A stretch of DNA of 64,000 nucleotides from a virus, in IMG/VR virus record IMGVR_UViG_3300003323_000567, positions 1 to 64,000 of that record; one strand, given 5' to 3'. Positions within the stretch are counted from its first letter, which is position 1, and every line of letters begins with the position of its first letter. The notes below the pieces were generated by a model. The model was given only the letters and a program-made list of their open reading frames with translations, was not told the DNA's origin and made no database searches. This document shows, piece after piece, positions 1 to 64,000 of this stretch. A program made the translations under genes and the position numbers.

Positions 1-3000
1 ATCATGACCTTTCTTGAGGGAGCTTATCATAACATCAAGAACAGTGAAATTTTGAGGATCGCCAGAGACCCAAAAGCAAATGATCTTGAATTTGCTGAAC
101 TGAAAGCAGAAAATGGTCAAGTGACAGTGGTTAACAGATGGAAAAATTACAATCACTATCTTCTGTCAAACAAAACTCCAGACGGAAAAACCAGAACCAA
201 CGAACCATTAGCAACCAATATTGCTGTCCCTCAGGGGAATGAGAGACCATTAGTCCAGAAATACTCTGAGATATTGAGCTTTGACTTTGATCCATCCAAG
301 TTTGCAAAGACAAAGACCATAGAGCAGCAAACTGCAGAGAGAGTCGAACAAGGAGCAGCGCGTATTACTGATGCTAAGGTGGCTGTAGCAAAAGTTGTAG
401 CAGATGCCAATAAAGTTGGTATGAGTGTGGCTAATCTACTAGAGCTAAGAGAAGCATATCAGGCTGATACAAACCTTTCTAATGAGGAGAAATCCTTATT
501 AATGGGGGCTGTAGATCGTGTAGTAGCTCACATTGAGAAGAATAATGCAGAGCAAGGAGTCAAGGAACAATCACAAGAAGAAGCAAAGCCTGTAAATAGA
601 CTTGAGGCTGTTAGAGGAGCTAAAAATAAGGAAGAATTTATAGAAGCCGCAAAAGACTGGGTAAACATAGACCCATATGATGCTTCCAGCACTCCTATGG
701 AGATAAGAGCAGCCTTAATGACTCCAGGATCCTTTGAGAGAGGTAAGGAATTATTCATTGACTTCTTTAGATCTACTGCAGAAATTGCAGATAAAAATCG
801 TAAGGAGCAAGAGGAAGTGAAACCAATAGCTCCTCCTGAAGTAGTTGCTGCGCAAGAGGCAGCACAGCAAGGGTCGATCCAATTCCTAAATGTAGGAAGT
901 AGAAAATTCGGATTCAGAGTCTTAACAAGAAATGCTGATGGACAAATCACTGATATTGAGCCAGTTGGGATAATAAATGAGGATGAAACTATAACTCCCT
1001 ATGGGAATCCTGAGGGTGTGAAGTTGACTATAATGAATATTATTCGTAAGAGTCAGATCAAGCAGGATGATACTAACTCTGATCAGACCAAGAGTACTGA
1101 GGATAAGTTCAAGGGTAGAAACTTCAGACGCGGGACTGATAGATATAGAAGATATCTACCTGGAGCTGCTAACTATACAAAAGCAGACGTAGATAAGGAA
1201 TTCGCTGAAGTAAGAGAGATGCTTCCCAACTTCTTCACTTTTGAGAAAGTGGATGAGATGCTGAAAACCACAGAGGGAGGACTAGCCTGGGGTGCTCTTC
1301 AGGATAGTATGATCTATATCTATAAGAATGCTGAGGTAGGTACAACCTACCACGAAGCATTTGAAGCTGTGTGGTATCATTTCTTAACAGGAAAAGAGCA
1401 ACAACAAATCTATAATGAATTCATAGGAAGGAAAGGTGAATTCACAACTTATGATGGTCAAAAGAAGAAATACTCTGAAGCCACTGTAAAAGAAGCAAAA
1501 GAGGAACTGGCTGAAGAATTTAGAGAATTCAAGATGACTGAGAAACTTCCAGAGCAGCCAAAGCAAAGGAGCTTCTTCAGAAGGCTATTGGATTTCATAA
1601 AATGGTTGATTGGAATGGAACCATCTGATAGGAACAGGCTATTCAAGAGAATGAATAAAGGGTACTACAGAAGCTTCTCATCTTCCCTTAGGGGGCCTAT
1701 GACTCAGCCGGAATATAGCTACTATAGGGAACCAGGGCTTGAAGGATTTAGTGAAAGAACTATCCAGGACATGCTGCAAGGTATGACTGCTGAGCTCTTT
1801 GGAGAAGTCTTTGGTGAAAACGCCTCAATTATAGACTCCCTGGAAGAGGATTTTCAAACTACAGCTAAGAGTATCTATGACAGGCTAAAAGAGAAGCTAA
1901 CTGACTATTTCGAAGATGAGGTGAAGGATGAGGGAACTCTGTTTGCTGAAACAGGATATGACTGGGAACATGCAGCAAATGATACTGAGGCAGCAGCTAT
2001 TATCAAGCAGATGGAGGATATCAGGGATATATGGAGAAACATCAAGGATAACTGGGGATCTTTTGTAAAAGAACATGAAAGATACTTAAGGATCTTTAAT
2101 GCTGAATTCGTAATAGACGATGAAGGAGAAATAGATCTGGTAGAAGGAGAAGATGAGACTCAGGCAGAAAATAAGAACATGTCTGAGTATGAAAGAGATA
2201 TCATGACAATAGATGCAAAGAGCAATTCTTCTAACAGAATGAAGCTCCTTATAGCCTCTATTGCTGATTCTGAGTGGGTTAGGGATGCTACAAGAGCAGC
2301 TGTTGATGCTGTAAGATCAAAGAGAGAGTCCTCTTCTCTAAGGCTTCCTAAGCTGGTTCAGTACGCAAAGCTATTTAACTACTTGTTACACAACACTGCA
2401 GGTATTAATGGTATTTATGATATATGGGCCAAATTAGCTACTATGACTGAAGATGAGCTTGGAAGAAAGCTTATAGATGCCAATGTAAGGAAGTTCATGG
2501 GTAGATTGAAATTTGATGCTAATGGATTTGAAGGAAAAAGTCAATCTGATGTAAGACTAATTCTGTCTGCAGAGAACACTCTGACGAAGCAGAAGCCTTC
2601 TTTCTTCAGACAGTTCACAGATTACAAAAAAAACACATACTTCAAGACCACTGTTTTAAACTCAAAGATCAATCAAGTTAAATCAGCCTGGATCGGAGGA
2701 ATAAAGGGATCTACTGTTATTACCCCTTCGGCAGAGAATAGATTCATGTTCACAAGGGCAATCCTTGGAATAAGAGACAATGTGGAGTTCCTTAACAGAC
2801 TTGGTATTGATATTAGTAGAGCAGATTTCAGAAGGCTGAGAGGAGCAAATATTGCTAAGTTCAATGATGCTGTAAACAAGATCAGAAGTCTGGTAGAGAG
2901 AGCTGCTCAGGATAGAATCTCTATCCCTATAGTCTCTTCAAGACAGCTTGACTTCAGCTCAAGACTGAATGATCTTGCAGAGCTCTATGTGGTTCAGATG

Positions 3001-6000
3001 GTAGGAGAAGATACTCAATCTCAACACCCTAATCTGGACAACCAGCCAACTTCAAACTTTGTGCTGAACAACTGGGTTTCCACAATGGCTAATGATCTGA
3101 ACAATTCAAAAGATAGAGAAGAGTTCATAAACAGAGAAGATAATGGATATTTCAATGATGTATTCCACCAAGATTCTATAATTTTGAACAGAATTGCTTT
3201 CACTAGAACAGGGGAGAAGGGTCAACGTGTTGAAATAGGAGTAGTGGAAGGAAGAGAAACATGGGATGGAAACAATAAATCAACCTCAACTCTGACAGAG
3301 GCTGAAAGGTTGCTTTATGAGATAAACAATAACTTAAATGGAGTATTTTACACTTTACTACCTGCTGACGCTAAGACAGAGTGGGCTATCTATCTTGGGA
3401 CTTACCTATCTACTGACGGTTTCTTTGGAGATGACTCTTCAAGATCTAATGAGATTACTGCCTTCGGGAACCAGATGTACAAATGGCTAGAAACAGAAGT
3501 AGCTCTGGCCAAAGACTTTGAGAACAGAAAATTCATAGATGCTCTCAATAGAAAGCCCAAAGGGGAAACAAGAGAAGTAGGTAAGTCTTTGAGATTCTTT
3601 AAGGATATCTTCGCTACAATTAACAGAAAAGAGCTTGTGGAGGAGATTAACACGAAGGTAATTGATGGTGAAACTCCTCTGGCAGAAGTAGTGAGTAGAG
3701 AGGATATGAGAGCCTACATGAGAGAATATGCTGAGAAAAAGGCTCAAGATACCTTTGATGAGCTGGTTGACTGGAAGGTTATTCAAGCTAAGTCAAATGG
3801 TGAATTCAAATTATATGGTTTTGATAAAACGATTCTTGATAGCACAATAGGAAAGAAGAATAACCATACAAAAGCTGAGTTAGATAGGTTGCTATTATTC
3901 AGAGAGATGAACTATGTGATGAACAATATTGAGATGCACAAGTTCTTCTTTGGGGATCCTGCTCAATATAAAGATGAGCTAAAGCGTATCAAATCCTTCT
4001 TGTCTGGTAGGGAATATACCCATGTGGACATGTATGGAACTTCTGAAGGGTTCAACCAGTGGGCAAATAGCACTCTTAATAAGGCAGGGGATGTACAGCT
4101 TTCCCTAGGGGATCCTGGATATCAATCACATAAGAATCACTTCAACACAGTGACTTCCTATGACGTTCTATATGAGAGTAACCAGATTGATACAATTGTT
4201 GAAGCCCTAGCTCCTACCAGAGCAAATGGAGAGAAAAATCTGGAAGAGGGTAGAAAGAGAGCTACACCTTATACAGAAGGTAATGAGGATGATGCTGGTG
4301 CATATATGATGGCTCCTGCTTATAGAGAAATGATGTGGAAGGCTGGTGGTAGATTTACTCAGAGACAAGAAAAGCAGTTTCAGTGGGAAATGGCCTGGGA
4401 GAGAGATGACAAGTCTAAAGAGGGTAAATATACCTACAGTTCTGAAGCTTTAAGAAAGCAAGATCAGGAGATCCTGAAGAGGGAGCCAGATACTGAAGTA
4501 GCCTTTCCTATCCTGAAACTGATGCACTCTGGTATCCAAACCAAGGAAGACACAGCTATTGTCTCCCTGGATAAGGCTTCATGGGCACCTCTTTTCTATC
4601 GCTGGTATAAAGGTTCGGCCCTTGGGGATATGTATGATGCGATGCAGAAAAGAGGCATTGATTACGTGAGGATGGAATCTGCTCATAAGGTAGGTATCCA
4701 AAAGCCATCTTCTTTCCAAATGTACAATGAGGAAGGAAAATTGAATGCTGCTGCCTTTGATACAATGGTACCAGAAATGATCCCCATCAAGCAGATCGGA
4801 GTTCAAGTGGAACAAGCCAAGAAGGATAAGGGACAAACAGAGGGTTCTCAGCTCAGAAAGATTGCCATAGGTGATCTTAGAGAGAATGGAGTACCTATTG
4901 ATTTTAGCAGAGGCTACAATACTAAGCAGGCAGCATTTGATGCATGGAATGCTTTGACAGAAGACAGGAAAATAGCTGCTTCTCCTATCTACACAAAAAT
5001 CAAAAGGCATAATGATGCTCTGATCAATCTAACAACCAATAGAACAGTTCTTACAATGAGAAGACTGGGAATGGAGGTTGGAGATGATGGAAGTGTGACA
5101 ATTCCTGATAAGAAGATGATCTCAGATTTTATTCTGGCCGAGTTAGAGAGGAGAGAGCTTCCAAGAAATATAGCTAGTGCTATCCAGATCTCTCCAGAGA
5201 CCAGAGATTTCTCTAATCCAATTGAGGCTAATCCTCAATATGGAAAGATCAGAGCTATTATTTATTCTATCCTGGAAAAGACCATTACCAGACCAAAGGT
5301 AAATGGTGGTCAAAAGACCATGTTGTCAGTTACAGGCATGGAGAAGGCACCAAGGGTGGTGAAAAGAATGCTGAATGGTAAGCCTGTATATACTTCAGAC
5401 ACACTACAGTTCTATACGAGAGGTAAGGATGGAACTCAAGCCTGTGAGGTAATGCTACCATACTGGTTTGGTAAGAAGCTTATGGAAGCTGGATCCAAGA
5501 AGACCAAAGAAGAGGTGCTGAAATACCTAAACAATACTGAAGAAGGTAAGAAACTCCTAAGTGGTATAGGCTTCCGTATCCCTACCCAGGGCCTGAACTC
5601 TGTGGATTTCTTCATTGTTAAGGATTTCCTTCCAGAACAGATGGGGGATGTGGTGGTATTGCCATCAGAAATCACTGCTAAAGCTGGTTCTGACTTTGAC
5701 ATTGACAAGCTTAACCTTTATCTACACAATTACTATATTGACAAGGAAACAGGACTTCCAAAGATTCTGAATTATATGGGGTCTGAAGAAAGTACAAAAG
5801 AGGAAATAAGGAGACTTCTTAGAGGAGGTAACATCACCTCAGGAGCCCTAAGAGCAGAGATAGCTGAGTACATTTCAGAGCAGCTGGAAGAAGCTGATGA
5901 ATCAGAGCTCTTTGATGATCTGAGTATCAGAGACTTCAAGCAAAGAATGGAAGATGATTTCCTGCAGAACAGAGAAAGTAATGCAATTGACCTTCTCTAT

Positions 6001-8409
6001 CAGAAGACCCTTGAGAATGAGTACTTTGACTCTATCCAGGATCTAATAGCTCTTCCAGATAACTATGCAAAGCTGATAGCTCCAAACGATGCCTCTGAGA
6101 TGAAAGGGTACAGAGACAGGATCTTGAAGCTCAAAGCCTCATCTACTCAGCCCCTAGGGGACTATGGAAAGCTGTTAAGCTCTACATTCATGATGAAGGA
6201 GAGACAAGCTTACATGTCATCTAAGCAAGTGGTAGGTATCTCAGCTGTATCTCAGACAGCCCATGCTATAGGTCAAAACCTGGAAGGAGGTTTGGTTATT
6301 GAAGATCCAGACTATATTGCCAGATTCCCACACAATACCATAAATGGCAAAGTATCTTTAAGTGGAATGACCATCCATGGCTCTGATGCTCTGATCTCAA
6401 ATATCAACTCTCAGACAACTGATGGTGGTGTGGATGTGGCTAAGGACAAATTCTTGGCTGAACAAGGTATTAACAAAGATACTCTGTCAACTTTCTTATC
6501 AATAGTTAGACAGGGAGCTGATCCATGGTGGGCAGTAGTTTATCTGAACCAGCCATCTATTCAGGAATTTCTGAAGGAAAAGGCTATTTCTCAGTCTGTA
6601 TCCCAGATAAATCCCAAGGTGAAGAAAGTTTCTGACGCAGCACTGCTGAAGACTGTACACAATAAATTTGGTGGTATTGGGAAGAGAGGAAAGAACATAG
6701 AGAACAAGCCAAGGTATTATTCTCTAAAGGAGACTTCAGAACAGCCTGGAATGGAAAACATGATTGAGAAATATGCTCAGGATCCAGGAAGTCTGACAGC
6801 ACAGGAAAAGAAGATGCAGATGATGATTCTGGATGACTTCTCTCGCTACGATCGTACTAAGGGTAAATATGCAGGATATAGTGCTATGGCATGGGAACTG
6901 TTCCACTTCTACCAAGGATACAACTGGGACACTGCTAGAATAAATGATCCTAACCTGGTGAGAATGAAGGCTTTAAAGTATGAGAAGGCTAATAACCTTG
7001 CTATAACTCAAGCCAGAAAAGTGATGGAAGACACCTTCATTGGTCCAATGATGCAAAGCACATTACAGCTTGATGAGGGTTTGAGATCCATAATAAATGT
7101 ACAGCATGGGGCTGCAGGGCAGGTTTTGGATGCTCTGGTAAGAGATATATTCCAGATGAGAGGAGGAGAAGCCCTGAAACAGCAGATGGCTCTAGCAGCA
7201 GAAATGTCAATGATAGATTTTGCTGTTCAGACACAGGCTATGATAGAAGGGAGACCCTTGAACACTATGATTCAACCATTGATCCTATCAAATAAGGGTA
7301 CAGCTTTCTATGTAGAAGCCATCAAGAAGCACACTTTAAGTGATTCTGCTGATAAAAAGCTGTCAGAAAATCCCTTAATAAGAGCTCTTACAGCAATTCC
7401 AGATAAGAGACCTGGATATCCTTCTCTGGTATTACTACAAGAGAGAGATTATGATACCTATACATCAAACATTCTTACAGACTCCTTCAGGGAACTGAGG
7501 GATGATGAAGGAGTTATGATCTCGATCAATAATAATCCTGAGGACAATAAATCCGTAGCTCAGGTATATAAAAGAATGGTAATAAGTGCCTTACTACAAG
7601 GGGGAGCCAAGTCAGGAAGAGGAGCTTATTCTCATCTAATTCCAAGTGAGACCTACTCTGAAATAGTAAGAGATGCTCTGAAGAACATGAATCTGGAAGG
7701 CTTCTATGATAACCTGGCATTCTACAGAGGAAACTGGATGAATTCCAACCTGGTTCCTAATGCTATCAAGATCATGCCTGCACAGCCAGAAGGAATCATT
7801 GATGAATTACTTGCAGAACCCTATTTCCCATGGTTTAGTAATGATTCTGTTCAAAGAGAGCTCGGTAGACTAATGAATATTCCTGCAGAGGAAGTTCCTC
7901 TAATGCTCGAGCAACCAGCCACAGAATTCAGGAGAGCTAAGGTAATCAAGATGATAGAAGAACCCAGAGGTGAATCAGGAGAGGTTATAAACAGGAGGGT
8001 AAGATTATTTAGGAGAGTAGATGTTTATGGTATGAATGGAATCGTACCTTTACAGTACAAATGGGATACAGTCTTATTTGCTGAGATCAACCCTTGGGGA
8101 GACAGCAATATAAGGGAATACTACAATGGTCAGAACCAGTCAGTTCTTCCAACCAATAATAAGGTCATGGAAGCTAATGATGATCAGATCTTGTTTGCCC
8201 TATTGAAGAATGAGATCTCAACAAATGCTGCGGAAGCTGCTATAGGAGATGTAGTGAACAAGTTCGGAGATGAGCCAGGATCTACAGATGAAGACATGGA
8301 AGATGATGGTAATCCTCCTACCCCTCCAAATCCAAGTGATCTTAGCATGTTTCAGCTAGATAGCTTTGAGGAGTTCAAGAATCAATTACAACGTAAAAAC
8401 TGCAACTAA
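1..8409 (+). CDS. Giant virion RNA polymerase-type protein (5' end cut by window edge)
   Basis: The reading frame is open to the left edge, so the first visible ATG at position 4 is probably internal; 2801 residues are visible. Counting from that ATG, DFDID at about residues 1897-1901 matches the metal-binding DxDxD motif of the crAss-like phage virion RNA polymerase (phi14:2 gp66 type). This class of enzyme is packaged in the capsid and transcribes early genes after injection. Near residue 450 there is a zincin-like HEAFE, where related phage proteins usually read HEAFH, so the peptidase may have lost a metal ligand. Long helical, charged segments fill the rest and the C-terminus is acidic and proline-rich. 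The next giant gene starts exactly at the stop codon (TAATG), so the two are translationally coupled. Family assignment rests on motifs and size; peptidase activity is doubtful. Confidence 0.8.
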   Translation: MMTFLEGAYHNIKNSEILRIARDPKANDLEFAELKAENGQVTVVNRWKNYNHYLLSNKTPDGKTRTNEPLATNIAVPQGNERPLVQKYSEILSFDFDPSKFAKTKTIEQQTAERVEQGAARITDAKVAVAKVVADANKVGMSVANLLELREAYQADTNLSNEEKSLLMGAVDRVVAHIEKNNAEQGVKEQSQEEAKPVNRLEAVRGAKNKEEFIEAAKDWVNIDPYDASSTPMEIRAALMTPGSFERGKELFIDFFRSTAEIADKNRKEQEEVKPIAPPEVVAAQEAAQQGSIQFLNVGSRKFGFRVLTRNADGQITDIEPVGIINEDETITPYGNPEGVKLTIMNIIRKSQIKQDDTNSDQTKSTEDKFKGRNFRRGTDRYRRYLPGAANYTKADVDKEFAEVREMLPNFFTFEKVDEMLKTTEGGLAWGALQDSMIYIYKNAEVGTTYHEAFEAVWYHFLTGKEQQQIYNEFIGRKGEFTTYDGQKKKYSEATVKEAKEELAEEFREFKMTEKLPEQPKQRSFFRRLLDFIKWLIGMEPSDRNRLFKRMNKGYYRSFSSSLRGPMTQPEYSYYREPGLEGFSERTIQDMLQGMTAELFGEVFGENASIIDSLEEDFQTTAKSIYDRLKEKLTDYFEDEVKDEGTLFAETGYDWEHAANDTEAAAIIKQMEDIRDIWRNIKDNWGSFVKEHERYLRIFNAEFVIDDEGEIDLVEGEDETQAENKNMSEYERDIMTIDAKSNSSNRMKLLIASIADSEWVRDATRAAVDAVRSKRESSSLRLPKLVQYAKLFNYLLHNTAGINGIYDIWAKLATMTEDELGRKLIDANVRKFMGRLKFDANGFEGKSQSDVRLILSAENTLTKQKPSFFRQFTDYKKNTYFKTTVLNSKINQVKSAWIGGIKGSTVITPSAENRFMFTRAILGIRDNVEFLNRLGIDISRADFRRLRGANIAKFNDAVNKIRSLVERAAQDRISIPIVSSRQLDFSSRLNDLAELYVVQMVGEDTQSQHPNLDNQPTSNFVLNNWVSTMANDLNNSKDREEFINREDNGYFNDVFHQDSIILNRIAFTRTGEKGQRVEIGVVEGRETWDGNNKSTSTLTEAERLLYEINNNLNGVFYTLLPADAKTEWAIYLGTYLSTDGFFGDDSSRSNEITAFGNQMYKWLETEVALAKDFENRKFIDALNRKPKGETREVGKSLRFFKDIFATINRKELVEEINTKVIDGETPLAEVVSREDMRAYMREYAEKKAQDTFDELVDWKVIQAKSNGEFKLYGFDKTILDSTIGKKNNHTKAELDRLLLFREMNYVMNNIEMHKFFFGDPAQYKDELKRIKSFLSGREYTHVDMYGTSEGFNQWANSTLNKAGDVQLSLGDPGYQSHKNHFNTVTSYDVLYESNQIDTIVEALAPTRANGEKNLEEGRKRATPYTEGNEDDAGAYMMAPAYREMMWKAGGRFTQRQEKQFQWEMAWERDDKSKEGKYTYSSEALRKQDQEILKREPDTEVAFPILKLMHSGIQTKEDTAIVSLDKASWAPLFYRWYKGSALGDMYDAMQKRGIDYVRMESAHKVGIQKPSSFQMYNEEGKLNAAAFDTMVPEMIPIKQIGVQVEQAKKDKGQTEGSQLRKIAIGDLRENGVPIDFSRGYNTKQAAFDAWNALTEDRKIAASPIYTKIKRHNDALINLTTNRTVLTMRRLGMEVGDDGSVTIPDKKMISDFILAELERRELPRNIASAIQISPETRDFSNPIEANPQYGKIRAIIYSILEKTITRPKVNGGQKTMLSVTGMEKAPRVVKRMLNGKPVYTSDTLQFYTRGKDGTQACEVMLPYWFGKKLMEAGSKKTKEEVLKYLNNTEEGKKLLSGIGFRIPTQGLNSVDFFIVKDFLPEQMGDVVVLPSEITAKAGSDFDIDKLNLYLHNYYIDKETGLPKILNYMGSEESTKEEIRRLLRGGNITSGALRAEIAEYISEQLEEADESELFDDLSIRDFKQRMEDDFLQNRESNAIDLLYQKTLENEYFDSIQDLIALPDNYAKLIAPNDASEMKGYRDRILKLKASSTQPLGDYGKLLSSTFMMKERQAYMSSKQVVGISAVSQTAHAIGQNLEGGLVIEDPDYIARFPHNTINGKVSLSGMTIHGSDALISNINSQTTDGGVDVAKDKFLAEQGINKDTLSTFLSIVRQGADPWWAVVYLNQPSIQEFLKEKAISQSVSQINPKVKKVSDAALLKTVHNKFGGIGKRGKNIENKPRYYSLKETSEQPGMENMIEKYAQDPGSLTAQEKKMQMMILDDFSRYDRTKGKYAGYSAMAWELFHFYQGYNWDTARINDPNLVRMKALKYEKANNLAITQARKVMEDTFIGPMMQSTLQLDEGLRSIINVQHGAAGQVLDALVRDIFQMRGGEALKQQMALAAEMSMIDFAVQTQAMIEGRPLNTMIQPLILSNKGTAFYVEAIKKHTLSDSADKKLSENPLIRALTAIPDKRPGYPSLVLLQERDYDTYTSNILTDSFRELRDDEGVMISINNNPEDNKSVAQVYKRMVISALLQGGAKSGRGAYSHLIPSETYSEIVRDALKNMNLEGFYDNLAFYRGNWMNSNLVPNAIKIMPAQPEGIIDELLAEPYFPWFSNDSVQRELGRLMNIPAEEVPLMLEQPATEFRRAKVIKMIEEPRGESGEVINRRVRLFRRVDVYGMNGIVPLQYKWDTVLFAEINPWGDSNIREYYNGQNQSVLPTNNKVMEANDDQILFALLKNEISTNAAEAAIGDVVNKFGDEPGSTDEDMEDDGNPPTPPNPSDLSMFQLDSFEEFKNQLQRKNCN

Positions 8410-11400
8410 TGGCATGTGAATACCTATACAAAGGTAAATGGTACACAGAAGATGAACTCAGAGAACTATACTCCCAAAGAGGTGTGACCTCTAGGGAGAT
8501 GGTTTTCCTGAGACATGGAATTACTGATGAAGACAACGAGGGAAAGAATAGCGGACAGAATAATGAGTCTATCAATCAGGAAGGCTACAAGGAAACCAAA
8601 GAATCTCTCGAGAGAGATCTTAAAGGAGAAGGGATAGAGGTGGTTTATACCTCCCCTACGAAAAGAGCCAAACAAACCTCTCAGATCATTAGTAAAGATC
8701 TGAACATTCCTATAATTGAAGTCAAGGGGTTAGAAGCCTGGGACATTGGAAAGTTCTCTAGTCGCCCCGAGGGGGATTTTGATGAGAGATACTATGTAAA
8801 TAACCCTGATGTCAAAGTTCCCGGAGGGGAATCATTTAACCAATTCAAGAACAGGCTGTTAGATGCAATGGACCAAATCCAGCATTCTGCTCAGAAGCCT
8901 GCTATTCTTACTCATTCCAAGTCCCTTAAAGTCATAGAAGCTCTTCAGAAGACAGGAGGAGTATGGAACAAGGAAGCTATAAATGATTATTTTAGCGAGT
9001 CAGATCAACCCAATAATCAGACAAGGAAAATGGATTATCATAGCTCAGATGATCCAACAAGAAGAAGTGTTAATCCTTCCAAGGCTTCTGCAGCTACCAT
9101 GAAACTTATCAAGGAATTTCTTGATAGAATAGGTGTTGAGGTTCAATCACTTGCAAAAATCACGTATAATGGGCAATCCCTTGGGGTTAATGGTTTGGCT
9201 GATCCTCTTAATGGTCTTATTCAGGTTACTCAGGGAAAAGAAGATATAGCTCTTCCAGAAGAAGCTATGCACATGGCTGTGGAGATCCTTGAGCAGAAGA
9301 ACCCTAAGTTATTCAAAGAGATGATGGACAGGGTAGGAAGATATAATCTGACTGATCAAGTATTCCTGGAATATCAGAACAATCCCTTCTATCAGAAAGA
9401 TGGTAAGCCTGACATAAATAAGATCAAAAAAGAAGCCATTGGTAAGATTCTAGCACAAACAGTTATTGATAAGAACCAAGGTGCTCAGGAAAAACCAGAA
9501 CTCTTGAACCAGACAAGGAATTGGTGGCAGAGAATCATTGACTTTCTGAAAGACTTGTTCTTAAGGGCAGGAATGAATCCATTTGAGCAAGTAGCTCAAA
9601 AGGTTATTGAAGGTAAAGATTTTGGAAATGCAAGTGAGTTGACAGGGGCTCCTTTTGCTTCAAGAAACCCAGCTGCCCTCAATGCTACTCTTAAGCTAGT
9701 ATCTTCCCTGAGGGATCCTAGGGCAGAGAAATGGTTTAAAGAGCTGAATAAGGAGATCTTCCTTAAAAAGTTGCAGCAAGATTTACAAGCTCCTAAGGCT
9801 CAAGTAGATATGCTGAAGAAGCTAATTCAGGGAAGAAGCTATGATAACATAGGAGATCTCATTGCTGATGTATTAGCTGAGCTTTCTTATACTGTAGAGA
9901 TAAATACTACATATGATAGACATCATGATGTATATAATGACATGGATGACTATCATATAGATGTGCAGGACGATCCAAACACTCCTCGTCCTGAATTCAC
10001 CTATAGTGTGATAGACAGCAATGGTAAGACAGTATTTAATACCAATGATGAAAAAGAGGCAAAACAAAAAGTTGAAGAATTAAAAAAGCAAGGAGGAACT
10101 CCATCTTCCCACTATTCTAATTTAACAGTCCCAGGAGGGGTAAATTACAGAGAAAATGAGATAAAGACTCCTGATATCACTCCTTCTATAAAAGGTCATG
10201 CTGCTTTTGCTTCAGATAAAGGTATTGGTTGGTTTAGAAGTGACGATAAGAGAACTGATGATAACTCTGGAAAGAGGGTTTCAGACGGAGCTGGAGGTTT
10301 AGTTCAGCTTGGTCAAGTAACTGATAGAAACACAAGACGTATCCTTGAATTACAATCTGATCTATTTCAGAAAGGTAGACAACTGGATCAGCTAGTTTCA
10401 AATCCAGTAAACTTCCCTTTTGAATTTGAAGGGCATACATATACTGAGGAATCAGATGGACACAGTGATACATATTTCAAAGATGGAAAAAGAATATCAG
10501 ATGAAGAAATTCTAGGGGTAAAGACGAGATTCTGGAATTCTCACAGGGAAGATTTCAACAATCAATTCCTCCAGCTTTTAAACAAAGAGAATAACTGGGT
10601 AACCTTCTTTGTAAAAGCTATTGTCCAGGATAGCGCTAAAAAAGGATATAAGAATATCAGATTCCCTGGGGGAGATACTGCTGCAAAAGTAGAAGGGCAC
10701 GAAACTGTAGATGAATTCATAAAACAGAAGGAAGAAGCTATATCCAGGATTGAAGAGCAAATTTCTGACATGCAGAAAGAACTTGAAGACCTGGATGAAG
10801 AAAAGGGCCATGAGGATAGATATGCCTCTTACTATAAGAGAGATGGAAAATACTACCGTGCTGAGCTAGGTGTTGAAAAGGAAATAAGTAGAAGTCAGTA
10901 CACCAGTACATTTGACAACCAAAGGAGATATATTAAAGATATTATCTCAAGTCGGGAAAGAGAGATGAGCCGATTCAAAAAGGAAGTAGAAGATGCAAGG
11001 GAGGGTAGGAGCACTTTTGCAGCGATCTCCAGATTCTATGAAGATACAGTTCAAAACATCCTTAAGAAACAAGGATATTCTCCTAAGGAAGTGATTGATG
11101 AGTATGGAAATAAGTGGTTCGAGATCTCCATAAATGAAAAGAGGGATCTTGGAGACTTCTATTTTCAACTGTCCGGCCCTCAGGATCTTACAGAAAAGAT
11201 CATTCAAAAGAATAATAACATCACAAAAAGAGGTGATGAATTTGAGATTAATGGAAATAAGATAAGAAGGAGTGTTCAGGAACAGATACAGGAATTCTAT
11301 AGGAAGAGAATAGGCGCAGAGAGGGCTGATAAAGCTCTTAGGGGGTTTAAGCAGGAGACGGAAAACAAGGTTCAGATAGATATTAAAGACATTCTTAATA

Positions 11401-14400
11401 GATATATTGATGATGATAATAAGGTTAGAGTAACCCCTCTGCCTCAAAGTAATCCTTCAGCAGTAAATCCCACTGATAATAGCTTCTATCTGACCATAGA
11501 AAGTCATATAAAAGAGAGACTGGATTCATATGAGCCTGGTACTCAATTCGTTCACTCAGTAAATCTATATGATGGACTAAGTACTGCTGGGCATGCAGAT
11601 CTAATTGCTATTACCCCTCAGGGAAAGGTAGATATCTTGCAGTTCAAGGTGCCTCAATTCTCAGCAACATCTCCTGATGTACCTGTGTATAGACAGGAGG
11701 CCTATAACCTTGAAATAGAAGCCCTTAGAAAGATTCTACAGACAGGTTATGGAGTTAGCAGATCTGATTTTAGACAGACTAGAGCTATCCCTATAAAGGC
11801 AGAGTATGAAAGAGTGGCTCCTGGTATAAGTGATATGAGACTAAAGAATCTTACTATAGGTAATGTGAACGTGTCTCTTATTAAAGATGATACTCTACTT
11901 CCAATCTCTTCAGAATCTGAGGTTTCTGAAAATGAGCAATTTGATGAGTTCATTAGAAGACTGAGAGCTTTAGCTTCAAAGATAGCTTCTGAGAGAGTTC
12001 CTCCTGAACAAAGACAAGAGAGGAGTGCAAGAGTTGCAGAGCTTCTTGCTGCTATAAGAAAGCTCCAGATAAAAAGGGATGGGTCTGGCCTACTTAGATC
12101 AGGGCAAGCCCTTATCAAGAGGTCGAAGGAAAGGATATCTGCCCTTAGGGATAAGGTAGCAAATACTGATCCTAACCAAGCTACTATAAGAGAACTAAAT
12201 AAGATAGCAGATGACATTCTGAGTGACAAAGATCAGATAGAAATCTATAAGGATATGTACAGTATCTTCAGGAGTATCTTTACAGATGGAACTGTAGACT
12301 CTCAGGAGATGATAAAGGATTCCAGAGATATCTCTGATGATGCTAATGACCTTATAAACGATTACTGGAATTTGGCTGTAAAGTTCAGGACAACAAAGTT
12401 TGCAGCCAAAATAGGAATCAGGGATGAATTTACTCCAGAGAAGAAGCTTACCTGGTATAGAAGAATGATCAGATCTCTATCACAATCTTCTATCAAGGCT
12501 GGAGCTGAACTATGGGGACTAGTCAAAAGAATCAATAATGGATTCAGACTTGAGTTTCTGGATAGACTTGATGAATTAGGGAAGATAGAAAAAGAGGTGT
12601 CTGAATGGATGAGGGGAAAATCAGCACAGGACTTGTATAGAAAAATCTTCAAATATGATGATAAGGGAAGATGGACTGGAAAAATCATCCAGAAGATTGA
12701 TAGAAGATTCTATGACGAATTGGAGAAAGCCCAGGCCAATAAGGATGAAAAATGGATAAAGGAGAATATTGACACTGATGAATACAATAAGTGGTTTGCA
12801 GAACAGCATCAGAGAAGAATAGATGATTCCAAAACTGCTAGAATTGTTGCTGATGATGCTGAGAATCAAAGACTGGTTCAGCAAGATCTTCAGAATTTTG
12901 TAGACACATTCCATATTGGTTTCAAGAAGGGCATTGGATCCTATAATTGGGCTCTCAAGAACTTCCCTAAGGTAGATAAATGGAAATCAGATGCTTACAA
13001 GGAGATAGAAGCAGTTGAGCCTCTTCTGAAGCTATATGAATACTACGTAAAGAGGCTAAAGGAATCATGGGAGCTGGGAATGCTCCATGAGCACAATGGA
13101 TGGAGCTGGTTTCCTAATGTTAGAAGGAATCTTCTGGAAAAGCTTTCCACTGCTCCTGCGGGGGGTAAGCTTCAGTCTCTGTTTGGAAGTGTAAGAATAG
13201 AAGCAGAAGATCAGGAGTTTGGTAAAATTGATCCTATCACAGGTAAACCCATTGATGAGATTCATGCAAATTTCGTATCTGATCTGTTTCAATATGTTCA
13301 GGATGCTGATGGGAACTATTTTAGAGACTACTCAGAAAAATCCATGGACATATTCAAGGTTATCGCCCTTTGGGATGCTGAGATAGTGAAATATAAGCTG
13401 AGAACTGAATCCGAAGGCATGGCTAGACTATTGTATTACACAGAGTTAAGTAGAAAAGCTTATGAGAGTACCACCACAGGTAAGCTTAAGAAGACCCCTG
13501 AGGGGAAGCCTATTCCTATATCAAATGAGCTAAATGCTCAATATGTTAAGGAGCACATAGATGCTGTATACTATGGAAAGGCTAAATCAGATGAATTTGA
13601 TGTGGTCATTACTATTCCATACAAATCTGCAGTTGAGAAGATCAATAAGCTCTTTGGATCAGAAGTCCTGACAGTACCAGAGAAGAGTGAAATCAGGATC
13701 TCAGGGATCAAGACTATTGGGGTAATGAACAGATACTTTGTTACTAAAACTCTGGGTCTTAATGTAATGACCTCTTTAGCCCAGCTCTTTGGTGGTACCC
13801 TGAATACTGCTATTAATCAGGGACTCTATTTCAACAAGAAGGACATGCTTGAGGCTGAATTGAAATATGTTTCAGGTAAGTTCTATGGTAATGAACAGGA
13901 TAAGAAGCTCGCTGCTTTGGTAGGTTTTTTTCACCCTTATCTGGAAGACAGAACGAGCGCAGAGGTAAGAAAAATGTCTATGTCAAAGATGGTAGAATAC
14001 TTATCTTCTGATCAATTGTTCTATCTACAGAGAGGTTCTGACAACTGGGTAAACACAATTGTTGCCCTTGCAATGTTCAAAAATACCATGGTGGTGGATG
14101 GTAAACTAGTGAATATCAGAGACTTCGCAAGAAAGGAACTTGGACATGCCAACAAATACCAGGGAACTTATGAGGAAGCAGTTGAGTTTGACAAGAGACT
14201 TGAGGCCAGAGTGGAAGAACTACAGAAATCTCCTCAAGCCCTGGTGAACTATGCACAAGTAGTAAATGACCAAATTACCCTTCCAAATATAGATAGAAAT
14301 GGAGATGCTGTAATCAACTTGAGACAGCAGATCCTGGAGATCATCAAGGATGCCTTGGGTAATACCTCACATGAAGATCTTTCTCTATACAAGAGGAGCA

Positions 14401-15152
14401 TTATGTGGCAATCTTTCTTCATGTTTAAGAACTGGATTCCTAGAATGTTTGACGTGAGGTTTGGATCTCTGAAATATTCTCCTGGAACTGATAAGTATGA
14501 GTATGGCAGGGTTAGGATGCTGGCAAATGCTGTGACTCACCTTGGACTAAGTGCCAACGCAGGGCTCATAGCAAAGCTTGGAAACAATCCAAAGCCACTC
14601 ATAGAAGTAGCTAAAGAGCAATACGCTAAGAAGAGAGCTGCTTTTGCAGAGGAATTACAAGACTTTGATATGACAGAAGCTGAATTCGTGGATATGTACA
14701 TAAAAGGAGTAAGATCAGAAATGAGAGAATTGATGCTGGCAGCAGGACTGATGGCTCTTTTGATAGCCATGAGATTGAGTACTCCCGATAAAGATGAAGA
14801 TGAGCATACAAAGGGTGCTTACAGATGGGCCCTTAGGGGGTTAGATAAGCTAACAGATGAATTGACCTTTATGTACACTCCATCTTCTTTCACAAATATC
14901 CTGAACGGATCGGTGTTTCCTGCAGTAGGTATATTGGTAGAAGCTGAGAGACTTTTCACTAGTGTAATTAAGAAGCTATTCTTCTCCATGACTGGAGACG
15001 AGGAAGCTTCAGCTAGACAGCACCCATCCAAATATTTGTTCAGAATGCTTCCTATAACAAAAGAAGTGATAAACTACCTAGCGGTCTTTAATAATGACAT
15101 AGCTAAGGAGTATGGAATTAGGATGAACACTAACTATGGATCAGTGAGATAA
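8409..15152 (+). CDS. Giant multidomain virion protein with histidine-phosphatase and PD-(D/E)XK-like regions
   Basis: This 2247-residue protein begins with a phosphoglycerate-mutase-type histidine phosphatase domain: RHG at residues 35-37, the SPTKRAKQT signature near 82-90, Glu109 and the second catalytic His169. Near residue 290 EEAMHMAVE resembles a degenerate zincin helix. Around residues 1050-1085 a segment with GHADLIAI followed by VDILQFKV fits the D...(E/Q)xK core of PD-(D/E)XK nucleases. A hydrophobic stretch lies near residue 2110. Size, position after the RNA polymerase gene and mosaic of enzymatic patches match the large ejected virion proteins of crAss-like phages. The substrate of the phosphatase is unknown. 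It starts at the stop of the preceding gene and is followed by a 70-nt gap before the tail genes. Confidence 0.7.
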   Translation: MACEYLYKGKWYTEDELRELYSQRGVTSREMVFLRHGITDEDNEGKNSGQNNESINQEGYKETKESLERDLKGEGIEVVYTSPTKRAKQTSQIISKDLNIPIIEVKGLEAWDIGKFSSRPEGDFDERYYVNNPDVKVPGGESFNQFKNRLLDAMDQIQHSAQKPAILTHSKSLKVIEALQKTGGVWNKEAINDYFSESDQPNNQTRKMDYHSSDDPTRRSVNPSKASAATMKLIKEFLDRIGVEVQSLAKITYNGQSLGVNGLADPLNGLIQVTQGKEDIALPEEAMHMAVEILEQKNPKLFKEMMDRVGRYNLTDQVFLEYQNNPFYQKDGKPDINKIKKEAIGKILAQTVIDKNQGAQEKPELLNQTRNWWQRIIDFLKDLFLRAGMNPFEQVAQKVIEGKDFGNASELTGAPFASRNPAALNATLKLVSSLRDPRAEKWFKELNKEIFLKKLQQDLQAPKAQVDMLKKLIQGRSYDNIGDLIADVLAELSYTVEINTTYDRHHDVYNDMDDYHIDVQDDPNTPRPEFTYSVIDSNGKTVFNTNDEKEAKQKVEELKKQGGTPSSHYSNLTVPGGVNYRENEIKTPDITPSIKGHAAFASDKGIGWFRSDDKRTDDNSGKRVSDGAGGLVQLGQVTDRNTRRILELQSDLFQKGRQLDQLVSNPVNFPFEFEGHTYTEESDGHSDTYFKDGKRISDEEILGVKTRFWNSHREDFNNQFLQLLNKENNWVTFFVKAIVQDSAKKGYKNIRFPGGDTAAKVEGHETVDEFIKQKEEAISRIEEQISDMQKELEDLDEEKGHEDRYASYYKRDGKYYRAELGVEKEISRSQYTSTFDNQRRYIKDIISSREREMSRFKKEVEDAREGRSTFAAISRFYEDTVQNILKKQGYSPKEVIDEYGNKWFEISINEKRDLGDFYFQLSGPQDLTEKIIQKNNNITKRGDEFEINGNKIRRSVQEQIQEFYRKRIGAERADKALRGFKQETENKVQIDIKDILNRYIDDDNKVRVTPLPQSNPSAVNPTDNSFYLTIESHIKERLDSYEPGTQFVHSVNLYDGLSTAGHADLIAITPQGKVDILQFKVPQFSATSPDVPVYRQEAYNLEIEALRKILQTGYGVSRSDFRQTRAIPIKAEYERVAPGISDMRLKNLTIGNVNVSLIKDDTLLPISSESEVSENEQFDEFIRRLRALASKIASERVPPEQRQERSARVAELLAAIRKLQIKRDGSGLLRSGQALIKRSKERISALRDKVANTDPNQATIRELNKIADDILSDKDQIEIYKDMYSIFRSIFTDGTVDSQEMIKDSRDISDDANDLINDYWNLAVKFRTTKFAAKIGIRDEFTPEKKLTWYRRMIRSLSQSSIKAGAELWGLVKRINNGFRLEFLDRLDELGKIEKEVSEWMRGKSAQDLYRKIFKYDDKGRWTGKIIQKIDRRFYDELEKAQANKDEKWIKENIDTDEYNKWFAEQHQRRIDDSKTARIVADDAENQRLVQQDLQNFVDTFHIGFKKGIGSYNWALKNFPKVDKWKSDAYKEIEAVEPLLKLYEYYVKRLKESWELGMLHEHNGWSWFPNVRRNLLEKLSTAPAGGKLQSLFGSVRIEAEDQEFGKIDPITGKPIDEIHANFVSDLFQYVQDADGNYFRDYSEKSMDIFKVIALWDAEIVKYKLRTESEGMARLLYYTELSRKAYESTTTGKLKKTPEGKPIPISNELNAQYVKEHIDAVYYGKAKSDEFDVVITIPYKSAVEKINKLFGSEVLTVPEKSEIRISGIKTIGVMNRYFVTKTLGLNVMTSLAQLFGGTLNTAINQGLYFNKKDMLEAELKYVSGKFYGNEQDKKLAALVGFFHPYLEDRTSAEVRKMSMSKMVEYLSSDQLFYLQRGSDNWVNTIVALAMFKNTMVVDGKLVNIRDFARKELGHANKYQGTYEEAVEFDKRLEARVEELQKSPQALVNYAQVVNDQITLPNIDRNGDAVINLRQQILEIIKDALGNTSHEDLSLYKRSIMWQSFFMFKNWIPRMFDVRFGSLKYSPGTDKYEYGRVRMLANAVTHLGLSANAGLIAKLGNNPKPLIEVAKEQYAKKRAAFAEELQDFDMTEAEFVDMYIKGVRSEMRELMLAAGLMALLIAMRLSTPDKDEDEHTKGAYRWALRGLDKLTDELTFMYTPSSFTNILNGSVFPAVGILVEAERLFTSVIKKLFFSMTGDEEASARQHPSKYLFRMLPITKEVINYLAVFNNDIAKEYGIRMNTNYGSVR

Positions 15153-15222
15153 ATGCTATATTAAGCACTAAATTTTATATATAAATCCTTCTATACCAGA
15201 ATAATAAGTAAATTTGTGACCC

Positions 15223-15663
15223 ATGGCAGTCTCTATTCAAGGAAACAACTGCAGATCCTCAAGATGCTGTACCCCCGTAACACCAGGATGTCAATTTAGA
15301 CTCCCAGGGGAATGCGTTTATTACTCAAGTTCTGCCATAAGTGGCCCAGGAATAAATCCTGGAGATACACTTAATAGCTTGATTGTCAAGCTGGTGAACT
15401 ATATTAACAGTCAGATAGCCTTTCCTCCTGCAGTAATTCCTGTTGTAAGTGGCGACTTTACAAATGCTACTACATATAACAATCCAGCTCTCTCAGGAGT
15501 TCAGTTTGAAATATTCCTAAATGATCTCAATAGATTCATTTATAACGAAGTAGGGAATCAAGAATGGAATTATGTGGTAGGAGGAGGATTCCAAATCCTT
15601 ATCCCTGGATTTGATTCTACAACTGTCGATTATCACTTATATGTCTTTCCAAAAAGTTCATGA
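15223..15663 (+). CDS. Tail or fibre-associated structural protein
   Basis: This 146-residue protein has a Cys-rich N-terminus followed by GECVYY and GINPGDTLNSLI. That layout, a short conserved head then a glycine-rich beta domain, is common in tail-fibre accessory proteins of Bacteroidetes phages. No enzyme motif is visible. It opens the tail/receptor block after a 70-nt AT-rich gap that could hold a late promoter. Its TGA stop overlaps the ATG of the next gene (ATGA), pointing to co-translation with the 717-residue receptor-like protein. The structural role is inferred from context and pattern. Confidence 0.5.
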   Translation: MAVSIQGNNCRSSRCCTPVTPGCQFRLPGECVYYSSSAISGPGINPGDTLNSLIVKLVNYINSQIAFPPAVIPVVSGDFTNATTYNNPALSGVQFEIFLNDLNRFIYNEVGNQEWNYVVGGGFQILIPGFDSTTVDYHLYVFPKSS

Positions 15664-17813
15664 AGCGCCTATTAAATATATTATGTACTCTAGCCCTTCT
15701 TCTTCCTATAGGAGTATTGGGACAGGTATTCAGCCCTAGGTCAAATGGTACATTTACTCCAATTGATCCCTATCTCTCAGTGCCCAAAGCACTTTACTTA
15801 CCAAAAGCTTGTGACACCACAAGTGCTCTGAATGGTGGTAAGGACACTATTGGTGCATTATTTTATGATAAGTGTAACTCTAAGCTCTGGTTTAGAGATA
15901 CTACCCCTGGGGGCCATAGATGGACAGATGTTGGAAATAATTTAATATATACCAATGGTGTCAGAAGAGTTCCTGGAGGGATAGTAAAGTTGGGGACAGG
16001 AAATCATACCTACCTGGATTCTACAGCTATAATACAATATGTTGCCAGAAGACAGCTAGGTAGTATTAATAAGAACCTTTTATTGACTAATGTAGGTGTA
16101 GATTCCTTACCAGCAGGAGCTGCTTTTTGGGAGTATCCACAAGTTACAAGTGAAGCTTCTCAGCAGGAAAAGGGCTTGAATGTTAATATGATTTACAAAG
16201 AAGCCTGGGGGGATACAATGAACTTACAGTACGGAGGGCCTATTAATACCTATTGGTTAATGCAGTGGAATCCGAGCAGCCCAAGGTTTGCTCAGCCCGG
16301 AGGGAAAGTAATAAACCTTCCCTATACAGCAGTGAATAGTACTAATAGATTATTCTTTCCAAGAGATAGTGTAAATATATTTTCAGGTGCTAATGGATGG
16401 CAAGCTAGTATGTTTAATGGTGACTTTGCAATGGGAGACACATGTGGATATAATATATACATCCAAAATTCAGCACAACCATATCCATTAGCAGTATTTG
16501 GGTCTCGCATTGATCTTCAAAGAAATATAGCCAGACAAAGAAAGAGAAGAATGACTGGTCTAGGAATAGCTGGATACTTTGCTGACTATAAGGACTATCA
16601 AGGGGAAATTCAACCTACAACATTTCAGGACAGTTCATATCACTCCAAGATCTTTGATTATTATAGCGCAGGGGAAAGAGAAGGAGACTATTATGTAAAT
16701 CCTGCAACTCCCAAATCCTATATTCTTGGCATATCAAAGAATGACACTGTAGTTGGATTCTATTCTGCTCCAAAGTATTCTCTGACCAATAGTGTGTATA
16801 ATGGGTATGGTTTTATTCAGAATGGAGCAAGTGATGCTAACTGGTTTGGTGGAAGGTTTAGAGTAGGGGGAGTATGGCCGACTAGAGATAATGGATGGCT
16901 TAGATATAATATGGAAACAATTGGTAGCACAAGAACGGATAGTTTATTTAATTTATATCAAAAATTCGATAGTCTTGGCACCATGGTTTTTAGGTCTAAA
17001 AACAGTCCTGGGTTTGCTCCATTCCTAATAGATTTAAGAATTTTTGCCGACAGTAATTCGAATGGGGGAAATACACCCAGTGGTTTATTAGCATTCAAAA
17101 ATTATACAGACTATAAAACACCAACAATTGCAACGAGTGATGTTGTTGATGCTAGGACATATTTCAACTTATCTGCTAATAGGAGCGCGCAAGTTGGATT
17201 TTGTGAAACTTGTCCAAATCACCAGTATTATGGATACTCTCAAATGATAATGGGCTCTAGCTCAACAATGAGCAATTTAGGTGTTTTCCCAACGCAATTT
17301 CCACATACGATATACTTTGCAAGAAATGAAATATATGGAACAGGTTCAACAGCAAAGGCTAGTGGGTTAGATTTGGTGAATTTTGGTGGTATTCTTCGCG
17401 CTGGCCCAAATCTTGATAGTCTGAAGAGCTTTACTCAATTTAGGGATTATGGCGCTACCCTCAATACTGTTGGACGTATAGGTATTTATTCAGCATTCAT
17501 GGCTGATGTAATCAACCTTTCCAATGCTGATAGCACATTTGGATTCTACCAAACAAAATCAGGTGTTAGAAATAGATTTAATGGTACTATGGAGCTACCT
17601 GCTCTCACAACAGGGACCATAGTTACAGTTGGTTCAAATGGAGTATTAACTTCTGGACAAACAACAGCTCAAACACCGAAAGTTACTTCAGGAGCTGGAG
17701 CTCCAGGAACAACTCCAGAAAAAGTAGGAGACTTTTATATAGACACAACAAATTTCAAGCTTTATTTCTCCAAGGGTACTTCTTCAAGTGCTGATTGGAT
17801 AATAGCAAACTAA
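15660..17813 (+). CDS. Large beta-rich receptor-binding or surface protein with an N-terminal signal peptide
   Basis: This 717-residue protein begins with a clear Sec signal: a Lys-Arg pair, a Leu-rich core of about 15 residues, and a likely cleavage after LGQ near residue 22. The mature part is Gly/Asn/Ser/Thr-rich and looks beta-solenoid-like. The C-terminus, with GAGAPGTTPEKVGDFYID followed by FYSKG-like sequence, is the 'trimmed' end seen on many phage fibres and receptor-binding proteins. A cleavable signal on a tail fibre is odd, because virion proteins assemble in the cytoplasm. It may instead be exported to the host surface. The overlap with the preceding tail gene argues for a shared role. 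Confidence 0.5.
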   Translation: MKRLLNILCTLALLLPIGVLGQVFSPRSNGTFTPIDPYLSVPKALYLPKACDTTSALNGGKDTIGALFYDKCNSKLWFRDTTPGGHRWTDVGNNLIYTNGVRRVPGGIVKLGTGNHTYLDSTAIIQYVARRQLGSINKNLLLTNVGVDSLPAGAAFWEYPQVTSEASQQEKGLNVNMIYKEAWGDTMNLQYGGPINTYWLMQWNPSSPRFAQPGGKVINLPYTAVNSTNRLFFPRDSVNIFSGANGWQASMFNGDFAMGDTCGYNIYIQNSAQPYPLAVFGSRIDLQRNIARQRKRRMTGLGIAGYFADYKDYQGEIQPTTFQDSSYHSKIFDYYSAGEREGDYYVNPATPKSYILGISKNDTVVGFYSAPKYSLTNSVYNGYGFIQNGASDANWFGGRFRVGGVWPTRDNGWLRYNMETIGSTRTDSLFNLYQKFDSLGTMVFRSKNSPGFAPFLIDLRIFADSNSNGGNTPSGLLAFKNYTDYKTPTIATSDVVDARTYFNLSANRSAQVGFCETCPNHQYYGYSQMIMGSSSTMSNLGVFPTQFPHTIYFARNEIYGTGSTAKASGLDLVNFGGILRAGPNLDSLKSFTQFRDYGATLNTVGRIGIYSAFMADVINLSNADSTFGFYQTKSGVRNRFNGTMELPALTTGTIVTVGSNGVLTSGQTTAQTPKVTSGAGAPGTTPEKVGDFYIDTTNFKLYFSKGTSSSADWIIAN

Positions 17814-17818
17814 TTCGT

Positions 17819-18052
17819 ATGCCAGTATCTAATAATATGAACAGACCTGCTCCATTATGGTTCAGGAGACTGGAGACTGCCCTGGTTTTCCTATTTATGG
17901 GCTTGATACCCATTATAGGTTTGACAAAGAGCATTCCCGTAGACCTTAGGGATGACCTCAGCTTGGTAGTATTACCAGGTCTGGTTCTATTGACTAAATC
18001 AATAGGGATATTTCTTGGAGAAGCCCCTCCGGGAGATGAGAATAAGTCTTAG
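17819..18052 (+). CDS. Small two-helix membrane protein, holin-like
   Basis: This protein of about 77 residues starts at the ATG just after the previous stop; a start 24 nt upstream inside the preceding gene is less likely. It has two hydrophobic helices separated by a short polar turn (about residues 20-35 and 50-65) and an acidic-basic tail, the topology of class II holins. It lies upstream of other small membrane proteins and a spanin-like gene. The frame ends in TAG; reading through it would add eight codons to a TAA just before the next ATG. The holin role is inferred only from topology and place. Confidence 0.45.
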   Translation: MPVSNNMNRPAPLWFRRLETALVFLFMGLIPIIGLTKSIPVDLRDDLSLVVLPGLVLLTKSIGIFLGEAPPGDENKS

Positions 18053-18074
18053 ATTTACAAAAAAAATCAATAAT

Positions 18075-18290
18075 ATGTCAATTTTCAAGAAAGAGTATGC
18101 AAAAGACTGGTTATGGGTATTCACTGCCTTTACAGCTGTGTTTGGGACAGTAATATTTCCTGGTCTTAGTGACTATGCCAACCATAGTTTTTGGTGGAAG
18201 TTTTGGGATATCCTGGCTGGGATATGTGCTGTTACTACAGTAGGAGGATGGATCTATTTCTGGACTGGAAAAGGAAAGTCCGATGAGTAG
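18075..18290 (+). CDS. Small membrane protein with two helices
   Basis: This 71-residue protein starts at ATG 18075, three bases after an in-frame-looking TAA in the extended upstream frame. An upstream ATG at 18015 would overlap the preceding gene and is less credible. Two hydrophobic segments (about residues 12-30 and 43-63) are followed by a short Lys-rich tail. The stop TAG overlaps the next gene's ATG (ATGAGTAG). It is probably part of the lysis or membrane-remodelling block; no family is recognised. Confidence 0.55.
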   Translation: MSIFKKEYAKDWLWVFTAFTAVFGTVIFPGLSDYANHSFWWKFWDILAGICAVTTVGGWIYFWTGKGKSDE

Positions 18291-18621
18291 CCTGATATTC
18301 TGGTTTCTGGTAGGAGTTCTGAATGCTTTCATGGATACTATTGATGAAGGGCATTTCGGAAACTCCATATTCAGAAACTGGGATCCTAAATTCTGGTATA
18401 AGTGGCAGAGCTGGAAGTATGCAAAGAAAATACTCAACTATCCCCTCGATGCATGGCACATAGCTAAAAGCTTAATGTGGACTTGTGTATCTTTAGGAGC
18501 AGTTACATATTTAAGAACCGGACCCATATTTCCCCACTGGCCATTGGATTTTGGAGCCATTGGGTTAACTATAATGCTGACATTCAACATCTTCTATAAC
18601 CATATATTCAAAAAACCATAA
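18283..18621 (+). CDS. Membrane protein of unknown function
   Basis: This 112-residue protein has an N-terminal hydrophobic helix, a Trp-rich amphipathic middle (WDPKFWYKWQSWKYAKK) and two further hydrophobic helices. Aromatic belts of this kind suggest lipid-interface binding. It overlaps the previous gene by 8 nt, and its final TAATG is shared with the glycosyltransferase that follows, so the membrane and glycan genes form one operon. Function unknown. Confidence 0.55.
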   Translation: MSSLIFWFLVGVLNAFMDTIDEGHFGNSIFRNWDPKFWYKWQSWKYAKKILNYPLDAWHIAKSLMWTCVSLGAVTYLRTGPIFPHWPLDFGAIGLTIMLTFNIFYNHIFKKP

Positions 18622-19424
18622 TGAAGATAACCTGTATCATGGCTACCTGTGGCAGACACAGATTAGCTGAAAGGTCTCTGAGATTATTCATGAACCAGCA
18701 ACATGATCCTGAGAAAGATCATCTTGACATATTTCATCTGCTTATCTACAACAATTCTAATGTGGATCTCAAGCTAGACCCCTCCCTCTGGGAGAATGAG
18801 GAAAATGCTGGCTACAAAAGTGTACAACTGGTTAATCAACATATAAGCAAGAGGACTGGAGAACCATATACTAATCTTGGTGATATATATAATGATGCAT
18901 TAGAATATATTCCAGATACTACTGATGTAATAGTACACTGGGATGATGATGATCTATTTCTTCCAAATCATATAATGGAAGGTGTGAAAGGGCTGCAAGC
19001 TGCAATGATAATGGGGAAAGAGGCGTACAAACCTGCTCAATCCTATTATAGACATCCCGGAGGGGTGCAGTTAATGAGCAACACATTGGAGCCTTCAATA
19101 TTTGTCACAACAGATCATTTATTGAAGCACAAATATGGGCTCAGTACAACAGACCAACATCTGCAATGGGTTAATCCCCTTGTATATGAGCAAAAGATAC
19201 TTGTGGATGACCATGGTACTCCTACATTGATTTACAACTGGGGAGATACAGACATTCCCACTTTCAAGACCTCAGGGAATGCAGGACATCCTAACAACTT
19301 CAACAATTACAGGAACTTCTCAAAAGATCATGGTGATCAAATTTTAACTCCGTGGAAAAAAGAGGAGGTTCAAAAATACTACGATCTAGTGCATGCAACA
19401 GCTACTAGCCAAGTACATATATAA
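18621..19424 (+). CDS. GT-A fold glycosyltransferase (family 2-like)
   Basis: This 267-residue enzyme begins with an ITCIMATCGRH start typical of GT2 enzymes and has an acidic metal and nucleotide-sugar motif, HWDDDDLFLPN, near residues 110-120. It is the first of three phage glycosyltransferases placed around two genes that encode poly-threonine tails. Donor and acceptor are unknown. A reasonable inference is that it decorates a virion surface protein in the cytoplasm. Its stop lies inside the next open frame, overlapping by 32 nt. Confidence 0.75.
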   Translation: MKITCIMATCGRHRLAERSLRLFMNQQHDPEKDHLDIFHLLIYNNSNVDLKLDPSLWENEENAGYKSVQLVNQHISKRTGEPYTNLGDIYNDALEYIPDTTDVIVHWDDDDLFLPNHIMEGVKGLQAAMIMGKEAYKPAQSYYRHPGGVQLMSNTLEPSIFVTTDHLLKHKYGLSTTDQHLQWVNPLVYEQKILVDDHGTPTLIYNWGDTDIPTFKTSGNAGHPNNFNNYRNFSKDHGDQILTPWKKEEVQKYYDLVHATATSQVHI

Positions 19425-19671
19425 GAATTATTTTGAATTACTCAAGAATGACACTCTAAACCTGGAACTGTCCAGATTGGGTTGGGTCAAGCCAGCAGAT
19501 ATTCCCAGGCAGACTGTTCTGTTCGGGAATTCTCTTATTAGAAAGTATCTCACTCGCACCCTTAGGGAGTTCATGAATGATTTTGAGTTCCAAAGAATTC
19601 TATGTCAAGTGGGTTATTATGGACCAGCTTGTACTACCACAAGTACTACCACCACTACAACTACAACATAG
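19393..19671 (+). CDS. Small protein ending in a poly-threonine tail
   Basis: This 92-residue protein has an ordinary helical body and then ends in Cys-Thr3-Ser-Thr8. The Thr codons are mixed ACA, ACC and ACT, so the tract is kept at the protein level rather than being a simple DNA microsatellite. A second gene (22066-22572) ends with the same Ser-Thr8. The TAG stop shares its G with the GTG start of the next glycosyltransferase and is followed at once by TGA in the same frame. Dense Thr tails are classic targets for O-glycosylation, and glycosyltransferases flank the gene on both sides. Whether it is a virion protein is unknown. Confidence 0.6.
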   Translation: MQQLLAKYIYKNYFELLKNDTLNLELSRLGWVKPADIPRQTVLFGNSLIRKYLTRTLREFMNDFEFQRILCQVGYYGPACTTTSTTTTTTTT

Positions 19672-20330
19672 TGATACCAGTTATTATAAATAACTTTAAT
19701 AGACTGACAACAACCAAAAAGCTGGCAGATGACCTCTATAAGCTGGGCTACACCGATATTCACATCCTTGACAATAAGTCGTCCTACCCACCTTTACTGG
19801 AATGGTATAATGAGTGCCCCTACAAGGTGGAGAGACTCGATGGTAACCTGGGCCAACTGGCAGTCTATAATAGTGGCTATATCAATAAGTTCCAAGGGTG
19901 GGTAGCATATTCTGATTCTGATATTGAGCTTAATTCCAGTACCCCCGAGGGCTTCATAGAGAAGATGGTTAGGGTGGCAGAAAAATACAATAAGATCAAG
20001 GCCGGACTTGCCCTTAGGGTGGATGATATACCAGATACTACATATGGTAAATATGTAAAGTGGTTAGAATCAAGGTATTGGAAGCAGGAACTAGAACCTG
20101 AAGTCTATAATGCTCATGTAGACACAACCTTTTCAGTGATCCAAGTTGGCCAACCCTTTACCTATGAGGCTGTAAGACTGGCAGGGAATTTAACTGCTCG
20201 ACATGTGCCATGGTATCTGGATTATGAGCACCTTGACCAAGAGGAAGTTTATATCCTTCAGCATTCAAGTTCTGAGTTTTCTACGACAAAAAGATTTGTA
20301 GATTCACTATCTTTACAAAAAACCAATTAA
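19671..20330 (+). CDS. Glycosyltransferase (GT-A, family 2-like), GTG start
   Basis: I place the start at the GTG that overlaps the preceding TAG (TAGTG). An upstream ATG at 19602 would read the Thr-tract DNA in another frame and give a meaningless YYHKYYHHYNYN N-terminus. The 220-residue product opens with IPVIINNFNR and has the acidic YSDSDIEL motif near residue 80, which fits a GT-A nucleotide-sugar site. It overlaps the Thr-tail gene, so the two are translationally coupled. A role as modifying enzyme for that tail is an inference from linkage. Confidence 0.7.
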   Translation: MIPVIINNFNRLTTTKKLADDLYKLGYTDIHILDNKSSYPPLLEWYNECPYKVERLDGNLGQLAVYNSGYINKFQGWVAYSDSDIELNSSTPEGFIEKMVRVAEKYNKIKAGLALRVDDIPDTTYGKYVKWLESRYWKQELEPEVYNAHVDTTFSVIQVGQPFTYEAVRLAGNLTARHVPWYLDYEHLDQEEVYILQHSSSEFSTTKRFVDSLSLQKTN

Positions 20331-20331
20331 G

Positions 20332-21000
20332 ATGAACCGCTGGGATATCATTAATCTCTTCATAGAAAAGAACAACTACAAGTCCTATCTCGAGATAGGT
20401 TATTACAAGGGCTGGTCTTTTGATCAAATCTTTTGTGAGAAAAAGCTGGCAGTAGATCCAAATCCATGCAAAAATAGCTGGCAGGAGACTTACCCATACG
20501 GAGTATCTTTCGAAGATTCAGGTCTAATTTACAAACAGACATCTGATGACTTCTTCAACCTATGGAGAGGGAGCAAATGGGATATTGTCTTCATTGATGG
20601 ACTTCACGAAGCCAAGCAAGTCGAAAAGGATATAATGAATTCCCTCAATCACCTATCCCCTGGGGGGACTATAGTTCTTCATGATTGTAATCCCCCAGAA
20701 TATCTACACACAACTACTGGAATTAATGGATGCTGGACAGGAGATGCTTACAAAGCATGGGTTAAGTTTAGATATGAACATCCTGAATATATTACATATA
20801 CTGTAGATACTGATTGGGGAGTAGGAGTTATAGAAACCCCTTATGAGATCTATAGTAATGATGGAGTAGGGAAGTTAACTAAGATTCTTGATTGGCAGGA
20901 ATTTGATAAAGAAAGAAAGGAATTACTAAATCTTATCCCAGTAGAAGAATTTAAAACCAAAATGAATGAAAGAACTACAGATAATTACAGCACAACCTAA
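20332..21000 (+). CDS. Class I SAM-dependent methyltransferase
   Basis: This 222-residue protein has the SAM-binding start YLEIGYYKGWS near residues 20-30, the acidic ribose contact AVDPNP near 41, the WDIVFIDGLHE strand near 84-94 and PGGTIVLHD near 108. It matches the Methyltransf_24 type often found with glycosyltransferases. Its place between two glycosyltransferases suggests it methylates a sugar or a glycosylated protein. It starts 2 nt after the preceding TAA and overlaps the next gene by 35 nt. Confidence 0.75.
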   Translation: MNRWDIINLFIEKNNYKSYLEIGYYKGWSFDQIFCEKKLAVDPNPCKNSWQETYPYGVSFEDSGLIYKQTSDDFFNLWRGSKWDIVFIDGLHEAKQVEKDIMNSLNHLSPGGTIVLHDCNPPEYLHTTTGINGCWTGDAYKAWVKFRYEHPEYITYTVDTDWGVGVIETPYEIYSNDGVGKLTKILDWQEFDKERKELLNLIPVEEFKTKMNERTTDNYSTT

Positions 21001-22033
21001 TGATCTTTACTTCAACTGGCAATTGAGGGTTCAGCTCCACAATTTAAGAAAATATGGTCTGTCAGACAAATATACAGCATTAGTCTGGAAACACAATGAT
21101 AGAGCAAATAAAGAGACTTTTGAGAATCAGTGGAACCAATTACAGAAAGATTATCCAGAAGCTAAAATAGTGTTTTACGAAGATCCCTCAGGGGAGTTGC
21201 TAAGGATAATCAGAATGATGAAGTACATCCCTCTGTTAAGGCCATGGCTGTTAAATAAGTACTTTACGGACCATCCTGAGCTAAAAGATAAGGCTATTTT
21301 GTATATAGACTCTGATGTGGTGTTTACCAAAAAGCCTGATTTCTCTAAATTACTAGATCCATATGTCTGTTATCTAAGTGATACTAAGAGCTACATAGCA
21401 GCTTCTTATTTTGATAGTAAGGTAAAGGATGTGTTGCCAGATAAACTAGAGGCATATAAGCAAGTAGACGTGCTGGATGAGCTAATGAAGGAATTTGGTT
21501 TGAGTAGGAAAGATGCAGAGTTTAATGAAAATGGTTCAGGTGGAGCTCAATATCTATTGAAGAATATAGATGCCCACTTCTGGCAGGATGTCTTTCAAGG
21601 ATGTATCAAAGTTCTGTTAAATCTTAGATCTGTGAACAGGAGATTCTTTGAGAACGAAGATAAAGGTTTCCAATCCTGGTGTGCTGATATGTGGTCCATA
21701 TTATTCAATCTGTGGAAATTGGATTATCCCACTGCCTGCCCTAGGGAAATGGATTTCTGCTGGGCTACAGATCCAATAGGAAAGTGGGATCAAGTTCAGA
21801 TCTACCATGATGCTGGAGCCCATACAAGAGAAATAAGACCTGGACACAGGTTATTTTTGAAGAGAAGTTCTGAATATATAAATAATGAAAGAATGCCTTT
21901 TGAAGATGATCTATCCTTTGTATCTCCTGAATACTGCTCAAGAAATTATGTGAGAGAAATTGAAGAAGCATGTGGAAAAGCAGCATGGGGAGAAGGAAGG
22001 AAGACCTTTTTAAACCCTTTAGTCACTGATTAA
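20966..22033 (+). CDS. Glycosyltransferase, possibly of the peptidyl O-glycosyltransferase kind
   Basis: This 355-residue enzyme has an N-terminal FNWQLRVQLHNLRKYG segment and a metal motif, ILYIDSDVVF, near residue 115. Late in the protein, CWATDP and IYHDAG fit a GT-A enzyme of the group including hydroxyproline and peptidyl-serine O-glycosyltransferases, though this finer assignment is tentative. It closes the glycosylation block, 32 nt before the second poly-Thr protein. If the finer assignment holds, the nearby Thr tails are natural acceptor candidates. Confidence 0.65.
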   Translation: MKELQIITAQPNDLYFNWQLRVQLHNLRKYGLSDKYTALVWKHNDRANKETFENQWNQLQKDYPEAKIVFYEDPSGELLRIIRMMKYIPLLRPWLLNKYFTDHPELKDKAILYIDSDVVFTKKPDFSKLLDPYVCYLSDTKSYIAASYFDSKVKDVLPDKLEAYKQVDVLDELMKEFGLSRKDAEFNENGSGGAQYLLKNIDAHFWQDVFQGCIKVLLNLRSVNRRFFENEDKGFQSWCADMWSILFNLWKLDYPTACPREMDFCWATDPIGKWDQVQIYHDAGAHTREIRPGHRLFLKRSSEYINNERMPFEDDLSFVSPEYCSRNYVREIEEACGKAAWGEGRKTFLNPLVTD

Positions 22034-22065
22034 TCAAATCCAATAACCATTTAAACTTTACCAAC

Positions 22066-22572
22066 ATGGCAAAGCGAAACCCTAACCTAAGGGCTTTTGT
22101 CAAATTCGACAAATTTGGACAGGTGGTGCCCGGTTCACTAATTCTAAGATATTCTCCTCCTGAAAGTGGCAGAAGCTACTTCTGGAAAGAAATAACAAAC
22201 GATGAGTGTTGTGCTCTACCAATGTCAAATTATGCATTTTTAGCACCAGACGGGAATGATGAATTCACAATCACAGTCGATGGGGCAACTATAGTAGATA
22301 GTTTCACAAGTATCTCAGGAACTTTTGCTGCAGGATCTGGACAAGTGGTGGTAGCCACTATTGTAGGAGAAGATCCTACTAAGACTCTTCTAGTTGTTGA
22401 TGACACTACAGGAGTTATCCTGTCAAATCAGACAGGTACAACAGGTACATTGACATATACTTTCACTGCTAGTGGCGATGTATATACAATTATAGCTCAC
22501 GCAGGACCAACTACAACCACAACTACTACAACAACAACAACCAGCACAACAACTACCACAACTACTACTTAA
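22066..22572 (+). CDS. Surface-type protein with C-terminal Thr11-Ser-Thr8 tail
   Basis: This 168-residue protein has an N-terminal block with VVPGSLILRYSPPESG and CC near residue 48, a pattern seen in small virion-associated proteins of Bacteroidetes phages. A beta-sandwich-like Gly/Thr/Val-rich middle follows, then Thr11-Ser-Thr8 to the stop. The last nine residues equal those of the 92-residue protein upstream. Mixed ACN codons argue for selection at the protein level. A strong terminator hairpin follows at once, so it ends the glycosylation operon. I infer a decorated, glycosylated virion protein. Confidence 0.6.
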   Translation: MAKRNPNLRAFVKFDKFGQVVPGSLILRYSPPESGRSYFWKEITNDECCALPMSNYAFLAPDGNDEFTITVDGATIVDSFTSISGTFAAGSGQVVVATIVGEDPTKTLLVVDDTTGVILSNQTGTTGTLTYTFTASGDVYTIIAHAGPTTTTTTTTTTTSTTTTTTTT

Positions 22573-22579
22573 TGACACT

Positions 22580-22605
22580 ATTAGGGGAGCCGTAACTCCC
22601 CTAAT
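22580..22605 (+). terminator. Hairpin terminator after the poly-Thr protein
   Basis: A perfect 10-bp stem (ATTAGGGGAG with its complement) and a 6-nt loop are followed by a short T-containing tail. It sits 8 nt after the stop of the poly-Thr gene and separates the glycosylation genes from the lysis genes. Confidence 0.75.
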
Positions 22606-22628
22606 CTTGTTAACTCAAAAACTTAAAA

Positions 22629-22814
22629 ATGATGTCTCAAGAAATAGACAAAATTTTCAGTGCTGTTCTGTGGCCCGTAACACTATTATTAAACATGGTC
22701 GCAAGCCTACCCCCATTTGGAGTTGTGTTAAGCTCAATCGTATCAATACTAGCAATCATTCACTATGGTATAGTTATAGTGAAAGCATTAAGAGGAAAGA
22801 AAGAAAAAGAATGA
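22629..22814 (+). CDS. Small membrane protein, holin-like
   Basis: This 61-residue protein has two hydrophobic segments (about residues 10-28 and 32-50) and a Lys/Glu-rich tail. A longer open frame (22607-23290) overlaps it, but this frame gives a credible membrane protein. Its TGA overlaps the ATG of the spanin-like gene (ATGA). Topology and neighbour make it a lysis-cassette candidate. Confidence 0.55.
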   Translation: MMSQEIDKIFSAVLWPVTLLLNMVASLPPFGVVLSSIVSILAIIHYGIVIVKALRGKKEKE

Positions 22815-23290
22815 GAAGAATAATAACAGGGGTTTTACTACTGCTTCTTGCATCCTGTGTTACTCAGAAAAGATGCCTGCAGAAGTTCCCTCCACAAATC
22901 GTCACAAAGGACAGTATTATTACAAAGGACACTACACTATATGTCGTTCTTCGGGATACTATTCCGGGAGACAGTATTGTTTTGCATGATAGTATTCCAT
23001 GTCCAGAGGTTCAATACCATAAGGAAGTTAAATCTCCCTCGGGGAGGACTACTGCTAGGGTCGATATAAACAAGGGCAAATTGATTGTTGACTGCAAAGT
23101 AGATAGTCTGAACAGAGTAATAGATAGCTTAAAGGTTAAAATCAAAGCCACAGAAACCTATCACTCTGAAGTAAAGATAGTAGAGAAGCCTGTTATAAAG
23201 AACAAAACACCTATATGGGCATGGGTAATGCTCGGGGCCCTAGCCTTATACTTTCTCATTCCAATTGTTGTCAAAGCACTAAAGAAGTAA
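22811..23290 (+). CDS. Unimolecular spanin-like lipoprotein
   Basis: Starting at the ATG that overlaps the preceding TGA, this 159-residue protein has a lipoprotein signal with lipobox LLLASC at about residues 11-16, a long polar and coiled middle, and one C-terminal transmembrane helix (about residues 138-155) ending in Lys. An outer-membrane lipid anchor plus an inner-membrane helix on one chain is the layout of u-spanins, which fuse the two membranes in the last step of lysis. It follows a holin-like gene directly. Confidence 0.7.
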   Translation: MRRIITGVLLLLLASCVTQKRCLQKFPPQIVTKDSIITKDTTLYVVLRDTIPGDSIVLHDSIPCPEVQYHKEVKSPSGRTTARVDINKGKLIVDCKVDSLNRVIDSLKVKIKATETYHSEVKIVEKPVIKNKTPIWAWVMLGALALYFLIPIVVKALKK

Positions 23291-23291
23291 T

Positions 23292-23690
23292 ATGGCAAGC
23301 TATTTACCCCCTAAGGGAATAGGGATGACTCCTGATAGAGCAATGCAAATGTTGTTCTATTTTCATGACTGGGCACATTTCAAGCATCTACAAACAACAT
23401 CTTTTGCAGAGCATAAAGCCCTGGATAAGTTGTACAAGGGACTCGTAGATTTCAAAGATGAGATTGCAGAGCTTCTCCTTGGCTATATACAGCCCAAAAG
23501 ATTCACTGACTCACCGAAGATACCAGTTGATAAGAATGCAGATCACACAAAACTACTTGATGAGCTTTGCAAGTTTGCAGATGAGCTCTATGAGTATGGA
23601 GAACAAACAAAGTGGTGGGCCTTATCTAACAAAGCAGCTGATTTGAGTGGACTTGGGTACAAAGTAAAATATTTACTAACTTTGTCCTAA
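23292..23690 (+). CDS. Conserved phage protein, helical (DUF5856-like)
   Basis: This 132-residue, almost all-helical protein carries FYFHDWAHFKHLQT and SFAEHKALDKLY, giving a row of His/Glu residues that recalls ferritin-like helical bundles. I believe it belongs to a family seen in crAss-like phages (DUF5856 type) but cannot verify this. It begins one base after the spanin stop and shares its stop (TAATG) with the next gene. Function unknown. Confidence 0.5.
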   Translation: MASYLPPKGIGMTPDRAMQMLFYFHDWAHFKHLQTTSFAEHKALDKLYKGLVDFKDEIAELLLGYIQPKRFTDSPKIPVDKNADHTKLLDELCKFADELYEYGEQTKWWALSNKAADLSGLGYKVKYLLTLS

Positions 23691-23971
23691 TGCAAGTTCA
23701 AAAACTTAACTTTCCATCAGTAATACCTGATAATGAATCCACTTACTTAAACTATCTTACTGGACTTATAGAGTCAGTGGATTATGATTCTGACATCATG
23801 ATATATAGGAAGGAGGATGGAATCATGATGAGAATTTGTCCTTCAACCCATCAGACCTTTCTGACAATCCTTGATATTGTAAAGAAATTTCATACCATGC
23901 TGGGAATCCATGTTGAGTTTTCCAAGAGCATGAAAGCAGGTAACAACATAACATATACAATAAATTTCTAA
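23690..23971 (+). CDS. Small conserved protein of unknown function
   Basis: This 93-residue soluble mixed alpha/beta protein has no motif I recognise. It is coupled to its neighbour (TAATG junction) and belongs to a run of four small genes at the end of the rightward transcript. Similar runs of short genes near the lysis block occur in crAss-like phages. Confidence 0.55.
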   Translation: MQVQKLNFPSVIPDNESTYLNYLTGLIESVDYDSDIMIYRKEDGIMMRICPSTHQTFLTILDIVKKFHTMLGIHVEFSKSMKAGNNITYTINF

Positions 23972-23976
23972 AAACC

Positions 23977-24288
23977 ATGGCAAAAGTAACAGCAATGCAG
24001 GCTTCCAAGAAGCCTAGCTTTAGTCCAAATGTAAATTACAAATGGGAACCAACTGATGTATTTGAAGTGACAGGTCAGCAATTGGCATCCCTGTATCATT
24101 GTCTAACCAGGGAGGTAAATGACCCTTCAGGTTCAAGTATAGCTCTGAAATATGAAGCTTTCAACACTATAATGGACATATTCAAAAGGGGGGTAGAGCA
24201 AGGCGTGATTGTAGAAATGGATGCTCCCTTAAGTGGAGAAGATGTTCATGATCTCAGTGAGAATGTAAACAAGTTGTTCAAATCCTAA
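23977..24288 (+). CDS. Small conserved protein of unknown function
   Basis: This 103-residue protein has a Lys/Ser-rich disordered head, a helical body and an acidic stretch near the end (SGEDVHDLSENV). It starts 5 nt after the previous stop in an A-rich gap without Shine-Dalgarno signal. No family recognised. Confidence 0.55.
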   Translation: MAKVTAMQASKKPSFSPNVNYKWEPTDVFEVTGQQLASLYHCLTREVNDPSGSSIALKYEAFNTIMDIFKRGVEQGVIVEMDAPLSGEDVHDLSENVNKLFKS

Positions 24289-24298
24289 AACAAAGTTG

Positions 24299-24430
24299 AT
24301 GGCAAAAAAGTCTAAGAAAATGTCTGCTACACCAGTTCCCCCTAAGGGAGCTAGAAAACAGGGTACTGGGACAGGGCAGAGCCCCATGGGCTATAATACA
24401 GCTAGTGGATCTAAGAAGGGAAAGAAATAA
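24299..24430 (+). CDS. Very small basic protein
   Basis: A 43-residue frame begins MAKKSKK and ends GSKKGKK, with a Gly/Pro/Ser-rich middle. It starts 10 nt after the preceding stop, has no long competing frame, and ends immediately before the convergent terminator, as the last gene of the rightward arm. Such short Lys-rich peptides are typical nucleic-acid-binding or head-associated proteins, but no function can be assigned. Confidence 0.5.
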   Translation: MAKKSKKMSATPVPPKGARKQGTGTGQSPMGYNTASGSKKGKK

Positions 24431-24460
24431 AAAAGGGGGCTTATACCCCCTTTCTTCTTT
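24431..24460. terminator. Bidirectional terminator at the convergence of the two arms
   Basis: An 8-bp stem (AAAGGGGG with CCCCCTTT) and a short loop carry an A-run on the left and a T-rich run on the right, so it can act on either strand. It lies between the last plus-strand gene and the stop of the first minus-strand gene. Confidence 0.8.
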
Positions 24461-24817
24461 TTAGGTCAATTTGTGTCCCACGATACTCATCAATCTCTCT
24501 GCATCTTCCCTCTTTAGAGGAATCTGAGAAGCGAACCATGCTCTTTCTTTCACTCGATCTATTCTCTTCAGCTTTCCTCCTGCAAAGATTGGCTTCTCCA
24601 CGAAATCTGCCTGTTCGTGCCCATCATCTAAAAGGATGGTAAACTCATCAGGATTAGTCCAGTGACCTCTCACAACTTTGTCAATGTTAAAACAGTCCCA
24701 ATACGTTTCTACGACTTCTTGCTCCACAAAATCTGCTCCTGGTTTGTCATCAAGGTTCTCAATTGGAACCTTTACTTTTCTTTTTACTTCTCGTTGATAA
24801 AAAAACAGATTAGACAT
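24461..24817 (-). CDS. Conserved small protein of unknown function
   Basis: This 118-residue, beta-rich and charged protein includes VETYWDCFNIDKVVRGHW and a Lys/Arg-rich second half. It is the last gene of the leftward transcript, 4 nt downstream of the Acb2-like gene, and may share its accessory or counter-defence role. No family is recognised. Confidence 0.5.
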   Translation of the reverse strand: MSNLFFYQREVKRKVKVPIENLDDKPGADFVEQEVVETYWDCFNIDKVVRGHWTNPDEFTILLDDGHEQADFVEKPIFAGGKLKRIDRVKERAWFASQIPLKREDAERLMSIVGHKLT

Positions 24818-24821
24818 AATT

Positions 24822-25214
24822 TTAATATTGCCAGGTTATTGCTTTTACTGCCCACATTTGACTGGCTTGGGCATCGGTGATAGCTACTGAGTACATTCTC
24901 TTCTTTTCTGATCCTTCTGCTGTAGTCCTCATAGTATCCAAGAGGTCAATCAGATCTGCATATTTCTTCTTTACAAGCTCTACCTCAGGGTTCCCCCCTG
25001 GGTTGAATGTTAGACCTACAGCTTTCTGACCGAAGGTTAAAGGATGATTCTGTGCTTGCAATGTTGCAACATCTGCCATATTTAGTTTGAATTGTTTACA
25101 TATATCTCGCTCCATGAATTCATACATCTTATCCCATAACCATTGTCGATGTTCCTTATCCCCATGAGCTATCTCATCATAGAGGGCAATGAGAATCTTT
25201 TGAATGTTATCCAT
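24822..25214 (-). CDS. Acb2/Tad1-like cyclic-nucleotide sponge domain protein (putative anti-CBASS)
   Basis: The first ATG is at 25214; the frame extends two codons upstream to TTG. In the 130-residue product, residues about 66-130 carry the hairpin-domain signature GLTFNPGGNPEV, then KKYADLIDLLD, a Gly-Ser turn, and the block SVAITDAQASQMWAVKAITW. This corresponds closely to the Acb2 (Vs.4-like) pattern of a helical hairpin ending in AITxxxxAxMWAVKA. Acb2 proteins sequester cyclic di- and trinucleotides and so block CBASS and related defences. The 60-residue N-terminal extension is extra. Activity is inferred from the family. Confidence 0.72.
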   Translation of the reverse strand: MDNIQKILIALYDEIAHGDKEHRQWLWDKMYEFMERDICKQFKLNMADVATLQAQNHPLTFGQKAVGLTFNPGGNPEVELVKKKYADLIDLLDTMRTTAEGSEKKRMYSVAITDAQASQMWAVKAITWQY

Positions 25215-25231
25215 ATGCAAATATATGACTT

Positions 25232-25579
25232 TTAGATCAAACCAAACCTTTCCTTAGCCTTTTCTATAGCCTTCCTATGAACTTCTGTAGGATGCCCATC
25301 AGTTTTAAGAGAATGGCATGTGAGACAGCATAAGAAGATATTATCTTTTTCGAATGCCAGATCCGGCCTCTTGCTTTTTTCTATCAAATGATCAAAATAA
25401 TAGCTTCTGGCAGGCTCATAGAGCTTCTTCCCACATGACTCACACTTCCTATTTGCCTCTGAGGTAGCCCCCCATATATCTGCAAAGAAATTAAACTCAT
25501 CAACTATCCTTTTCATGTCCCTGCCTTTAGCTTTCCTGGATAGCTTTGCCTTTCCTCTTTTAAGTGGCGTTCGCTTCAT
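25232..25579 (-). CDS. HNH-type endonuclease or recombination nuclease (NinG-like)
   Basis: This 115-residue basic protein has two Cys pairs (CESCGKKL, CCLTCHSLK) around DHLIEK, the zinc-supported HNH fold, and a very basic N-terminus. Overlap with the recA stop by 20 nt suggests a recombination role, as for small HNH proteins of the NinG/Rap kind, rather than a free-standing homing enzyme. Confidence 0.65.
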   Translation of the reverse strand: MKRTPLKRGKAKLSRKAKGRDMKRIVDEFNFFADIWGATSEANRKCESCGKKLYEPARSYYFDHLIEKSKRPDLAFEKDNIFLCCLTCHSLKTDGHPTEVHRKAIEKAKERFGLI

Positions 25580-26561
25580 TGATTTTCAGAATTAATTGAT
25601 TTTCAATCTCTTGAGCTAATTCAGGGGTTCCTTCTAATATCTCCCTTAATTTGTCTTCCCCTTGGGCCTTGACAAGCCTATCTCCTTCTCCATAACTGTA
25701 CCAAGCTCCTCCTTTCTTCAAGATCTCGTGTTCTACAGCCAGATCTATCACTTCTCCTAATCTATCAATCCCTTTCCCAAAAAGTATCCTGAACTCTGCT
25801 TCCCCAAAGGGCGGTGCTAACTTGTTTTTCACAATCTTGCACCTGGTCTTATTTGCAACTGCCTCTCCATCAATCCTTTCTACACTTTTCCTTACTTCTA
25901 TTCTCATATGAGCATAGAACTTCAGAGCATTACCACCATTAGTAGTCTCAGGAGATCCAAACATCACACCGATCTTCTCCCTGAACTGGGATATGAAGAT
26001 CACCAGGCAATTTCCTACTGCAGCAGCATTCATGATCTTAGGTACTGCCATACTCATCATTCTTGCATGTAAACCTACTGCACTATCTCCCACTTCTCCT
26101 TCCATTACCTTCTTGGGCAACATAGAGGTCTGAGAATCTATAATAGCTACTCCAATCTCACCTGTCTTTATCAACCTTTCAGCTATGTTATAGCACTTCT
26201 CCCCACCCCCTTCATCTGCTTGGAAAATCATTAGATCGTCCATGTTGATCCCAAGGGAGGTTGCATACTTCTTGTCCAAGCTATGCTCACCATCCAGATA
26301 AAGGCATTTTAGACCCGTTGCCTGTGCATTTGCTACTACTTTCTGAGCTATAGTTGACTTCCCCGAGGATTCCCATCCCATCAACTCTACTATCCTTGCC
26401 CGAGGGAGTCCTCCAATCCCAGTTGCTAAGTCCAATTTAAGTGAACCAGTACTTATTACTTCAACCTTATCAGGTCTGCTTGAGGGAGAGATAATAGTGC
26501 CTTTGCCAAAGTCCTTCTCTAACCTGTCAAGCTCTTTTTGAAGCGGAGTTTTTTCTGCCAT
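25560..26561 (-). CDS. recA: RecA recombinase
   Basis: This 333-residue RecA carries Walker A GWESSGKST at residues 62-70, LYLDGEHSLD near 87, Walker B VAIIDSQT near 137, and ISTGSLKLDLATGIGGLPRARIVEL upstream of Walker A as a recognisable RecA core. In the glutamate-switch region it reads GEHS where bacterial RecA has AEHA. It forms ATP-dependent filaments on ssDNA for strand exchange. An HNH gene follows, and nucleases, primase and polymerase lie on the same strand. A terminator hairpin precedes it, so it may have its own promoter near 26565. Confidence 0.9.
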   Translation of the reverse strand: MAEKTPLQKELDRLEKDFGKGTIISPSSRPDKVEVISTGSLKLDLATGIGGLPRARIVELMGWESSGKSTIAQKVVANAQATGLKCLYLDGEHSLDKKYATSLGINMDDLMIFQADEGGGEKCYNIAERLIKTGEIGVAIIDSQTSMLPKKVMEGEVGDSAVGLHARMMSMAVPKIMNAAAVGNCLVIFISQFREKIGVMFGSPETTNGGNALKFYAHMRIEVRKSVERIDGEAVANKTRCKIVKNKLAPPFGEAEFRILFGKGIDRLGEVIDLAVEHEILKKGGAWYSYGEGDRLVKAQGEDKLREILEGTPELAQEIENQLILKINEANAT

Positions 26562-26585
26562 ATTGCGAATTTACAAAAATAAAAT

Positions 26586-26609
26586 GGCCCTACCATGAAT
26601 AGTAGGGCC
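26586..26609 (-). terminator. Hairpin terminator upstream of recA
   Basis: A perfect 8-bp stem, GGCCCTAC with GTAGGGCC, has a loop of about 8 nt and is followed on the minus strand by a T-rich run. It lies between the 48-residue gene and recA. Confidence 0.7.
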
Positions 26610-26630
26610 CACAAACACAACCTATCATAA

Positions 26631-26777
26631 CTATCTGGGTCTCTCTACTTTATATATGAGCTTTCTCAGCTCCTTCTTTAGAAAGTCCTCTCTATTTTGT
26701 ACCTGTTGTAACTCTTTCATTAGAGAGTCTATTCTGTCATTTTCTTCCTGTGTTAAAGCTGGTTTGTATTCTGGCAT
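26631..26777 (-). CDS. Small coiled-coil protein
   Basis: This 48-residue frame starts MPEYKPALTQEE and is highly charged and helical, with heptad-like Leu/Ile spacing. It ends in TAG, followed by a terminator. There is no overlap with other genes and the upstream 50 nt are AT-rich. Function unknown. Confidence 0.45.
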   Translation of the reverse strand: MPEYKPALTQEENDRIDSLMKELQQVQNREDFLKKELRKLIYKVERPR

Positions 26778-26829
26778 GTTATAAAAATTTAGGTTTCAAA
26801 TATAACCCATAAACCCATAACCAGACAAG

Positions 26830-27213
26830 TTATTTGGAAGATATACATTCATCTCCAACGTTAAAATAAGAGTAGAACATACAGTTACACATAAGATGAC
26901 CAATGTGGTGTTCCTGACTCTCTGGGTCTATTTCCTGCCCGTCAATGAGAGCTGCCAAATGCCTCTGCATACTATCCAAGATCTCCTGCCTGTCTAATCC
27001 TTTTTTCCAATTGTCCCTTGCGTACTTATCAGCACCATACATGAGCACTTTAACCATAGGCTCCAGAGACTTGAAGTGAACCATTGACCACTTTGGCTTC
27101 CCCTGGTTGTACCTGAGGGCCTTCTGATTATGCTCCACAATGGATTTCTGAAGCCGTGTGAGCTCAGGATCTGAGTCATGTTCTTTTTTATACTGTCCTA
27201 ATCCGTAAGACAT
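26830..27213 (-). CDS. Nucleotide diphosphohydrolase-like protein (DUF5664 type, dATP/dGTP)
   Basis: I start at ATG 27213, since upstream codons of this frame lie inside the previous gene. The 127-residue product carries LRYNQGKPKWSMVHF followed by MVKVLMYGADKYARDNWKKG, then RHLAALIDGQEIDPES and HHIGHLMCN. This is the pattern of the phage 'dATP/dGTP diphosphohydrolase' family. Relatives clear competing dNTPs in phages with modified bases or shape the dNTP pool. No other base-modification gene is obvious here, so a pool-adjusting role is more likely. Confidence 0.65.
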   Translation of the reverse strand: MSYGLGQYKKEHDSDPELTRLQKSIVEHNQKALRYNQGKPKWSMVHFKSLEPMVKVLMYGADKYARDNWKKGLDRQEILDSMQRHLAALIDGQEIDPESQEHHIGHLMCNCMFYSYFNVGDECISSK

Positions 27214-27214
27214 A

Positions 27215-27592
27215 TTACAATTGTTTTTCAAGTAATTCAAATGCCTCATGGAATGCTGATACTTCAGCTGTGTGTCTACTTGGAGCAGGAAGTGTATCTG
27301 CCAAACCTTCTTTTCCTTTTTCTTCAACATAATATTGAAAACATCCAGGCATACTACATACTGACACAAAGATTCCAAGGGAATCAAAGATGTCATAAAG
27401 CTTCCTTGGATCCATCTGGATCATCAAGCCCACAAACATCTCTTTTGATTTCTCGGGGTCTTTGGGATCAATGAATTCATCTGTTACACTCTGTAACTCA
27501 GGCTGATTGAAGACCCATTCCTGGATCTTCAGTACAGCCTTTGGATATCTTGCCTTAATTTGTACAAAATCAAGGGTTGGAAATACTGCCAT
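27215..27592 (-). CDS. Phage protein of unknown function
   Basis: Start chosen at ATG 27592 (MAVFPTLDF); an in-frame start 36 nt upstream would overlap the preceding gene. It is about 125 residues, helical, with a Pro-rich NQPE and DPKDPEKSKEM region and no recognisable catalytic motif. It sits one base from the dNTP-hydrolase-like gene and is probably co-transcribed with it. Confidence 0.5.
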   Translation of the reverse strand: MAVFPTLDFVQIKARYPKAVLKIQEWVFNQPELQSVTDEFIDPKDPEKSKEMFVGLMIQMDPRKLYDIFDSLGIFVSVCSMPGCFQYYVEEKGKEGLADTLPAPSRHTAEVSAFHEAFELLEKQL

Positions 27593-27605
27593 ATTAAGAT
27601 TGTTT

Positions 27606-28160
27606 TTAATGAAATAATGATATATCAAGTACTTCTTTGTCCATATCAGGAGAACTCCATAATTCCATATCCTCTGGGATTTTCTCCCCTATCTTCCTCT
27701 CCCAGTAATCCTTTATCTCCTTAGTTCTATTAAAGATATGGTAGTGCAGAGATTTCTTCACTACCTTTCCTCCCTTGGGGAGATCTACAAGGATTTCCAT
27801 TGGAAACTGGGAAACATATTCAGCACTGAACCTGGAGTATTTCCCTTGCAGAAACAATTGATATTCAGGAAGATATCTATTATCTACCTTATACACAACT
27901 ACAACAAATCCTCCTCTGTAATCATAATCCTCCAATATCAAACTTGGTTTCCTATACTCCTCTTCTAAGAATTTCTGGAAAGCTGGTACATCTTCAGGTT
28001 TGAAAAGAAGGTATAATGCCTCCTCATAGTGAACCTCATGTTGTAGATCATCCAGATATGCAGCCACAAAGCCATATGGCAGTAACTCCTGTCTGGTATG
28101 CCCTATACCAGGAAGCAGAAATATGGTTGTACAATTCTTCCTATCTTTTTCTGTTATCAT
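27606..28160 (-). CDS. Phage protein of unknown function
   Basis: This 184-residue mixed alpha/beta protein starts MITEKDRKNCTTIFLLPGIG. The sequence is rich in Tyr and Phe and has a FVVVVYKVDNRYLPEY strand pattern. No motif of a known enzyme is seen. It ends 10 nt after the RecB-like gene begins its own transcript segment and probably belongs to the same operon. Confidence 0.5.
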   Translation of the reverse strand: MITEKDRKNCTTIFLLPGIGHTRQELLPYGFVAAYLDDLQHEVHYEEALYLLFKPEDVPAFQKFLEEEYRKPSLILEDYDYRGGFVVVVYKVDNRYLPEYQLFLQGKYSRFSAEYVSQFPMEILVDLPKGGKVVKKSLHYHIFNRTKEIKDYWERKIGEKIPEDMELWSSPDMDKEVLDISLFH

Positions 28161-28170
28161 TGATTAAGCT

Positions 28171-29280
28171 TTAGGTCTCAAACGGTTTTATCTTAACTAT
28201 CCCATTGTTTCTATAATTCTCTCTCGAAATGTTCCATATTCCTGTTCTCTTGTGCCAAATCATGTCCATGACTGCAGCTATGACACCAGGATAATATTTT
28301 CCTTTTATCACAAATCCCCTCATACCTTGTGTAAGGTTCATAGTATCAGTCACATATATAAGAGGACTCTTATAGTTATTACTATCTGCTACTATAAAAG
28401 CAGGCCATCTGACTGTATAGTCTGCTAACTCTGTCTGCTTCTTTTTCCATTCTACTACAAGATAGAAATACAAAGCAGCCTGAATATAGTACTTGTACTT
28501 GAAATAGTTATTCAGAAACTCTCCTTCATTGTCCCACGCAGTTTTCAGATCATAAATATGTATTTCTTTTGCACTATGATCTATTATCAGCTTATCTACC
28601 AGACACTTAGCTTTCGCCTCATCTTCTTCTACTCCTTCCCCAAGGCAATCCTTCAAGCTATCCACTATAGGGAATTGATTATAAACTGTAATTCCTTCAC
28701 TATTGACCATATTTATGATGTCTGCAGTAATTTGGTTCGTTCTGAGCTCACTAATCACATTCAGAGCATTATCTACCATAGCAGGTTCAATTACTTCTTT
28801 TCCATGCGCCTCTCTTAGTTGCCTGTAGTAGATCTCCAGATCTGACCCCATGAATTTCCTTTTTACCACATCAAAGCTATCTCTCTTGAAGTCTACAACT
28901 GTCCCATTCCTATCAAACTTCACATTATTATAGGCCTCTTCGAGCATATCCTCAAGATCTCTGGTTACTTCCCCTGCTTCATTTGCACTTCTACTAGTAA
29001 CATTCATCAACTCATCTATAAGCTTCCCGTATTGCCCCTTGGGGGCATCTGTGATAGATAGTGTAAATCTCCTATCAAACTCGTCAGGGGAGAATATTAG
29101 GCAGTCTACCAGAGATCCGAAGATAGTGCTTTGGGTATCAGAATCTCGCACTGGTTCCTTTAAAATAAACTTTCTGTAATACTTCTTTCTATCCTCAATG
29201 AATACTTTGATCGAGGAGTATGAATCTATGTCGAGCGCTCTGTACTGTGCTTCTGTCATTTTAGATGTTGTATTATCCAT
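28171..29280 (-). CDS. PD-(D/E)XK exonuclease (RecB/Cas4-like)
   Basis: From ATG 29280 the product is 369 residues. SYSSIKVFIEDRKKYYRKF opens it, as in RecB/Cas4-like nucleases, and FGSLVDCLIFSPDEFDRRF follows near residue 55. The catalytic segment is CLVDKLIIDH, then IYDLKTAWD near residue 240: the D...(D)xK core of the PD-(D/E)XK fold. YYIQAALYFYLVVEW is the usual final helix. Such phage enzymes resect DNA ends for recombination, here beside RecA and an Hjc-like protein. Two hairpins lie just upstream of the start. Confidence 0.75.
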   Translation of the reverse strand: MDNTTSKMTEAQYRALDIDSYSSIKVFIEDRKKYYRKFILKEPVRDSDTQSTIFGSLVDCLIFSPDEFDRRFTLSITDAPKGQYGKLIDELMNVTSRSANEAGEVTRDLEDMLEEAYNNVKFDRNGTVVDFKRDSFDVVKRKFMGSDLEIYYRQLREAHGKEVIEPAMVDNALNVISELRTNQITADIINMVNSEGITVYNQFPIVDSLKDCLGEGVEEDEAKAKCLVDKLIIDHSAKEIHIYDLKTAWDNEGEFLNNYFKYKYYIQAALYFYLVVEWKKKQTELADYTVRWPAFIVADSNNYKSPLIYVTDTMNLTQGMRGFVIKGKYYPGVIAAVMDMIWHKRTGIWNISRENYRNNGIVKIKPFET

Positions 29281-29289
29281 AATACAAAT

Positions 29290-29354
29290 ATACACCCTCC
29301 TAGAACAAAAAGTATCAGGAGGGTGTATATAAATACCAGGACTGCAAACCTGGT
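29290..29354 (-). terminator. Double hairpin between two genes
   Basis: Two stems occur in tandem on the minus strand: a 6-bp stem (about 29335-29354) and a perfect 12-bp stem (29290-29301 with 29317-29328), the latter followed by a T-rich stretch. They terminate the upstream transcript or set the 5' end of the nuclease mRNA. Confidence 0.65.
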
Positions 29355-29359
29355 CTTGG

Positions 29360-29773
29360 TTATGAGTTTTTCTTTGTCCATTTCTCAGCATTTTTTAGGT
29401 GATTCAGAATGTTTCCTGCTCCTACGGGGTTATCAGAATGGACTGCATAAGGAGGAAGCTCAAGCTTATGATCAAGACAATAGTTGACCAGCCATTTGGC
29501 ACATTCATATCCAGTCTTTTCCACATAGTCCGAATATTCTACTTGTCCAGAACTCAGGAACTTCTGATAATGCTCATCTGCCAAATCATGGTCAAAGGAA
29601 ATGAACTCTGGCAACCCCATTTCTTCAATAGTATTCACAAATGATTTATAATTTCTACATATAACCCATCCATTCTCAAGGTAGATGGGATTTTTTCTCC
29701 CTATCCTAAGGTGCATGTAGCTCACACAGTGGACAGGATTTCTCTTGTCGTCAAGAAAGAGCTTGTATCCCAT
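29360..29773 (-). CDS. Receiver-like domain protein, possibly cyclic-phosphate processing (cREC-like)
   Basis: This 137-residue protein starts with a strand and acidic pair, LFLDDKRNP at residues 5-13, and has ISFDHDLADEH near 58 and HSDNPVGAGNI near 113-123. This matches the receiver-like family predicted by Aravind and co-workers to process cyclic-phosphate RNA ends in RNA repair. In a phage with interrupted and permuted tRNA genes, an enzyme that heals RNA ends would make sense. The biochemical role of the family is a prediction and the family match here is by eye. Confidence 0.6.
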   Translation of the reverse strand: MGYKLFLDDKRNPVHCVSYMHLRIGRKNPIYLENGWVICRNYKSFVNTIEEMGLPEFISFDHDLADEHYQKFLSSGQVEYSDYVEKTGYECAKWLVNYCLDHKLELPPYAVHSDNPVGAGNILNHLKNAEKWTKKNS

Positions 29774-29774
29774 A

Positions 29775-29912
29775 TTAGTCGTCTATTAAATTATCCACTA
29801 TCTCTCCAATGAAGTCTCTGACTATTTCCTCTCCTGCCGGCCATATGGAGGCCAATATGATCAAGAAGACTATTACTCCAACTGCTCCTATGATAATGTA
29901 AGCTATTCCCAT
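29775..29912 (-). CDS. Very small membrane protein
   Basis: This 45-residue frame begins MGIAYIIIGAVGVIVFLII, a single transmembrane helix, with an acidic cytoplasmic-type tail (GEEIVRDFIGEIVDNLIDD). Its ATG overlaps the stop of the Hjc-like gene and its stop lies 1 nt before the cREC-like start. The spacing supports a real gene; function unknown. Confidence 0.5.
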   Translation of the reverse strand: MGIAYIIIGAVGVIVFLIILASIWPAGEEIVRDFIGEIVDNLIDD

Positions 29913-30304
29913 TATAGATTTTTTACTTGTTTATAGGCCTTCAGGAACTCTACCCAATCTGCCCATGTCATGGTCACAAGTAGATTCTCCTCTACCAGAC
30001 CATCCAGCTTATGAATCAGTACCCTGGGGTTTTTGTGTATCCCATCTCCCGGAGGGAAGTTCTTAGCCAAAACCTCTTTCATTTCTTTAAAGAGGACATC
30101 AGCTTTTGGTCTGGCAGTCTTATAGCCAGACTTGATTTGGACATTGAGTGGGAGTCCGCTAAGATCAATTCCACAATCATCGAGTAATCTGCTTGCCTGT
30201 CTGGCAGTCTTACAGAACTCGAATCCTATATCCCTAAACTTCTTAGCAAACTCCCTCTCTGCATTATGTCCTTTTGTACGAGAGTATGATTTTGATCTTG
30301 TCAT
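29912..30304 (-). CDS. Hjc-like / PD-(D/E)XK small nuclease
   Basis: This 130-residue basic protein carries KGHNAEREFAKKFRDIGFEF, then CGIDLSGLPLNVQIKSGYK. The order E...D...QxK matches archaeal Holliday-junction resolvase (Hjc) and related PD-(D/E)XK endonucleases. It probably resolves recombination or replication junctions before packaging, in line with RecA and the RecB-like nuclease near by. It lies next to the ubiquitin-like cassette but has no obvious tie to it. Confidence 0.65.
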   Translation of the reverse strand: MTRSKSYSRTKGHNAEREFAKKFRDIGFEFCKTARQASRLLDDCGIDLSGLPLNVQIKSGYKTARPKADVLFKEMKEVLAKNFPPGDGIHKNPRVLIHKLDGLVEENLLVTMTWADWVEFLKAYKQVKNL

Positions 30305-30321
30305 TCAGCAAAGATACTGAA

Positions 30322-31173
30322 TTATTGTGGTGTCATATCACCATGAGAATCTCCCATTATGCCTCTTACTATAGCACCCGCTGCATCTGTTGCTATAGTG
30401 AGATCTGCTGTGAAGATGTCTTGAGAATTAATAGAATCATACAGCTGATTGAGGGCTCTGATAACGTCACTAGTATCCATGGAAGCTCCTGGGTCTATGA
30501 CAACATCTCCTCCAGCCTCAATGCTTACTGTTCCACGATTAGACTCTACCACCAGAGGCTGATTTACTGAGAAATCCCGCATTAGACAAGTCCTTACTAT
30601 AGCCTGCTTATACTTATTCAACTCAGATAGACTTCCCCCTCGGGGAAGGATGATTCTTTCTCCTACATAGTCCAGAATGTTATTACATTGAATTACATCA
30701 CCAGTGTGACCTTTTATTATGTCTTCTACTGCTGTTCTCACAGCTTTATGGCGATCATCAAATACATGCTTAGCTACGTAGAATTTGACCTGCTCAATGG
30801 AACTTATAGTCCTCATGCCATCTACACAGGCAATAAATAGGAGCTGATGATTCCCAGCAGGATCAAAAGTAGATAGGAATCCTTTTCCTATAAGATAAGT
30901 CCTTTGCTTTATCGTAAAATATAGAGGCAGCTTAGCAAGATTCATGATCTCCTTTATCTTCTTGGTGTTCAGTAGCCTACCTCTAAGCTGATTACTATAG
31001 GTACAATACTCTAGCTCAAACTCATCTGATAGTTCTCCTTTTAGGATAAATGGATAGTTCTGCGATTCTTTGCTAAAGTAGAGACCATATGGTTCCTTTT
31101 CTCCATATGAAAAGGAGTTAGCAAAAGAAAAGGTATTCTCTACTAGAGAATCCCCAAATTCTAATGTTGTCAT
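30322..31173 (-). CDS. Protein of unknown function linked to the ubiquitin-like cassette
   Basis: This 283-residue protein overlaps the E1-like gene by 4 nt (ATGA), so it belongs to that operon. It has a beta-rich N-terminus (SFANSFSYGEKEPYGLYF), a central KLPLYFTIKQRTYL segment and an acidic, glycine-rich C-terminus. I cannot assign a fold. Its constant neighbourship suggests a substrate or accessory factor of the conjugation system; a similarity to 'protein B' of PRTRC operons is possible but unproven. Confidence 0.5.
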   Translation of the reverse strand: MTTLEFGDSLVENTFSFANSFSYGEKEPYGLYFSKESQNYPFILKGELSDEFELEYCTYSNQLRGRLLNTKKIKEIMNLAKLPLYFTIKQRTYLIGKGFLSTFDPAGNHQLLFIACVDGMRTISSIEQVKFYVAKHVFDDRHKAVRTAVEDIIKGHTGDVIQCNNILDYVGERIILPRGGSLSELNKYKQAIVRTCLMRDFSVNQPLVVESNRGTVSIEAGGDVVIDPGASMDTSDVIRALNQLYDSINSQDIFTADLTIATDAAGAIVRGIMGDSHGDMTPQ

Positions 31174-31895
31174 GTTACAAGATTTGCGGGTATCAAATAT
31201 TCATACATGAAAGGGACTGCCCTTAGAGCAGGAAAGCCTCTTCCTATCATCTCCACATTTGCTACCCAATTAGTCAAAAATCCTACCATATGGGAGGCTA
31301 TCATGGCAGCACAGTGAGAAGTCTGCTTGAAAGTACATTCAGCTTCCTCTACCTCCTTGTCGTCAAATAGCCAGTTTCTTTCGTAATTCTCCATTCTGGC
31401 AGTATCATTACCCATCATATTGAAGATTTGTAACTGTTCTGCCAGAAGCCTCCCATCCTGAAAGAAGCAATTCCCCCTATCCCCCTCGGGAAGTGTAGAG
31501 ATGTGCCTTTTCCAGTTGTTAAAGGCTACTTTTCTTGCGACCATATTATCAAACCCACAAATCATGATATCATTTGAGAAAGAATCTTCATCATATCTAG
31601 TTGGATAGATACTTACCTGACAATTCGAGAATTCTGATATCACATCAGCCATGGCATCAACCTTAAGCATCCCTACAGCATTATGTTTCACAATTTGTCC
31701 AGTCATATTATGTACCTCATATTTATCCATATCAAATAAGTGCAAGTTACATCCAATCCTTGACAGCAAAAGAGCTGTCCAACTTCCAATTCCACCTTGC
31801 CCTAATACCATTACATCTCTTTTGTAGAGCAAGGGGAACCAACTGGCTCCCTTTACTCTACCAAACTGAGGTTCAACTGTTTCTATCTGAAACAT
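31170..31895 (-). CDS. E1/ThiF-like ubiquitin-activating enzyme
   Basis: This 241-residue protein has the ATP-binding loop VLGQGGIGSWTA at residues 31-41, the acidic strand LHLFDMDKYEVHN near 56-62 (metal/ribose contact) and MICGFDNMVARK near 111. This is the ThiF/E1 adenylation fold in its short bacterial form. A late HCAAMIASHMV segment could give a thioester Cys. It would adenylate the C-terminus of the Ubl encoded upstream. The gene sits one base from the JAB gene and overlaps the downstream gene, in a Ubl-E2-JAB-E1 order reminiscent of PRTRC and Bil/Bub-type operons. Confidence 0.82.
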   Translation of the reverse strand: MFQIETVEPQFGRVKGASWFPLLYKRDVMVLGQGGIGSWTALLLSRIGCNLHLFDMDKYEVHNMTGQIVKHNAVGMLKVDAMADVISEFSNCQVSIYPTRYDEDSFSNDIMICGFDNMVARKVAFNNWKRHISTLPEGDRGNCFFQDGRLLAEQLQIFNMMGNDTARMENYERNWLFDDKEVEEAECTFKQTSHCAAMIASHMVGFLTNWVANVEMIGRGFPALRAVPFMYEYLIPANLVT

Positions 31896-31896
31896 A

Positions 31897-33165
31897 CTAA
31901 TTTCCTTTAATTTCGAGGTTTATAGCCTCCGTTAAATGACTTACCAGCTCAGGGTAGTCATTCTCATAGGTTTCCAGAATTTCAACGCACTTCTCCATAA
32001 TAGAATCGAAGAACATTAATTTCTGGCAATCTTCTGGGAAAGAGTCAATATAGAACTCTACAGCTCTGGTCTCTATTGCATCACAATAAAAGTGAAGCTG
32101 ATAAGGTGCTTTCCGAGATACATAATCCTCCTCAATAGGAAAGAACTCATTATCCAGTTTCTTCATTAGATTGCTCAGAGTTCCTTCATATAAGAAATCC
32201 AGAGACAAGAGCTTTGCTAGTAAAGTATAGACTCTAGGATCAGTCCTCATATTTCCCACTCGTTCCACCACCGAAGTTCCCTTTCCTCCTGGAACCCAGG
32301 GCTCTCTGTAGTCCTTACTTCTGATAATCTCACCATCTTTCGTTCCCTGAGGGATAGTACTTGACCCTTTAACGTCATCAAATAATCCGGCTTGCCTCCA
32401 CCTTGGATCAATGGTTGGGAGCTTATAGGACGAATTAGTCGCTGCAGCAGCTTTACGAGCCTTTTCCTTAAGCTCTTTGGCCTCTTTGAGCTCTTGAAAT
32501 CGACTCTTAAAAGAGTCCTCCACAGACTCCCCCGGCTTCAAGACCTCGCACTTGTATACATAAATAGCTTCACCTTCTTTCTTTCCCACCAGATTTTTCT
32601 CTGTCTTCTTACCTTCCTGGTTCATGAAACTTATTGTAATCTTGTTCTCAGATGTGGTCTCTGCCTTGAAGGCAATCTTGGCACACATCTCATTACGATT
32701 ATTTACGATAAGAGATACATAGAAATTGTGGAAGACACAATTATCAACCAATTCACTGTTATCTGTGCCAGAGAAGAATACTGCCATATTATTGTGGGAA
32801 TGAATATGACCTTTCTTCATGGATAAAGCCTCAGGATTTGCCATCAGGAACTTGATCAGGTCTGGGTCAGCCGGATCATATTCTGTATATGCCTGAGTAC
32901 CAATGTCTAAGAGGAATAAACCTTTGGCAATGATCTTAAAGTCTTCATTACCAAAGTCTCCTTCAGTTTCATAGAATAACATACCAGACCACTCATCGTT
33001 CCAGATTTCCTTACATAGGAAAGTTATCTGATTCTGCAGATCAGGAGTTATAAACAAGGGAACTACCTGACTTAATTCCTGCAGAGCTAAGCGCGGTTTT
33101 TGTGAGGTCTCGTGAGAGCTTTTTACAAGTCTCTTTTGTAATTTTTGGGTTTGCGAAGATTTCAT
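31897..33165 (-). CDS. JAB/JAMM-domain deubiquitinase-like protease
   Basis: From ATG 33165 the product is 422 residues. The JAMM metal site is intact: Glu58 (DEWSGM), then GHIHSHNNMAVFFSGTD with HSH at about 122-124, Ser132 and Asp135, giving E...HSH-x7-S-x2-D. The family cleaves ubiquitin-like proteins, either trimming the precursor or removing it from targets. A Lys-rich coiled region and a helical C-terminal domain follow. The N-terminal 40 codons overlap the end of the E2-like gene in another frame, an unusually long overlap (about 125 nt), so a later non-ATG start is possible. Confidence 0.82.
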   Translation of the reverse strand: MKSSQTQKLQKRLVKSSHETSQKPRLALQELSQVVPLFITPDLQNQITFLCKEIWNDEWSGMLFYETEGDFGNEDFKIIAKGLFLLDIGTQAYTEYDPADPDLIKFLMANPEALSMKKGHIHSHNNMAVFFSGTDNSELVDNCVFHNFYVSLIVNNRNEMCAKIAFKAETTSENKITISFMNQEGKKTEKNLVGKKEGEAIYVYKCEVLKPGESVEDSFKSRFQELKEAKELKEKARKAAAATNSSYKLPTIDPRWRQAGLFDDVKGSSTIPQGTKDGEIIRSKDYREPWVPGGKGTSVVERVGNMRTDPRVYTLLAKLLSLDFLYEGTLSNLMKKLDNEFFPIEEDYVSRKAPYQLHFYCDAIETRAVEFYIDSFPEDCQKLMFFDSIMEKCVEILETYENDYPELVSHLTEAINLEIKGN

Positions 33166-34210
33166 TTGTGTGTGTTTGTGTTCTTTCAATTACTTCAAAT
33201 TCTATGTCCCGTCCCTTAAAATTCAGAACTGGTCCTCTTTCGAAAATAATGTTTCTAGTATCCTCGGGCATAGCGTAGTACTGCCCTGCATTATCCCTTA
33301 GGGCTAGGAAGAGAGAGTTTCTATCAATATGCCTATAGCCAAATAAGGTCTGCATATTCCAATGAGCAATCTTATCTGCCATCCATTTCTCAAGATCAAG
33401 GGTTGGAATAGCAGTAATAGCTCTTTCTTCCACATTAAACCTGAACAGATTCATAATATCAGAGACACTAAGCTCTCTTGCCATATTTGAAATAATGACA
33501 CTAGCTGCCTTTTTAGCCATGTAGTCAGGAAGACTGTTATATGTACTTAATCTATCACTCCTGCTAAAGACATTTTCCATAAACATATAAGGGTGACCTT
33601 CTTTGGACTCCCATTCCAGATAGTTCTTGATATGCATCAAGAGCATCATAAAGTTTTCCGATGTGAATCTGGTATTCAGGAGAGCCAAAACCTGGTTTAT
33701 TTCACCCACCCCTGTACAGAAAGTGTGAAATGTCATCACACTAGGACTTAACCTCGGTAAGTGAGAATGAACATAGGAGGACACAAATTCTGCCTCAGTC
33801 AGTGTAGTTCTCATACCTTGTATGTAGGATGCAAGTGTTCCATTAGGTCGAAGGAATAATCTCACATACATATTTCTGATAAGATGTTGATCCTTATCAT
33901 TTTTGATGGTGATTTCTGGAAAATGGATAAGGATTTGATAACTCATGCAATCTTGAACTTGGGTACGTAGATAAGAGGCAACTCTTAGAGGTTCCAATGT
34001 TACCAGATTCCTTTCTACCCCTTGCCATAGTCCTACTTGGTTTAGCATCCTGCTAACACTAAAGTAAGTAGGTTTGGCTATCTGATTCCTCTCTTCTCCA
34101 TAGACACTATTCAATATTGCCTTCATTTCTGCAAGTACCTCAAAGTTGGTTCCTTTTTCCACTTCCAGACATGCAGCTTCTATTTTTTCTTGTACTATTG
34201 TTGAAGACAT
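33041..34210 (-). CDS. E2-like (UBC-fold) conjugating protein, putative
   Basis: This 389-residue protein has a central block, HSHLPRLSPSV, then FHTFCTGVGEI with Cys165, and LLMHIKNYLEWESKEGHPY. The spacing of a His-rich strand, a catalytic-type Cys in an FC(T/L)G setting and a helix with WESKEG-PY recalls E2/UBC domains in bacterial ubiquitin-like operons. It lies between the Ubl and JAB genes. I see no RING-type E3. The long N- and C-terminal extensions are unlike minimal E2s. Structure prediction would be needed to raise confidence. Confidence 0.55.
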   Translation of the reverse strand: MSSTIVQEKIEAACLEVEKGTNFEVLAEMKAILNSVYGEERNQIAKPTYFSVSRMLNQVGLWQGVERNLVTLEPLRVASYLRTQVQDCMSYQILIHFPEITIKNDKDQHLIRNMYVRLFLRPNGTLASYIQGMRTTLTEAEFVSSYVHSHLPRLSPSVMTFHTFCTGVGEINQVLALLNTRFTSENFMMLLMHIKNYLEWESKEGHPYMFMENVFSRSDRLSTYNSLPDYMAKKAASVIISNMARELSVSDIMNLFRFNVEERAITAIPTLDLEKWMADKIAHWNMQTLFGYRHIDRNSLFLALRDNAGQYYAMPEDTRNIIFERGPVLNFKGRDIEFEVIERTQTHTNEIFANPKITKETCKKLSRDLTKTALSSAGIKSGSSLVYNS

Positions 34211-34221
34211 AATAGAAAATT

Positions 34222-34245
34222 AGGGGAGATCCTAAGACCTCCCCT
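34222..34245 (-). terminator. Hairpin between Ubl and E2-like genes
   Basis: A 7-bp stem, AGGGGAG with CTCCCCT, and a 10-nt loop are followed by a T-rich run on the minus strand. It may attenuate expression so that the Ubl is made in excess over the enzymes. Confidence 0.65.
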
Positions 34246-34252
34246 GTTTAAA

Positions 34253-34783
34253 TTAACCAAATATTTCCATATTCTTCTGCAACTTTGCAGCTTCTGCCCT
34301 TAGGGAAGCCAGGACTGGGTCGGTAGGAGTGGGTAATGGGGCTCTACCTGCTCTCTTTGTTGTACTGGTCAATACATCAATAGCCTTTTCCAGCAAAGCA
34401 AAAGCACGTTTAGCCCTAGCAATTGCCAGATCTTTGCTACTTTTAAAGATAAAATTGCCAGAATCAGGATCTTCTTCTGACCAGTCTTCATCTTCCCAAC
34501 CAGTCGTGTCTTCCATGTCTGCATCCTCATCAATCAGTTCATCATCAGAATAGCCACTTTTAACCTTTTGTGGCATTAGGAATAACTGAAATTCACCCTC
34601 AGGGAGCTCAGCCTGTAAGCTTTCCAGAGTTACCTGACCAGGATTGGTCATTGCCTTTAATCCTTCAAAACGAACTCCTGCAGATGCCAGATCAGATTGG
34701 AGATCTCCCCAGGTTGTTGCATTTGAGAAAACTTCTTTCATGTTGTCACCAAGAGTACTGTAAGTTACGATTCTACGTGCCAT
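34253..34783 (-). CDS. Ubiquitin-like (beta-grasp) modifier with long tail, putative
   Basis: This 176-residue protein begins with a compact domain of about 70 residues: strand RRIVTYSTLGDN, helix-forming TTWGDLQSDLASAGV, EGLKAMTN, then strands ending FQLFLMPQKVKSG. The order beta-beta-alpha-beta-beta fits a ubiquitin-like fold as in PRTRC protein C-type Ubls. A very acidic linker (DDELIDEDADMED) and a basic helical tail follow. The Gly at the domain end could become the conjugated terminus if JAB trims the tail. It is the first gene of the cassette, separated by a terminator, compatible with high expression. Confidence 0.55.
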   Translation of the reverse strand: MARRIVTYSTLGDNMKEVFSNATTWGDLQSDLASAGVRFEGLKAMTNPGQVTLESLQAELPEGEFQLFLMPQKVKSGYSDDELIDEDADMEDTTGWEDEDWSEEDPDSGNFIFKSSKDLAIARAKRAFALLEKAIDVLTSTTKRAGRAPLPTPTDPVLASLRAEAAKLQKNMEIFG

Positions 34784-34803
34784 ATTGCTTCTTTTTTTAA
34801 TGT

Positions 34804-35328
34804 TTAGCTAAATAATTGTTCTCTACTTGTCACTACTGGAGCAGGTTCTCCAGCATTTGTTACCACTACATCTTGTACAGGAGCAAAACTCCCTCTGGAG
34901 AGACCCTCTGCTATTGGAGCAGGAGTTGCCTCTCTATCCACAATATTTAACTGTATTGGAGGAATTGTTTTCTTGTTCCTCAGCTTTGAATGTTTGAAGA
35001 GCTGTACAATCTGGCCTGGGGTCAGATTATAATACTGCTGGATACTTCCATATCCCTTATCATCCTTTGCCAGCCTTGTATAGCCTCGTTTCAAAAGATC
35101 CAATACATCTTGTACCACAATCTCTGGTGCTGTGCTTGAACTCATATTACTTGAATTATTAGTGTCAGTTCTCTGATACTTTCTCCCTTGGGCTCTGTAC
35201 TCTTCACTAATCTGATCCTCCAGATCCCTTTGTACATATGTTCTAGTCTTTTCTGACCTTTCCTCCAACTCCTGTCCTTCTTTCAGGAGTCCTAACCTCC
35301 TCAGTTCTTCCAACATCAAGTTGTCCAT
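34804..35328 (-). CDS. Phage protein of unknown function with helical DNA-binding-like middle
   Basis: This 174-residue protein has a charged coiled N-terminus (LEERSEKTRTYVQRDLEDQ), a low-complexity Ser/Asn linker, and a helical unit VLDLLKRGYTRLAKDD followed by LTPGQIVQLFKHSKLRNKK, which looks like a helix-turn-helix. The C-terminal 40 residues are Pro/Val-rich. It overlaps the uracil-DNA glycosylase gene by 86 nt. Regulatory function is only a guess. Confidence 0.45.
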   Translation of the reverse strand: MDNLMLEELRRLGLLKEGQELEERSEKTRTYVQRDLEDQISEEYRAQGRKYQRTDTNNSSNMSSSTAPEIVVQDVLDLLKRGYTRLAKDDKGYGSIQQYYNLTPGQIVQLFKHSKLRNKKTIPPIQLNIVDREATPAPIAEGLSRGSFAPVQDVVVTNAGEPAPVVTSREQLFS

Positions 35329-36037
35329 ATACCCAGTTTATTTGTTCCTCATTACAATTCTTCAAGATCTTATTGATCTTGGTGAAAATCTTATCATGCT
35401 CCCACTCCCTTCCCTTATGAGCAGCTGCTGCAGGATGTTCTACTTCAAAACCCCAGTGTAGAAAAGGAACAATAGTTTTTGCCATAATGTGAGCATTTTT
35501 CCCAAAAGAAACATATACAAGCCCTTTTGTATAGAAATTGATCACATTCTCAAAGAGATAGTTAATGAACTTGTCCCACCTACCCCCATGGGAAGATGGT
35601 TTGCTCATTTCCACAGTTAAGCTGGTATTAAGGAGCAGGATACCTTGTTGGGCTAAATAGGACAGATCTGGTTGTCTTGGAACCTTTACTCCCAAATCAT
35701 CTTCCATACCTTGATAGAATAGCTCAAGAGAAGGCTGACATACCCCTGTATTGCTACAGCTCATTGCCATTCCATCTGCAGTATAAATCCTCTTGCCATT
35801 ATGATCAAGTTTTACCCATGGATATGGATCCTGGAGTATAAAGACTGCCCTTAGCTTAGAAAAAGGACATTCTCTGAATGCTCTGAAAGTATTAGAATGC
35901 TCTGGGCATATAATCTTCCCTTCTCTAGCCTCAGCCTTTAGGAATTTATATATGTCATCAAAGTCTTGAGATTCAATGAATTCCCTAAATTTGGGAGCCC
36001 AATCTCCTAGCTGTGGTGCTATTTTTTCGTATTCCAT
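35243..36037 (-). CDS. ung: Uracil-DNA glycosylase (family 1-like)
   Basis: This 264-residue enzyme carries the water-activating motif LQDPYPW with Asp70 (canonical GQDPYH), GVCQPSLELF near 98, LLLNTSLTVEM near 133-144 and the closing HPAAAAHKGR near 201-210 in place of HPSPLS. Two departures from the consensus (His to Pro after PY, and the altered final loop) may change specificity. It removes uracil from DNA by base flipping. The last 20 residues overlap the next gene and may be a weak extension. It lies within the replication gene cluster. Confidence 0.82.
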   Translation of the reverse strand: MEYEKIAPQLGDWAPKFREFIESQDFDDIYKFLKAEAREGKIICPEHSNTFRAFRECPFSKLRAVFILQDPYPWVKLDHNGKRIYTADGMAMSCSNTGVCQPSLELFYQGMEDDLGVKVPRQPDLSYLAQQGILLLNTSLTVEMSKPSSHGGRWDKFINYLFENVINFYTKGLVYVSFGKNAHIMAKTIVPFLHWGFEVEHPAAAAHKGREWEHDKIFTKINKILKNCNEEQINWVYGQLDVGRTEEVRTPERRTGVGGKVRKD

Positions 36038-36618
36038 TAGGTTAACCTCCAGACGGCTACTTGATTATTACCAATCCTGTCTACATAGAACTTCTTATCT
36101 GTGTCCATTAGAGAGACAAAGCTATTCACTCCTGCTCTAGCCATTGAGATCTTTCTTGATATATTATCCTCAGTGCAATCATCAAATATCACAATATGAT
36201 CTCCTACTTGCATGGCTTTGAGTGGTAAAGACCTGTAATTGAAATACTTTGCCTTTTTCTTCTCTACTTGTGCAGAGCTCACAGGAGCTGAAACATCTTT
36301 CTTAATCTCAAAAGATGAGCTCTTTTGCTTCTCAGAAGAAGAATTAGAGCTTTGTGTACTTTTGCGAACAACTCCTTCAACAGCATATCTTACAGGCTTA
36401 AAATAGGCTTTATCAGCAATTTCTCCTATTCTCTCAAGAGATAGTCCATCAAGTGGGATTGTGCCTGTTCCATCAGTGTGGATAATAAAGCATCTTTCTC
36501 CCCTGATCTCCATGTCTCCAGGCTTATTTCTGTAAAGCCCGCAGCTCTTTACCTTTTCTGTGATATACTTCACTGCATCCTTTTTTAAGTCTGCAATGCG
36601 AGATCCATATGAAATCAT
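36037..36618 (-). CDS. Replication-cluster protein of unknown function
   Basis: This 193-residue protein has an N-terminal helical domain, a long Ser/Lys-rich linker (about residues 85-120) and a C-terminal beta domain with VGDHIVIFDDCTEDN. It shares stop/start bases with the glycosylase on one side and the primase on the other (4-nt ATGA-type overlaps), so it is part of the replication operon. No enzyme motif is apparent. Confidence 0.5.
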   Translation of the reverse strand: MISYGSRIADLKKDAVKYITEKVKSCGLYRNKPGDMEIRGERCFIIHTDGTGTIPLDGLSLERIGEIADKAYFKPVRYAVEGVVRKSTQSSNSSSEKQKSSSFEIKKDVSAPVSSAQVEKKKAKYFNYRSLPLKAMQVGDHIVIFDDCTEDNISRKISMARAGVNSFVSLMDTDKKFYVDRIGNNQVAVWRLT

Positions 36619-37613
36619 ATAACACCTTTTTGTTTAAAATGATTAATAACTGTCTCTAAACCATGATACTTTGCTAAATCAGCAAAGTCCTTTATCACTT
36701 TGCCTTCAGGTGTGATGAACCCTTTCGGACAATTTATCCATTTGAATCCAAACTGATTATAGTACTTACATGCTTGCACACCTACATCATCACTATCGAA
36801 GTTAAGATAAGTAGTCGAGCAGTTCTTGTTTATGAGATCTATATTTTCTTTTGTAATAGCTATCTCACTCTCACTCTGTACTGAGGCCACATTTGGAAGA
36901 AACTTAGCTAAGACCATCTCATCCTTCTTGGACTTGGTTATTACACCTGTCTTGCAATTGTTTATTATCTTACTTAGGTTACTAATATATCTATTCGGAA
37001 CATTAGTAAGCCATTTGTTCCTCTTATCCCCTAAGGGTCTGTAGATCTTCCACTTATCTTTATTATCCCCCATGAGATAGCCAAATACCATATCAGTAGG
37101 AGGTATCATTATCCTCTCCCTATCAAGATAGAGCTTCTTCACAGCATATACATCATTTTCCTTAAGCTCTTTCTCTGTAATATGAAAGGATTTCCAATAA
37201 GCTAATTCAGAGCTATCAAACCTTCTGGTGACAACCTGGATTAAATAATCCTTTTTTGGTAATGAGTCTGTGATAGCCACTCTCTGCTTCTTTTCCTCTG
37301 GGCAGCTATATGCCCCAAGGTCTCTGGCAATCATTTTAAGAGCGGCCCAATAGCTCATTCCCATATATAGCTGTCTGACAAAATCCACACAATCTCCTCT
37401 CTTTGTAGGGTCTCCATAATCTAGGTGATGTAATCTCCCTGATTTTGAGACTATTATAGAGAAGCTGGGATCATTCTCCTTTCTGAAAGGGGAGCAGAAT
37501 GTTCTTCCAAGCACAAAGTCATGGCCAACATAGTACCTATATATCTCATAGTCGCTCACCTTCTCAAGTATAGCTTCGATAGTAAGATCTACTTTCTTTG
37601 CTCCTTTTACCAT
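36615..37613 (-). CDS. DNA primase (DnaG-type, zinc finger plus TOPRIM)
   Basis: This 332-residue protein starts with a CHC2-like segment, TFCSPFRKENDPSFSI, then LHHLDYG and RGDCVDFVRQ, equivalent to the primase zinc domain though with fewer Cys. The TOPRIM core is seen at YLNFDSDDVGVQACKYY (DxD type) and WINCPKG with KDFADLAKYHG. Size and layout match phage primases of crAss-like genomes. It would make primers for the family B polymerase and DnaB-like helicase encoded downstream. Confidence 0.8.
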   Translation of the reverse strand: MVKGAKKVDLTIEAILEKVSDYEIYRYYVGHDFVLGRTFCSPFRKENDPSFSIIVSKSGRLHHLDYGDPTKRGDCVDFVRQLYMGMSYWAALKMIARDLGAYSCPEEKKQRVAITDSLPKKDYLIQVVTRRFDSSELAYWKSFHITEKELKENDVYAVKKLYLDRERIMIPPTDMVFGYLMGDNKDKWKIYRPLGDKRNKWLTNVPNRYISNLSKIINNCKTGVITKSKKDEMVLAKFLPNVASVQSESEIAITKENIDLINKNCSTTYLNFDSDDVGVQACKYYNQFGFKWINCPKGFITPEGKVIKDFADLAKYHGLETVINHFKQKGVI

Positions 37614-37633
37614 GATACGAAGTTAAAATAAAA

Positions 37634-37659
37634 AGCCCAGAGGTGGACACCTCCAGGCT
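37634..37659 (-). terminator. Hairpin terminator before the primase gene
   Basis: A 12-nt arm AGCCTGGAGGTG pairs with CACCTCTGGGCT (one mismatch) around a tiny loop and is followed by TTTTTATTTT on the minus strand: a textbook intrinsic terminator between the putative SSB gene and the primase. Confidence 0.8.
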
Positions 37660-37682
37660 AAATGAAAACAACACGAATATAA

Positions 37683-38531
37683 TTAGTAACTTGTATCATC
37701 CTCAGAAATCACAGCACTTCCAGCTGTAATGTTCTTAGAAGGATCATATGGAGTTAATTCTCCAAGTGTAAAATGATCCTTGATTCCATACTGAGGATCA
37801 GTGATGTTCAGAACAAACTTCTGAAGCTTGCTCCTTTTCTTCTTCTCAGTAGCCTTAGCTCCTTCAATGAAGTTGTCATCAATTTTCCTCAATCTGATCT
37901 GCTTCATGGCATATCCAGGCAGGAATTCCTTATTATACACCTGTTCATACTCCATCGGTTGACCTTCTTTGTCAACAGTCCTCATTGTAACAAGGCAGCA
38001 AATTGTGCCGCTATATTCACCATTTATCTCCTGAGAGATCTCTTTAACATTTCCTTTCATCAGTTTAGACCAGTCAAAGGCTAAGACTGTCTCGGCATCT
38101 CTGGTATCAAGCTTGTTCAGCCAGGTAACAGCAAAATTATAGAGCTCTTCCTCACCTTCATGGGCCACTCTATATGGTCTGGATGCAAACCATTCAGCAA
38201 GATTCTTGGGGTTATCTGCCCAAGTAGTCATACCAACATCATTGATATACTGCTTCTTGGTTTTATCCTTATTCTCCTTCTCCACATCTTTCAAAAAGAA
38301 TCTGATATTCCTAAGTTCTCCACTTTTCACATCTTTTACCCATGCCACAACATTAACCTTTGTTTTCCCACTTTCATCCTTACTTAAGTATTCTGGATCT
38401 TTCTCCAGGGTAGTACTGAGAATCTTCTCCAATTTCTCCCGATCGGGATTAATAGCTATTACTTCCCCTTCGAAGAACCCAGTTTTCTTTACAAACTCCT
38501 TTTGCTCTCTTGCTTTACCTTTGATACTCAT
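37683..38531 (-). CDS. Putative single-stranded DNA-binding protein
   Basis: This 282-residue protein has a Lys-rich N-terminus, an OB-like middle of alternating strands (KVNVVAWVKDVKSGELRNIRFFLKDV) and an acidic C-terminal end, SEDDTSY. A terminal acidic tip that docks replication partners is a hallmark of SSB proteins, and the gene lies between primase and recombination genes. There is no sequence signature strong enough to be sure. A strong terminator follows it, consistent with abundant, separately regulated expression. Confidence 0.45.
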   Translation of the reverse strand: MSIKGKAREQKEFVKKTGFFEGEVIAINPDREKLEKILSTTLEKDPEYLSKDESGKTKVNVVAWVKDVKSGELRNIRFFLKDVEKENKDKTKKQYINDVGMTTWADNPKNLAEWFASRPYRVAHEGEEELYNFAVTWLNKLDTRDAETVLAFDWSKLMKGNVKEISQEINGEYSGTICCLVTMRTVDKEGQPMEYEQVYNKEFLPGYAMKQIRLRKIDDNFIEGAKATEKKKRSKLQKFVLNITDPQYGIKDHFTLGELTPYDPSKNITAGSAVISEDDTSY

Positions 38532-38535
38532 ATTC

Positions 38536-39099
38536 TTATTTTGTTTTATACTTGATACCCCTGATGATCATCCAGTTTATGGTTCTTGGATCCACCTGCC
38601 TTGTTCTGGAGTCATAGTCTGGCTTGGTCTCGTCTTTGGCAATCTCCATATCAATAAAGCTTACCCGGCCAAATTCATTTTGAGAACCGTAATGCCTTCC
38701 TACCATTGTTCTCTCTTTACCTGTAATAACAGAAGAGATGATGTCTTTTACCTTGGTCTTATAATCGGCCTCACTGAGCATTTTTCCACCTTTGTTCGGG
38801 TAGATCTGAGCTAACTGGTCAACAGCATCCTTTTCTTTTACCTGGGTGTTGAAGTTAACAGTCATAGCCACCCCTGGGGAAGCTAGGAATATGGCTGCGG
38901 CTTCAGTTCTAGTAATTACTTGCTCCTTTTCGAACTGTGTTGCTGAGGTAAGTAGACTTTCTACATAACCCCTGTTCAACACAATATCCTCTCCACTATC
39001 TGCCTTTAATTGAACCCTGTCCCCAGCAATCTTAACTACAGAATAGTACTGAGTTTCACTCAGTTTCTCTCCTACTTTTAGGTCTTTGAATTTTGTCAT
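38536..39099 (-). CDS. Conserved protein of unknown function
   Basis: This 187-residue protein begins with a small beta-barrel-like piece (VGEKLSETQYYSVVKIAGDRVQLK) and ends in a strand-rich part. It sits 4 nt from the putative SSB and 10 nt from the VWA gene, and is probably a partner in replication or recombination. No motif recognised. Confidence 0.5.
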   Translation of the reverse strand: MTKFKDLKVGEKLSETQYYSVVKIAGDRVQLKADSGEDIVLNRGYVESLLTSATQFEKEQVITRTEAAAIFLASPGVAMTVNFNTQVKEKDAVDQLAQIYPNKGGKMLSEADYKTKVKDIISSVITGKERTMVGRHYGSQNEFGRVSFIDMEIAKDETKPDYDSRTRQVDPRTINWMIIRGIKYKTK

Positions 39100-39109
39100 A
39101 TGTGAGTTT

Positions 39110-39946
39110 TTATAATGTACCTGTTTCTTTTGAGAAGAATCCTATTGTAACATCTTCTCCACGAGAAGCTGCTACTCTATACTTGGCAGTTGCCTTAGTA
39201 GACATCATATAGGTATGCCCAATACTCTCAGCAGTATTCTTGTGAGCCAATGTATTACTTGTATCAATAGACAGAAGCCTAATAACATAAGCAACATCTT
39301 CCTCTGTACCAACAAAGGTTACAGTAAAGCCTTTAGCTTCACATTGTTTGATGAGATCAGATATTGCTTTAGGATTTTTCCACGGAGAATCAAATGAGGT
39401 TGAGTTCTCCTGACCATCTGTGAAGATTTTAACAAGAACTTTGTCTTTGCCATTGGCTTCAGAAAGGAGCTTGGTAAGAGTGTCCCCCAAGGTCTGAAGC
39501 AGGGCTGTAGTACCCCTTGTTCTTCCACTAAATGGCTTAGCCTCTCCCAGAGGGGTCTTCCAGCAGAATGTCTGGATATCATATGGATCAGAGAAGTGAA
39601 CAATTGTCTGAGTTACCTCAGTGCTATTATCTTTCTTCATTTCATCCATTTCTGAATTGATACCTTCTATTGCAGTGTTGAACTTGGCTCCTTGCATTGA
39701 GCCTGAGGCATCTAGGATATGAACATTATGTACAGTGATACGTTCTATCACCTGAGCCTTTTTTGAGGCTTTTTTTCTCGTTTTCTTAACAGTAGCCACT
39801 GGTTCAGTAGGTCCAGCTATCATAGACTTTAAATAAGTCTCATATTTTTCTACTGTAGAGAAGCCAAATTTGACTGCCAGTTTTTCTCTGGCAGTCGTAT
39901 TGGCCTTCTTGAAATCCTCTAAGAGTCTCTCGAAGATCTTACTCAT
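39110..39946 (-). CDS. VWA-domain protein with MIDAS motif
   Basis: This 278-residue protein has a helical, Lys-rich N-terminus and a von Willebrand A domain: HILDASGSMQGAKF gives the DxSxS metal site near residue 80, RGTTALLQTLGDTL supplies the MIDAS Thr near 145, and KIFTDGQEN the Asp near 178. VWA domains hold protein partners by metal ions. It is next to a Sak4-like ATPase; VWA plus ATPase pairs often act as chaperone-like machines, but here that is inference. A second VWA protein is at 61243-63039. Confidence 0.75.
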   Translation of the reverse strand: MSKIFERLLEDFKKANTTAREKLAVKFGFSTVEKYETYLKSMIAGPTEPVATVKKTRKKASKKAQVIERITVHNVHILDASGSMQGAKFNTAIEGINSEMDEMKKDNSTEVTQTIVHFSDPYDIQTFCWKTPLGEAKPFSGRTRGTTALLQTLGDTLTKLLSEANGKDKVLVKIFTDGQENSTSFDSPWKNPKAISDLIKQCEAKGFTVTFVGTEEDVAYVIRLLSIDTSNTLAHKNTAESIGHTYMMSTKATAKYRVAASRGEDVTIGFFSKETGTL

Positions 39947-39961
39947 ATTTGATTTTTTTTA

Positions 39962-40657
39962 TTAATTGAACAATGCTTCTGTATCAGCCACTTGTCTCTC
40001 GGACTTCTTTGCAAATTCTATTACTTTTGTCAGTACTTCATTGCTATCATTAGGTATCTTGTACACATCTTCTCCAAATATACCTGGAGGACATTTTGCA
40101 CTTGTACCTTCTGCAGCCAGCTTAAAGAAGTACTTTGGCTTCTCATTCTCAAACTTACTATCAGCATACAGGACTATGGTAAATTCTTTCTCTATCATTC
40201 CTTCCCACTCTTTACCCTTAGTCTTAATCCGTTTCTCAGGCTCTCCCTCAATATTGATCACTTCATAGTGACCAGTGAGGAACATTTCCTTTTCCACAGA
40301 CTTGATCAGATTCATAAATTTACTAATACCCCTGTTGTAATTATCCCACACGTCAAACCCCCTGAAATTAGCTCTCATTTCATCCAGCAACATCTCAAAT
40401 ATTGCTGACATGCTATCAACCACAATGCAATTGATCTCAGGATTCTTGTTGTAATCCTCGATAGCCTTCAAAGCTCCTGCGAACTTCTTTGGCTTTGCAT
40501 AGTGTTTAAAGCTCTTCTCGAAAGGGAGAGGCTTATTCTCAGCATTCACATAACCAGTAGTTGTCTCTGGCATGTTTCTGAAGCTGTGAGTCTTACCTTT
40601 CCCTGGGGGGCTTACCAAGCAAATCTTGTGATAATCTCTGATAGTTTTTGTAGCCAT
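39962..40657 (-). CDS. RecA-like NTPase (Sak4/AAA_24 type)
   Basis: This 231-residue protein has the P-loop LVSPPGKGKTHSF near residues 14-26 and the Walker B strand INCIVVDSMSA near 75-84. It is a single-domain RecA-like ATPase of the group including phage Sak4, which supports single-strand annealing. With RecA, two PD-(D/E)XK nucleases and an HNH protein it completes a recombination set. Confidence 0.75.
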   Translation of the reverse strand: MATKTIRDYHKICLVSPPGKGKTHSFRNMPETTTGYVNAENKPLPFEKSFKHYAKPKKFAGALKAIEDYNKNPEINCIVVDSMSAIFEMLLDEMRANFRGFDVWDNYNRGISKFMNLIKSVEKEMFLTGHYEVINIEGEPEKRIKTKGKEWEGMIEKEFTIVLYADSKFENEKPKYFFKLAAEGTSAKCPPGIFGEDVYKIPNDSNEVLTKVIEFAKKSERQVADTEALFN

Positions 40658-40665
40658 ATTTAGAA

Positions 40666-40857
40666 TTACAATTTAACATCTTCAAGAGTATCCCATCTCC
40701 ACATCTGATTGACATTTTTTAGCTTGAAACCCAAGAAGAATTGATTAGAAATATCAGGTGAAAAAGGTATCAAATTTACTTCTTTTTCCTGAGATTTCCT
40801 AATCTTTTCAAGGATTTCAGCCTTCCTTTTGCGGATTTTCTCCAATGTTTCTGTCAT
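40666..40857 (-). CDS. Small charged protein
   Basis: This 63-residue protein starts MTETLEKIRKRKAEILEKIRK, a strongly helical, Lys/Glu-rich coiled coil, and ends with a Trp-rich tail. It lies between the ATPase and an 82-residue gene whose end it overlaps by about 40 nt. Function unknown. Confidence 0.45.
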   Translation of the reverse strand: MTETLEKIRKRKAEILEKIRKSQEKEVNLIPFSPDISNQFFLGFKLKNVNQMWRWDTLEDVKL

Positions 40858-41065
40858 CTTTTAAAAGCATTTCGTGTCTAGTAATTACCTTTCCATAAAG
40901 TATACTTATGCTCACAAGATCCCTAAGAGCCTTGTTGAGGAATGCAGTGTTATATTCAGTTGTACCATAGACGCAGCAGATGTCTTCGATTATCTTTTCT
41001 GTCTGTTCTTCTGTGAATTGAATGGCTTCTATTGCAGAAAGTTGGGTTTCAAGTAAGCTTCTCAT
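40817..41065 (-). CDS. Small protein of unknown function
   Basis: This 82-residue, mostly helical and acidic protein has EEQTEKIIEDICCVYG in its middle. Its ATG overlaps the stop of the NAMPT-like gene (4 nt), so it is translated with it. No family recognised. Confidence 0.45.
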   Translation of the reverse strand: MRSLLETQLSAIEAIQFTEEQTEKIIEDICCVYGTTEYNTAFLNKALRDLVSISILYGKVITRHEMLLKDDRNIGENPQKEG

Positions 41066-42594
41066 AAAGATTGCTTTATTCTTTTCCGAATGTTAGCAAG
41101 GTTGTCATTTACCAATAATTTTCCATCTCTGAAGACTGTCTCTAAATCACAATTCATGACATGCTGCCAATTGGTCTGATCATACATCACATAAGTCCCT
41201 TTCTCTGGATCATAATCAACTGCTATTAACCCTCTGGCTGATTTCTTTTCACCTGAATCAGTAATAGGATCCTTGAAGATCTCTCTACTTTCAATTTCTG
41301 TGGTCAAAAATCCAACAGAATCATCTTTATGTTCCACTTCTACTTCTCCATAGGTAGCTTTCATTGCCCAACCCTGAGTGTCTCGTGTATTGTACTGATA
41401 AGTAAAACTACCAATACCCAACACAATGTTAGTTGAAGCGAACCCTTTGGCTTCCAATCTTTTACAAATGGAATTGGCCCTATCCAGGTTAATGGAATCC
41501 CCATAGATAGCACCAATATGAGAATCAAGTTCTTTGTATCCATTTGCATTGATTTTACCTCCGAAAATGTCCCATAGAAGTTCTATTACTCCTTTTTTCT
41601 CAGCTTCAGTAGATTCTACCCATTGACCTTTCACTAACCTCCTTTCACAACCACAGATAATATCTACTGGATCTCCTGAGTCTGGTCTAATAACCAGCTT
41701 GCCATCTCTGGACATTATCTCCTCCCTGAGGGCAGGTAAGTACTCAAGAATCAGTTTCCAAAGATCCCATGTATCAGCTACTGCTGAAAAGGGGCCTGTA
41801 GGATAGAGTTTTAGAAGTCTCCTAAGAGTCTCTAATTCACCATTTTGCATCCCCATACACATTACAGAGTGTTCAGTAGCTGGTATAGAACCACCTATTA
41901 GCTCCTTCTCTGCATCTGCATTGTAGTACTCCTCAAGGAAGTCTATGGCTGGAACTGTATCTGTGCCTGTAAAGGATAATAAATGACCTGCACCAGACAT
42001 TGCTGCTGACTCAATGCTACTCATACCCCTAAAGGAGAAGTCATGTCCCTGCCATGGAACAAAATCCATTGGACCTCCTGTTTTCTCAGCCCAGCTATCC
42101 AGTAGCTTCCTGTACTCTGCAGCTATAGTAGCTGAGGTACACATCTGCCAGAGGGAAGCTGACATGCAGGTCTCCAGGTAGTTAACCAGCCAGAAGAAAT
42201 CTGGATCGGTATTCCACATTACGAGAGGAGGCACTTTAATTGGAACTCTCGATCCTTCAGGAAGAGCCATAATCTGTAAAGGAAGATAGCCCAGATCATG
42301 AAGATCAGAAATGTGTTTACTACCAATGGCATTGGGTCCAAGGGCAGTGTCTTTGCGGCGGTTGAAAGACTTAATAACATCATCTTTTGATTTGTCAAAG
42401 AAGTTCTCATTCCATTGTTTGATCAAGTATTCCTTTATAAAGTATTGAAGACCAAAGAATATTACATGATCAACGTTTGGAATTCTACTCTTCCTTGGAG
42501 TGAAGTTAGAAAATACCAGTTTAGTTCCTTCTGGATACTGCCTTCTATGGTCAGCTTTATACCAGTCTATTAGGTGAAGTGGATTAATATGCAT
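41062..42594 (-). CDS. Nicotinamide phosphoribosyltransferase-like enzyme (NAMPT or Namat)
   Basis: This 510-residue protein, the usual NAMPT length, starts with LHLIDWYKADHRRQYPEGT and FSNFTPRKSRIP as in NAMPT, and has KLVIRPDSGDPVDI with the catalytic-loop DSGDP near residue 310. It joins nicotinamide to an activated ribose: PRPP in NAMPT, or ADP-ribose-pyrophosphate in the Namat enzyme of the NARP1 phage pathway. The cluster includes a PRPP-synthetase-like gene (43767-44609), exactly the NARP1 pair, so it may rebuild NAD+ after host defence enzymes destroy it. Choosing between the two chemistries needs assay or tree. Confidence 0.82.
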   Translation of the reverse strand: MHINPLHLIDWYKADHRRQYPEGTKLVFSNFTPRKSRIPNVDHVIFFGLQYFIKEYLIKQWNENFFDKSKDDVIKSFNRRKDTALGPNAIGSKHISDLHDLGYLPLQIMALPEGSRVPIKVPPLVMWNTDPDFFWLVNYLETCMSASLWQMCTSATIAAEYRKLLDSWAEKTGGPMDFVPWQGHDFSFRGMSSIESAAMSGAGHLLSFTGTDTVPAIDFLEEYYNADAEKELIGGSIPATEHSVMCMGMQNGELETLRRLLKLYPTGPFSAVADTWDLWKLILEYLPALREEIMSRDGKLVIRPDSGDPVDIICGCERRLVKGQWVESTEAEKKGVIELLWDIFGGKINANGYKELDSHIGAIYGDSINLDRANSICKRLEAKGFASTNIVLGIGSFTYQYNTRDTQGWAMKATYGEVEVEHKDDSVGFLTTEIESREIFKDPITDSGEKKSARGLIAVDYDPEKGTYVMYDQTNWQHVMNCDLETVFRDGKLLVNDNLANIRKRIKQSL

Positions 42595-43084
42595 ATTTGC
42601 AACTTGCTCTGGTTTTAGTGCGTTTAATAATAAGTTTCACTGCCTCCCTGAGATCCCCCTTCTGGGCAATCCTGTTGGCATCACAGAATATATCCACATT
42701 GCCCTTCTTCTCATACCCCTCGGGACATACAACAACCATCTTGTGGGCAAAAGCTCCGAGTTCAAGAAGGGTAATGGGAGAAACTGTACCAGGATCAAAG
42801 TAGGTAAGAACCAAATCTGATTCTCTTAAACCTCTTAGTTCCCAGTTAACCTGCTGGCTGAACACTGGATCTTCAAAGTCATTGAGCACAGTGTTATCCC
42901 AGTCATCCCTACGAGGATTGAGAATCTGGTATTTACCATTGAGCCTTTTTGGAATAAGCTCTTCAAAGAGCTCAATGGCCTCTTGCTGCCATTCAGAAGC
43001 TGCTCCCATCTCAATTGAACCTGCCAAAAATATGGTAACTGGAGCTTTCCAGTCTACCCGGTGTGGTGCTTGTATTACTTTCAT
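42584..43084 (-). CDS. Nucleoside 2-deoxyribosyltransferase-like protein
   Basis: This 166-residue protein has ITIFLAGSIEMGAASEWQ at its start and SDLVLTYFDPGTVSPITLLELGAFA near residues 98-122. The order, FLAGSI...D...LE.G, is that of the nucleoside deoxyribosyltransferase / DUF4406 fold, in which the Glu of the LELG motif attacks the glycosidic bond. It overlaps the NAMPT gene by 11 nt. In this cluster it could act on nucleoside breakdown products or on NAD-related glycosidic bonds; the exact substrate is unknown. Confidence 0.65.
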   Translation of the reverse strand: MKVIQAPHRVDWKAPVTIFLAGSIEMGAASEWQQEAIELFEELIPKRLNGKYQILNPRRDDWDNTVLNDFEDPVFSQQVNWELRGLRESDLVLTYFDPGTVSPITLLELGAFAHKMVVVCPEGYEKKGNVDIFCDANRIAQKGDLREAVKLIIKRTKTRASCKYAY

Positions 43085-43086
43085 AA

Positions 43087-43377
43087 TTAAAATTTAGAAT
43101 ACTTTTTTGTTTCAATGTATGTTCGGAACTTGTCCATCTTGAACTTGATCCTTTTGTTTACCTTATCCTTCGGAAATAACTCCTTAAGAACTTCCATCCT
43201 GATTATCACATCGCCTATCTCATCAATAATCTCTTGCTCTTCTGGAGCTCCAGATATCGGTTTGTTGAGCTTTTGCATCAGAACAAGGGCCAATTCCATC
43301 AGTTCTTCTACTGTTTTCTTGAAATTGTGATCTCCATTATTCTTCACCATGTAATCAACCACATTCTGATCTATCAT
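43087..43377 (-). CDS. MazG-like nucleotide pyrophosphohydrolase
   Basis: From ATG 43377 the product is about 96 residues, all helical. KKTVEELMELALVLMQ followed by EEQEIIDEIGDVIIRMEVL gives the ExxE(n)ExxD metal site of MazG/all-alpha NTP pyrophosphatases. Small phage MazG-like proteins hydrolyse (d)NTPs or alarmone-type nucleotides. It overlaps the HAD gene end and is co-transcribed with the NAD cluster. Confidence 0.7.
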   Translation of the reverse strand: MIDQNVVDYMVKNNGDHNFKKTVEELMELALVLMQKLNKPISGAPEEQEIIDEIGDVIIRMEVLKELFPKDKVNKRIKFKMDKFRTYIETKKYSKF

Positions 43378-43798
43378 AATTACCAAGTTTTACTGTTCTG
43401 ACAAGCTCTGTGAGCTCATCATAGACTTGAATCAATCCTGCTCTATCATCTAAAAGAGCACTGAAAAATGGCTTCCTGGACTCCCAGGGGAGGCTGATAC
43501 CATCAGTATTCACACCATCAAAAGGTATTTTATTATCTTCCAGAAACTTAATGACATAAGAATGATCTTTGTAAGCAGTCCAGCATACAAGTTTACATCC
43601 TATCTCTTTAAGATCTCTTAATAGTTGAATAACCTGATGGTAGGTAGCTCCTTTAGCATGATAATCATGGACTGTACCATCAAAATCGAAGCCTATACAC
43701 AGGCTCTTATGCTTGTAATACTCTGCAAGGAGCCTATTGTAAGAGGCGTTCTTTGCAAGATACTCATCACAAAGAAATTCCGTATTTGTCTGGGTCAT
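43355..43798 (-). CDS. HAD-family phosphatase-like protein
   Basis: This 147-residue protein has the nucleophile motif CIGFDFDGTVHDYH near residues 32-45 (DxDGT) and LVCWTAYKD near 68, with FFSALLDDRAGLIQ as motif III/IV. The cap is small, as in phosphatases acting on large or protein-bound substrates or on nucleotides. It lies between the PRPP-synthetase-like and MazG-like genes, overlapping both, so a role in clearing nucleotide or sugar phosphates in the same pathway is likely. Confidence 0.7.
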   Translation of the reverse strand: MTQTNTEFLCDEYLAKNASYNRLLAEYYKHKSLCIGFDFDGTVHDYHAKGATYHQVIQLLRDLKEIGCKLVCWTAYKDHSYVIKFLEDNKIPFDGVNTDGISLPWESRKPFFSALLDDRAGLIQVYDELTELVRTVKLGNYDRSECG

Positions 43799-44609
43799 AA
43801 GCTATTTGTTTTATTGGAACATCGGGATTTACATACACCCCTAGGGAATCTGAGCAAATGACTTGATCAAAGTAGGGTGCCAGAACACCAGTTCCCTTTG
43901 AAAAGATTCCATGAGTGACTATGAGAGTCATGGATAGAGGATTCCACCCTTGATCTCTCAGTTGTTTAGCAATGGCAATAAAGGTTCCTCCTCCATCACA
44001 AATATCATCAATAATAACACAGTGTCTCCCAGCACAAGTGGCAGGATTCAGAACTCCCAGAGTTATCTTCCCTGTGGAAAGATCCCTGTGCTTAATGCAT
44101 TGAACAGTATCTGTGATATTGGAGTTCCATTCTGCATATTTGTATGCCTTTTTAGCAGCCCCAGCATCTGGTACAATTAGCACCGCATTTTCCTTATCAT
44201 AGATCTGTACCAGATCCTTATTATCCACTACTATTGAACCCTTTATCAAAGCAGGGGCTACATCTGAATGGGGGTCATAGAGATACACATCCAAGAACTC
44301 AAGTGAGTTGATAATATCTGCTACTACTTTAAGACCAAAGCTGCTCCCCAGGGGAAGATCATGATTCCTATCTGAGCGAGCGCCTAATAAATATGTAATG
44401 TGCAACTCACTTTTTGATATAGCTTTGTGATGATCCAGGGCACTTGAGACCATACAAAGGTCAAGGAGCTTAGCTGGGCTATCCAGAGATACTATCACTC
44501 TTGCCAGGTATTCTTCAAGTGCTACATCAACATGGATATGAGGCTGAGAATCTGGGAAGACTGTCTTTTTATAGCCTTCTCCTGTGTTCAAATTGATGGT
44601 TTTTATCAT
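43767..44609 (-). CDS. Ribose-phosphate pyrophosphokinase-like enzyme (PRPP or ADPR-PP synthetase)
   Basis: This 280-residue protein matches the PRPP synthetase fold: LGARSDRNHDLPLGSSFG near 90, VYLYDPHSDVAP near 115, and the PRPP loop HCVIIDDICDGGGTF near residues 203-217. In the NARP1 pathway the homologue Adps pyrophosphorylates ADP-ribose, giving the substrate for Namat. Here the two homologues share one operon with three small nucleotide enzymes. It is one base from the stop of the DnaB-like gene. Confidence 0.8.
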   Translation of the reverse strand: MIKTINLNTGEGYKKTVFPDSQPHIHVDVALEEYLARVIVSLDSPAKLLDLCMVSSALDHHKAISKSELHITYLLGARSDRNHDLPLGSSFGLKVVADIINSLEFLDVYLYDPHSDVAPALIKGSIVVDNKDLVQIYDKENAVLIVPDAGAAKKAYKYAEWNSNITDTVQCIKHRDLSTGKITLGVLNPATCAGRHCVIIDDICDGGGTFIAIAKQLRDQGWNPLSMTLIVTHGIFSKGTGVLAPYFDQVICSDSLGVYVNPDVPIKQIAYDPDKYGISL

Positions 44610-44610
44610 A

Positions 44611-45693
44611 CTATCTGTTTTCAGGTAAAAAGAATGTGTTGTTCAGAATTGATTCATAAACCTCAGGAGTCATGTCTGCTATCTTTGGCATCTCCTTGAA
44701 CATACCTATTACAGGCTGGAATGCCAGACCTATCCTAATGTCATCTGACCCATAGGAATTCTTAAGGATCTTCAGAGACCTATACATCTTCATACCCTCT
44801 CTGCTCCTCAGCATTGACAAATCATATCCAGAAGGGTCTGGAACTTTGTATCGCATAGGATCAAACAAGGATAGAACAATGTCAGCATCCTCCTGAGTTG
44901 CTCCAGTGTCTTTAAAATCCTCCAGCATAGGCTCTACATCCCCTGCCTTCAGTCTTATCGGACTAGAAATATCCCTATTGAACTGAGAGACCTCTACAAT
45001 AGACCCCCCATAATAATCCCTCTCCATTCGATCATCCTCAGAGGCCTTGTCTATTACATCCTTTTTGGTTGCCAGACCAGACTCCTTCTTTAGAAGACCG
45101 GAGTGATCCTTGATCTTCATAATGATCAGGTTAGGATCATTTGGAATATAAACCCTTTTGTGTTCAGTTACTTGTTCCTCTCTACCATGCCTTAAATATA
45201 ACTCCCTCATGTATTTTCTCATCCCTGTGGGGTTTTCTGGCCCATCCATAATGATTACCACATCCATAAGGGCTTCTATATAGTCCCTGTACATAAGAAA
45301 GAGATCATGTTCATCAGGAGTCAATCTTTGATCTCTCGGGCACCAACCCATTAGCCTTGTTACAGGTATAATTACACCATGATCCAGAAAGATTTTCCTC
45401 GAAATCCATTTAGCCAGTTTAAAGTTCTTCCTTCGCTCCATAGACCAATAAGGTATAAGGAGTCTTATTCTCGTAGTGCTGTAATTTTGAAGATACCAAT
45501 CAACAGGATTTAATACAAAGGCATCATCTAGTATAGCAGTCTTGCCACTACCAGTATACCCTCCTATTAGATACTTGGTTGATTTCCTGATACTTATGTG
45601 ATTGTTCAGTCTCTGAAAACCCATTGGTACTCCAGCATTATTGCCCTCTATACCTCCCTGAACTTCTCCTGCCAAATCATCGAATTCACTCAT
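44611..45693 (-). CDS. DnaB-like replicative helicase (SF4)
   Basis: ATG 45693 is preferred to an in-frame TTG five codons upstream. The 360-residue product has Walker A GGYTGSGKT at 44-52, a hydrophobic Walker B-type strand DVVIIMDGPEN near 150, and the C-terminal SSIVEVSQFNR region (GGSIVEVSQFNRD) matching the H3/Gln motif of DnaB. The N-terminal primase-binding domain is absent, as in many crAss-like helicases. It works with the primase (36615) and polymerase (49952). Its ATG overlaps the stop of the small upstream gene. Confidence 0.7.
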   Translation of the reverse strand: MSEFDDLAGEVQGGIEGNNAGVPMGFQRLNNHISIRKSTKYLIGGYTGSGKTAILDDAFVLNPVDWYLQNYSTTRIRLLIPYWSMERRKNFKLAKWISRKIFLDHGVIIPVTRLMGWCPRDQRLTPDEHDLFLMYRDYIEALMDVVIIMDGPENPTGMRKYMRELYLRHGREEQVTEHKRVYIPNDPNLIIMKIKDHSGLLKKESGLATKKDVIDKASEDDRMERDYYGGSIVEVSQFNRDISSPIRLKAGDVEPMLEDFKDTGATQEDADIVLSLFDPMRYKVPDPSGYDLSMLRSREGMKMYRSLKILKNSYGSDDIRIGLAFQPVIGMFKEMPKIADMTPEVYESILNNTFFLPENR

Positions 45694-45865
45694 CTGAATC
45701 TGTAACAATTATGGTAATTATTTTCTTCGAGCCATCTTCAAGTTCTACTTGAAAAGCATCGCTCAGATCTTTGACTGCTACTATACTATTTAGTTCAGTC
45801 ACTCCTATTTCTGACAACAGAAAGTCCATAAGAAACTTACGTGCCAGCTTCTCAGCATTTGTCAT
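45686..45865 (-). CDS. Small protein upstream of the helicase
   Basis: This 59-residue frame starts MTNAEKLARKFLMDFLL and is mixed helix/strand with an acidic end. Its TGA overlaps the helicase ATG (ATGAGTGA), so it is translationally coupled. It may be a helicase regulator or loader fragment; nothing in the sequence proves this. Confidence 0.5.
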   Translation of the reverse strand: MTNAEKLARKFLMDFLLSEIGVTELNSIVAVKDLSDAFQVELEDGSKKIITIIVTDSDE

Positions 45866-45868
45866 GTG

Positions 45869-46873
45869 TTAAATTTTCCAATGTTCGTACATTCCTTTTG
45901 TGATCTCATAAGTAGGGCCTTCTTGAGGTTGTCTTTTAGGCTGTTTCTGTACCCACTCCCACATTTTGCTCATGCCAGCCTGCAAGGTAGTCTGATCATA
46001 TTTGAAACTAGAATTGTACTTTTCCACACTACACACTGCTCTCTTGACCTCATGTCTGGCAGGAAGATACTGCACTTCACAGTCCCCTACTGTAGCTTTG
46101 AAGATAGTAGCCAGCTCATTCAGGGTATATGGAATACTGCTTCCAATATTAAAGGTTTCCCTTGAATAGAGAGTGCTTGTTCCAAGCTCCCGTAGGGGGT
46201 CCATGATATCCTGTACATAAGTAAAGCTTCTTTGCTGCTGTCCGTCCCCATAGATCTGTATAGGCTTGTCATTCAGATAGTTGTACATCCAGATACCCAG
46301 TACATTTCTGTATCTGTCCCAGATATTCTGTCTCTCGCCATACACATTAAAGGGTCTCACAATAACATAGTCCAGGTTATGCTGTACCCCTGCAACAAAC
46401 AAGTCTCTCTCACAGGCATACTTTGCTATCCCATAGGGGTCTGCTGGCCTTGGTATATAGAATTCCTTGAATGTGTCACCCCCTCCTCCATGTCCATAGA
46501 CTGCTATGGAAGAGAAGAAGACAAGTCTCTTTATATCCCAGTTGATACATTCATTAACAATGTTCATGGTACCAACCAGGTTATTTGTGTAATTGAACTT
46601 GCGAATAAATGGTGACAATCCTTCTGCTGCATAGGCTGCAGCGTGATAGACTATATCTGGATTCTTTGCTTTGAATATGATATTCATGAGTTGAGTATCT
46701 GTGACATCCCCAACAAGAAAATGCAACCTTTTATTGTCCAGAGGAAGATTTTCACTATATCCTCCACTCATGTCATCAAGTCCAACTATCTCATAATCAG
46801 TATTATCCAAGAGATAATGAACCAGGTTAGAACCTATCATGCCAGCAGCTCCTGTGATTAAAACAGTCTTCAT
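45869..46873 (-). CDS. NAD-dependent nucleotide-sugar epimerase/dehydratase (GalE-like)
   Basis: From ATG 46873 the product is 334 residues with the Rossmann loop TGAAGMIGSNLV at 7-18, VGLDDMSGG near 32, and the catalytic Ser and YxxxK: FFSSIAVYG near 120 and DPYGIAKYACE near 145. It converts NDP-sugars, for example UDP-Glc/UDP-Gal. With a glycosyltransferase just upstream (47083) and three more in the late region, it may supply sugar donors for modification of phage or host glycans. Confidence 0.8.
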   Translation of the reverse strand: MKTVLITGAAGMIGSNLVHYLLDNTDYEIVGLDDMSGGYSENLPLDNKRLHFLVGDVTDTQLMNIIFKAKNPDIVYHAAAYAAEGLSPFIRKFNYTNNLVGTMNIVNECINWDIKRLVFFSSIAVYGHGGGGDTFKEFYIPRPADPYGIAKYACERDLFVAGVQHNLDYVIVRPFNVYGERQNIWDRYRNVLGIWMYNYLNDKPIQIYGDGQQQRSFTYVQDIMDPLRELGTSTLYSRETFNIGSSIPYTLNELATIFKATVGDCEVQYLPARHEVKRAVCSVEKYNSSFKYDQTTLQAGMSKMWEWVQKQPKRQPQEGPTYEITKGMYEHWKI

Positions 46874-46874
46874 A

Positions 46875-47069
46875 TTAGTTTTTTGTAAGTAAATACCCAA
46901 TACCAACAACTATCAAAAGGATTATCAATATCCCTAAGGGGATCCAGATGGGTGAGGTAATCCACCACCAAGACCAATCTACTGTGTGGGTCAGTTTGAG
47001 GATCAGGAATACGATGAATACTAAAGTGCTTGTGCTATAGCCTGTTTTTACTACTTTCTCTTTTGCCAT
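46875..47069 (-). CDS. Small membrane protein
   Basis: This 64-residue protein has two hydrophobic helices (LVFIVFLILKLTH, then a long Ile/Leu run near the C-terminus) separated by a Trp cluster, and a Lys-rich N-terminus. It ends 2 nt before the epimerase start. Function unknown. Confidence 0.5.
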   Translation of the reverse strand: MAKEKVVKTGYSTSTLVFIVFLILKLTHTVDWSWWWITSPIWIPLGILIILLIVVGIGYLLTKN

Positions 47070-47082
47070 AATGAATTGATTT

Positions 47083-47769
47083 TTAAAGTGATATAATCTT
47101 GTTTACATCCTCAGACATTTTACCAGTGAGTCTATATTGGTCCCAGGCAGTTCTATCTTCCCCTATTAGCCTCTCAGCCTCTGTGTAAATAGTATCCTTT
47201 TCCTGCTTCTTGTTACTCCAGTGTCTGTGCTCTATTACCACTTCAGGGAAGTAGTGAATCTTGCCTATAGAGACACCAAGTTCTCTCCAGTAATTGTCTA
47301 TAAAGTAATGCTTTAGTTCAGGAGGAGCCATGAACCCAAGGGCAGCTATAATATCCACATGAATAAAGACATTGTTTGGTAGAGCTTCTCCCTGTAGGAG
47401 ATCATTCCCATAGCAAATTCCCTTATTCTCTTCCAGCCACTGGATAATAGGTGCCTCCCACCCAGGGGTCATAAAGACGCAATCATCTCCCATAAACCCT
47501 ACTCCAATGGATCCTTCTTTCTCCCAATCACTACAAAAAGCATTTAACTTGGAGGTAAGCATTTGCCTCTCTCCGAATAGAATTGCCAGCTCTACCCCAG
47601 ATTCCTTCATGTACTTGTCATGGACCTCATTGTAGTGATACTGATCATCTCCATCCAAGACCATGACAATTCTTGAATACCCTGAGGTAGTTCTTTTCCA
47701 GCTTTCCAATAACCTTTCCATAAGGTGAGGTCTTCCTCTGGAAGGCACAATAACGGTCAGTTTTTTCAT
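47083..47769 (-). CDS. Glycosyltransferase (family 2-like)
   Basis: This 228-residue protein begins KLTVIVPSRGRPHLMERLL, as in GT2 enzymes. MVLDGDDQYHY near residue 37 and VGFMGDDCVFMTPGW near 93-107 are the acidic donor/metal sites. It shares its start with the stop of a 44-residue membrane protein (ATGA) and is followed by the epimerase, so both probably act on one glycan. Confidence 0.75.
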   Translation of the reverse strand: MKKLTVIVPSRGRPHLMERLLESWKRTTSGYSRIVMVLDGDDQYHYNEVHDKYMKESGVELAILFGERQMLTSKLNAFCSDWEKEGSIGVGFMGDDCVFMTPGWEAPIIQWLEENKGICYGNDLLQGEALPNNVFIHVDIIAALGFMAPPELKHYFIDNYWRELGVSIGKIHYFPEVVIEHRHWSNKKQEKDTIYTEAERLIGEDRTAWDQYRLTGKMSEDVNKIISL

Positions 47770-47900
47770 TTTAATTCTTTGTACATTTTGTAAATGAGGC
47801 TCTCGTCTCCATAGCTCACTCCATCAATAACCAGGATTAAAAGAGGAATGAAGGTTATGGTAGCTGCCACTAGTAGTAATAGGAAAAGAATCAATTTCAT
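47766..47900 (-). CDS. Very small membrane protein
   Basis: This 44-residue frame begins MKLILFLLLLVAATITFIP, one long hydrophobic helix, with a polar tail. Its TGA overlaps the glycosyltransferase ATG. It lies just downstream of the long non-coding stretch, which could be its leader. Confidence 0.5.
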   Translation of the reverse strand: MKLILFLLLLVAATITFIPLLILVIDGVSYGDESLIYKMYKELK

Positions 47901-48265
47901 ACACATTACGATTTAAAATATCTGATGAAAGTACTCAGAATCTCACAGGAATGGCTTTTTATCACCGTGCCTCTAGTTAATAGTCTGAACGAAAGAGTCC
48001 GCTGGAGTCTTTACACTTCTATCTATCTAACCTTTGGAGCTTAGTTTAAAAAGGGTACCTTACCGAACTTTTCCCTCCATCAGATATAATTAGTTAAAAA
48101 TCAGCCTAACAGTAAGCAGAGCTATCCCCTTAGTAATATCCTTAAAAACCTAAGGAGATTATGTTAGAGCATAGTATAAATAGCTCTCTGGGTCTTGGGT
48201 ATATACTCCCGCAGGGTCTCTGGTTTGCTGATTGCTACTATAGCCCCTTTTTCGCTGGATAAGGT
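47901..48265 (-). other. Non-coding, probably structured region
   Basis: No credible gene is seen in these 365 nt. On the minus strand several hairpins can form, for example TCCTTA with TAAGGA and AGAGC with GCTCT, and there are unpaired GAGGGAAAAGTTCGG and GGCACGGTGAT segments that look like RNA cores. It lies between the replication gene and a small membrane gene. I cannot match it to a known RNA family; a long leader or an unrecognised ncRNA is most likely. Confidence 0.4.
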
Positions 48266-48940
48266 TTAGATGTCTACTGCCCCTGTCGAAGCAACATTAC
48301 TGGTAGAGCTCAGTTTTATATCTTCCTTAGGATAAATAAAGTTCTCATATGTCCTTTGGTTGAGATATGTTGCGGAGTTCTGCATATATTTCAATTTGTT
48401 CTCATTGTCCTTCAGAGATTGCTCCTTTTTTAGAGTTATTTCCCTATTCAAAGCTCTAATGAGATCCTCAGCACTGTGCTCCCCTTCAAGAAGTATATCA
48501 TTGAATTTCTTTCTACACTCCTCTTTTCTCAGCCTTAAACCTCTTGATCCACCATAAATTAAGCCTTTTATCACTATATAATCTGTGGAAGGATAGGTTT
48601 TCCACCACTTCTCAAATTGGTAATCTATCTCCTTCATGGTCTCTGCTATCACATCTCCCTTAGGGTCAAGGGGTGACCCGAGAGACTGAAGAAGGTTCTT
48701 TCCCAAAGTGGTAACCTCTCCTTTCTCTGTTATAAGACTCTTCCTATACAAATTTTGCTTCCATGCGGCAATCTTGGAAGAACTCATATGCTTTGCTACA
48801 TCAGTGCCCTCAAAAAGGCATTCCAGAATGAACAGGTGGTTCAAGTCTATTCCAAAAGTCTGTAGCTGTTTGAATCCTTCTATTGTTAGATTGAACACGG
48901 AGGAACCTTGGGCTCTTTGTTCTTGTTGTAACTGTTGCAT
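48266..48940 (-). CDS. Phage replication protein (DnaD/replisome organiser-like)
   Basis: This 224-residue protein has an N-terminal winged-helix-like half (LFILECLFEGTDVAKHMSS) and a C-terminal segment KWWKTYPSTDYIVIKGLIYGG followed by KEECRKKFNDILLEG. 'FEKWWKTYP' followed by a Lys-rich helix is typical of phage replication initiators and helicase loaders with a DnaD-like tail. The gene is near the helicase and polymerase genes. Its N-terminus overlaps the end of another frame by 131 nt. Confidence 0.6.
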   Translation of the reverse strand: MQQLQQEQRAQGSSVFNLTIEGFKQLQTFGIDLNHLFILECLFEGTDVAKHMSSSKIAAWKQNLYRKSLITEKGEVTTLGKNLLQSLGSPLDPKGDVIAETMKEIDYQFEKWWKTYPSTDYIVIKGLIYGGSRGLRLRKEECRKKFNDILLEGEHSAEDLIRALNREITLKKEQSLKDNENKLKYMQNSATYLNQRTYENFIYPKEDIKLSSTSNVASTGAVDI

Positions 48941-49115
48941 ATTGAAGCGATTTAGTGCGTTTTCTCACTTTACCAATCACTACTTTCACACGTCTATTCT
49001 TTTCGAAAAGCTCCCATATAAGCTCAGTTTCCCTTTCATATCTTTCAGTTTCAATAAGAGCCTTGTCCCTGAGGTATTCGAACTCCTCATCTGCTATTTG
49101 GGTAGTAGTCTTCAT
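48810..49115 (-). CDS. Small charged protein, long overlap with the replication gene
   Basis: This 101-residue frame starts MKTTTQIADEEFEYLRDKALIE and is coiled-coil-like for about 55 residues. The remainder (from KRTKSLQYATV) is the shifted reading of the replication gene's start and looks less protein-like. It may be a true overlapping gene or a shorter protein with a frameshift. It begins 3 nt after the previous stop. Confidence 0.4.
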   Translation of the reverse strand: MKTTTQIADEEFEYLRDKALIETERYERETELIWELFEKNRRVKVVIGKVRKRTKSLQYATVTTRTKSPRFLRVQSNNRRIQTATDFWNRLEPPVHSGMPF

Positions 49116-49239
49116 TACTAAAGATTTGATACAGGAGGGATTGTTTCCTGTATACTCTCCAATCCTCTAGGAGGATCAGTATTGGCACGATTAGCACCGT
49201 TGCCAGTAGGATAATTGTGAGGCCCTGAATCCATTTCAT
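49087..49239 (-). CDS. Small membrane protein overlapping two other frames
   Basis: From an internal ATG at 49239, a 50-residue frame reads MKWIQGLTIILLATVLIVPI then a polar tail. The hydrophobic helix is well formed, yet the frame overlaps the end of the 151-residue gene and the start of the 101-residue gene. Nested membrane genes of this kind occur in lysis loci, but both readings cannot be judged by eye. Confidence 0.3.
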   Translation of the reverse strand: MKWIQGLTIILLATVLIVPILILLEDWRVYRKQSLLYQIFSNEDYYPNSR

Positions 49240-49573
49240 ATTCTTGGTTTTGTTTTCTACGTTCTTCCCTTTCAAGTTGTTCCGCTTTTTCACGCTCATC
49301 ATGGATAGCTTTGGCCTGAACCATGGCTTCCCGGAACTTTGTTAACTCTCTGATAAGAGTGTCAACTTTGAAAAGGCTATTCTCATATGATCTATCACCA
49401 TCCTCGTTTAAACCAATAGCATAGTGAATAGAGTTCCCACAATCACGCATTTTCAGGGTAGCATCATGACTTGAGCTCTCCTCTGAATAGAACATGATTT
49501 GGGTAAAAATGGAGGCATCGGAATTATGCCCAGGCAAATTCACGAACTCCTTGGATGAATAAAATGGTTTCAT
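49118..49573 (-). CDS. Phage protein with coiled-coil C-terminal half
   Basis: From ATG 49573 the product is 151 residues. The first half, with FVNLPGHNSDASIFTQIMFY, is mixed; the second has KFREAMVQAKAIHDEREKAEQLEREERRK broken by no helix breakers, a clear charged coil, then a Pro/Asn-rich tail. It resembles recombination accessory proteins only in general shape. It starts 2 nt after the previous gene's stop. Confidence 0.5.
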   Translation of the reverse strand: MKPFYSSKEFVNLPGHNSDASIFTQIMFYSEESSSHDATLKMRDCGNSIHYAIGLNEDGDRSYENSLFKVDTLIRELTKFREAMVQAKAIHDEREKAEQLEREERRKQNQEYEMDSGPHNYPTGNGANRANTDPPRGLESIQETIPPVSNL

Positions 49574-49574
49574 A

Positions 49575-49925
49575 TCACACTGGTTTGTAATAGATAGTTT
49601 CTGGATACCTGCCTTCAAAAAGCCACAGAGTGACTGAACATAGCCACATAAGCGTCTCTGATTCAGTATCAAAATAATACCTACCAGAGATAGTAGGTAT
49701 TTCGTCCACTCGTTTAAGCTCATAAAATGGGTTTGGGTAAGTACTTATTTTTTGTTCAGAGATTTGAAGTTTCATCTCTTCTTTATCTTCTGATAGAAAA
49801 TCTAAGAAATCATCTGCCCCAGCTACCATCTGTAGATCTGCTGGATTACCTCCTTGAGCAACATAGCCATCCAAGTCTATCCACCATGTGCCATTCTTTT
49901 CTTTGTAAAACCTAAACTCTCTCAT
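49575..49925 (-). CDS. Small conserved protein (DUF6717-like, tentative)
   Basis: This 116-residue protein begins REFRFYKEKNGTWWIDLDGY and has ADLQMVAGADDFLDFLS near residue 30, a pattern I associate with a Bacteroidetes DUF family, unverified. It is followed by YYFDTESETLMWLC. Located between the DNA polymerase and accessory genes. Confidence 0.5.
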   Translation of the reverse strand: MREFRFYKEKNGTWWIDLDGYVAQGGNPADLQMVAGADDFLDFLSEDKEEMKLQISEQKISTYPNPFYELKRVDEIPTISGRYYFDTESETLMWLCSVTLWLFEGRYPETIYYKPV

Positions 49926-49951
49926 TTAACACCTCCACTTCTTTTCTAGCC

Positions 49952-51958
49952 TTAAAACAGGCTAATTTGGTTAGGATCTGGCTTTCCACCTTTTCTTTTC
50001 CTCCCTTTTTCGATTGCAAATATTCTTTCTTCTGCTTTGTCAATGTAATACTGATAGTTGATACCATAGTTCCCTATGGGAAGACCCTTGTTTACTTTGT
50101 TAATTACCATGCACTTCCATTCTCCCGCCTCACACTGGGTCACATCATTACCATCAGATTCAACATCGGGATTCTTGACCTTCAGGAGCTTTCTGCCTTC
50201 TTTAGAGACATAATAGCGTATCATTCGATCATAGATCTCCTTTCCTCCTTCCTTGTCAATACCTTCATAATGATATTCTCTGGAAGCCTTAACTCCAATG
50301 CAGAAATCAAAGATGTTATCATGGTTTCTGATAGTTTCTTCAACAGGCTTTCCTTCAACAAAGTACTTTTCCAGAGCCAGATTGATTATCCTTCTGCTCT
50401 TGTTCTTTTCCAATAAGAAGCTTGTCAGGAAGTCCCCTTTCTTCTTTATTTCCCCATCTGGCTTTATGGCCAGATAATCATTCACAGTAGCCTGGATAAG
50501 CTTTCTATACTCAGTATATTCCAGCTTCCCCTGCTCAGAATTACCCACCTTTTTCTCCCATGCGTAGCATGTATTATAGTACTTCTCCAGCATAGACTTG
50601 TCAAAGAGACATACTATACCATCAGTATTAGCACTTATGGTTTGTATCCCCTCGATCAGTAAATCCTCAATTAACATCAGGATCTCAAACTGGTTTCCTA
50701 TAGTACAGCTAAACTGTACAAAGGGATCATACTGCCAGGAGTTCTTCTCATTAGTCTTACCAAACCCCCCTCCATTCAGGGCTAATTTGTACATCTCAGA
50801 TAGACCTTTCATCTTCCTCTTCTCTTCTTCCCTTAGGGCCTTCTTGATCATCTGCTTGAAGGCTATTCTCTTCTCAAATCTGTCCTTGTATCCAATCAGC
50901 CATGCTTTGCTCAAATGGGATGGAAACAATCCTCTTTTGATAATAGACCATGGATACTGAGATCCAATGTCTGCATCCATAAGGACTTCATTCCATTTGG
51001 GCTCTACGATCCTGTTCTTTTCACTAGAATGAATGCCGCCCTTAGCAATCAATAGGTTTAACCCATTGATACTGAATGGATATTCTTCCTTTTTTGCTAA
51101 GTTTACCCTGACTTTCTTCATCCTTTCATGGAATTCCTGGAAGGGTTTTGTTCTGAACTTCACATAATCAGGGATACATTCTCCATAGGTAAACCTTTTG
51201 GTAGGCTTCCTATTTTTCTTCAGATCATATAACTGTCTGGTAGTTATACCCACGCTATCACAATATACCTTCTTGTTAATTTCATCCCCGATTTTCACAT
51301 CACTCCATGAGAGGGCTTTGGTAGGAAATTTCATCTCTTCAATTACATCCAGCCTGTCCTGTACCTTGTTTCTCCCCTTGTAATCTTCATGCTCAACTTC
51401 CCCTAGGGTGTATTTCCAGAACTCATAAGTAGCCTCCACATCATTTCTACAATAATCCTTGATCTCCTGGATCTCAGCCTCTGTAAATACCTCTTGAGTG
51501 TGTGCATAAGGCATTTCCTCTACATTGTAGAAATCCATAGAAAACTCCAGCCATTTCAAAGATGTCCTCTTATTCTCATTGTCATAATGATGTATCTTCA
51601 AAAGATCAATCTGTTGATTGTACAGATCCTCTTCCCTATAGGGAGGAAATAGATCATAGTTCTGATCATCAATGATCTTATTAGAGAACTTTTTAATAAT
51701 ATTCAGAATTCTCCTATTGTCATAATCAATCCATCTCTGATGGTTATCCAGAATAAATTGCAAAATTTGAGCATCATAACTTAACCCATTATAGGATATA
51801 GAATATCCCTTATGGGAGTACAGATGCTTAACCAAACCGTAAAGATCATTTCTATACTCAGAAATCTCGAATTCTACCCATTTATTAGTAGTAGGATTAA
51901 ACCCACAATAGAGGAACATTCCTCCAAGTACCTCTATATCATAGACTTCTACATTCAT
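49952..51958 (-). CDS. Family B DNA polymerase with 3'-5' exonuclease
   Basis: This 668-residue enzyme has Exo I VYDIEVLGG (Asp7, Glu9), Exo II SYNGLSYDAQ, and Exo III YCRNDVEATYEF near residue 165. Polymerase motif A is DADIGSQYPW at 328-337, motif B KLALNGGGFGKT near 395 and motif C SANTDGIV with Asp446. It replicates the phage genome with the primase and helicase encoded on the same strand. It ends in NQISLF, matching the QxxLF clamp-binding motif, so it may use the host beta clamp. No terminal-protein region is obvious. A tRNA-like element lies just upstream of its start. Confidence 0.9.
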   Translation of the reverse strand: MNVEVYDIEVLGGMFLYCGFNPTTNKWVEFEISEYRNDLYGLVKHLYSHKGYSISYNGLSYDAQILQFILDNHQRWIDYDNRRILNIIKKFSNKIIDDQNYDLFPPYREEDLYNQQIDLLKIHHYDNENKRTSLKWLEFSMDFYNVEEMPYAHTQEVFTEAEIQEIKDYCRNDVEATYEFWKYTLGEVEHEDYKGRNKVQDRLDVIEEMKFPTKALSWSDVKIGDEINKKVYCDSVGITTRQLYDLKKNRKPTKRFTYGECIPDYVKFRTKPFQEFHERMKKVRVNLAKKEEYPFSINGLNLLIAKGGIHSSEKNRIVEPKWNEVLMDADIGSQYPWSIIKRGLFPSHLSKAWLIGYKDRFEKRIAFKQMIKKALREEEKRKMKGLSEMYKLALNGGGFGKTNEKNSWQYDPFVQFSCTIGNQFEILMLIEDLLIEGIQTISANTDGIVCLFDKSMLEKYYNTCYAWEKKVGNSEQGKLEYTEYRKLIQATVNDYLAIKPDGEIKKKGDFLTSFLLEKNKSRRIINLALEKYFVEGKPVEETIRNHDNIFDFCIGVKASREYHYEGIDKEGGKEIYDRMIRYYVSKEGRKLLKVKNPDVESDGNDVTQCEAGEWKCMVINKVNKGLPIGNYGINYQYYIDKAEERIFAIEKGRKRKGGKPDPNQISLF

Positions 51959-51960
51959 TG

Positions 51961-52018
51961 TTGGGGGAGGAAGAATCGAACTTCCGACAAGAATACTCTA
52001 CCACTGAGCTATCCCCCA
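51961..52018 (-). tRNA. tRNA-like element lacking an anticodon arm
   Basis: It has a perfect 7-bp acceptor stem (TGGGGGA with TCCCCCA), a D-arm (GCTC, loop AGTGGTA, GAGT) and a normal T-arm (GGAAG, TTCGATT, CTTCC). Between the D- and T-arms there are only 9 nt instead of about 23, so no anticodon stem can form. Total length is 58 nt. It lies between the small basic gene and the polymerase. It could be a tRNA mimic that marks mRNA for RNase P/Z cleavage, or a body that receives its anticodon arm from elsewhere; a decayed gene is the plain alternative. Confidence 0.65.
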
Positions 52019-52030
52019 CAGGTTAAACTA

Positions 52031-52270
52031 TTAACAATCACCATTGCAAGGCCATTCACATGTGCCACCCATTTCACAATGATGAATCCATCTGCCATTC
52101 TCAAACCAAGGTTGATGTTTCCTATCTCTTTTTCTCTGTAGCCATTTCTCGAATCTTTTTCTCCTCCTTGCCCGCATTCTATCAATCCTTATTTGACCAT
52201 ACATACCTTGTTTGTTCCAGAAGGTAACATAGTCCAGTTTGTACCTTAGGTTTCTGCTTTTCTTTTTCAT
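52031..52270 (-). CDS. Small very basic protein with Cys-rich tail
   Basis: This 79-residue protein is rich in Arg/Lys (RMRARRRKRFEKWLQRKRDR) and ends HHCEMGGTCEWPCNGDC, a possible metal-binding knuckle. It is probably nucleic-acid binding. It lies between tRNA-like elements, so an RNA-related role is conceivable but unproven. Confidence 0.5.
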   Translation of the reverse strand: MKKKSRNLRYKLDYVTFWNKQGMYGQIRIDRMRARRRKRFEKWLQRKRDRKHQPWFENGRWIHHCEMGGTCEWPCNGDC

Positions 52271-52311
52271 GTTTGTAACTTTACAACATTAATTTACTAG
52301 TAGAGCTGCTA

Positions 52312-52412
52312 ACTATTTACTTACCTAATGCTTCTATTAAGCACCATACGGATTTGCACCGGGAAATATAAGGGTGTCACTAGCCCTTGAAGGTTTACCT
52401 ACCATAAATAGT
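52312..52412 (-). ncRNA. Stem-closed element resembling a decayed permuted tRNA
   Basis: An 8-bp stem (ACTATTTA with TAAATAGT) closes about 100 nt. Inside are a hairpin AAGGG/CCCTT like a long variable arm, a T-arm-like GGTGCAAATCC, and a 7-bp pairing GGTGCTT with AAGCATT across a 5-nt spacer, as if an acceptor stem had its 3' strand before its 5' strand. No convincing D-arm is present. Interpretation tentative. Confidence 0.35.
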
Positions 52413-52450
52413 ATATCGCACACAGAATATTGTCTCTGTGAAACATTTAG

Positions 52451-52521
52451 TGGAGCATAGGGGATTCGAACCCCTGATAACCATCTGAGGAGGGCCGGCA
52501 ACCAACTCCTACATATGCCCC
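52451..52521 (-). tRNA. tRNA, anticodon uncertain
   Basis: The 71-nt element has an acceptor stem GGGGCAT/ATGCTCC with discriminator A and a strong T-arm (AGGGG, TTCGAAT, CCCCT). The D-arm can be drawn as GTAG-GAGTTGG-TTGC. The anticodon arm folds poorly: the best stem, GGCC/GGTT, leaves an enlarged loop with several possible anticodons. A competing stem AGGAG/CTCCT would remove it. It lies between small genes in the tRNA-rich part of the window. Confidence 0.6.
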
Positions 52522-52528
52522 AACCAGT

Positions 52529-52840
52529 TTATCCATCATATCTCTTGGCAGCTTTTAGCATATCAATATGACATGCTACAGCTTCTAAGAGATCGCTCGA
52601 ATAAACTAAGTTATTAGTTTCTCTGTCCATTAGGACTCTTGTAAGTGATTTTTCATCCTTCCTGAGAATGAAACCAACTATGTTCTTAAGGGAAGTACCT
52701 TGCGAATCTTCCCTATGGGCCCACTCTGTAGTATCCTTGTCAACCCACCACTCAACACCTTCTTCATTTGTGAAAAAGGGTTTTGCATTTTCATCATTCC
52801 AGGGCCATAGTTTAAAGTTGAGTTCTTGTTTTTCTTCCAT
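52529..52840 (-). CDS. Small protein of unknown function
   Basis: This 103-residue acidic protein has an aromatic N-terminus (NFKLWPWNDENAKPFF) and a helical C-terminus. It ends one base before the NMNAT-like stop region and is co-transcribed. No motif recognised. Confidence 0.5.
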   Translation of the reverse strand: MEEKQELNFKLWPWNDENAKPFFTNEEGVEWWVDKDTTEWAHREDSQGTSLKNIVGFILRKDEKSLTRVLMDRETNNLVYSSDLLEAVACHIDMLKAAKRYDG

Positions 52841-52841
52841 A

Positions 52842-53234
52842 TTACTGTCTTAGTTTGGTACCCGAATACCCAGGCACCTCTTCTACTTCCTTTAGGGGAA
52901 GCCTCCCCACATAGTGCTCTTTGAAACTATCCCTGGAGTAATACAGGATTGGATTTACATAATTAGAAACCGAAATGAAGTTATCCACTTGCTCTGACCA
53001 CCCTTGATCATTTTCATCCATATCCCAGAGGGGATATATTTCAATGTGGGGAAAGATCTTGCGGATCATTTGAGCTCTGTAGTGTACTCCATAGGGATTT
53101 CTCTCATCAATATCATTTCTTGATCCAAGTAAGATAATAGTTTGATCACATTCCCTTAGGGATGTGGCAATTAGGTGTAGATGACCTGGATGAAGAAAGG
53201 GGACTTGAAATCTTCCGATTATAATTCCTGTCAT
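52842..53234 (-). CDS. Nicotinamide-nucleotide adenylyltransferase-like protein (NadM type)
   Basis: From ATG 53234 the product is 130 residues. IIIGRFQVPFLHPGHLHLI gives the GRFQ...HxGH nucleotidyltransferase motif, LLGSRNDIDERNPYG follows near residue 37, and YSGTKLR at the end corresponds to the SxTxxR motif. NadM-type enzymes join NMN and ATP to make NAD+. Together with the NAMPT-like gene 10 kb downstream it would complete an NMN-based salvage (NARP2-like) route, or act beside the NARP1-like pair. Confidence 0.75.
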   Translation of the reverse strand: MTGIIIGRFQVPFLHPGHLHLIATSLRECDQTIILLGSRNDIDERNPYGVHYRAQMIRKIFPHIEIYPLWDMDENDQGWSEQVDNFISVSNYVNPILYYSRDSFKEHYVGRLPLKEVEEVPGYSGTKLRQ

Positions 53235-53244
53235 GTTACGGATT

Positions 53245-53340
53245 TTAGTAAGGTGAAAAGTCATCACCATCATTGATATCCATTCCTAGTATGCAAACAA
53301 CTAGTAAAAGTACACCTATTACTATGATAAAATGTGCCAT
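53245..53340 (-). CDS. Very small membrane protein
   Basis: This 31-residue frame reads MAHFIIVIGVLLLVVCILGM with an acidic tail ending DDFSPY. It has a single helix. It fills the gap between two real genes without overlap; only topology and spacing support it. Confidence 0.4.
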   Translation of the reverse strand: MAHFIIVIGVLLLVVCILGMDINDGDDFSPY

Positions 53341-53341
53341 A

Positions 53342-53764
53342 CTAGAAGTATTTTTCAATGAAGGGAATTACATCTGAGAAGTCCTCCTTTGTAGAAGCAT
53401 CATTAATCTCAGCAAGTGCCGTTCTTTCGCCTGAAAACCTTCCCCCGAAACTGGACAGCCTTTTCTTATCTGCTTCATCAGGATTGAACATTCCGTTGGA
53501 ATAATCTATTCCTGCCCATTTTCTCACACCTATGGGTAATACTCTGGCACTCGTATTTATCTGATCAGTATAACTCATCCCATCAATAGAGTTATCCTCC
53601 CAGTATCCTTCTCCTGTGATCTCTTTGTGAATGTCACATAACACTCCAAGGCAGCAGTGGGCAACCGGCGTTTCTCCTTCCCTAGTAACCAGTCTTCCGG
53701 TTGCTCTCCTGTATTTGCCGCTCTTTAGGGCAGCTATCCATTTTTCCTTAATTTCTGGATTCAT
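53342..53764 (-). CDS. Phage protein with conserved CCLGVLC motif
   Basis: This 140-residue protein starts MNPEIKEKWIAALKSGKYRR and has VAHCCLGVLCDIHKE near residue 35, then YTDQINTSARVLPIGV. This layout (WxxALKSGxYxQ...CCLGVLC) recurs in many phage genomes with no known function. The two Cys and His may bind metal. Confidence 0.55.
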   Translation of the reverse strand: MNPEIKEKWIAALKSGKYRRATGRLVTREGETPVAHCCLGVLCDIHKEITGEGYWEDNSIDGMSYTDQINTSARVLPIGVRKWAGIDYSNGMFNPDEADKKRLSSFGGRFSGERTALAEINDASTKEDFSDVIPFIEKYF

Positions 53765-53784
53765 TAGAATTTAATTTAAGAGTT

Positions 53785-54177
53785 TTAGTGAATGTCTTGA
53801 TCAATTTCGAACATTACAATCTGGTACTTGAGCTTCACCAAGGGATAAACCAGATACATATTCTTTTCCCCTATGGTAACATAGTTCCCATTCTTAAGCT
53901 TGTAATGGTGAAAGACTGAATTAGCATCCCCATTCTTTCTGTAGCTTTCTACAGCAAAGGATCCATAACCATCAATCATCACTGACTTTTGGGTAAACGT
54001 TACTTCAAAAGGAACATTATACCTGATCGTGTCAAGAGTGTAGCTCTTTAAGGTGGAGTCTGCCTTAAGATACTTAGTGTAGACAATCTTTGTCTTGTAG
54101 GTAACTCTGCCAAGAAATTGACTAAATCCCATTTGGCTCAGAAATAACAGTAATACCAGGAGTTTTGCTTGCTTCAT
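53785..54177 (-). CDS. Secreted protein of unknown function
   Basis: This 130-residue protein has a Sec signal (KQAKLLVLLLFLSQMGFSQ, likely cut after FSQ) and a beta-rich mature part with many Tyr and Lys. It probably acts in the host periplasm or outer surface, for instance in superinfection exclusion, but this is a guess. Confidence 0.5.
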   Translation of the reverse strand: MKQAKLLVLLLFLSQMGFSQFLGRVTYKTKIVYTKYLKADSTLKSYTLDTIRYNVPFEVTFTQKSVMIDGYGSFAVESYRKNGDANSVFHHYKLKNGNYVTIGEKNMYLVYPLVKLKYQIVMFEIDQDIH

Positions 54178-54184
54178 ATATTGG

Positions 54185-54442
54185 TTAATTTAGTACTCTT
54201 TTTAGTAAATAATCAAGATTACTGTTGATGTTTTCTATCTCAGTGGGATTTAAGGTTCTTCCCATACCATATCTCCATTTGAATGGATTAGGTTTGGATT
54301 GATGAGAAGTGATATAATGAATGTTGTAATTATAAGTGGAGTACTTTCCTCTGCAGTCCAGCCACTCTGCAGGAGTCATTAGAGACTCTACGTACATAGG
54401 CTTCCCTAAGGTGCTTTGTTGTTCCTGTTTCTGGTCACTCAT
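54185..54442 (-). CDS. Small protein of unknown function
   Basis: This 85-residue protein is Gln/Ser/Asn-rich with an aromatic middle (YSTYNYNIHYITSH). It overlaps the next upstream gene by 8 nt and lies in a run of tiny genes. Confidence 0.45.
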   Translation of the reverse strand: MSDQKQEQQSTLGKPMYVESLMTPAEWLDCRGKYSTYNYNIHYITSHQSKPNPFKWRYGMGRTLNPTEIENINSNLDYLLKRVLN

Positions 54443-54668
54443 TTTTCACTACTTTTTTTGGAAATACAACAATAGTAATGTCTCCTTTCTTGTACCTTTC
54501 TTGAAGCTCCTTAAAGCTCATAGAAGGTATAATCTCAGTGGATCCGAGAGATGTTCCCCAGGTTACCTTTTTGTCTTCCTCTTTTGTAGAAACTGTGGAA
54601 TAACCGTCTGGACAAGAACAATCTGCTCTATTTTCTCCGCAGTTTCCACATGGGTCTGTCCAACTCAT
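54435..54668 (-). CDS. Small protein with N-terminal Cys cluster
   Basis: This 77-residue protein begins MSWTDPCGNCGENRADCSC, four Cys that could hold zinc, then a beta/helix body ending in Lys residues. Overlaps with both neighbours indicate coupled translation. Confidence 0.5.
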   Translation of the reverse strand: MSWTDPCGNCGENRADCSCPDGYSTVSTKEEDKKVTWGTSLGSTEIIPSMSFKELQERYKKGDITIVVFPKKVVKNE

Positions 54669-54868
54669 AAGATTTCTTTTGTTTGTGATTTAAAATAGCC
54701 CCTTAGGCGCTTAATCCATTTTTTCTTCTCGTATTTTGTGTAAGCTGTTCCCTTAGGGGACATGCTGGTAATGGGGCGTGTGAGATGTGTCAACCAACCT
54801 TTTGCATCCAGGATACCCGACATATTCTCATCTCTGCCAGCCTTATGTCTTCTTCCTTTGTTTCTCAT
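54665..54868 (-). CDS. Small basic protein
   Basis: This 67-residue protein is rich in Lys/Arg and Thr with a basic C-terminal helix (KYEKKKWIKRLRGYFKSQ). It shares 4 nt with each neighbour. It could bind nucleic acid. Confidence 0.45.
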   Translation of the reverse strand: MRNKGRRHKAGRDENMSGILDAKGWLTHLTRPITSMSPKGTAYTKYEKKKWIKRLRGYFKSQTKEIL

Positions 54869-55296
54869 ATTGCTAAAGTTGGGGTTAAAAGGTGAGAAAA
54901 TTTGTGCTCAAAGACAATATTGTCAGGAATAGGAGCACAAGAGAACATATCTGCCATCTCCTGAGGGGTATAGGCATTAAGATTAGGCTTAATACCATAG
55001 GCTATATAGAAATCCAGCTTAGGGTGAACCTCTGCAAAATAATACAGAGATTTTATCTGAATCTCTATGTAAACTCTTGGGACAGAAGGATGTATCCTTT
55101 GCCTAAGATCTTTCGTGGTTATTGCATAACTCCTCCCTTGGAGGCCTTGGGGGTTACCATACTCTGCATCAAACTCTCTGTAGGCAATTAGGGCTGCTCC
55201 TTTCCCATGTCTGCCTTCAGTATTGGCCCCAAAAACAAATATCCCATTATCTGGGATATCGAACTTGTTGAGAATCAATCCATCATAGATTTTCAT
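54865..55296 (-). CDS. Macro-domain-like phage protein
   Basis: This 143-residue protein carries GIFVFGANTEGRHGKGAALIA at the start, then EYGNPQGLQGRSYAITTKD. The pattern FVFGxNxxGxHGxGAA...GxxGxxYAIPTKD is that of a macro-domain-like family in phages; macro domains bind or process ADP-ribose. With NAD-rebuilding genes in the same window, it may deal with ADP-ribosylated targets or ADPR, but ligand binding is unproven. Confidence 0.6.
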   Translation of the reverse strand: MKIYDGLILNKFDIPDNGIFVFGANTEGRHGKGAALIAYREFDAEYGNPQGLQGRSYAITTKDLRQRIHPSVPRVYIEIQIKSLYYFAEVHPKLDFYIAYGIKPNLNAYTPQEMADMFSCAPIPDNIVFEHKFSHLLTPTLAI

Positions 55297-55297
55297 A

Positions 55298-55525
55298 TTA
55301 CTGTTTTTTCATGTACATCCAACAATCTCCTGTTGATAAAGTAATTGATGTATTGTCAGTAAAGAGTATCATAATCTCAGTACCATGCATTGATGGTAAA
55401 GCTTGATATATGGTTTTACCTCTTAAGAATCCCATATCTATCTCATCAACAGATTTTCTACCATCAGAGTTTTCACATCCCCAAAGGGAGAAAGAAATAA
55501 GAAATACAATTAATAGTCTTTTCAT
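55298..55525 (-). CDS. Small lipoprotein
   Basis: This 75-residue protein has a lipoprotein signal with lipobox SLWGC at about residues 13-17 and a small polar domain. Membrane-anchored phage lipoproteins often block superinfection. It is immediately downstream of a tRNA. Confidence 0.55.
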   Translation of the reverse strand: MKRLLIVFLISFSLWGCENSDGRKSVDEIDMGFLRGKTIYQALPSMHGTEIMILFTDNTSITLSTGDCWMYMKKQ

Positions 55526-55541
55526 ATTAAATAAATTTATG

Positions 55542-55636
55542 TAGCGAGGGAAGGACTCGAACCTCCACGAGCTGTACCCAGAATTTAGCTCTCCACCGAG
55601 TTAGGATAGATGCTTTACCAATTTGCATACCTCGCT
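55542..55636 (-). tRNA. Long tRNA with an inserted hairpin, anticodon uncertain
   Basis: It has a 7-bp acceptor AGCGAGG/CCTCGCT, D-arm TGC/GCA with a GG-containing loop, and T-arm GGAGG-TTCGAGT-CCTTC. The anticodon stem may be CTATC/GGTGG. A 26-nt segment with hairpin GAGCT/AGCTC lies before the T-arm: either a class II variable arm or a small insertion. The predicted loop (CTAACTC) gives no standard class II anticodon, so the identity is unresolved. Confidence 0.6.
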
Positions 55637-55650
55637 GTGTGATAGATAAG

Positions 55651-55685
55651 AAAAAAAGAGAGGGGGAATCTATCCTATCCCCCTC
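55651..55685 (-). terminator. Intrinsic terminator downstream of the tRNA-Trp transcript
   Basis: An 8-bp stem GAGGGGGA/TCCCCCTC is followed by seven T's on the minus strand. It ends the transcript that contains the permuted tRNA-Trp and its neighbouring hairpin. Confidence 0.8.
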
Positions 55686-55699
55686 CCGTGTTTTGCTTT

Positions 55700-55717
55700 A
55701 CACATTAAAAAGTGTGT
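55700..55717 (-). ncRNA. Isolated anticodon-like hairpin (Lys UUU type)
   Basis: Stem ACACA/TGTGT has loop CTTTTTAA, close to a lysine anticodon loop with one extra U. It is flanked by AGCAA on the 5' side and TAAAGCAA on the 3' side, the same bases that flank the exons of the permuted Glu tRNA. No acceptor or T-arm is nearby. Confidence 0.35.
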
Positions 55718-55754
55718 TGCTCTTTGTGTTTTCAAGTAGCCTCAAGCTAACATT

Positions 55755-56229
55755 ATTCCATTGTTCTGTCAACTGAACTACCCCGCCTTAAATTGCCAGG
55801 GACGGGAGTGGAAACTCAGTTCCCTGGACTTTCTTTCATCGAATGCAAATTATGCAGCCTTCTTTTCGCTTGATACTTTAGAAGACTGACCAGTCAATTC
55901 CCAATACTTATGAGCAGTAATCTTGCTCTTCACGAAAAGGGAGATAGGACTTCCTTTTCTTTCATTCTTCCTCTTGTTCCTGCCGTACTTCTTGTTTCCT
56001 TTACCTCCAGATTTATTTGCCATATGATAGTTTTATTTGATAATGACCCAGTATAGAGGATACCAGGTCTTAAACATGATACGTAAACAAAGTTTATTTT
56101 TTGGTCACTTCAAACCCATGATTTTCAAGGACTTCTTTACAAAGCTGAACGTAAAGAGGGTTTGAAGTACCAAAATTATTCTTCAAACGAGGCGGGGACA
56201 GGATTCAAACCTGCGACTTATGGATTTGG
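55755..56229 (-). tRNA. Circularly permuted tRNA-Trp(CCA)
   Basis: On the minus strand the 3' half comes first (56229-56190: CCAAA, then TCCAT, variable loop AAGTC, T-arm GCAGG-TTTGAAT-CCTGT, acceptor CCCCGCC, T). The 5' half follows about 400 nt later (55787-55755: acceptor GGCGGGG, TA, D-arm GTTC/GAAC, A, then ATGGAAT). Joining the 5' half to the 3' half gives a fully canonical 73-nt tRNA with all four stems perfect apart from one G-T pair and loop AT-CCA-AA. Sequences outside the halves can pair: 10 bp with two wobbles, CTCAGGTTAA (56260-56269) with TTAGCTTGAG (55741-55750). A 57-residue gene lies between the halves. Confidence 0.85.
55850..56023 (-). CDS. Small basic protein encoded between the two halves of tRNA-Trp
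   Basis: This 57-residue frame begins MANKSGGKGNKKYGRNKRKN and is strongly basic, with a short hydrophobic middle (PISLFVKSKI) and a Lys-rich end. It is the only coding frame in the intervening region. If the permuted tRNA is processed by RNase P and RNase Z, this mRNA would be released in the same event. Function unknown. Confidence 0.5.
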   Translation of the reverse strand: MANKSGGKGNKKYGRNKRKNERKGSPISLFVKSKITAHKYWELTGQSSKVSSEKKAA

Positions 56230-56269
56230 TTAACTACCTGACACGAGCGAATTTGAACTTTAACCTGAG

Positions 56270-56347
56270 TCTTTTGACACGAATCTAAGTCTAACTTGTC
56301 TGGGGACTAAATAAACCTAAATCTAAGTCTAAGTCTCGGTCAAATAT
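56270..56347. repeat. Short direct repeats of a CTAAGT-type unit
   Basis: Between about 56282 and 56336, copies of AATCTAAGTCTAA and CTAAATCTAAGTCTAAGTCT occur, built from a six-base unit. They lie just upstream (minus strand) of the tRNA-Trp 3' half. Their role is not evident; they may hold promoter elements. Confidence 0.5.
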
Positions 56348-56770
56348 TTAAAAGGGCTCAGAGACTTTTCCTATCTCTTCCCATATAGCTTCACCTCTTT
56401 TGGTTTCTATAATGAGGTTTGCTTCCTCAACAGCCTCATCTTGCTGCTCAAGGCTCTGTATGTCCCTTAGGGCAGCTAGGATTCTTTGTTTGGGAGTAGG
56501 TTGCCAATACTCTGGGCAATTTCCATCATTTATGTCTACTACTGACATATGAAGCTTATCCATCATTAAGTCTATAAGCTCTTCCCCTTCATCGGTGAAT
56601 TTGATACGTATCTCACTGCAGGATCCCACACTCACTCCGGGAAAAGAATCTAACTGTGGAATGCAGTGTCCTAATGCACATCTTGTATTGTCCTCGGCTT
56701 GCAAAACACCTACTCCCCATCTTTCCTCAGGAATAGCTTCGAACTTATCTATAAAGTGCTGAACGTTCAT
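56348..56770 (-). CDS. Phage protein with CALGHC motif, unknown function
   Basis: Start at ATG 56770 (MNVQHFIDKFEAIPEERW); an upstream in-frame start would overlap the next gene. The 140-residue product carries NTRCALGHCIPQL and ends in a helical acidic part. 'FIDKFEAIPEExW...RCALGHC...NDG...RILAALR' is a pattern recurring in phage genomes, with no known function. Confidence 0.55.
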   Translation of the reverse strand: MNVQHFIDKFEAIPEERWGVGVLQAEDNTRCALGHCIPQLDSFPGVSVGSCSEIRIKFTDEGEELIDLMMDKLHMSVVDINDGNCPEYWQPTPKQRILAALRDIQSLEQQDEAVEEANLIIETKRGEAIWEEIGKVSEPF

Positions 56771-56780
56771 AGAATTGTTT

Positions 56781-56984
56781 TTATTTTTGTTTATGTGTCC
56801 TTCCAGGGCTCCATGGACAAGCAACTCTCTGTCCAGGATCATCTTTTGTACCCTTTCCACCTACTGTCCACCAGATCTTAAACGGATTCACAGGTTTCAT
56901 TCTGGCATGATAACCGTGCTTATGTGGAGGTTTCCCTCGATTTGTGGCCACTTTGCCACTCTCAGTCTGATGCTCTCTTGCCAT
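56781..56984 (-). CDS. Small basic protein
   Basis: This 67-residue protein is His/Lys/Gly/Pro-rich (GKPPHKHGYHARMK), with WW in the middle. Low complexity, no family. Supported by position between two close genes on the same strand. Confidence 0.4.
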   Translation of the reverse strand: MAREHQTESGKVATNRGKPPHKHGYHARMKPVNPFKIWWTVGGKGTKDDPGQRVACPWSPGRTHKQK

Positions 56985-56993
56985 AAAAAGGTT

Positions 56994-57782
56994 TTATTCC
57001 ACTCCGTGAAGGTACTCAAAAAATCTCTTAGCGTCAAATTCTGATCTCACTGCAGCTACATCATTAGCTTCTTTTAAAGCACCTTCAATTGCTTTAATAA
57101 GAGCACTTCTCCTAGCCAATACTCCAGCCCTGTAGGTATGAGTAGTTTCTCCTGAGAAGGACTGGAGTGTATAATCCCCAAGGGTGACAACAGTGCTTCG
57201 AACAGATTTGACAGGTGTGTACCTGGAAGTATCTGTCATATTCTTGAGATTTGGATCTTCAAGAATATACTCCTCTTTTTCAATTGTTTTGCTCTCACCT
57301 TTGAGCATAGGAGTCTCATATATGTCCCTCCCTGCATACATTGGGTCTGTGGTAGGATCCCAAATCTCAGCATCACTCCTCACAGGCATCTGAGAATACA
57401 TACTCTCTAGGCCTTCCTTCTCAAGAATTGATCTGAGCTTCATAAGCTCCAGTGAACCAAGCTTTCCAAAGCTGAAATTCTCTACCTTTAGCTCCACTTT
57501 GTTACCAGAAGCATTTGTAGCTTCTATAGCCATCACTTGATCAATATGCTCGGATGCTACTTGCTCGAGGTATTTGAGCTTTTCAGGCACAGTAGTAACT
57601 ACTCTGGTGAACTGGTGCATGGAGGGCTCATCTTTTGTTCCTTCCCTCGGGGCATAGGTCTTTCTGATACCCTTGAATTCACCTTGTTTCTTTTCAAAGA
57701 AATTCTTGTATTCAGCAATAAGCTTCCTGAATACAGGGGTAGACGATTCTACCAAGGCCAGTAATTTATTTAACTTTAACAT
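56994..57782 (-). CDS. Conserved phage protein (DUF7873-like)
   Basis: This 262-residue protein begins LKLNKLLALVESSTPVFRKLI and contains FEKKQGEFKGIRKTYAPREG, a layout I have seen in many phage genomes under a DUF name. It is mostly helical, with a beta part after residue 170. It is well isolated between small genes and translated alone. Function unknown. Confidence 0.55.
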   Translation of the reverse strand: MLKLNKLLALVESSTPVFRKLIAEYKNFFEKKQGEFKGIRKTYAPREGTKDEPSMHQFTRVVTTVPEKLKYLEQVASEHIDQVMAIEATNASGNKVELKVENFSFGKLGSLELMKLRSILEKEGLESMYSQMPVRSDAEIWDPTTDPMYAGRDIYETPMLKGESKTIEKEEYILEDPNLKNMTDTSRYTPVKSVRSTVVTLGDYTLQSFSGETTHTYRAGVLARRSALIKAIEGALKEANDVAAVRSEFDAKRFFEYLHGVE

Positions 57783-57796
57783 AAATCTAAAAGGTT

Positions 57797-58039
57797 TTAA
57801 TGACTGTGAAATTTAGCAATTACTTCCTGGTATGCTTTAGATGGTGTATATCTATAGAACGTTCCCCTCTTATTAACTTTTACTCTTTTCTTAGCCTCTT
57901 CCATACCTCCTTTGAACAGAAATATGGCTCTCACAAGCTTCTCAGCAGGTGTATACAGCTCCTCAGGGGATCTATATACTCTAGTATCAAAAGGGGGCCT
58001 GTTAGAATAAACCAACCTATACCTTCTTCCTTTTACCAT
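57797..58039 (-). CDS. Small basic protein
   Basis: This 80-residue protein starts MVKGRRYRLVYSNRPPFDTR and is rich in Lys/Arg/Tyr. No motif. It may bind nucleic acid. Confidence 0.45.
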   Translation of the reverse strand: MVKGRRYRLVYSNRPPFDTRVYRSPEELYTPAEKLVRAIFLFKGGMEEAKKRVKVNKRGTFYRYTPSKAYQEVIAKFHSH

Positions 58040-58098
58040 GGTCAGGGATTTTGTGGTTTAAGCCCTAAATGCCTTCACAATTGAACCCTGTTTCATAA

Positions 58099-58209
58099 TT
58101 AGTCTCCAATACACATTTTAAAGAGGATCATAAGCAAGATAATGACTATCAATGTTATGCATCCCCCCTGCTCCCCATCGGGGCCTTTCTGAACACTTGC
58201 TGTTCTCAT
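58099..58209 (-). CDS. Very small membrane protein
   Basis: This 36-residue frame has a polar, Gly-rich N-terminus (RTASVQKGPDGEQGG) followed by one Ile/Leu helix (CITLIVIILLMILFKM). It starts 6 nt after the stop of the extended frame upstream, a normal gene spacing. Confidence 0.45.
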   Translation of the reverse strand: MRTASVQKGPDGEQGGCITLIVIILLMILFKMCIGD

Positions 58210-58215
58210 GGCAGA

Positions 58216-58626
58216 TCAATTATTGTCTTCAGTATCTTCAGTATCTTCATTCTCTGTTTTTTCTGCGGTTTCAGAGAGATCAAGGAGGGTAAGTGTGCCC
58301 CCTCCTTGAAATACGTAAGTGTTGTTCTCCTAGAACAGCTCTGCCTTTAAGGCATTGAGAGCACTCAGACCTTCTTTCAGGTCATTCAGGTTCTGTGTCT
58401 CATTTAAGATATTGCCGATTTCCAGAGGGAATTTACCCTTCAGATCAGCCAATCTCCTTTCAGAAGCCAGAATTGCCTTTTTAGAGCGAAGAATTTCGCC
58501 TTCCAGATCCTGAGCTGCCTCATCTACCTGCAATTGGCGAGTTGCTTCATCTTTTTGTTCCTTGGATCTTGATAACAGGTCTGCGTATTTTAATTGCGCC
58601 TGTTCTGTCTGTGTTTGAGTTTCCAT
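58216..58626 (-). CDS. Coiled-coil protein with possible UAG read-through extension
   Basis: The first 98 codons (58626 to TAG at 58332-58330) encode a Gln/Glu/Lys-rich coiled coil starting METQTQTEQAQLKYADLLSR. The same frame then stays open for 37 codons to TGA at 58216, reading ENNTYVFQGGGTLTLLDL and an acidic EDTEDTEDNN end. A 9-bp hairpin (CAAGGAGGG/CCCTCCTTG) starts about 20 nt after the TAG. The extension lacks a start codon, so read-through would be the way to express it. If not, the gene ends at 58330. Other genes here do end in TAG, so the codon is not globally reassigned. Confidence 0.5.
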
Positions 58627-58975
58627 GTTTCGTATTTGATTTTTCGATTAAAGAATTAGCCCTTTCGATGCTTTGAGACATAGCTTTTCTTGCCTCTTGT
58701 ACCTTTTGCTGCTTATTGGTAAGGCTCAGACCTGTACTTTTGAAAGGACTGTACATTGCAAGATCATATCTTCCTTCTCCTCCAACTCTGTAGGTATAGG
58801 TTTGACCTGTATCCCAGCAAACACTAACCCAGCCATCATCAGGTTCACTTGCAATAGTGCCTATGCCCCCCTTTCCTCCATCCTGATTACCCCACTCCCA
58901 TCCAGGGCCTCTTACAACCCTCAGCCCAGGGGCAGCTAGATCTTCATTCACAATAATTTGGTTCATAGTTGCCAT
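58547..58975 (-). CDS. MIB/HERC2-domain protein
   Basis: This 142-residue protein has GLRVVRGPGWEWGNQDGGKG near residues 17-36, then GWVSVCWDTGQTYTYRVGG and RYDL near 48-70, the core of the MIB/HERC2 domain known from eukaryotic ubiquitin ligases. A coiled helix follows. The C-terminal 27 residues overlap the next gene in another frame. The domain binds proteins; its partner here is unknown. The presence of a ubiquitin-like cassette in the same genome is suggestive but not evidence of a link. Confidence 0.65.
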   Translation of the reverse strand: MATMNQIIVNEDLAAPGLRVVRGPGWEWGNQDGGKGGIGTIASEPDDGWVSVCWDTGQTYTYRVGGEGRYDLAMYSPFKSTGLSLTNKQQKVQEARKAMSQSIERANSLIEKSNTKHGNSNTDRTGAIKIRRPVIKIQGTKR

Positions 58976-58978
58976 TTT

Positions 58979-59350
58979 TTAATCTGCTCTTCTCACTTCC
59001 CTTGGGGAAATGTCAAGAAGTTCAGTGTAATTTACATGTGGGTTAAATAAGATCTTCCCGTTCACATGAAATCCTTCCATAATCTCATGTTCGACAGAGA
59101 GTTTAAAGGCTAAGTAGGCAGTCTTTATCACTTCGTCTTCTGTCATATGATCAGATAAGTAGAATTTCCTTCCATGCCAGATCCCAGCAAAACCAGTTTT
59201 TACACAGGGAGCCTCATATGTAATCTGCATAAAGATTCTACCATCTACAGGCTGCTTATTGTCCCTTTCTACTCTGAGCCTGAAGGAAGAATTACCCAAA
59301 CACTTCATCTCAATCCCCCTGCACAAATTTTCTACTTGTTCAAGTGTCAT
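58979..59350 (-). CDS. Phage protein of unknown function
   Basis: This 123-residue mixed alpha/beta protein begins MTLEQVENLCRGIEMKC and contains GFAGIWHGRKFYLSDHMTEDEV. Its leader includes the long hairpin at 59367-59505. No enzyme motif known to me. Confidence 0.5.
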   Translation of the reverse strand: MTLEQVENLCRGIEMKCLGNSSFRLRVERDNKQPVDGRIFMQITYEAPCVKTGFAGIWHGRKFYLSDHMTEDEVIKTAYLAFKLSVEHEIMEGFHVNGKILFNPHVNYTELLDISPREVRRAD

Positions 59351-59366
59351 TGTGATGCAGTTTAGT

Positions 59367-59505
59367 ACATACCCTCACTACTGTCAATCAAACAGGAGAG
59401 CTCTCCTAACAATGAATTTGCCTCAGTCGAAGCTTTGAGGAACCCATATGTCAAAAAGCTTTGGCGCAAGGGGATAGAAATCCCAAGCCTGTAGTGAGGA
59501 TATGT
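59367..59505 (-). ncRNA. Structured leader or small RNA closed by a 15-bp stem
   Basis: The ends, ACATATCCTCACTAC and GTAGTGAGGGTATGT on the minus strand, pair over 15 bp with one wobble. Inside are hairpins GGGAT/ATCCC, CCTCA/TGAGG and the palindrome AGGAGAGCTCTCCT. It fills the gap before the 123-residue gene. Not matched to a known riboswitch or ribozyme. Confidence 0.5.
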
Positions 59506-59516
59506 AGGTTAATGTT

Positions 59517-59750
59517 TTATTCATCAGGAACTACGAACTCTACTGTATCCCTTTGCCTCAAAATCCTTACTCTGGACGCGTAGTTCCCCCTTCCCTGAGG
59601 GAGTATATCTTTGTTCTTATCACAGAACTCCCCTACTCTCTCAACTGCTCTAGTACCCCCTTGGGCAGTAACTGAAAAGGTTCTTTTAACATCGGCATCT
59701 TCGTCATAAATGTATTGGACGAAGTACTGTTTCTTTGCATTTCTGTCCAT
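59517..59750 (-). CDS. Small protein of unknown function
   Basis: This 77-residue, beta-rich basic protein begins MDRNAKKQYFVQYIYDEDAD and ends VEFVVPDE. Probably a small binding protein; no family known to me. Confidence 0.45.
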   Translation of the reverse strand: MDRNAKKQYFVQYIYDEDADVKRTFSVTAQGGTRAVERVGEFCDKNKDILPQGRGNYASRVRILRQRDTVEFVVPDE

Positions 59751-59767
59751 TACTTTTGCTTTTTAGG

Positions 59768-59920
59768 TTAATCCCATGATTCCCCTGCTGCTATACCAGC
59801 TTTTTCAAACTCGATAGCTTTCTCTAGGCACTTATTCATCATCGTCGCATTGTTCTCCTCCTCTTTCTTAACAGCTCTCTCGAACCATTCGAGGGCTTTT
59901 TTCAGGTTTTCTCCAACCAT
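59768..59920 (-). CDS. Small helical protein downstream of the tRNA array
   Basis: This 50-residue frame starts MVGENLKKALEWFERAVKKE and is a single charged helix pair. It begins about 30 nt after the last array unit, so it may be carried on the array transcript. Function unknown. Confidence 0.5.
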   Translation of the reverse strand: MVGENLKKALEWFERAVKKEEENNATMMNKCLEKAIEFEKAGIAAGESWD

Positions 59921-59949
59921 GTTTAGTGTTTTTAATGTTTAAAAATAAC

Positions 59950-60006
59950 AGATCCCAGTTTTGATTCTAAAGAGTAAGAATTGTTTGTATTTGCTGTATG
60001 GGATCT
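59950..60006 (-). ncRNA. Array unit 8: mini stem-closed hairpin RNA
   Basis: Closing stem AGATCCCA/TGGGATCT (8 bp), then TACAGCAAATA, then an inner hairpin ATTCT/AGAAT with an 8-nt loop, then CAAAAC before the stem closes. It is 57 nt long. It has the same outline as units 1, 4 and 7, with no D- or T-arm. The loop contains UCU but does not fit a normal anticodon loop. Confidence 0.55.
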
Positions 60007-60010
60007 TATC

Positions 60011-60068
60011 AGGTCACGACTTTTCCATTACAAGTGGATTGCTTTTAGCTTTTTGCTGTGTGTGACCT
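60011..60068 (-). ncRNA. Array unit 7: mini tRNA-like RNA with Thr(UGU) anticodon hairpin
   Basis: Closing stem AGGTCAC/GTGACCT (7 bp), CACAGCAAAAA leader, AGCAA then the hairpin TCCA-CTTGTAA-TGGA. The 7-nt loop is a normal threonine anticodon loop with U33 and A37. No D- or T-arm is present; total 58 nt. The flank AGCAA|TCC equals the exon border in units 3 and 5. Confidence 0.6.
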
Positions 60069-60072
60069 TATC

Positions 60073-60164
60073 AAGTGCCAATGGAGAATCGAACTCCTTT
60101 AGGTTCCTTCCCACCAGGGCCAGGTCTTTTTTCAGAAGAATTTAATGTTTGCTGTGTGGCACTT
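60073..60164 (-). tRNA. Array unit 6: tRNA-like, Phe(GAA)-type loop, without D-arm
   Basis: Here the closing stem (AAGTGCCA/TGGCACTT) also serves as an acceptor stem, followed inside by the CACAGCAAACA box where a D-arm would lie. Hairpin TCTT-CTGAAAA-AAGA fits a phenylalanine anticodon loop. An insert of about 25 nt is followed by a standard T-arm (GGAG-TTCGATT-CTCC). It is 92 nt long, in normal order. No D-arm can be drawn. Confidence 0.55.
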
Positions 60165-60168
60165 TATC

Positions 60169-64000: not shown

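What the first reader, a model, noticed from the sequence alone, without database searches (positions are those of the whole stretch)
41062..53234. NAD+ rebuilding genes (NARP-like) with nucleotide clean-up enzymes
One operon holds PRPP-synthetase-like (43767), HAD (43355), MazG-like (43087), deoxyribosyltransferase-like (42584) and NAMPT-like (41062) genes; an NMNAT-like gene is at 52842. PRPP-synthetase-like plus NAMPT-like is the gene pair of NARP1 (Adps, Namat); NAMPT plus NMNAT is NARP2-like. Both answer defences that deplete NAD+. Having parts of both routes is notable.
Basis: partly seen in the sequence, partly recalled or inferred. Interest (0 to 1): 0.78.

Follow-up and report, generated by a model that had tools for sequence, protein, structure and literature searches.

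The report
Phage NAD+ rebuilding operon with extras
A bacterial virus carries the known two-enzyme kit (NARP1) that turns the debris of destroyed NAD+ straight back into NAD+, plus two further enzymes, a phosphatase and a sugar-base-cleaving enzyme, that travel with this kit in many viruses and bacteria and probably feed it extra raw material.

Summary
The 'NAMPT-like' gene is a Namat: it bears the published Namat clamp signature exactly (GSFTYQYNTRD, plus the stacking Arg) and falls in the Namat clade, away from NadV/Nampt. The 'PRPP-synthetase-like' gene beside it is an Adps. So this is a NARP1 locus, by sequence. The genome holds no separate NAMPT, so 'parts of both routes' is weak: an NMNAT-like gene exists 8 kb away, its substrate unknown.

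The new part is the genes in between. The HAD phosphatase and the 'deoxyribosyltransferase-like' protein (PF15891) are not random nucleotide clean-up. Independent scans of viral contigs find the HAD beside Adps/Namat in 24 of 32 loci, and PF15891 within 8 kb of Adps/Namat/Nampt in 50 of 80 (control gene: 8 of 80). One phage fuses the two between Adps and Namat. In Bacteroidota, PF15891 sits beside Adps in operons with NrtR, NADAR, ADP-ribosylglycohydrolase, PARG, KptA, macro and Namat. I propose that both feed ADP-ribose into Adps-Namat, as RyDEP does in another phage. The link to this pathway is shown by context; the reactions are inferred and untested. The MazG-like gene is shared only with two close relatives.

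The parts
43767..44609 (-). Adps-like: ADP-ribose pyrophosphate synthetase (annotated elsewhere as ribose-phosphate pyrophosphokinase)
   Evidence: phrog_619 E 3.2e-63; adjacent to Namat; ribose-5-phosphate loop reads DDICDGGGTF; no Adps among the 169 matched by the loop pattern has the PRPS-type Thr (DTGGT)
43355..43798 (-). HAD-superfamily phosphatase, proposed NARP1 accessory
   Evidence: phrog_1238 E 3.1e-20; D38, D40, T42, K109, D118 invariant in 39 homologues, D117 in at least 90%; 24 of 32 independently found family loci adjoin Adps/Namat; model pLDDT 85, best fold match BT_0820 Z 9.8
43087..43386 (-). MazG-like small protein, role uncertain
   Evidence: weak: phrog_2245 E 4.3e-07, Pfam MazG below cut-off; found only in the window and two close relatives L011, L012
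42584..43084 (-). PF15891 (Nuc_deoxyri_tr2) N-glycosidase-like protein ('DRT'), proposed NARP1 accessory
   Evidence: PF15891 E 4e-28; E108, the position of the family's catalytic Glu, invariant in 62; model pLDDT 91, 4mcj Z 17.2, DNPH1 Z 10; linked to Adps/Namat/Nampt in 50 of 80 independently found viral loci
41062..42594 (-). Namat: nicotinamide ADP-ribose transferase (NARP1)
   Evidence: selectivity-clamp motif GSFTYQYNTRD at residues 395-405 and R37 of the clamp loop, matching SPbetaL1 Namat; in the Namat clade, support 100
52842..53273 (-). NMNAT/NadM-like nucleotidyltransferase without a Nudix domain, substrate unknown
   Evidence: PF01467 above cut-off, NadM models E 1e-12; LHPGH and SGTKxR motifs kept in two relatives
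40817..41065 (-). small ORF overlapping the end of Namat, also found in L011 and L012; unknown
   Evidence: ORF; cluster 9; no family match
44611..45708 (-). DnaB-like protein directly upstream of Adps, probably same transcription unit
   Evidence: PF03796 E 7.6e-08; also next to the operon in L011 and L012 (cluster 8)

Best explanation
The operon is a NARP1 locus with accessory enzymes. Adps (43767) uses ATP to turn ADP-ribose, left when TIR/SIR2/SEFIR-type defences cut NAD+, into ADP-ribose pyrophosphate. Namat (41062) joins that to nicotinamide and gives NAD+ in one step. The HAD phosphatase (43355) and the PF15891 N-glycosidase-like protein (42584) sit between them and widen what the pathway can use: I infer that the glycosidase releases ADP-ribose from an N-linked ADP-ribose derivative (for example a cyclic ADP-ribose isomer, His-ADPR or an ADP-ribosylated base), and that the phosphatase removes a phosphate from a phosphorylated ADP-ribose (for example ADPR-2'-phosphate from cut NADP+, or the 1''-phosphate formed when ADPR-PP decays). 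Shown here by sequence: the NARP1 core and the recurrent linkage of HAD and PF15891 to it. Inferred from families: both are active enzymes. Inferred only: their substrates and that they act as feeders. My confidence is about 0.93 for the core, 0.75 that HAD and PF15891 belong to ADP-ribose/NAD+ recycling, and 0.45-0.5 for the feeding mechanism.
For: Core: the window Namat has the published consensus GSX-Phi-X-Phi-X-Phi-TRD exactly (for the consensus; for the window), the clamp-loop Arg, and a place in the Namat clade (support 100) with SPbetaL1 and DyoEdafos, apart from NadV of KVP40-like ValKK3. Adps is adjacent and none of the 169 Adps matched by the pattern has the Thr of the PRPS ribose-5-phosphate loop. 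Accessories: HAD family scan, 24 of 32 loci adjoin Adps/Namat, including crAss-like phages cr111_1, cr126_1, DAC15. PF15891 scan: 50 of 80 viral loci have Adps/Namat/Nampt within 8 kb, 34 within 500 bases; control RNA-ligase scan 8 and 2 of 80. In all-vs-all clustering the commonest neighbours of PF15891 are Namat/Nampt, Adps, macro and HAD. HAD-PF15891 fusion between Adps and Namat in L017. PF15891 fused to an ADP-ribosyltransferase domain in phage Tunturi_5. Bacterial operons: Adps next to PF15891 with NrtR, NADAR, ADP-ribosylglycohydrolase, KptA, PARG, macro and Namat. At least 15 (HAD) and 16 (PF15891) gains or losses are forced on the Namat tree, so the pairing recurs. HAD and macro almost exclude each other in NARP1 loci, 1 of 126 with both against 6.8 expected, as if filling one slot. 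Precedent: RyDEP, inserted between Adps and Namat in DyoEdafos, turns cADPR isomers into ADPR that NARP1 then makes into NAD+ (PMC13232231).
Against: No enzyme here was assayed. PF15891's characterised structural relatives act on nucleosides or nucleoside monophosphates (DNPH1, MilB, NDT). It also sits with Nampt, which does not use ADPR, in about ten loci, so feeding Adps cannot be its only role. 30 of 80 viral and 40 of 80 bacterial PF15891 loci show no linkage within 8 kb. Nine of the 50 linked viral loci rest on weak, Adps-only matches; 41 have Namat/Nampt itself. Scan seeds came from NARP1 loci, and the loci are not independent (many Aquimarina among the bacteria). Most NARP1 loci have neither gene: of 71 NARP1 loci from the Namat scan, 11 have the HAD and 9 PF15891 within 3 kb. 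L011, a close relative, lacks PF15891 between Adps and Namat.
Confidence: 0.6

Rival explanations
1. Ordinary salvage: 43767 makes PRPP and 41062 makes NMN, with no use of ADP-ribose, as the refuting case of the finding states.
For: Both proteins are homologous to PRPS and NAMPT and are so annotated in databases. Namat is reported to keep about half of human NAMPT's PRPP activity in vitro (PMC12774641).
Against: Exact Namat clamp motif and loop Arg, Namat-clade placement, loss of the PRPS Thr in the ribose-5-phosphate loop, and a score far below the PRPS cut-off.
Confidence: 0.05
2. HAD, MazG-like and PF15891 form a separate nucleotide-degrading module that destroys deoxynucleotide signals, for example dAMP or dITP of the Kongming defence, whose effector depletes NAD+; NARP1 then repairs the damage. 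The two sets are neighbours because they answer the same defence.
For: PF15891's characterised fold relatives hydrolyse (d)NMPs; HAD and MazG-like families include nucleotidases and NTP pyrophosphatases; Kongming uses dITP made from dAMP and phages counter it by depleting dAMP (PMC12948488; PMC12774641).
Against: In bacteria and phages PF15891's company is ADP-ribose enzymes (NADAR, ARG, PARG, KptA, macro, ART fusion, NrtR), not deoxynucleotide enzymes. MazG-like is not conserved outside close relatives.
Confidence: 0.13
3. Metabolite repair: ADPR-PP is unstable like PRPP and decays to ADPR-1'',2''-cyclic phosphate and ADPR-1''-phosphate; the HAD (or in other phages a Poa1-like macro domain) recycles these to ADPR, so the phosphatase serves pathway yield, not defence signals.
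For: HAD and macro nearly exclude each other in NARP1 loci; in Vibrio phage JSF10 a macro protein annotated 'phosphatase' holds the place between Adps and Namat; macro proteins of the Poa1 type are ADPR-1''-phosphatases (general knowledge); KptA, which makes ADPR cyclic phosphate, is in the bacterial operons.
Against: Decay of ADPR-PP is argued by analogy with PRPP only. The exclusion test is not corrected for relatedness. It does not explain PF15891.
Confidence: 0.2
4. Both routes run: Namat also makes NMN from host PRPP and the NMNAT-like protein (52842) turns it into NAD+, giving a NARP1 plus NARP2-like phage.
For: Residual PRPP activity of Namat (PMC12774641); the NMNAT-like protein keeps the HxGH and SxTxxR motifs in three phages; NadM-like genes lie in 10 PF15891 loci.
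Against: No second NAMPT-family gene in the record; the NMNAT-like protein is short (143 aa), 8 kb away, scores far below NMNAT cut-offs, and could use another nucleotide.
Confidence: 0.2

Closest known systems
NARP1 (Adps + Namat), as in Bacillus phage SPbetaL1, Mycobacterium phage DyoEdafos and ICP1 NrsAB
   Same: Adjacent Adps and Namat; Namat clamp motif identical to SPbetaL1 (GSFTYQYNTRD) and about 52-55% identical overall
   Different: HAD, MazG-like and PF15891 genes lie between Adps and Namat; SPbetaL1 has none
RyDEP-NARP1 operon of phage DyoEdafos (PMC13232231)
   Same: An accessory enzyme gene sits between Adps and Namat; precedent for feeding ADPR into NARP1
   Different: RyDEP is an RyR-domain glycosidase; here the inserted genes are a HAD and PF15891. 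No RyR match in this record, but that search had no positive control
crAss-like phages cr111_1, cr126_1, DAC15
   Same: HAD of the same family next to Namat and Adps
   Different: Order Namat-HAD-Adps in transcription; no PF15891 between; HAD annotated 'phosphoheptose isomerase', with no support for that name here
Bacterial ARG-centred ADP-ribose operons with NrtR-type regulators (PMC9503650)
   Same: NUDIX-winged-helix regulator, ADP-ribosylglycohydrolase, macro, NADAR
   Different: The passages I read do not describe Adps, Namat or PF15891 in such operons; the phage locus has neither regulator nor ARG
PF15891 / BDI_0649 (PDB 4mcj), DNPH1, nucleoside 2-deoxyribosyltransferases
   Same: Fold and catalytic Glu position
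   Different: Substrate unknown; only 11-16% identity to DNPH1 and NDT; context points to ADP-ribose, not deoxynucleosides

Membership tests
NARP1 | Namat selectivity-clamp helix motif GSX-Phi-X-Phi-X-Phi-TRD | tested here: met
   GSFTYQYNTRD at residues 395-405
NARP1 | adenine-stacking residue in the clamp loop | tested here: met
   R37, aligned without gaps to SPbetaL1 R40
NARP1 | Namat phylogenetic placement, apart from Nampt/NadV | tested here: met
   clade of 137, support 100; Nampt-type rows outside (FastTree)
NARP1 | an Adps gene next to Namat | tested here: met
   43767-44609, same operon; Adps-type loop DDICDGGGTF
NARP1 | enzymes make NAD+ from ADPR, ATP and nicotinamide and counter NAD+-depleting defence | not testable with these tools
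   needs assay and infection
NARP2 (Nampt + NMNAT) | PRPP-type Nampt gene | tested here: not met
   only NAMPT-family gene in the record is the Namat
NARP2 (Nampt + NMNAT) | NMN adenylyltransferase | tested here: inconclusive
   52842-53273 has HIGH-type motifs but scores below all NMNAT cut-offs
PF15891 (Nuc_deoxyri_tr2) | score above the curated cut-off; catalytic Glu | tested here: met
   98 against 30 bits; E108 invariant in 62
nucleoside 2-deoxyribosyltransferase / dNMP hydrolase | activity on deoxynucleosides or dNMPs | not testable with these tools
   fold similar (Z 9-10 to DNPH1 and NDT); substrate unknown
HAD-superfamily phosphatase | DxD-T, K and DD catalytic set | tested here: met
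   D38, D40, T42, K109, D118 invariant in 39; D117 in at least 90%
MazG pyrophosphohydrolase | score above the curated cut-off | tested here: not met
   13.8 against 22 bits; only PHROG matches are significant
RyDEP (PF02026) | RyR domain | tested here: inconclusive
   no match in the record, but nothing rang in the controls either

The most novel reading that the evidence does not exclude
PF15891 proteins in NARP1 loci are a new class of anti-defence enzyme: N-glycosidases that break an N-linked ADP-ribose immune signal or adduct (cADPR, N7-cADPR, His-ADPR or ADP-ribosylated base), cancelling the signal and handing the ADP-ribose to Adps-Namat; the HAD does the same for phosphorylated forms. 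The bacterial operons would be a general ADP-ribose-to-NAD+ recycling system from which phages took modules.
Probability: 0.3. Interest if true: 0.85.

Novelty: new variant of a known kind. Interest (0 to 1): 0.62.

Why it matters
If right, two widespread and unexplained protein families get a pathway: recycling of ADP-ribose into NAD+. It would show that NARP1 is often a core with exchangeable feeders (RyR, macro, NADAR, HAD, PF15891), suggest new enzymes that disarm NAD+-derived immune signals, and explain bacterial NARP1 homologues, whose role is said to be open (PMC12774641), as part of an ADP-ribose salvage operon. It is directly testable with purified proteins and, in part, with a cultured phage (DAC15).

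Tried and rejected
PF15891 scan with the single window sequence found no relatives in viral contigs; an alignment query did. Reading JSF10's 'phosphatase' as a HAD was wrong: it is a macro domain. The A1S_2505-family protein at 54865 was considered as a macro domain by eye; profile comparison gave no support. Macro and Nudix families were searched for in the record and not found. HAD fold search gave only generic HADs beyond BT_0820, so no substrate could be read from it. Fold search for PF15891 likewise gives the N-glycosidase fold but no substrate. The Nature 2024 NARP paper and other subscription papers are not held, so prior notice there of HAD or PF15891 cannot be excluded; searches of held papers found none. 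Promoter/terminator scans were uninformative.
Full report
WHAT IS THERE. The window is bases 1-64000 of a 126,034-base virus record from IMG/VR. On the minus strand, in transcription order, lie a DnaB-like gene (44611-45708), an Adps-like gene (43767-44609), a HAD phosphatase (43355-43798), a MazG-like gene (43087-43386), a PF15891 protein (42584-43084), a NAMPT-family gene (41062-42594) and a small unknown ORF (40817-41065). The genes abut or overlap, so they are one unit. An NMNAT-like gene lies 8 kb away at 52842-53273.

NARP1 OR ORDINARY SALVAGE. A 2026 structural paper (PMC12774641) defines what separates Namat, which uses ADP-ribose pyrophosphate, from Nampt, which uses PRPP: a clamp helix with the motif GSX-Phi-X-Phi-X-Phi-TRD and a stacking residue in a clamp loop. 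The window protein has GSFTYQYNTRD at residues 395-405 and R37 in the loop, aligned without gaps to SPbetaL1 R40. Its best PDB matches are chains 9w5w and 9w5x (6.6e-162), which I take from their residue numbering to be SPbetaL1 Namat. ValKK3 NadV, a KVP40-type Nampt, has GMGGGLLQQLDRD instead. In a tree of 148 sequences the window lies in a clade of 137 with support 100 that holds SPbetaL1 and DyoEdafos, both experimentally NARP1; ValKK3 NadV and ten contig sequences without the motif lie outside (FastTree, long branches noted). The neighbour is Adps-like: 61 bits against a cut-off of 113 for true PRPP synthetases. Of 181 Adps proteins examined, 169 fit the pattern for the ribose-5-phosphate loop, and none has the Thr of the PRPS motif DTGGT; the window has DGGGT. 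That loop test is my own and is not a published criterion. I conclude NARP1 by sequence.

BOTH ROUTES? The record holds one NAMPT-family gene, so a NARP2 route as such is absent. The NMNAT-like protein keeps LHPGH and SGTKxR and is 67-70% identical in two relatives, so it is a real gene of the HIGH superfamily. It could pair with Namat's residual PRPP activity, but its substrate is unknown.

THE GENES IN BETWEEN. HAD: the same family (phrog_1238, called 'phosphoheptose isomerase' in the annotation) stands next to Namat and Adps in crAss-like phages cr111_1, cr126_1 and DAC15. A scan of viral contigs for the HAD alone gave 32 loci; 24 adjoin Adps and/or Namat. PF15891: a scan for this family alone gave 80 best loci; 50 have Adps, Namat or Nampt within 8 kb and 34 within 500 bases. 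Nine of the 50 are Adps-only with low scores; 41 have Namat or Nampt itself. A control scan for an RNA ligase, with seeds taken mostly from PF15891 loci and so biased towards NARP1, gave 8 and 2 of 80 (Fisher p 2.6e-12 and 3.4e-10, not corrected for relatedness). When all neighbours of PF15891 are clustered, the commonest families are Namat/Nampt (46 loci), Adps (40), macro (23) and HAD (18), then homing endonucleases (17).

FUSIONS. In L017 one 300-residue ORF between Adps and Namat is a HAD fused to PF15891. In Tunturiibacter phage Tunturi_5 a 1262-residue protein fuses PF15891 to an ADP-ribosyltransferase domain.

BACTERIA. In GTDB genomes, 39 of 80 PF15891 loci, mostly Bacteroidota and many of them Aquimarina, carry an Adps match, usually the gene directly upstream (one match, on the opposite strand, is doubtful); 32 carry Namat. 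The same operons hold an NrtR-type regulator, NADAR, ADP-ribosylglycohydrolase, DUF4291, KptA, microbial PARG, macro and SLOG genes. Two Bacteroidetes MAGs have Adps-HAD-PF15891-Namat (L251, L279). PMC9503650 describes ARG-centred operons with NUDIX/WYL regulators, macro and NADAR; the passages I read do not mention Adps, Namat or PF15891 there.

HOW OFTEN, AND IN WHAT PATTERN. On the Namat tree the HAD label needs at least 15 and PF15891 at least 16 gains or losses, so the pairing recurs and is not one inherited block. In 126 NARP1 loci the HAD and macro genes occur together once against 6.8 expected, while macro and PF15891 go together (not corrected for relatedness). HAD and macro may therefore fill one phosphatase-like slot. 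Most NARP1 loci have no accessory: of 71 from the Namat scan, 11 have the HAD, 9 PF15891, 7 macro and 2 NADAR within 3 kb.

ENZYME STATE AND FOLD. The HAD catalytic set D38, D40, T42, K109, D118 is invariant in 39 homologues, with D117 in at least 90%; the best fold match is BT_0820, Z 9.8 over 105 residues at 4.0 A. The PF15891 model (pLDDT 91) matches 4mcj, Z 17.2 over 144 residues at 2.3 A, then YtoQ, DNPH1 and nucleoside deoxyribosyltransferases at Z 9-11. E108, at the position of the family's catalytic Glu, is invariant in 62 sequences. These families act at N-glycosidic bonds, but a fold does not give the substrate.

HOW IT PROBABLY WORKS. The precedent is RyDEP: its gene is inserted between Adps and Namat in DyoEdafos; it cuts 2'cADPR and 3'cADPR to ADPR, which Adps and Namat then turn into NAD+ (PMC13232231). 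By analogy, PF15891 would free ADPR from an N-linked derivative and the HAD from a phosphorylated one. That PF15891 also sits with PRPP-type Nampt in about ten loci shows that feeding Adps is not its only use; removing an ADPR-based signal would help any phage that fights NAD+ loss. The same phage also has a NADAR gene 500 bases beyond the window.

LIMITS. The links are statistical and contextual. Seeds for the scans came from NARP1 loci, only the best 80 of more than 500 PF15891 matches were examined, and loci are related to each other. No activity or protection was tested. The Nature 2024 paper that defined NARP1 is not in the held library, so I cannot say whether its supplements list these neighbours.

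Noticed in passing
G000:C1:64499-64939 (500 bases beyond the window end): NADAR-domain gene (PF08719, E 6.6e-19) in the same phage, another ADP-ribose-processing enzyme.
   Followed up: partly
L210:4989-8777 (phage Tunturi_5): 1262-aa protein next to the portal gene fusing PF15891 with an ADP-ribosyltransferase of polyvalent proteins; annotated as a NUDIX hydrolase.
   Followed up: partly
L217-L289, mostly Aquimarina and other Bacteroidota: Large bacterial operons: NrtR-type regulator, Adps, PF15891, NADAR, ARG, DUF4291, KptA, PARG, macro, Namat; look like ADP-ribose-to-NAD+ recycling.
   Followed up: partly
L136, L147, L156, L160, L166, L178, L200 and L179/L181/L184: PF15891 next to a PRPP-type Nampt without Adps; seven of the loci also carry macro.
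   Followed up: partly
L028, L033, L039, L165 (also L052, L144): Namat relatives with an insert inside the clamp motif (for example GSFTYQGAVTPDAIITRD); substrate preference may differ.
   Followed up: no
L003, L014, L067, L082, L097, L179: SPFH/band-7-like genes recur near NARP1 loci.
   Followed up: no
window 54865-55296: A1S_2505-family phage protein (98.8 bits against 45) of unknown function; resembles a macro loop by eye, but profile comparison gives no support.
   Followed up: partly
window 4-15152: Two very long consecutive ORFs of 2801 and 2247 aa on the plus strand, not examined.
   Followed up: no
window 55541-55636: tRNA-Val (anticodon aac) gene.
   Followed up: no
window 45869-46909: Nucleotide-sugar epimerase gene upstream of the operon (PF01370 E 3.9e-47).
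   Followed up: no

What the first reader, a model, noticed from the sequence alone, without database searches (positions are those of the whole stretch)
55755..56229. Circularly permuted tRNA-Trp with a protein gene between its halves
The 3' half (56229-56190) lies upstream of the 5' half (55787-55755) on the minus strand. Joined, they give a canonical 73-nt tRNA with perfect stems: GGCGGGG/CCCCGCC, GTTC/GAAC, ATGGA/TCCAT, GCAGG/CCTGT (one G-T). The loop reads AT-CCA-AA. Such a match over four stems is very unlikely by chance. Permuted tRNAs are known from some algae and archaea; I know of none described in phages. The intervening region of about 400 nt contains a 57-residue basic protein gene.
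Basis: partly seen in the sequence, partly recalled or inferred. Interest (0 to 1): 0.95.

Follow-up and report, generated by a model that had tools for sequence, protein, structure and literature searches.

The report
Phage Y-RNA-like tRNA mimic enclosing a gene
The 'circularly permuted tRNA' in this phage is real and conserved, but it looks like a Y RNA (a tRNA mimic that partners the RNA-binding ring protein Ro60, which this phage appears to encode too), unusual because a small protein gene sits inside one of its loops, rather than a tRNA that must be spliced to read tryptophan codons.

Summary
On the minus strand a perfect tRNA 3' half (56224-56190) precedes its 5' half (55787-55757), with 402 nt and a 57-codon gene between them. 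The same order occurs in two related phage contigs. All 35 modelled pairs form in all three, 7 with changes on both sides; slid controls give none, and Markov shuffles give no such match. The interpretation as a spliced tRNA-Trp is not supported. The anticodon would read CCA, CUA or UUA in the three phages, an intact tRNA-Trp lies elsewhere in the genome, there is no BHB motif, and no RtcB was found. The order (basal stem, T-arm, acceptor 3' strand, acceptor 5' strand, D-arm, basal stem) is that of bacterial Y RNAs (YrlA). The flanks pair into a basal stem. A covariance model of the element recovers a phage YrlA and compact permuted modules mostly near Ro60-like genes, but no ordinary tRNA with E under 1. 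The phage encodes a protein with the Ro60 fold 5 kb upstream, followed by a tandem array of Y-like hairpins. Most likely this is a Y-RNA-type tRNA mimic whose acceptor loop houses an mRNA. That part is unusual; binding and processing are inferred.

The parts
56257..56344 (-). Leader hairpin with GACTTAG repeats and apical GTCCCCAGAC, conserved in 3 phages
   Evidence: Alignment of three phages; the leader forms a hairpin in unconstrained minimum-energy folds of all three
56232..56244 (-). 5' strand of the basal stem (GTGT + CAGGTAGTT)
   Evidence: 13 pairs with 55726-55741, all kept in 3 phages; 1 pair changed on both sides, 4 on one side
56190..56224 (-). tRNA-like 3' half: anticodon-stem strand, variable loop, T-arm, acceptor 3' strand, U73
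55850..56023 (-). 57-aa basic ORF inside the acceptor loop
   Evidence: Conserved at 71-75% aa identity to the window protein; synonymous changes predominate: 23/7, 14/9, 22/7 synonymous/non-synonymous codon differences. No PHROG, Pfam or NCBIfam match
55796..55827 (-). Hairpin just before the 5' half (CCAGGGA..TCCCTGG, loop TTTCCA)
   Evidence: Stem letters change in a compensated way in L003 and L004 (alignment; folds)
55757..55787 (-). tRNA-like 5' half: acceptor 5' strand, U8A9, D-arm, anticodon-stem strand
   Evidence: acceptor stem has 4 of 7 pairs changed on both sides
55726..55741 (-). 3' strand of the basal stem (GGCTACTTG, AAA, ACAC)
55663..55683 (-). Terminator-like hairpin with T run after the trailer
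   Evidence: similar hairpin in L003 and L004
61243..63039 (-). Ro60-like (TROVE fold + vWA) protein gene, 598 aa
   Evidence: phrog_850 RNA-binding protein; top 10 structure matches all Ro60/TROVE, Z 14.9 to 11.2, including D. radiodurans Rsr and Thermus phage phiLo Ro60
59951..60894 (-). Tandem array of Y-RNA-like hairpin units, each stem + ACAGCAAA box, joined by TGATAAG
60460..60683 (-). Array unit with a compact permuted tRNA-like module (T-arm, closed acceptor stem, D-arm)
   Evidence: Read from the sequence and its fold; T-stem imperfect, so missed by the strict scanner
60170..60394 (-). Second array unit with a permuted acceptor/D-arm arrangement (TTCTCCAG..CTGGAGA)
   Evidence: Read from the sequence and its fold; its T-arm is irregular

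Best explanation
The element is a phage Y RNA of the YrlA type: a tRNA-mimicking RNA that starts and ends in a basal stem where a tRNA has its anticodon arm. Shown: the flanks pair into a 9+4 bp basal stem; the T-arm, acceptor stem, D-arm and anticodon-like stem form a tRNA-like body in permuted order; the acceptor stem is closed by a 255-402 nt loop that carries a conserved 56-57-codon gene. Inferred: the basal stem is bound by the phage's own Ro60-like ring protein (gene 5 kb upstream on the same strand), and the tRNA-like body recruits host factors that recognise tRNA (PNPase in the Rsr/YrlA machine; tRNA-modifying enzymes), steering RNA decay or quality control during infection. The gene in the loop makes the transcript both mRNA and Y RNA. 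Also inferred: RNase P and the 3'-end nucleases may cut at the acceptor ends, freeing the mRNA and leaving a two-piece tRNA mimic. No ligation to a decoding tRNA is needed.
For: Order identical to the Rfam YrlA consensus RF02553 (stem, T-arm, acceptor 3', acceptor 5', D-arm, stem). 35 of 35 pairs kept in 3 phages, 7 changed on both sides, none in any slid control; RNAalifold finds the basal, T and acceptor stems by itself. Covariance model R1 of the element finds the Moostard YrlA (36.3 bits, E 1.5e-5) and permuted modules in L029, L031, L033, L040 and L041. Over 1.25 Mb of eight phage records its only other matches with E at most 1 are such modules; no ordinary tRNA is among them. Permuted modules lie within about 3 kb of the Ro-like gene in G003, G004, G006, G008 and G010, and 5-7 kb away in G005. 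The predicted structure of the phage protein is Ro60-like, Z 14.9 to 11.2 for ten Ro/TROVE entries against 9.3 for the next fold. YrlA is described as a basal stem from both ends plus a tRNA-like domain that meets Rsr and PNPase (PMC8394870).
Against: The direct YrlA model search gives no match here: the known model allows only a short acceptor loop. The ACAGCAAA box of the Ro-adjacent arrays is absent from this element. It lies about 5 kb from the Ro-like gene, not next to it. Known YrlA are 90-150 nt and hold no ORF. Only 3 sequences of this exact type were found, and G002 (34 kb) shows no Ro-like gene, perhaps because it is a fragment. Pfam TROVE does not match the protein. No RNA data.
Confidence: 0.7

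Rival explanations
1. A true circularly permuted tRNA (Trp or other): the transcript folds, the ends in the anticodon loop are cut and ligated, and RNase P and tRNase Z release a decoding tRNA.
For: All cloverleaf stems perfect and covarying; U8-A14, G15-C48, G18-U55, A19-U56 and U54-A58 partners present; no encoded CCA but host enzymes could add it.
Against: Would-be anticodon is CCA, CUA or UUA in three close phages; intact tRNA-Trp in the same genome; no BHB motif (7/15 internal loop then 9 bp); no tRNA splicing endonuclease is known in bacteria; no RtcB found (the T4 Rnl1 search had a silent control); flanks conserved as a stem rather than as trimmable ends.
Confidence: 0.08
2. tRNA punctuation: the permuted fold serves mainly to place RNase P and 3'-end nuclease cuts on either side of the 57-codon gene, so that its mRNA is excised and its level controlled.
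For: The acceptor stem encloses the ORF with only a short 5' spacer in L003; 7 perfect pairs whose letters change together, as a processing enzyme would require.
Against: Does not explain the conserved basal stem and leader hairpin or the kinship with Ro-adjacent compact modules that enclose no gene. Not exclusive of the best explanation.
Confidence: 0.12
3. An autoregulatory mRNA structure: the basic 57-aa protein, or a tRNA-binding protein, binds the tRNA-like fold and controls translation of the ORF.
For: Lys/Arg-rich protein always between the halves; extra conserved hairpin before the 5' half.
Against: No homologue with known function; the same fold occurs without any ORF next to Ro-like genes in other phages.
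Confidence: 0.07
4. A permuted two-piece tmRNA or a permuted group I intron in a tRNA.
For: Both put a 3' part before a 5' part with a spacer between the acceptor strands or exons.
Against: No match to any tmRNA or group I model at E up to 10 at this place; no G3-U70; a full 4-bp D-stem; conserved flanks too short for an intron core.
Confidence: 0.03

Closest known systems
YrlA Y RNAs (Rfam RF02553), e.g. the one beside the Ro-like gene of Mycobacterium phage Moostard
   Same: Same permuted order of arms, basal stem made by both ends, tRNA-like elbow; a covariance model of the element recovers the Moostard copy
   Different: Acceptor stem closed by 255-402 nt with a protein gene instead of a short loop; extra leader hairpin; about 5 kb from the Ro-like gene; below threshold of the Rfam model
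Circularly permuted tRNA genes of red/green algae, nucleomorphs and Thermofilum pendens
   Same: 3' half before 5' half, intervening sequence between the acceptor ends
   Different: Those have BHB junctions, a conserved anticodon and mostly short intervening sequences (examples of 7-74 bp shown from Table 1 of PMC3978253); here no BHB, a variable 'anticodon', 255-402 nt with an ORF
Permuted two-piece tmRNA
   Same: Permuted tRNA-like RNA linked to a coding region
   Different: The tmRNA tag frame lies in the anticodon-side insert; here the ORF lies in the acceptor loop; no G3-U70, no tmRNA match
Bacterial Rsr / phage Ro60 (D. radiodurans Rsr 2nvo; Thermus phage phiLo Ro60 9l5y)
   Same: Fold of the phage protein at 61243-63039
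   Different: About 11-12% sequence identity; no Pfam TROVE match; followed by a tandem hairpin array

Membership tests
YrlA Y RNA (RF02553) | tRNA-like body in the order stem, T-arm, acceptor 3', acceptor 5', D-arm, stem | tested here: met
YrlA Y RNA (RF02553) | Basal stem formed by the 5' and 3' ends | tested here: met
   13 pairs kept in 3 phages, 1 changed on both sides, 4 on one side; found independently
YrlA Y RNA (RF02553) | Score over the family's gathering threshold | tested here: not met
   No match at this locus; the Moostard copy is itself under threshold at 37.9 of 69 bits
YrlA Y RNA (RF02553) | Length 90-150 nt with a short acceptor loop | tested here: not met
   255-402 nt between the halves
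YrlA Y RNA (RF02553) | Encoded near a Ro60 orthologue | tested here: met
   Ro60-like gene 5 kb upstream, same strand, in G000 and G003; cannot be judged in the 34-kb G002 fragment
YrlA Y RNA (RF02553) | Binds Ro60 and is modified by DusA/TruB | not testable with these tools
   needs biochemistry
Circularly permuted tRNA gene | 3' half upstream of 5' half with complete cloverleaf stems | tested here: met
Circularly permuted tRNA gene | BHB motif at the junction | tested here: not met
   7/15-nt internal loop followed by a 9-bp stem
Circularly permuted tRNA gene | Defined, conserved anticodon | tested here: not met
   CCA / CUA / UUA under the same join
Circularly permuted tRNA gene | Joined mature tRNA in cells | not testable with these tools
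   no RNA data
tmRNA (one-piece or permuted) | Match to a tmRNA covariance model and G3-U70 | tested here: not met
   No match at E up to 10 at this locus; pair 3-70 is C-G
Ro60/TROVE protein (61243-63039) | Ro60 fold (TROVE ring plus vWA) | tested here: met
   Z 14.9, 419 residues aligned, rmsd 4.6; ten Ro entries on top; model mean pLDDT 70
Ro60/TROVE protein (61243-63039) | Match to Pfam TROVE PF05731 | tested here: not met
   the remote match is DUF7788/DUF2828 and phrog_850

The most novel reading that the evidence does not exclude
A bifunctional RNA: a Y-RNA tRNA mimic folded around a protein-coding message, where tRNA-processing enzymes cut at the permuted acceptor ends to release the mRNA and leave a two-piece Ro60-bound tRNA mimic, so translation of a phage protein and a Ro60 RNA machine are coupled in one transcript.
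Probability: 0.3. Interest if true: 0.78.

Novelty: new variant of a known kind. Interest (0 to 1): 0.6.

Why it matters
It points to Ro60/Y-RNA systems in a lineage of uncultivated large phages, with a Y-RNA form that encloses a gene and, beside the Ro60-like gene, tandem arrays of Y-like hairpins. It shows how a permuted tRNA read-out can arise without splicing. It also gives a compact, testable system for the open question of what phages use Ro60 and tRNA-mimic RNAs for.

Tried and rejected
Group I intron / permuted intron-exon: no Rfam match at E up to 10, flanks too short. tmRNA: no match at this locus. Direct YrlA search of G000, G002 and G003: only sub-threshold matches, those inspected falling in the ordinary tRNA clusters. 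Similar DNA in annotated phages: none; the 57-aa protein there: none; its relatives in viral contigs: only L003 and L004; a DNA pattern from the 5' half and trailer found the same two contigs. RNA ligases: RtcB absent in 11 records; T4 Rnl1 absent, but the control rang nowhere, so that is inconclusive; Rnl2 and Pnkp not tested. UUAAC/GUUAG as the inner basal helix was considered, but L003 breaks it; the 9-bp CAGGUAGYY/GGCUAYYUG register holds in all three. Sequence search of the Ro-like protein against the PDB gave nothing useful; only the fold comparison did. The matches of model R1 at 56244-56094 and 55829-55726 in the window are forced part-alignments of the element itself, because the model lacks the 402-nt insert.

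Full report
Observation. The minus strand reads, in order, a leader, a tRNA 3' half (56224-56190), 402 nt holding a 57-codon ORF (56023-55850), and a tRNA 5' half (55787-55757). Acceptor GGCGGGG/CCCCGCC, D-stem GTTC/GAAC, anticodon-like stem ATGGA/TCCAT and T-stem GCAGG/CCTGT all pair. A scanner that asks for all four stems in permuted order finds this element only once in the window and never in 30 Markov shuffles. A looser version finds no other in the window and none in 20 shuffles.

Conservation. Two related virus contigs (L003, from a 34-kb record; L004, from a 125-kb record) have the same order with 255 and 312 nt between the halves. On the joined 118-column alignment all 35 pairs form in all three sequences and 7 change on both sides: four in the acceptor stem, two in the T-stem, one at the foot of the basal stem. 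Sliding the partners by 1-3 columns gives 36-47% pairing and no double change. The D-loop/T-loop contact appears as A19-U56 instead of G19-C56; the ordinary tRNA-Arg(UCU) of this genome (L024 5258-5330) shows the same pair by eye. The ORF is under coding constraint: synonymous over non-synonymous codon differences are 23/7, 14/9 and 22/7.

What the halves are attached to. The sequence upstream of the 3' half pairs with the sequence downstream of the 5' half: CAGGUAGYY with GGCUAYYUG, then GUGU/ACAC (AUGU/ACAU in L004). RNAalifold finds this stem together with the T and acceptor stems without being told; it does not by itself find the D and anticodon-like stems, which never vary. Unconstrained folds of the full 560-716 nt also bring the acceptor strands and the basal stem together in all three phages. 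The RNA therefore begins and ends in a basal stem where a tRNA would have its anticodon loop.

Why not a spliced tRNA. The genome has a normal tRNA-Trp(CCA) in a cluster of 23 tRNAs. There is no bulge-helix-bulge; known permuted tRNA genes have one, and the examples seen have intervening sequences of 7-74 bp (PMC3978253). RtcB was not found. The T4 ligase search is inconclusive because its control was silent.

Why a Y RNA. The Rfam YrlA consensus has the same order: stem, T-arm, acceptor 3', loop, acceptor 5', D-arm, stem. A covariance model made only from this element (the ORF left out) finds the YrlA next to the Ro-like gene of Mycobacterium phage Moostard (E 1.5e-5) and compact permuted modules in L029, L031, L033, L040 and L041. 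Over 1.25 Mb of eight Ro-carrying phage records it finds nothing else with E at most 1, although these hold many ordinary tRNAs. An independent motif scan puts permuted modules within about 3 kb of the Ro-like gene in five of those records and about 7 kb away in a sixth. The window's own protein at 61243-63039 matches phrog_850 'RNA-binding protein'. Its predicted structure (mean pLDDT 70) aligns best with ten Ro60/TROVE entries, among them D. radiodurans Rsr and Ro60 of Thermus phage phiLo, with Z 14.9 to 11.2 against 9.3 for the next fold.

Wider setting. Directly downstream of the Ro-like gene lies an ORF-free stretch (60894-59951) of tandem units: a 7-9 bp stem, an ACAGCAAA-type box just inside it, a variable middle, the closing strand, then TGATAAG and the next unit. 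The same design follows or flanks the Ro-like gene in Leptolyngbya phage Lbo-JY46 and in several IMG/VR records. In most units the 7 nt before the box pair perfectly with a strand followed by (C)TGATAA. Some perfect 7-nt partner exists for 43% of random positions, so it is the fixed position and the following TGATAA, not pairing alone, that carry weight. Two window units hold permuted tRNA-like modules whose T-arms are irregular. The finding's element lacks the ACAGCAAA box, so it is a separate type.

Mechanism proposed. Shown: the folded architecture, its conservation, the coding constraint and a Ro60-like gene in the same genome. Inferred: binding of the basal stem by the phage Ro60-like protein, recruitment of tRNA-recognising host factors by the tRNA-like body as in the Rsr/YrlA/PNPase machine (PMC8394870), and possible cutting at the acceptor ends that would free the mRNA. 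The weak points are the distance from the Ro-like gene, the long loop, the missing box, only three sequences of this type, and the absence of any RNA data. Known YrlA RNAs are 90-150 nt (PMC8394870), so the embedded gene is the unusual part; the literature search covered only open-licence papers.

Noticed in passing
59951-60894 (-): Tandem array of about 8 Y-RNA-like hairpin units (stem, ACAGCAAA box, stem, TGATAAG) right after the Ro60-like gene; similar arrays in L013, L028, L029, L033, L040, L041 and L032. Possibly more novel than the finding itself.
   Followed up: partly
51961-52018 (-); L004 11529-11586: tRNA-like gene without an anticodon arm (9-nt linker ATTCTTGTC identical in both phages; first acceptor pair switched T-A to A-T), so an apparently selected armless tRNA mimic.
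   Followed up: partly
55541-55636 (-); L003 6382-6475; L004 6342-6436: tRNA-like gene with a long variable arm whose loop AAATTCTGGGTA is conserved while the anticodon is not (ARAGORN: Val, Leu, Gln in the three phages).
   Followed up: partly
52448-52521 (-): tRNA-like RNA with a sub-threshold tmRNA match (31 bits) and irregular D and anticodon arms.
   Followed up: no
L024 5258-5330: Ordinary tRNA-Arg(UCU) of the same genome also appears to carry A19-U56 instead of the usual G19-C56 elbow pair.
   Followed up: no
55796-55827 (-) and about 59450-59500 (-): Two hairpins with a similar (A)TTTCYA loop, one just before the 5' half, the other downstream of the array; perhaps a shared protein-binding hairpin.
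   Followed up: no
52300-52430 (-): Structured-looking ORF-free stretch (GGGCTAGTGACACCC.. GGTGCAAATCC) between two tRNA-like genes; no Rfam match.
   Followed up: no
L026 3521-3629 and 5239-5345: tRNA-like genes of the related phage G003 with about 60 nt instead of about 22 nt between D-arm and T-arm.
   Followed up: no
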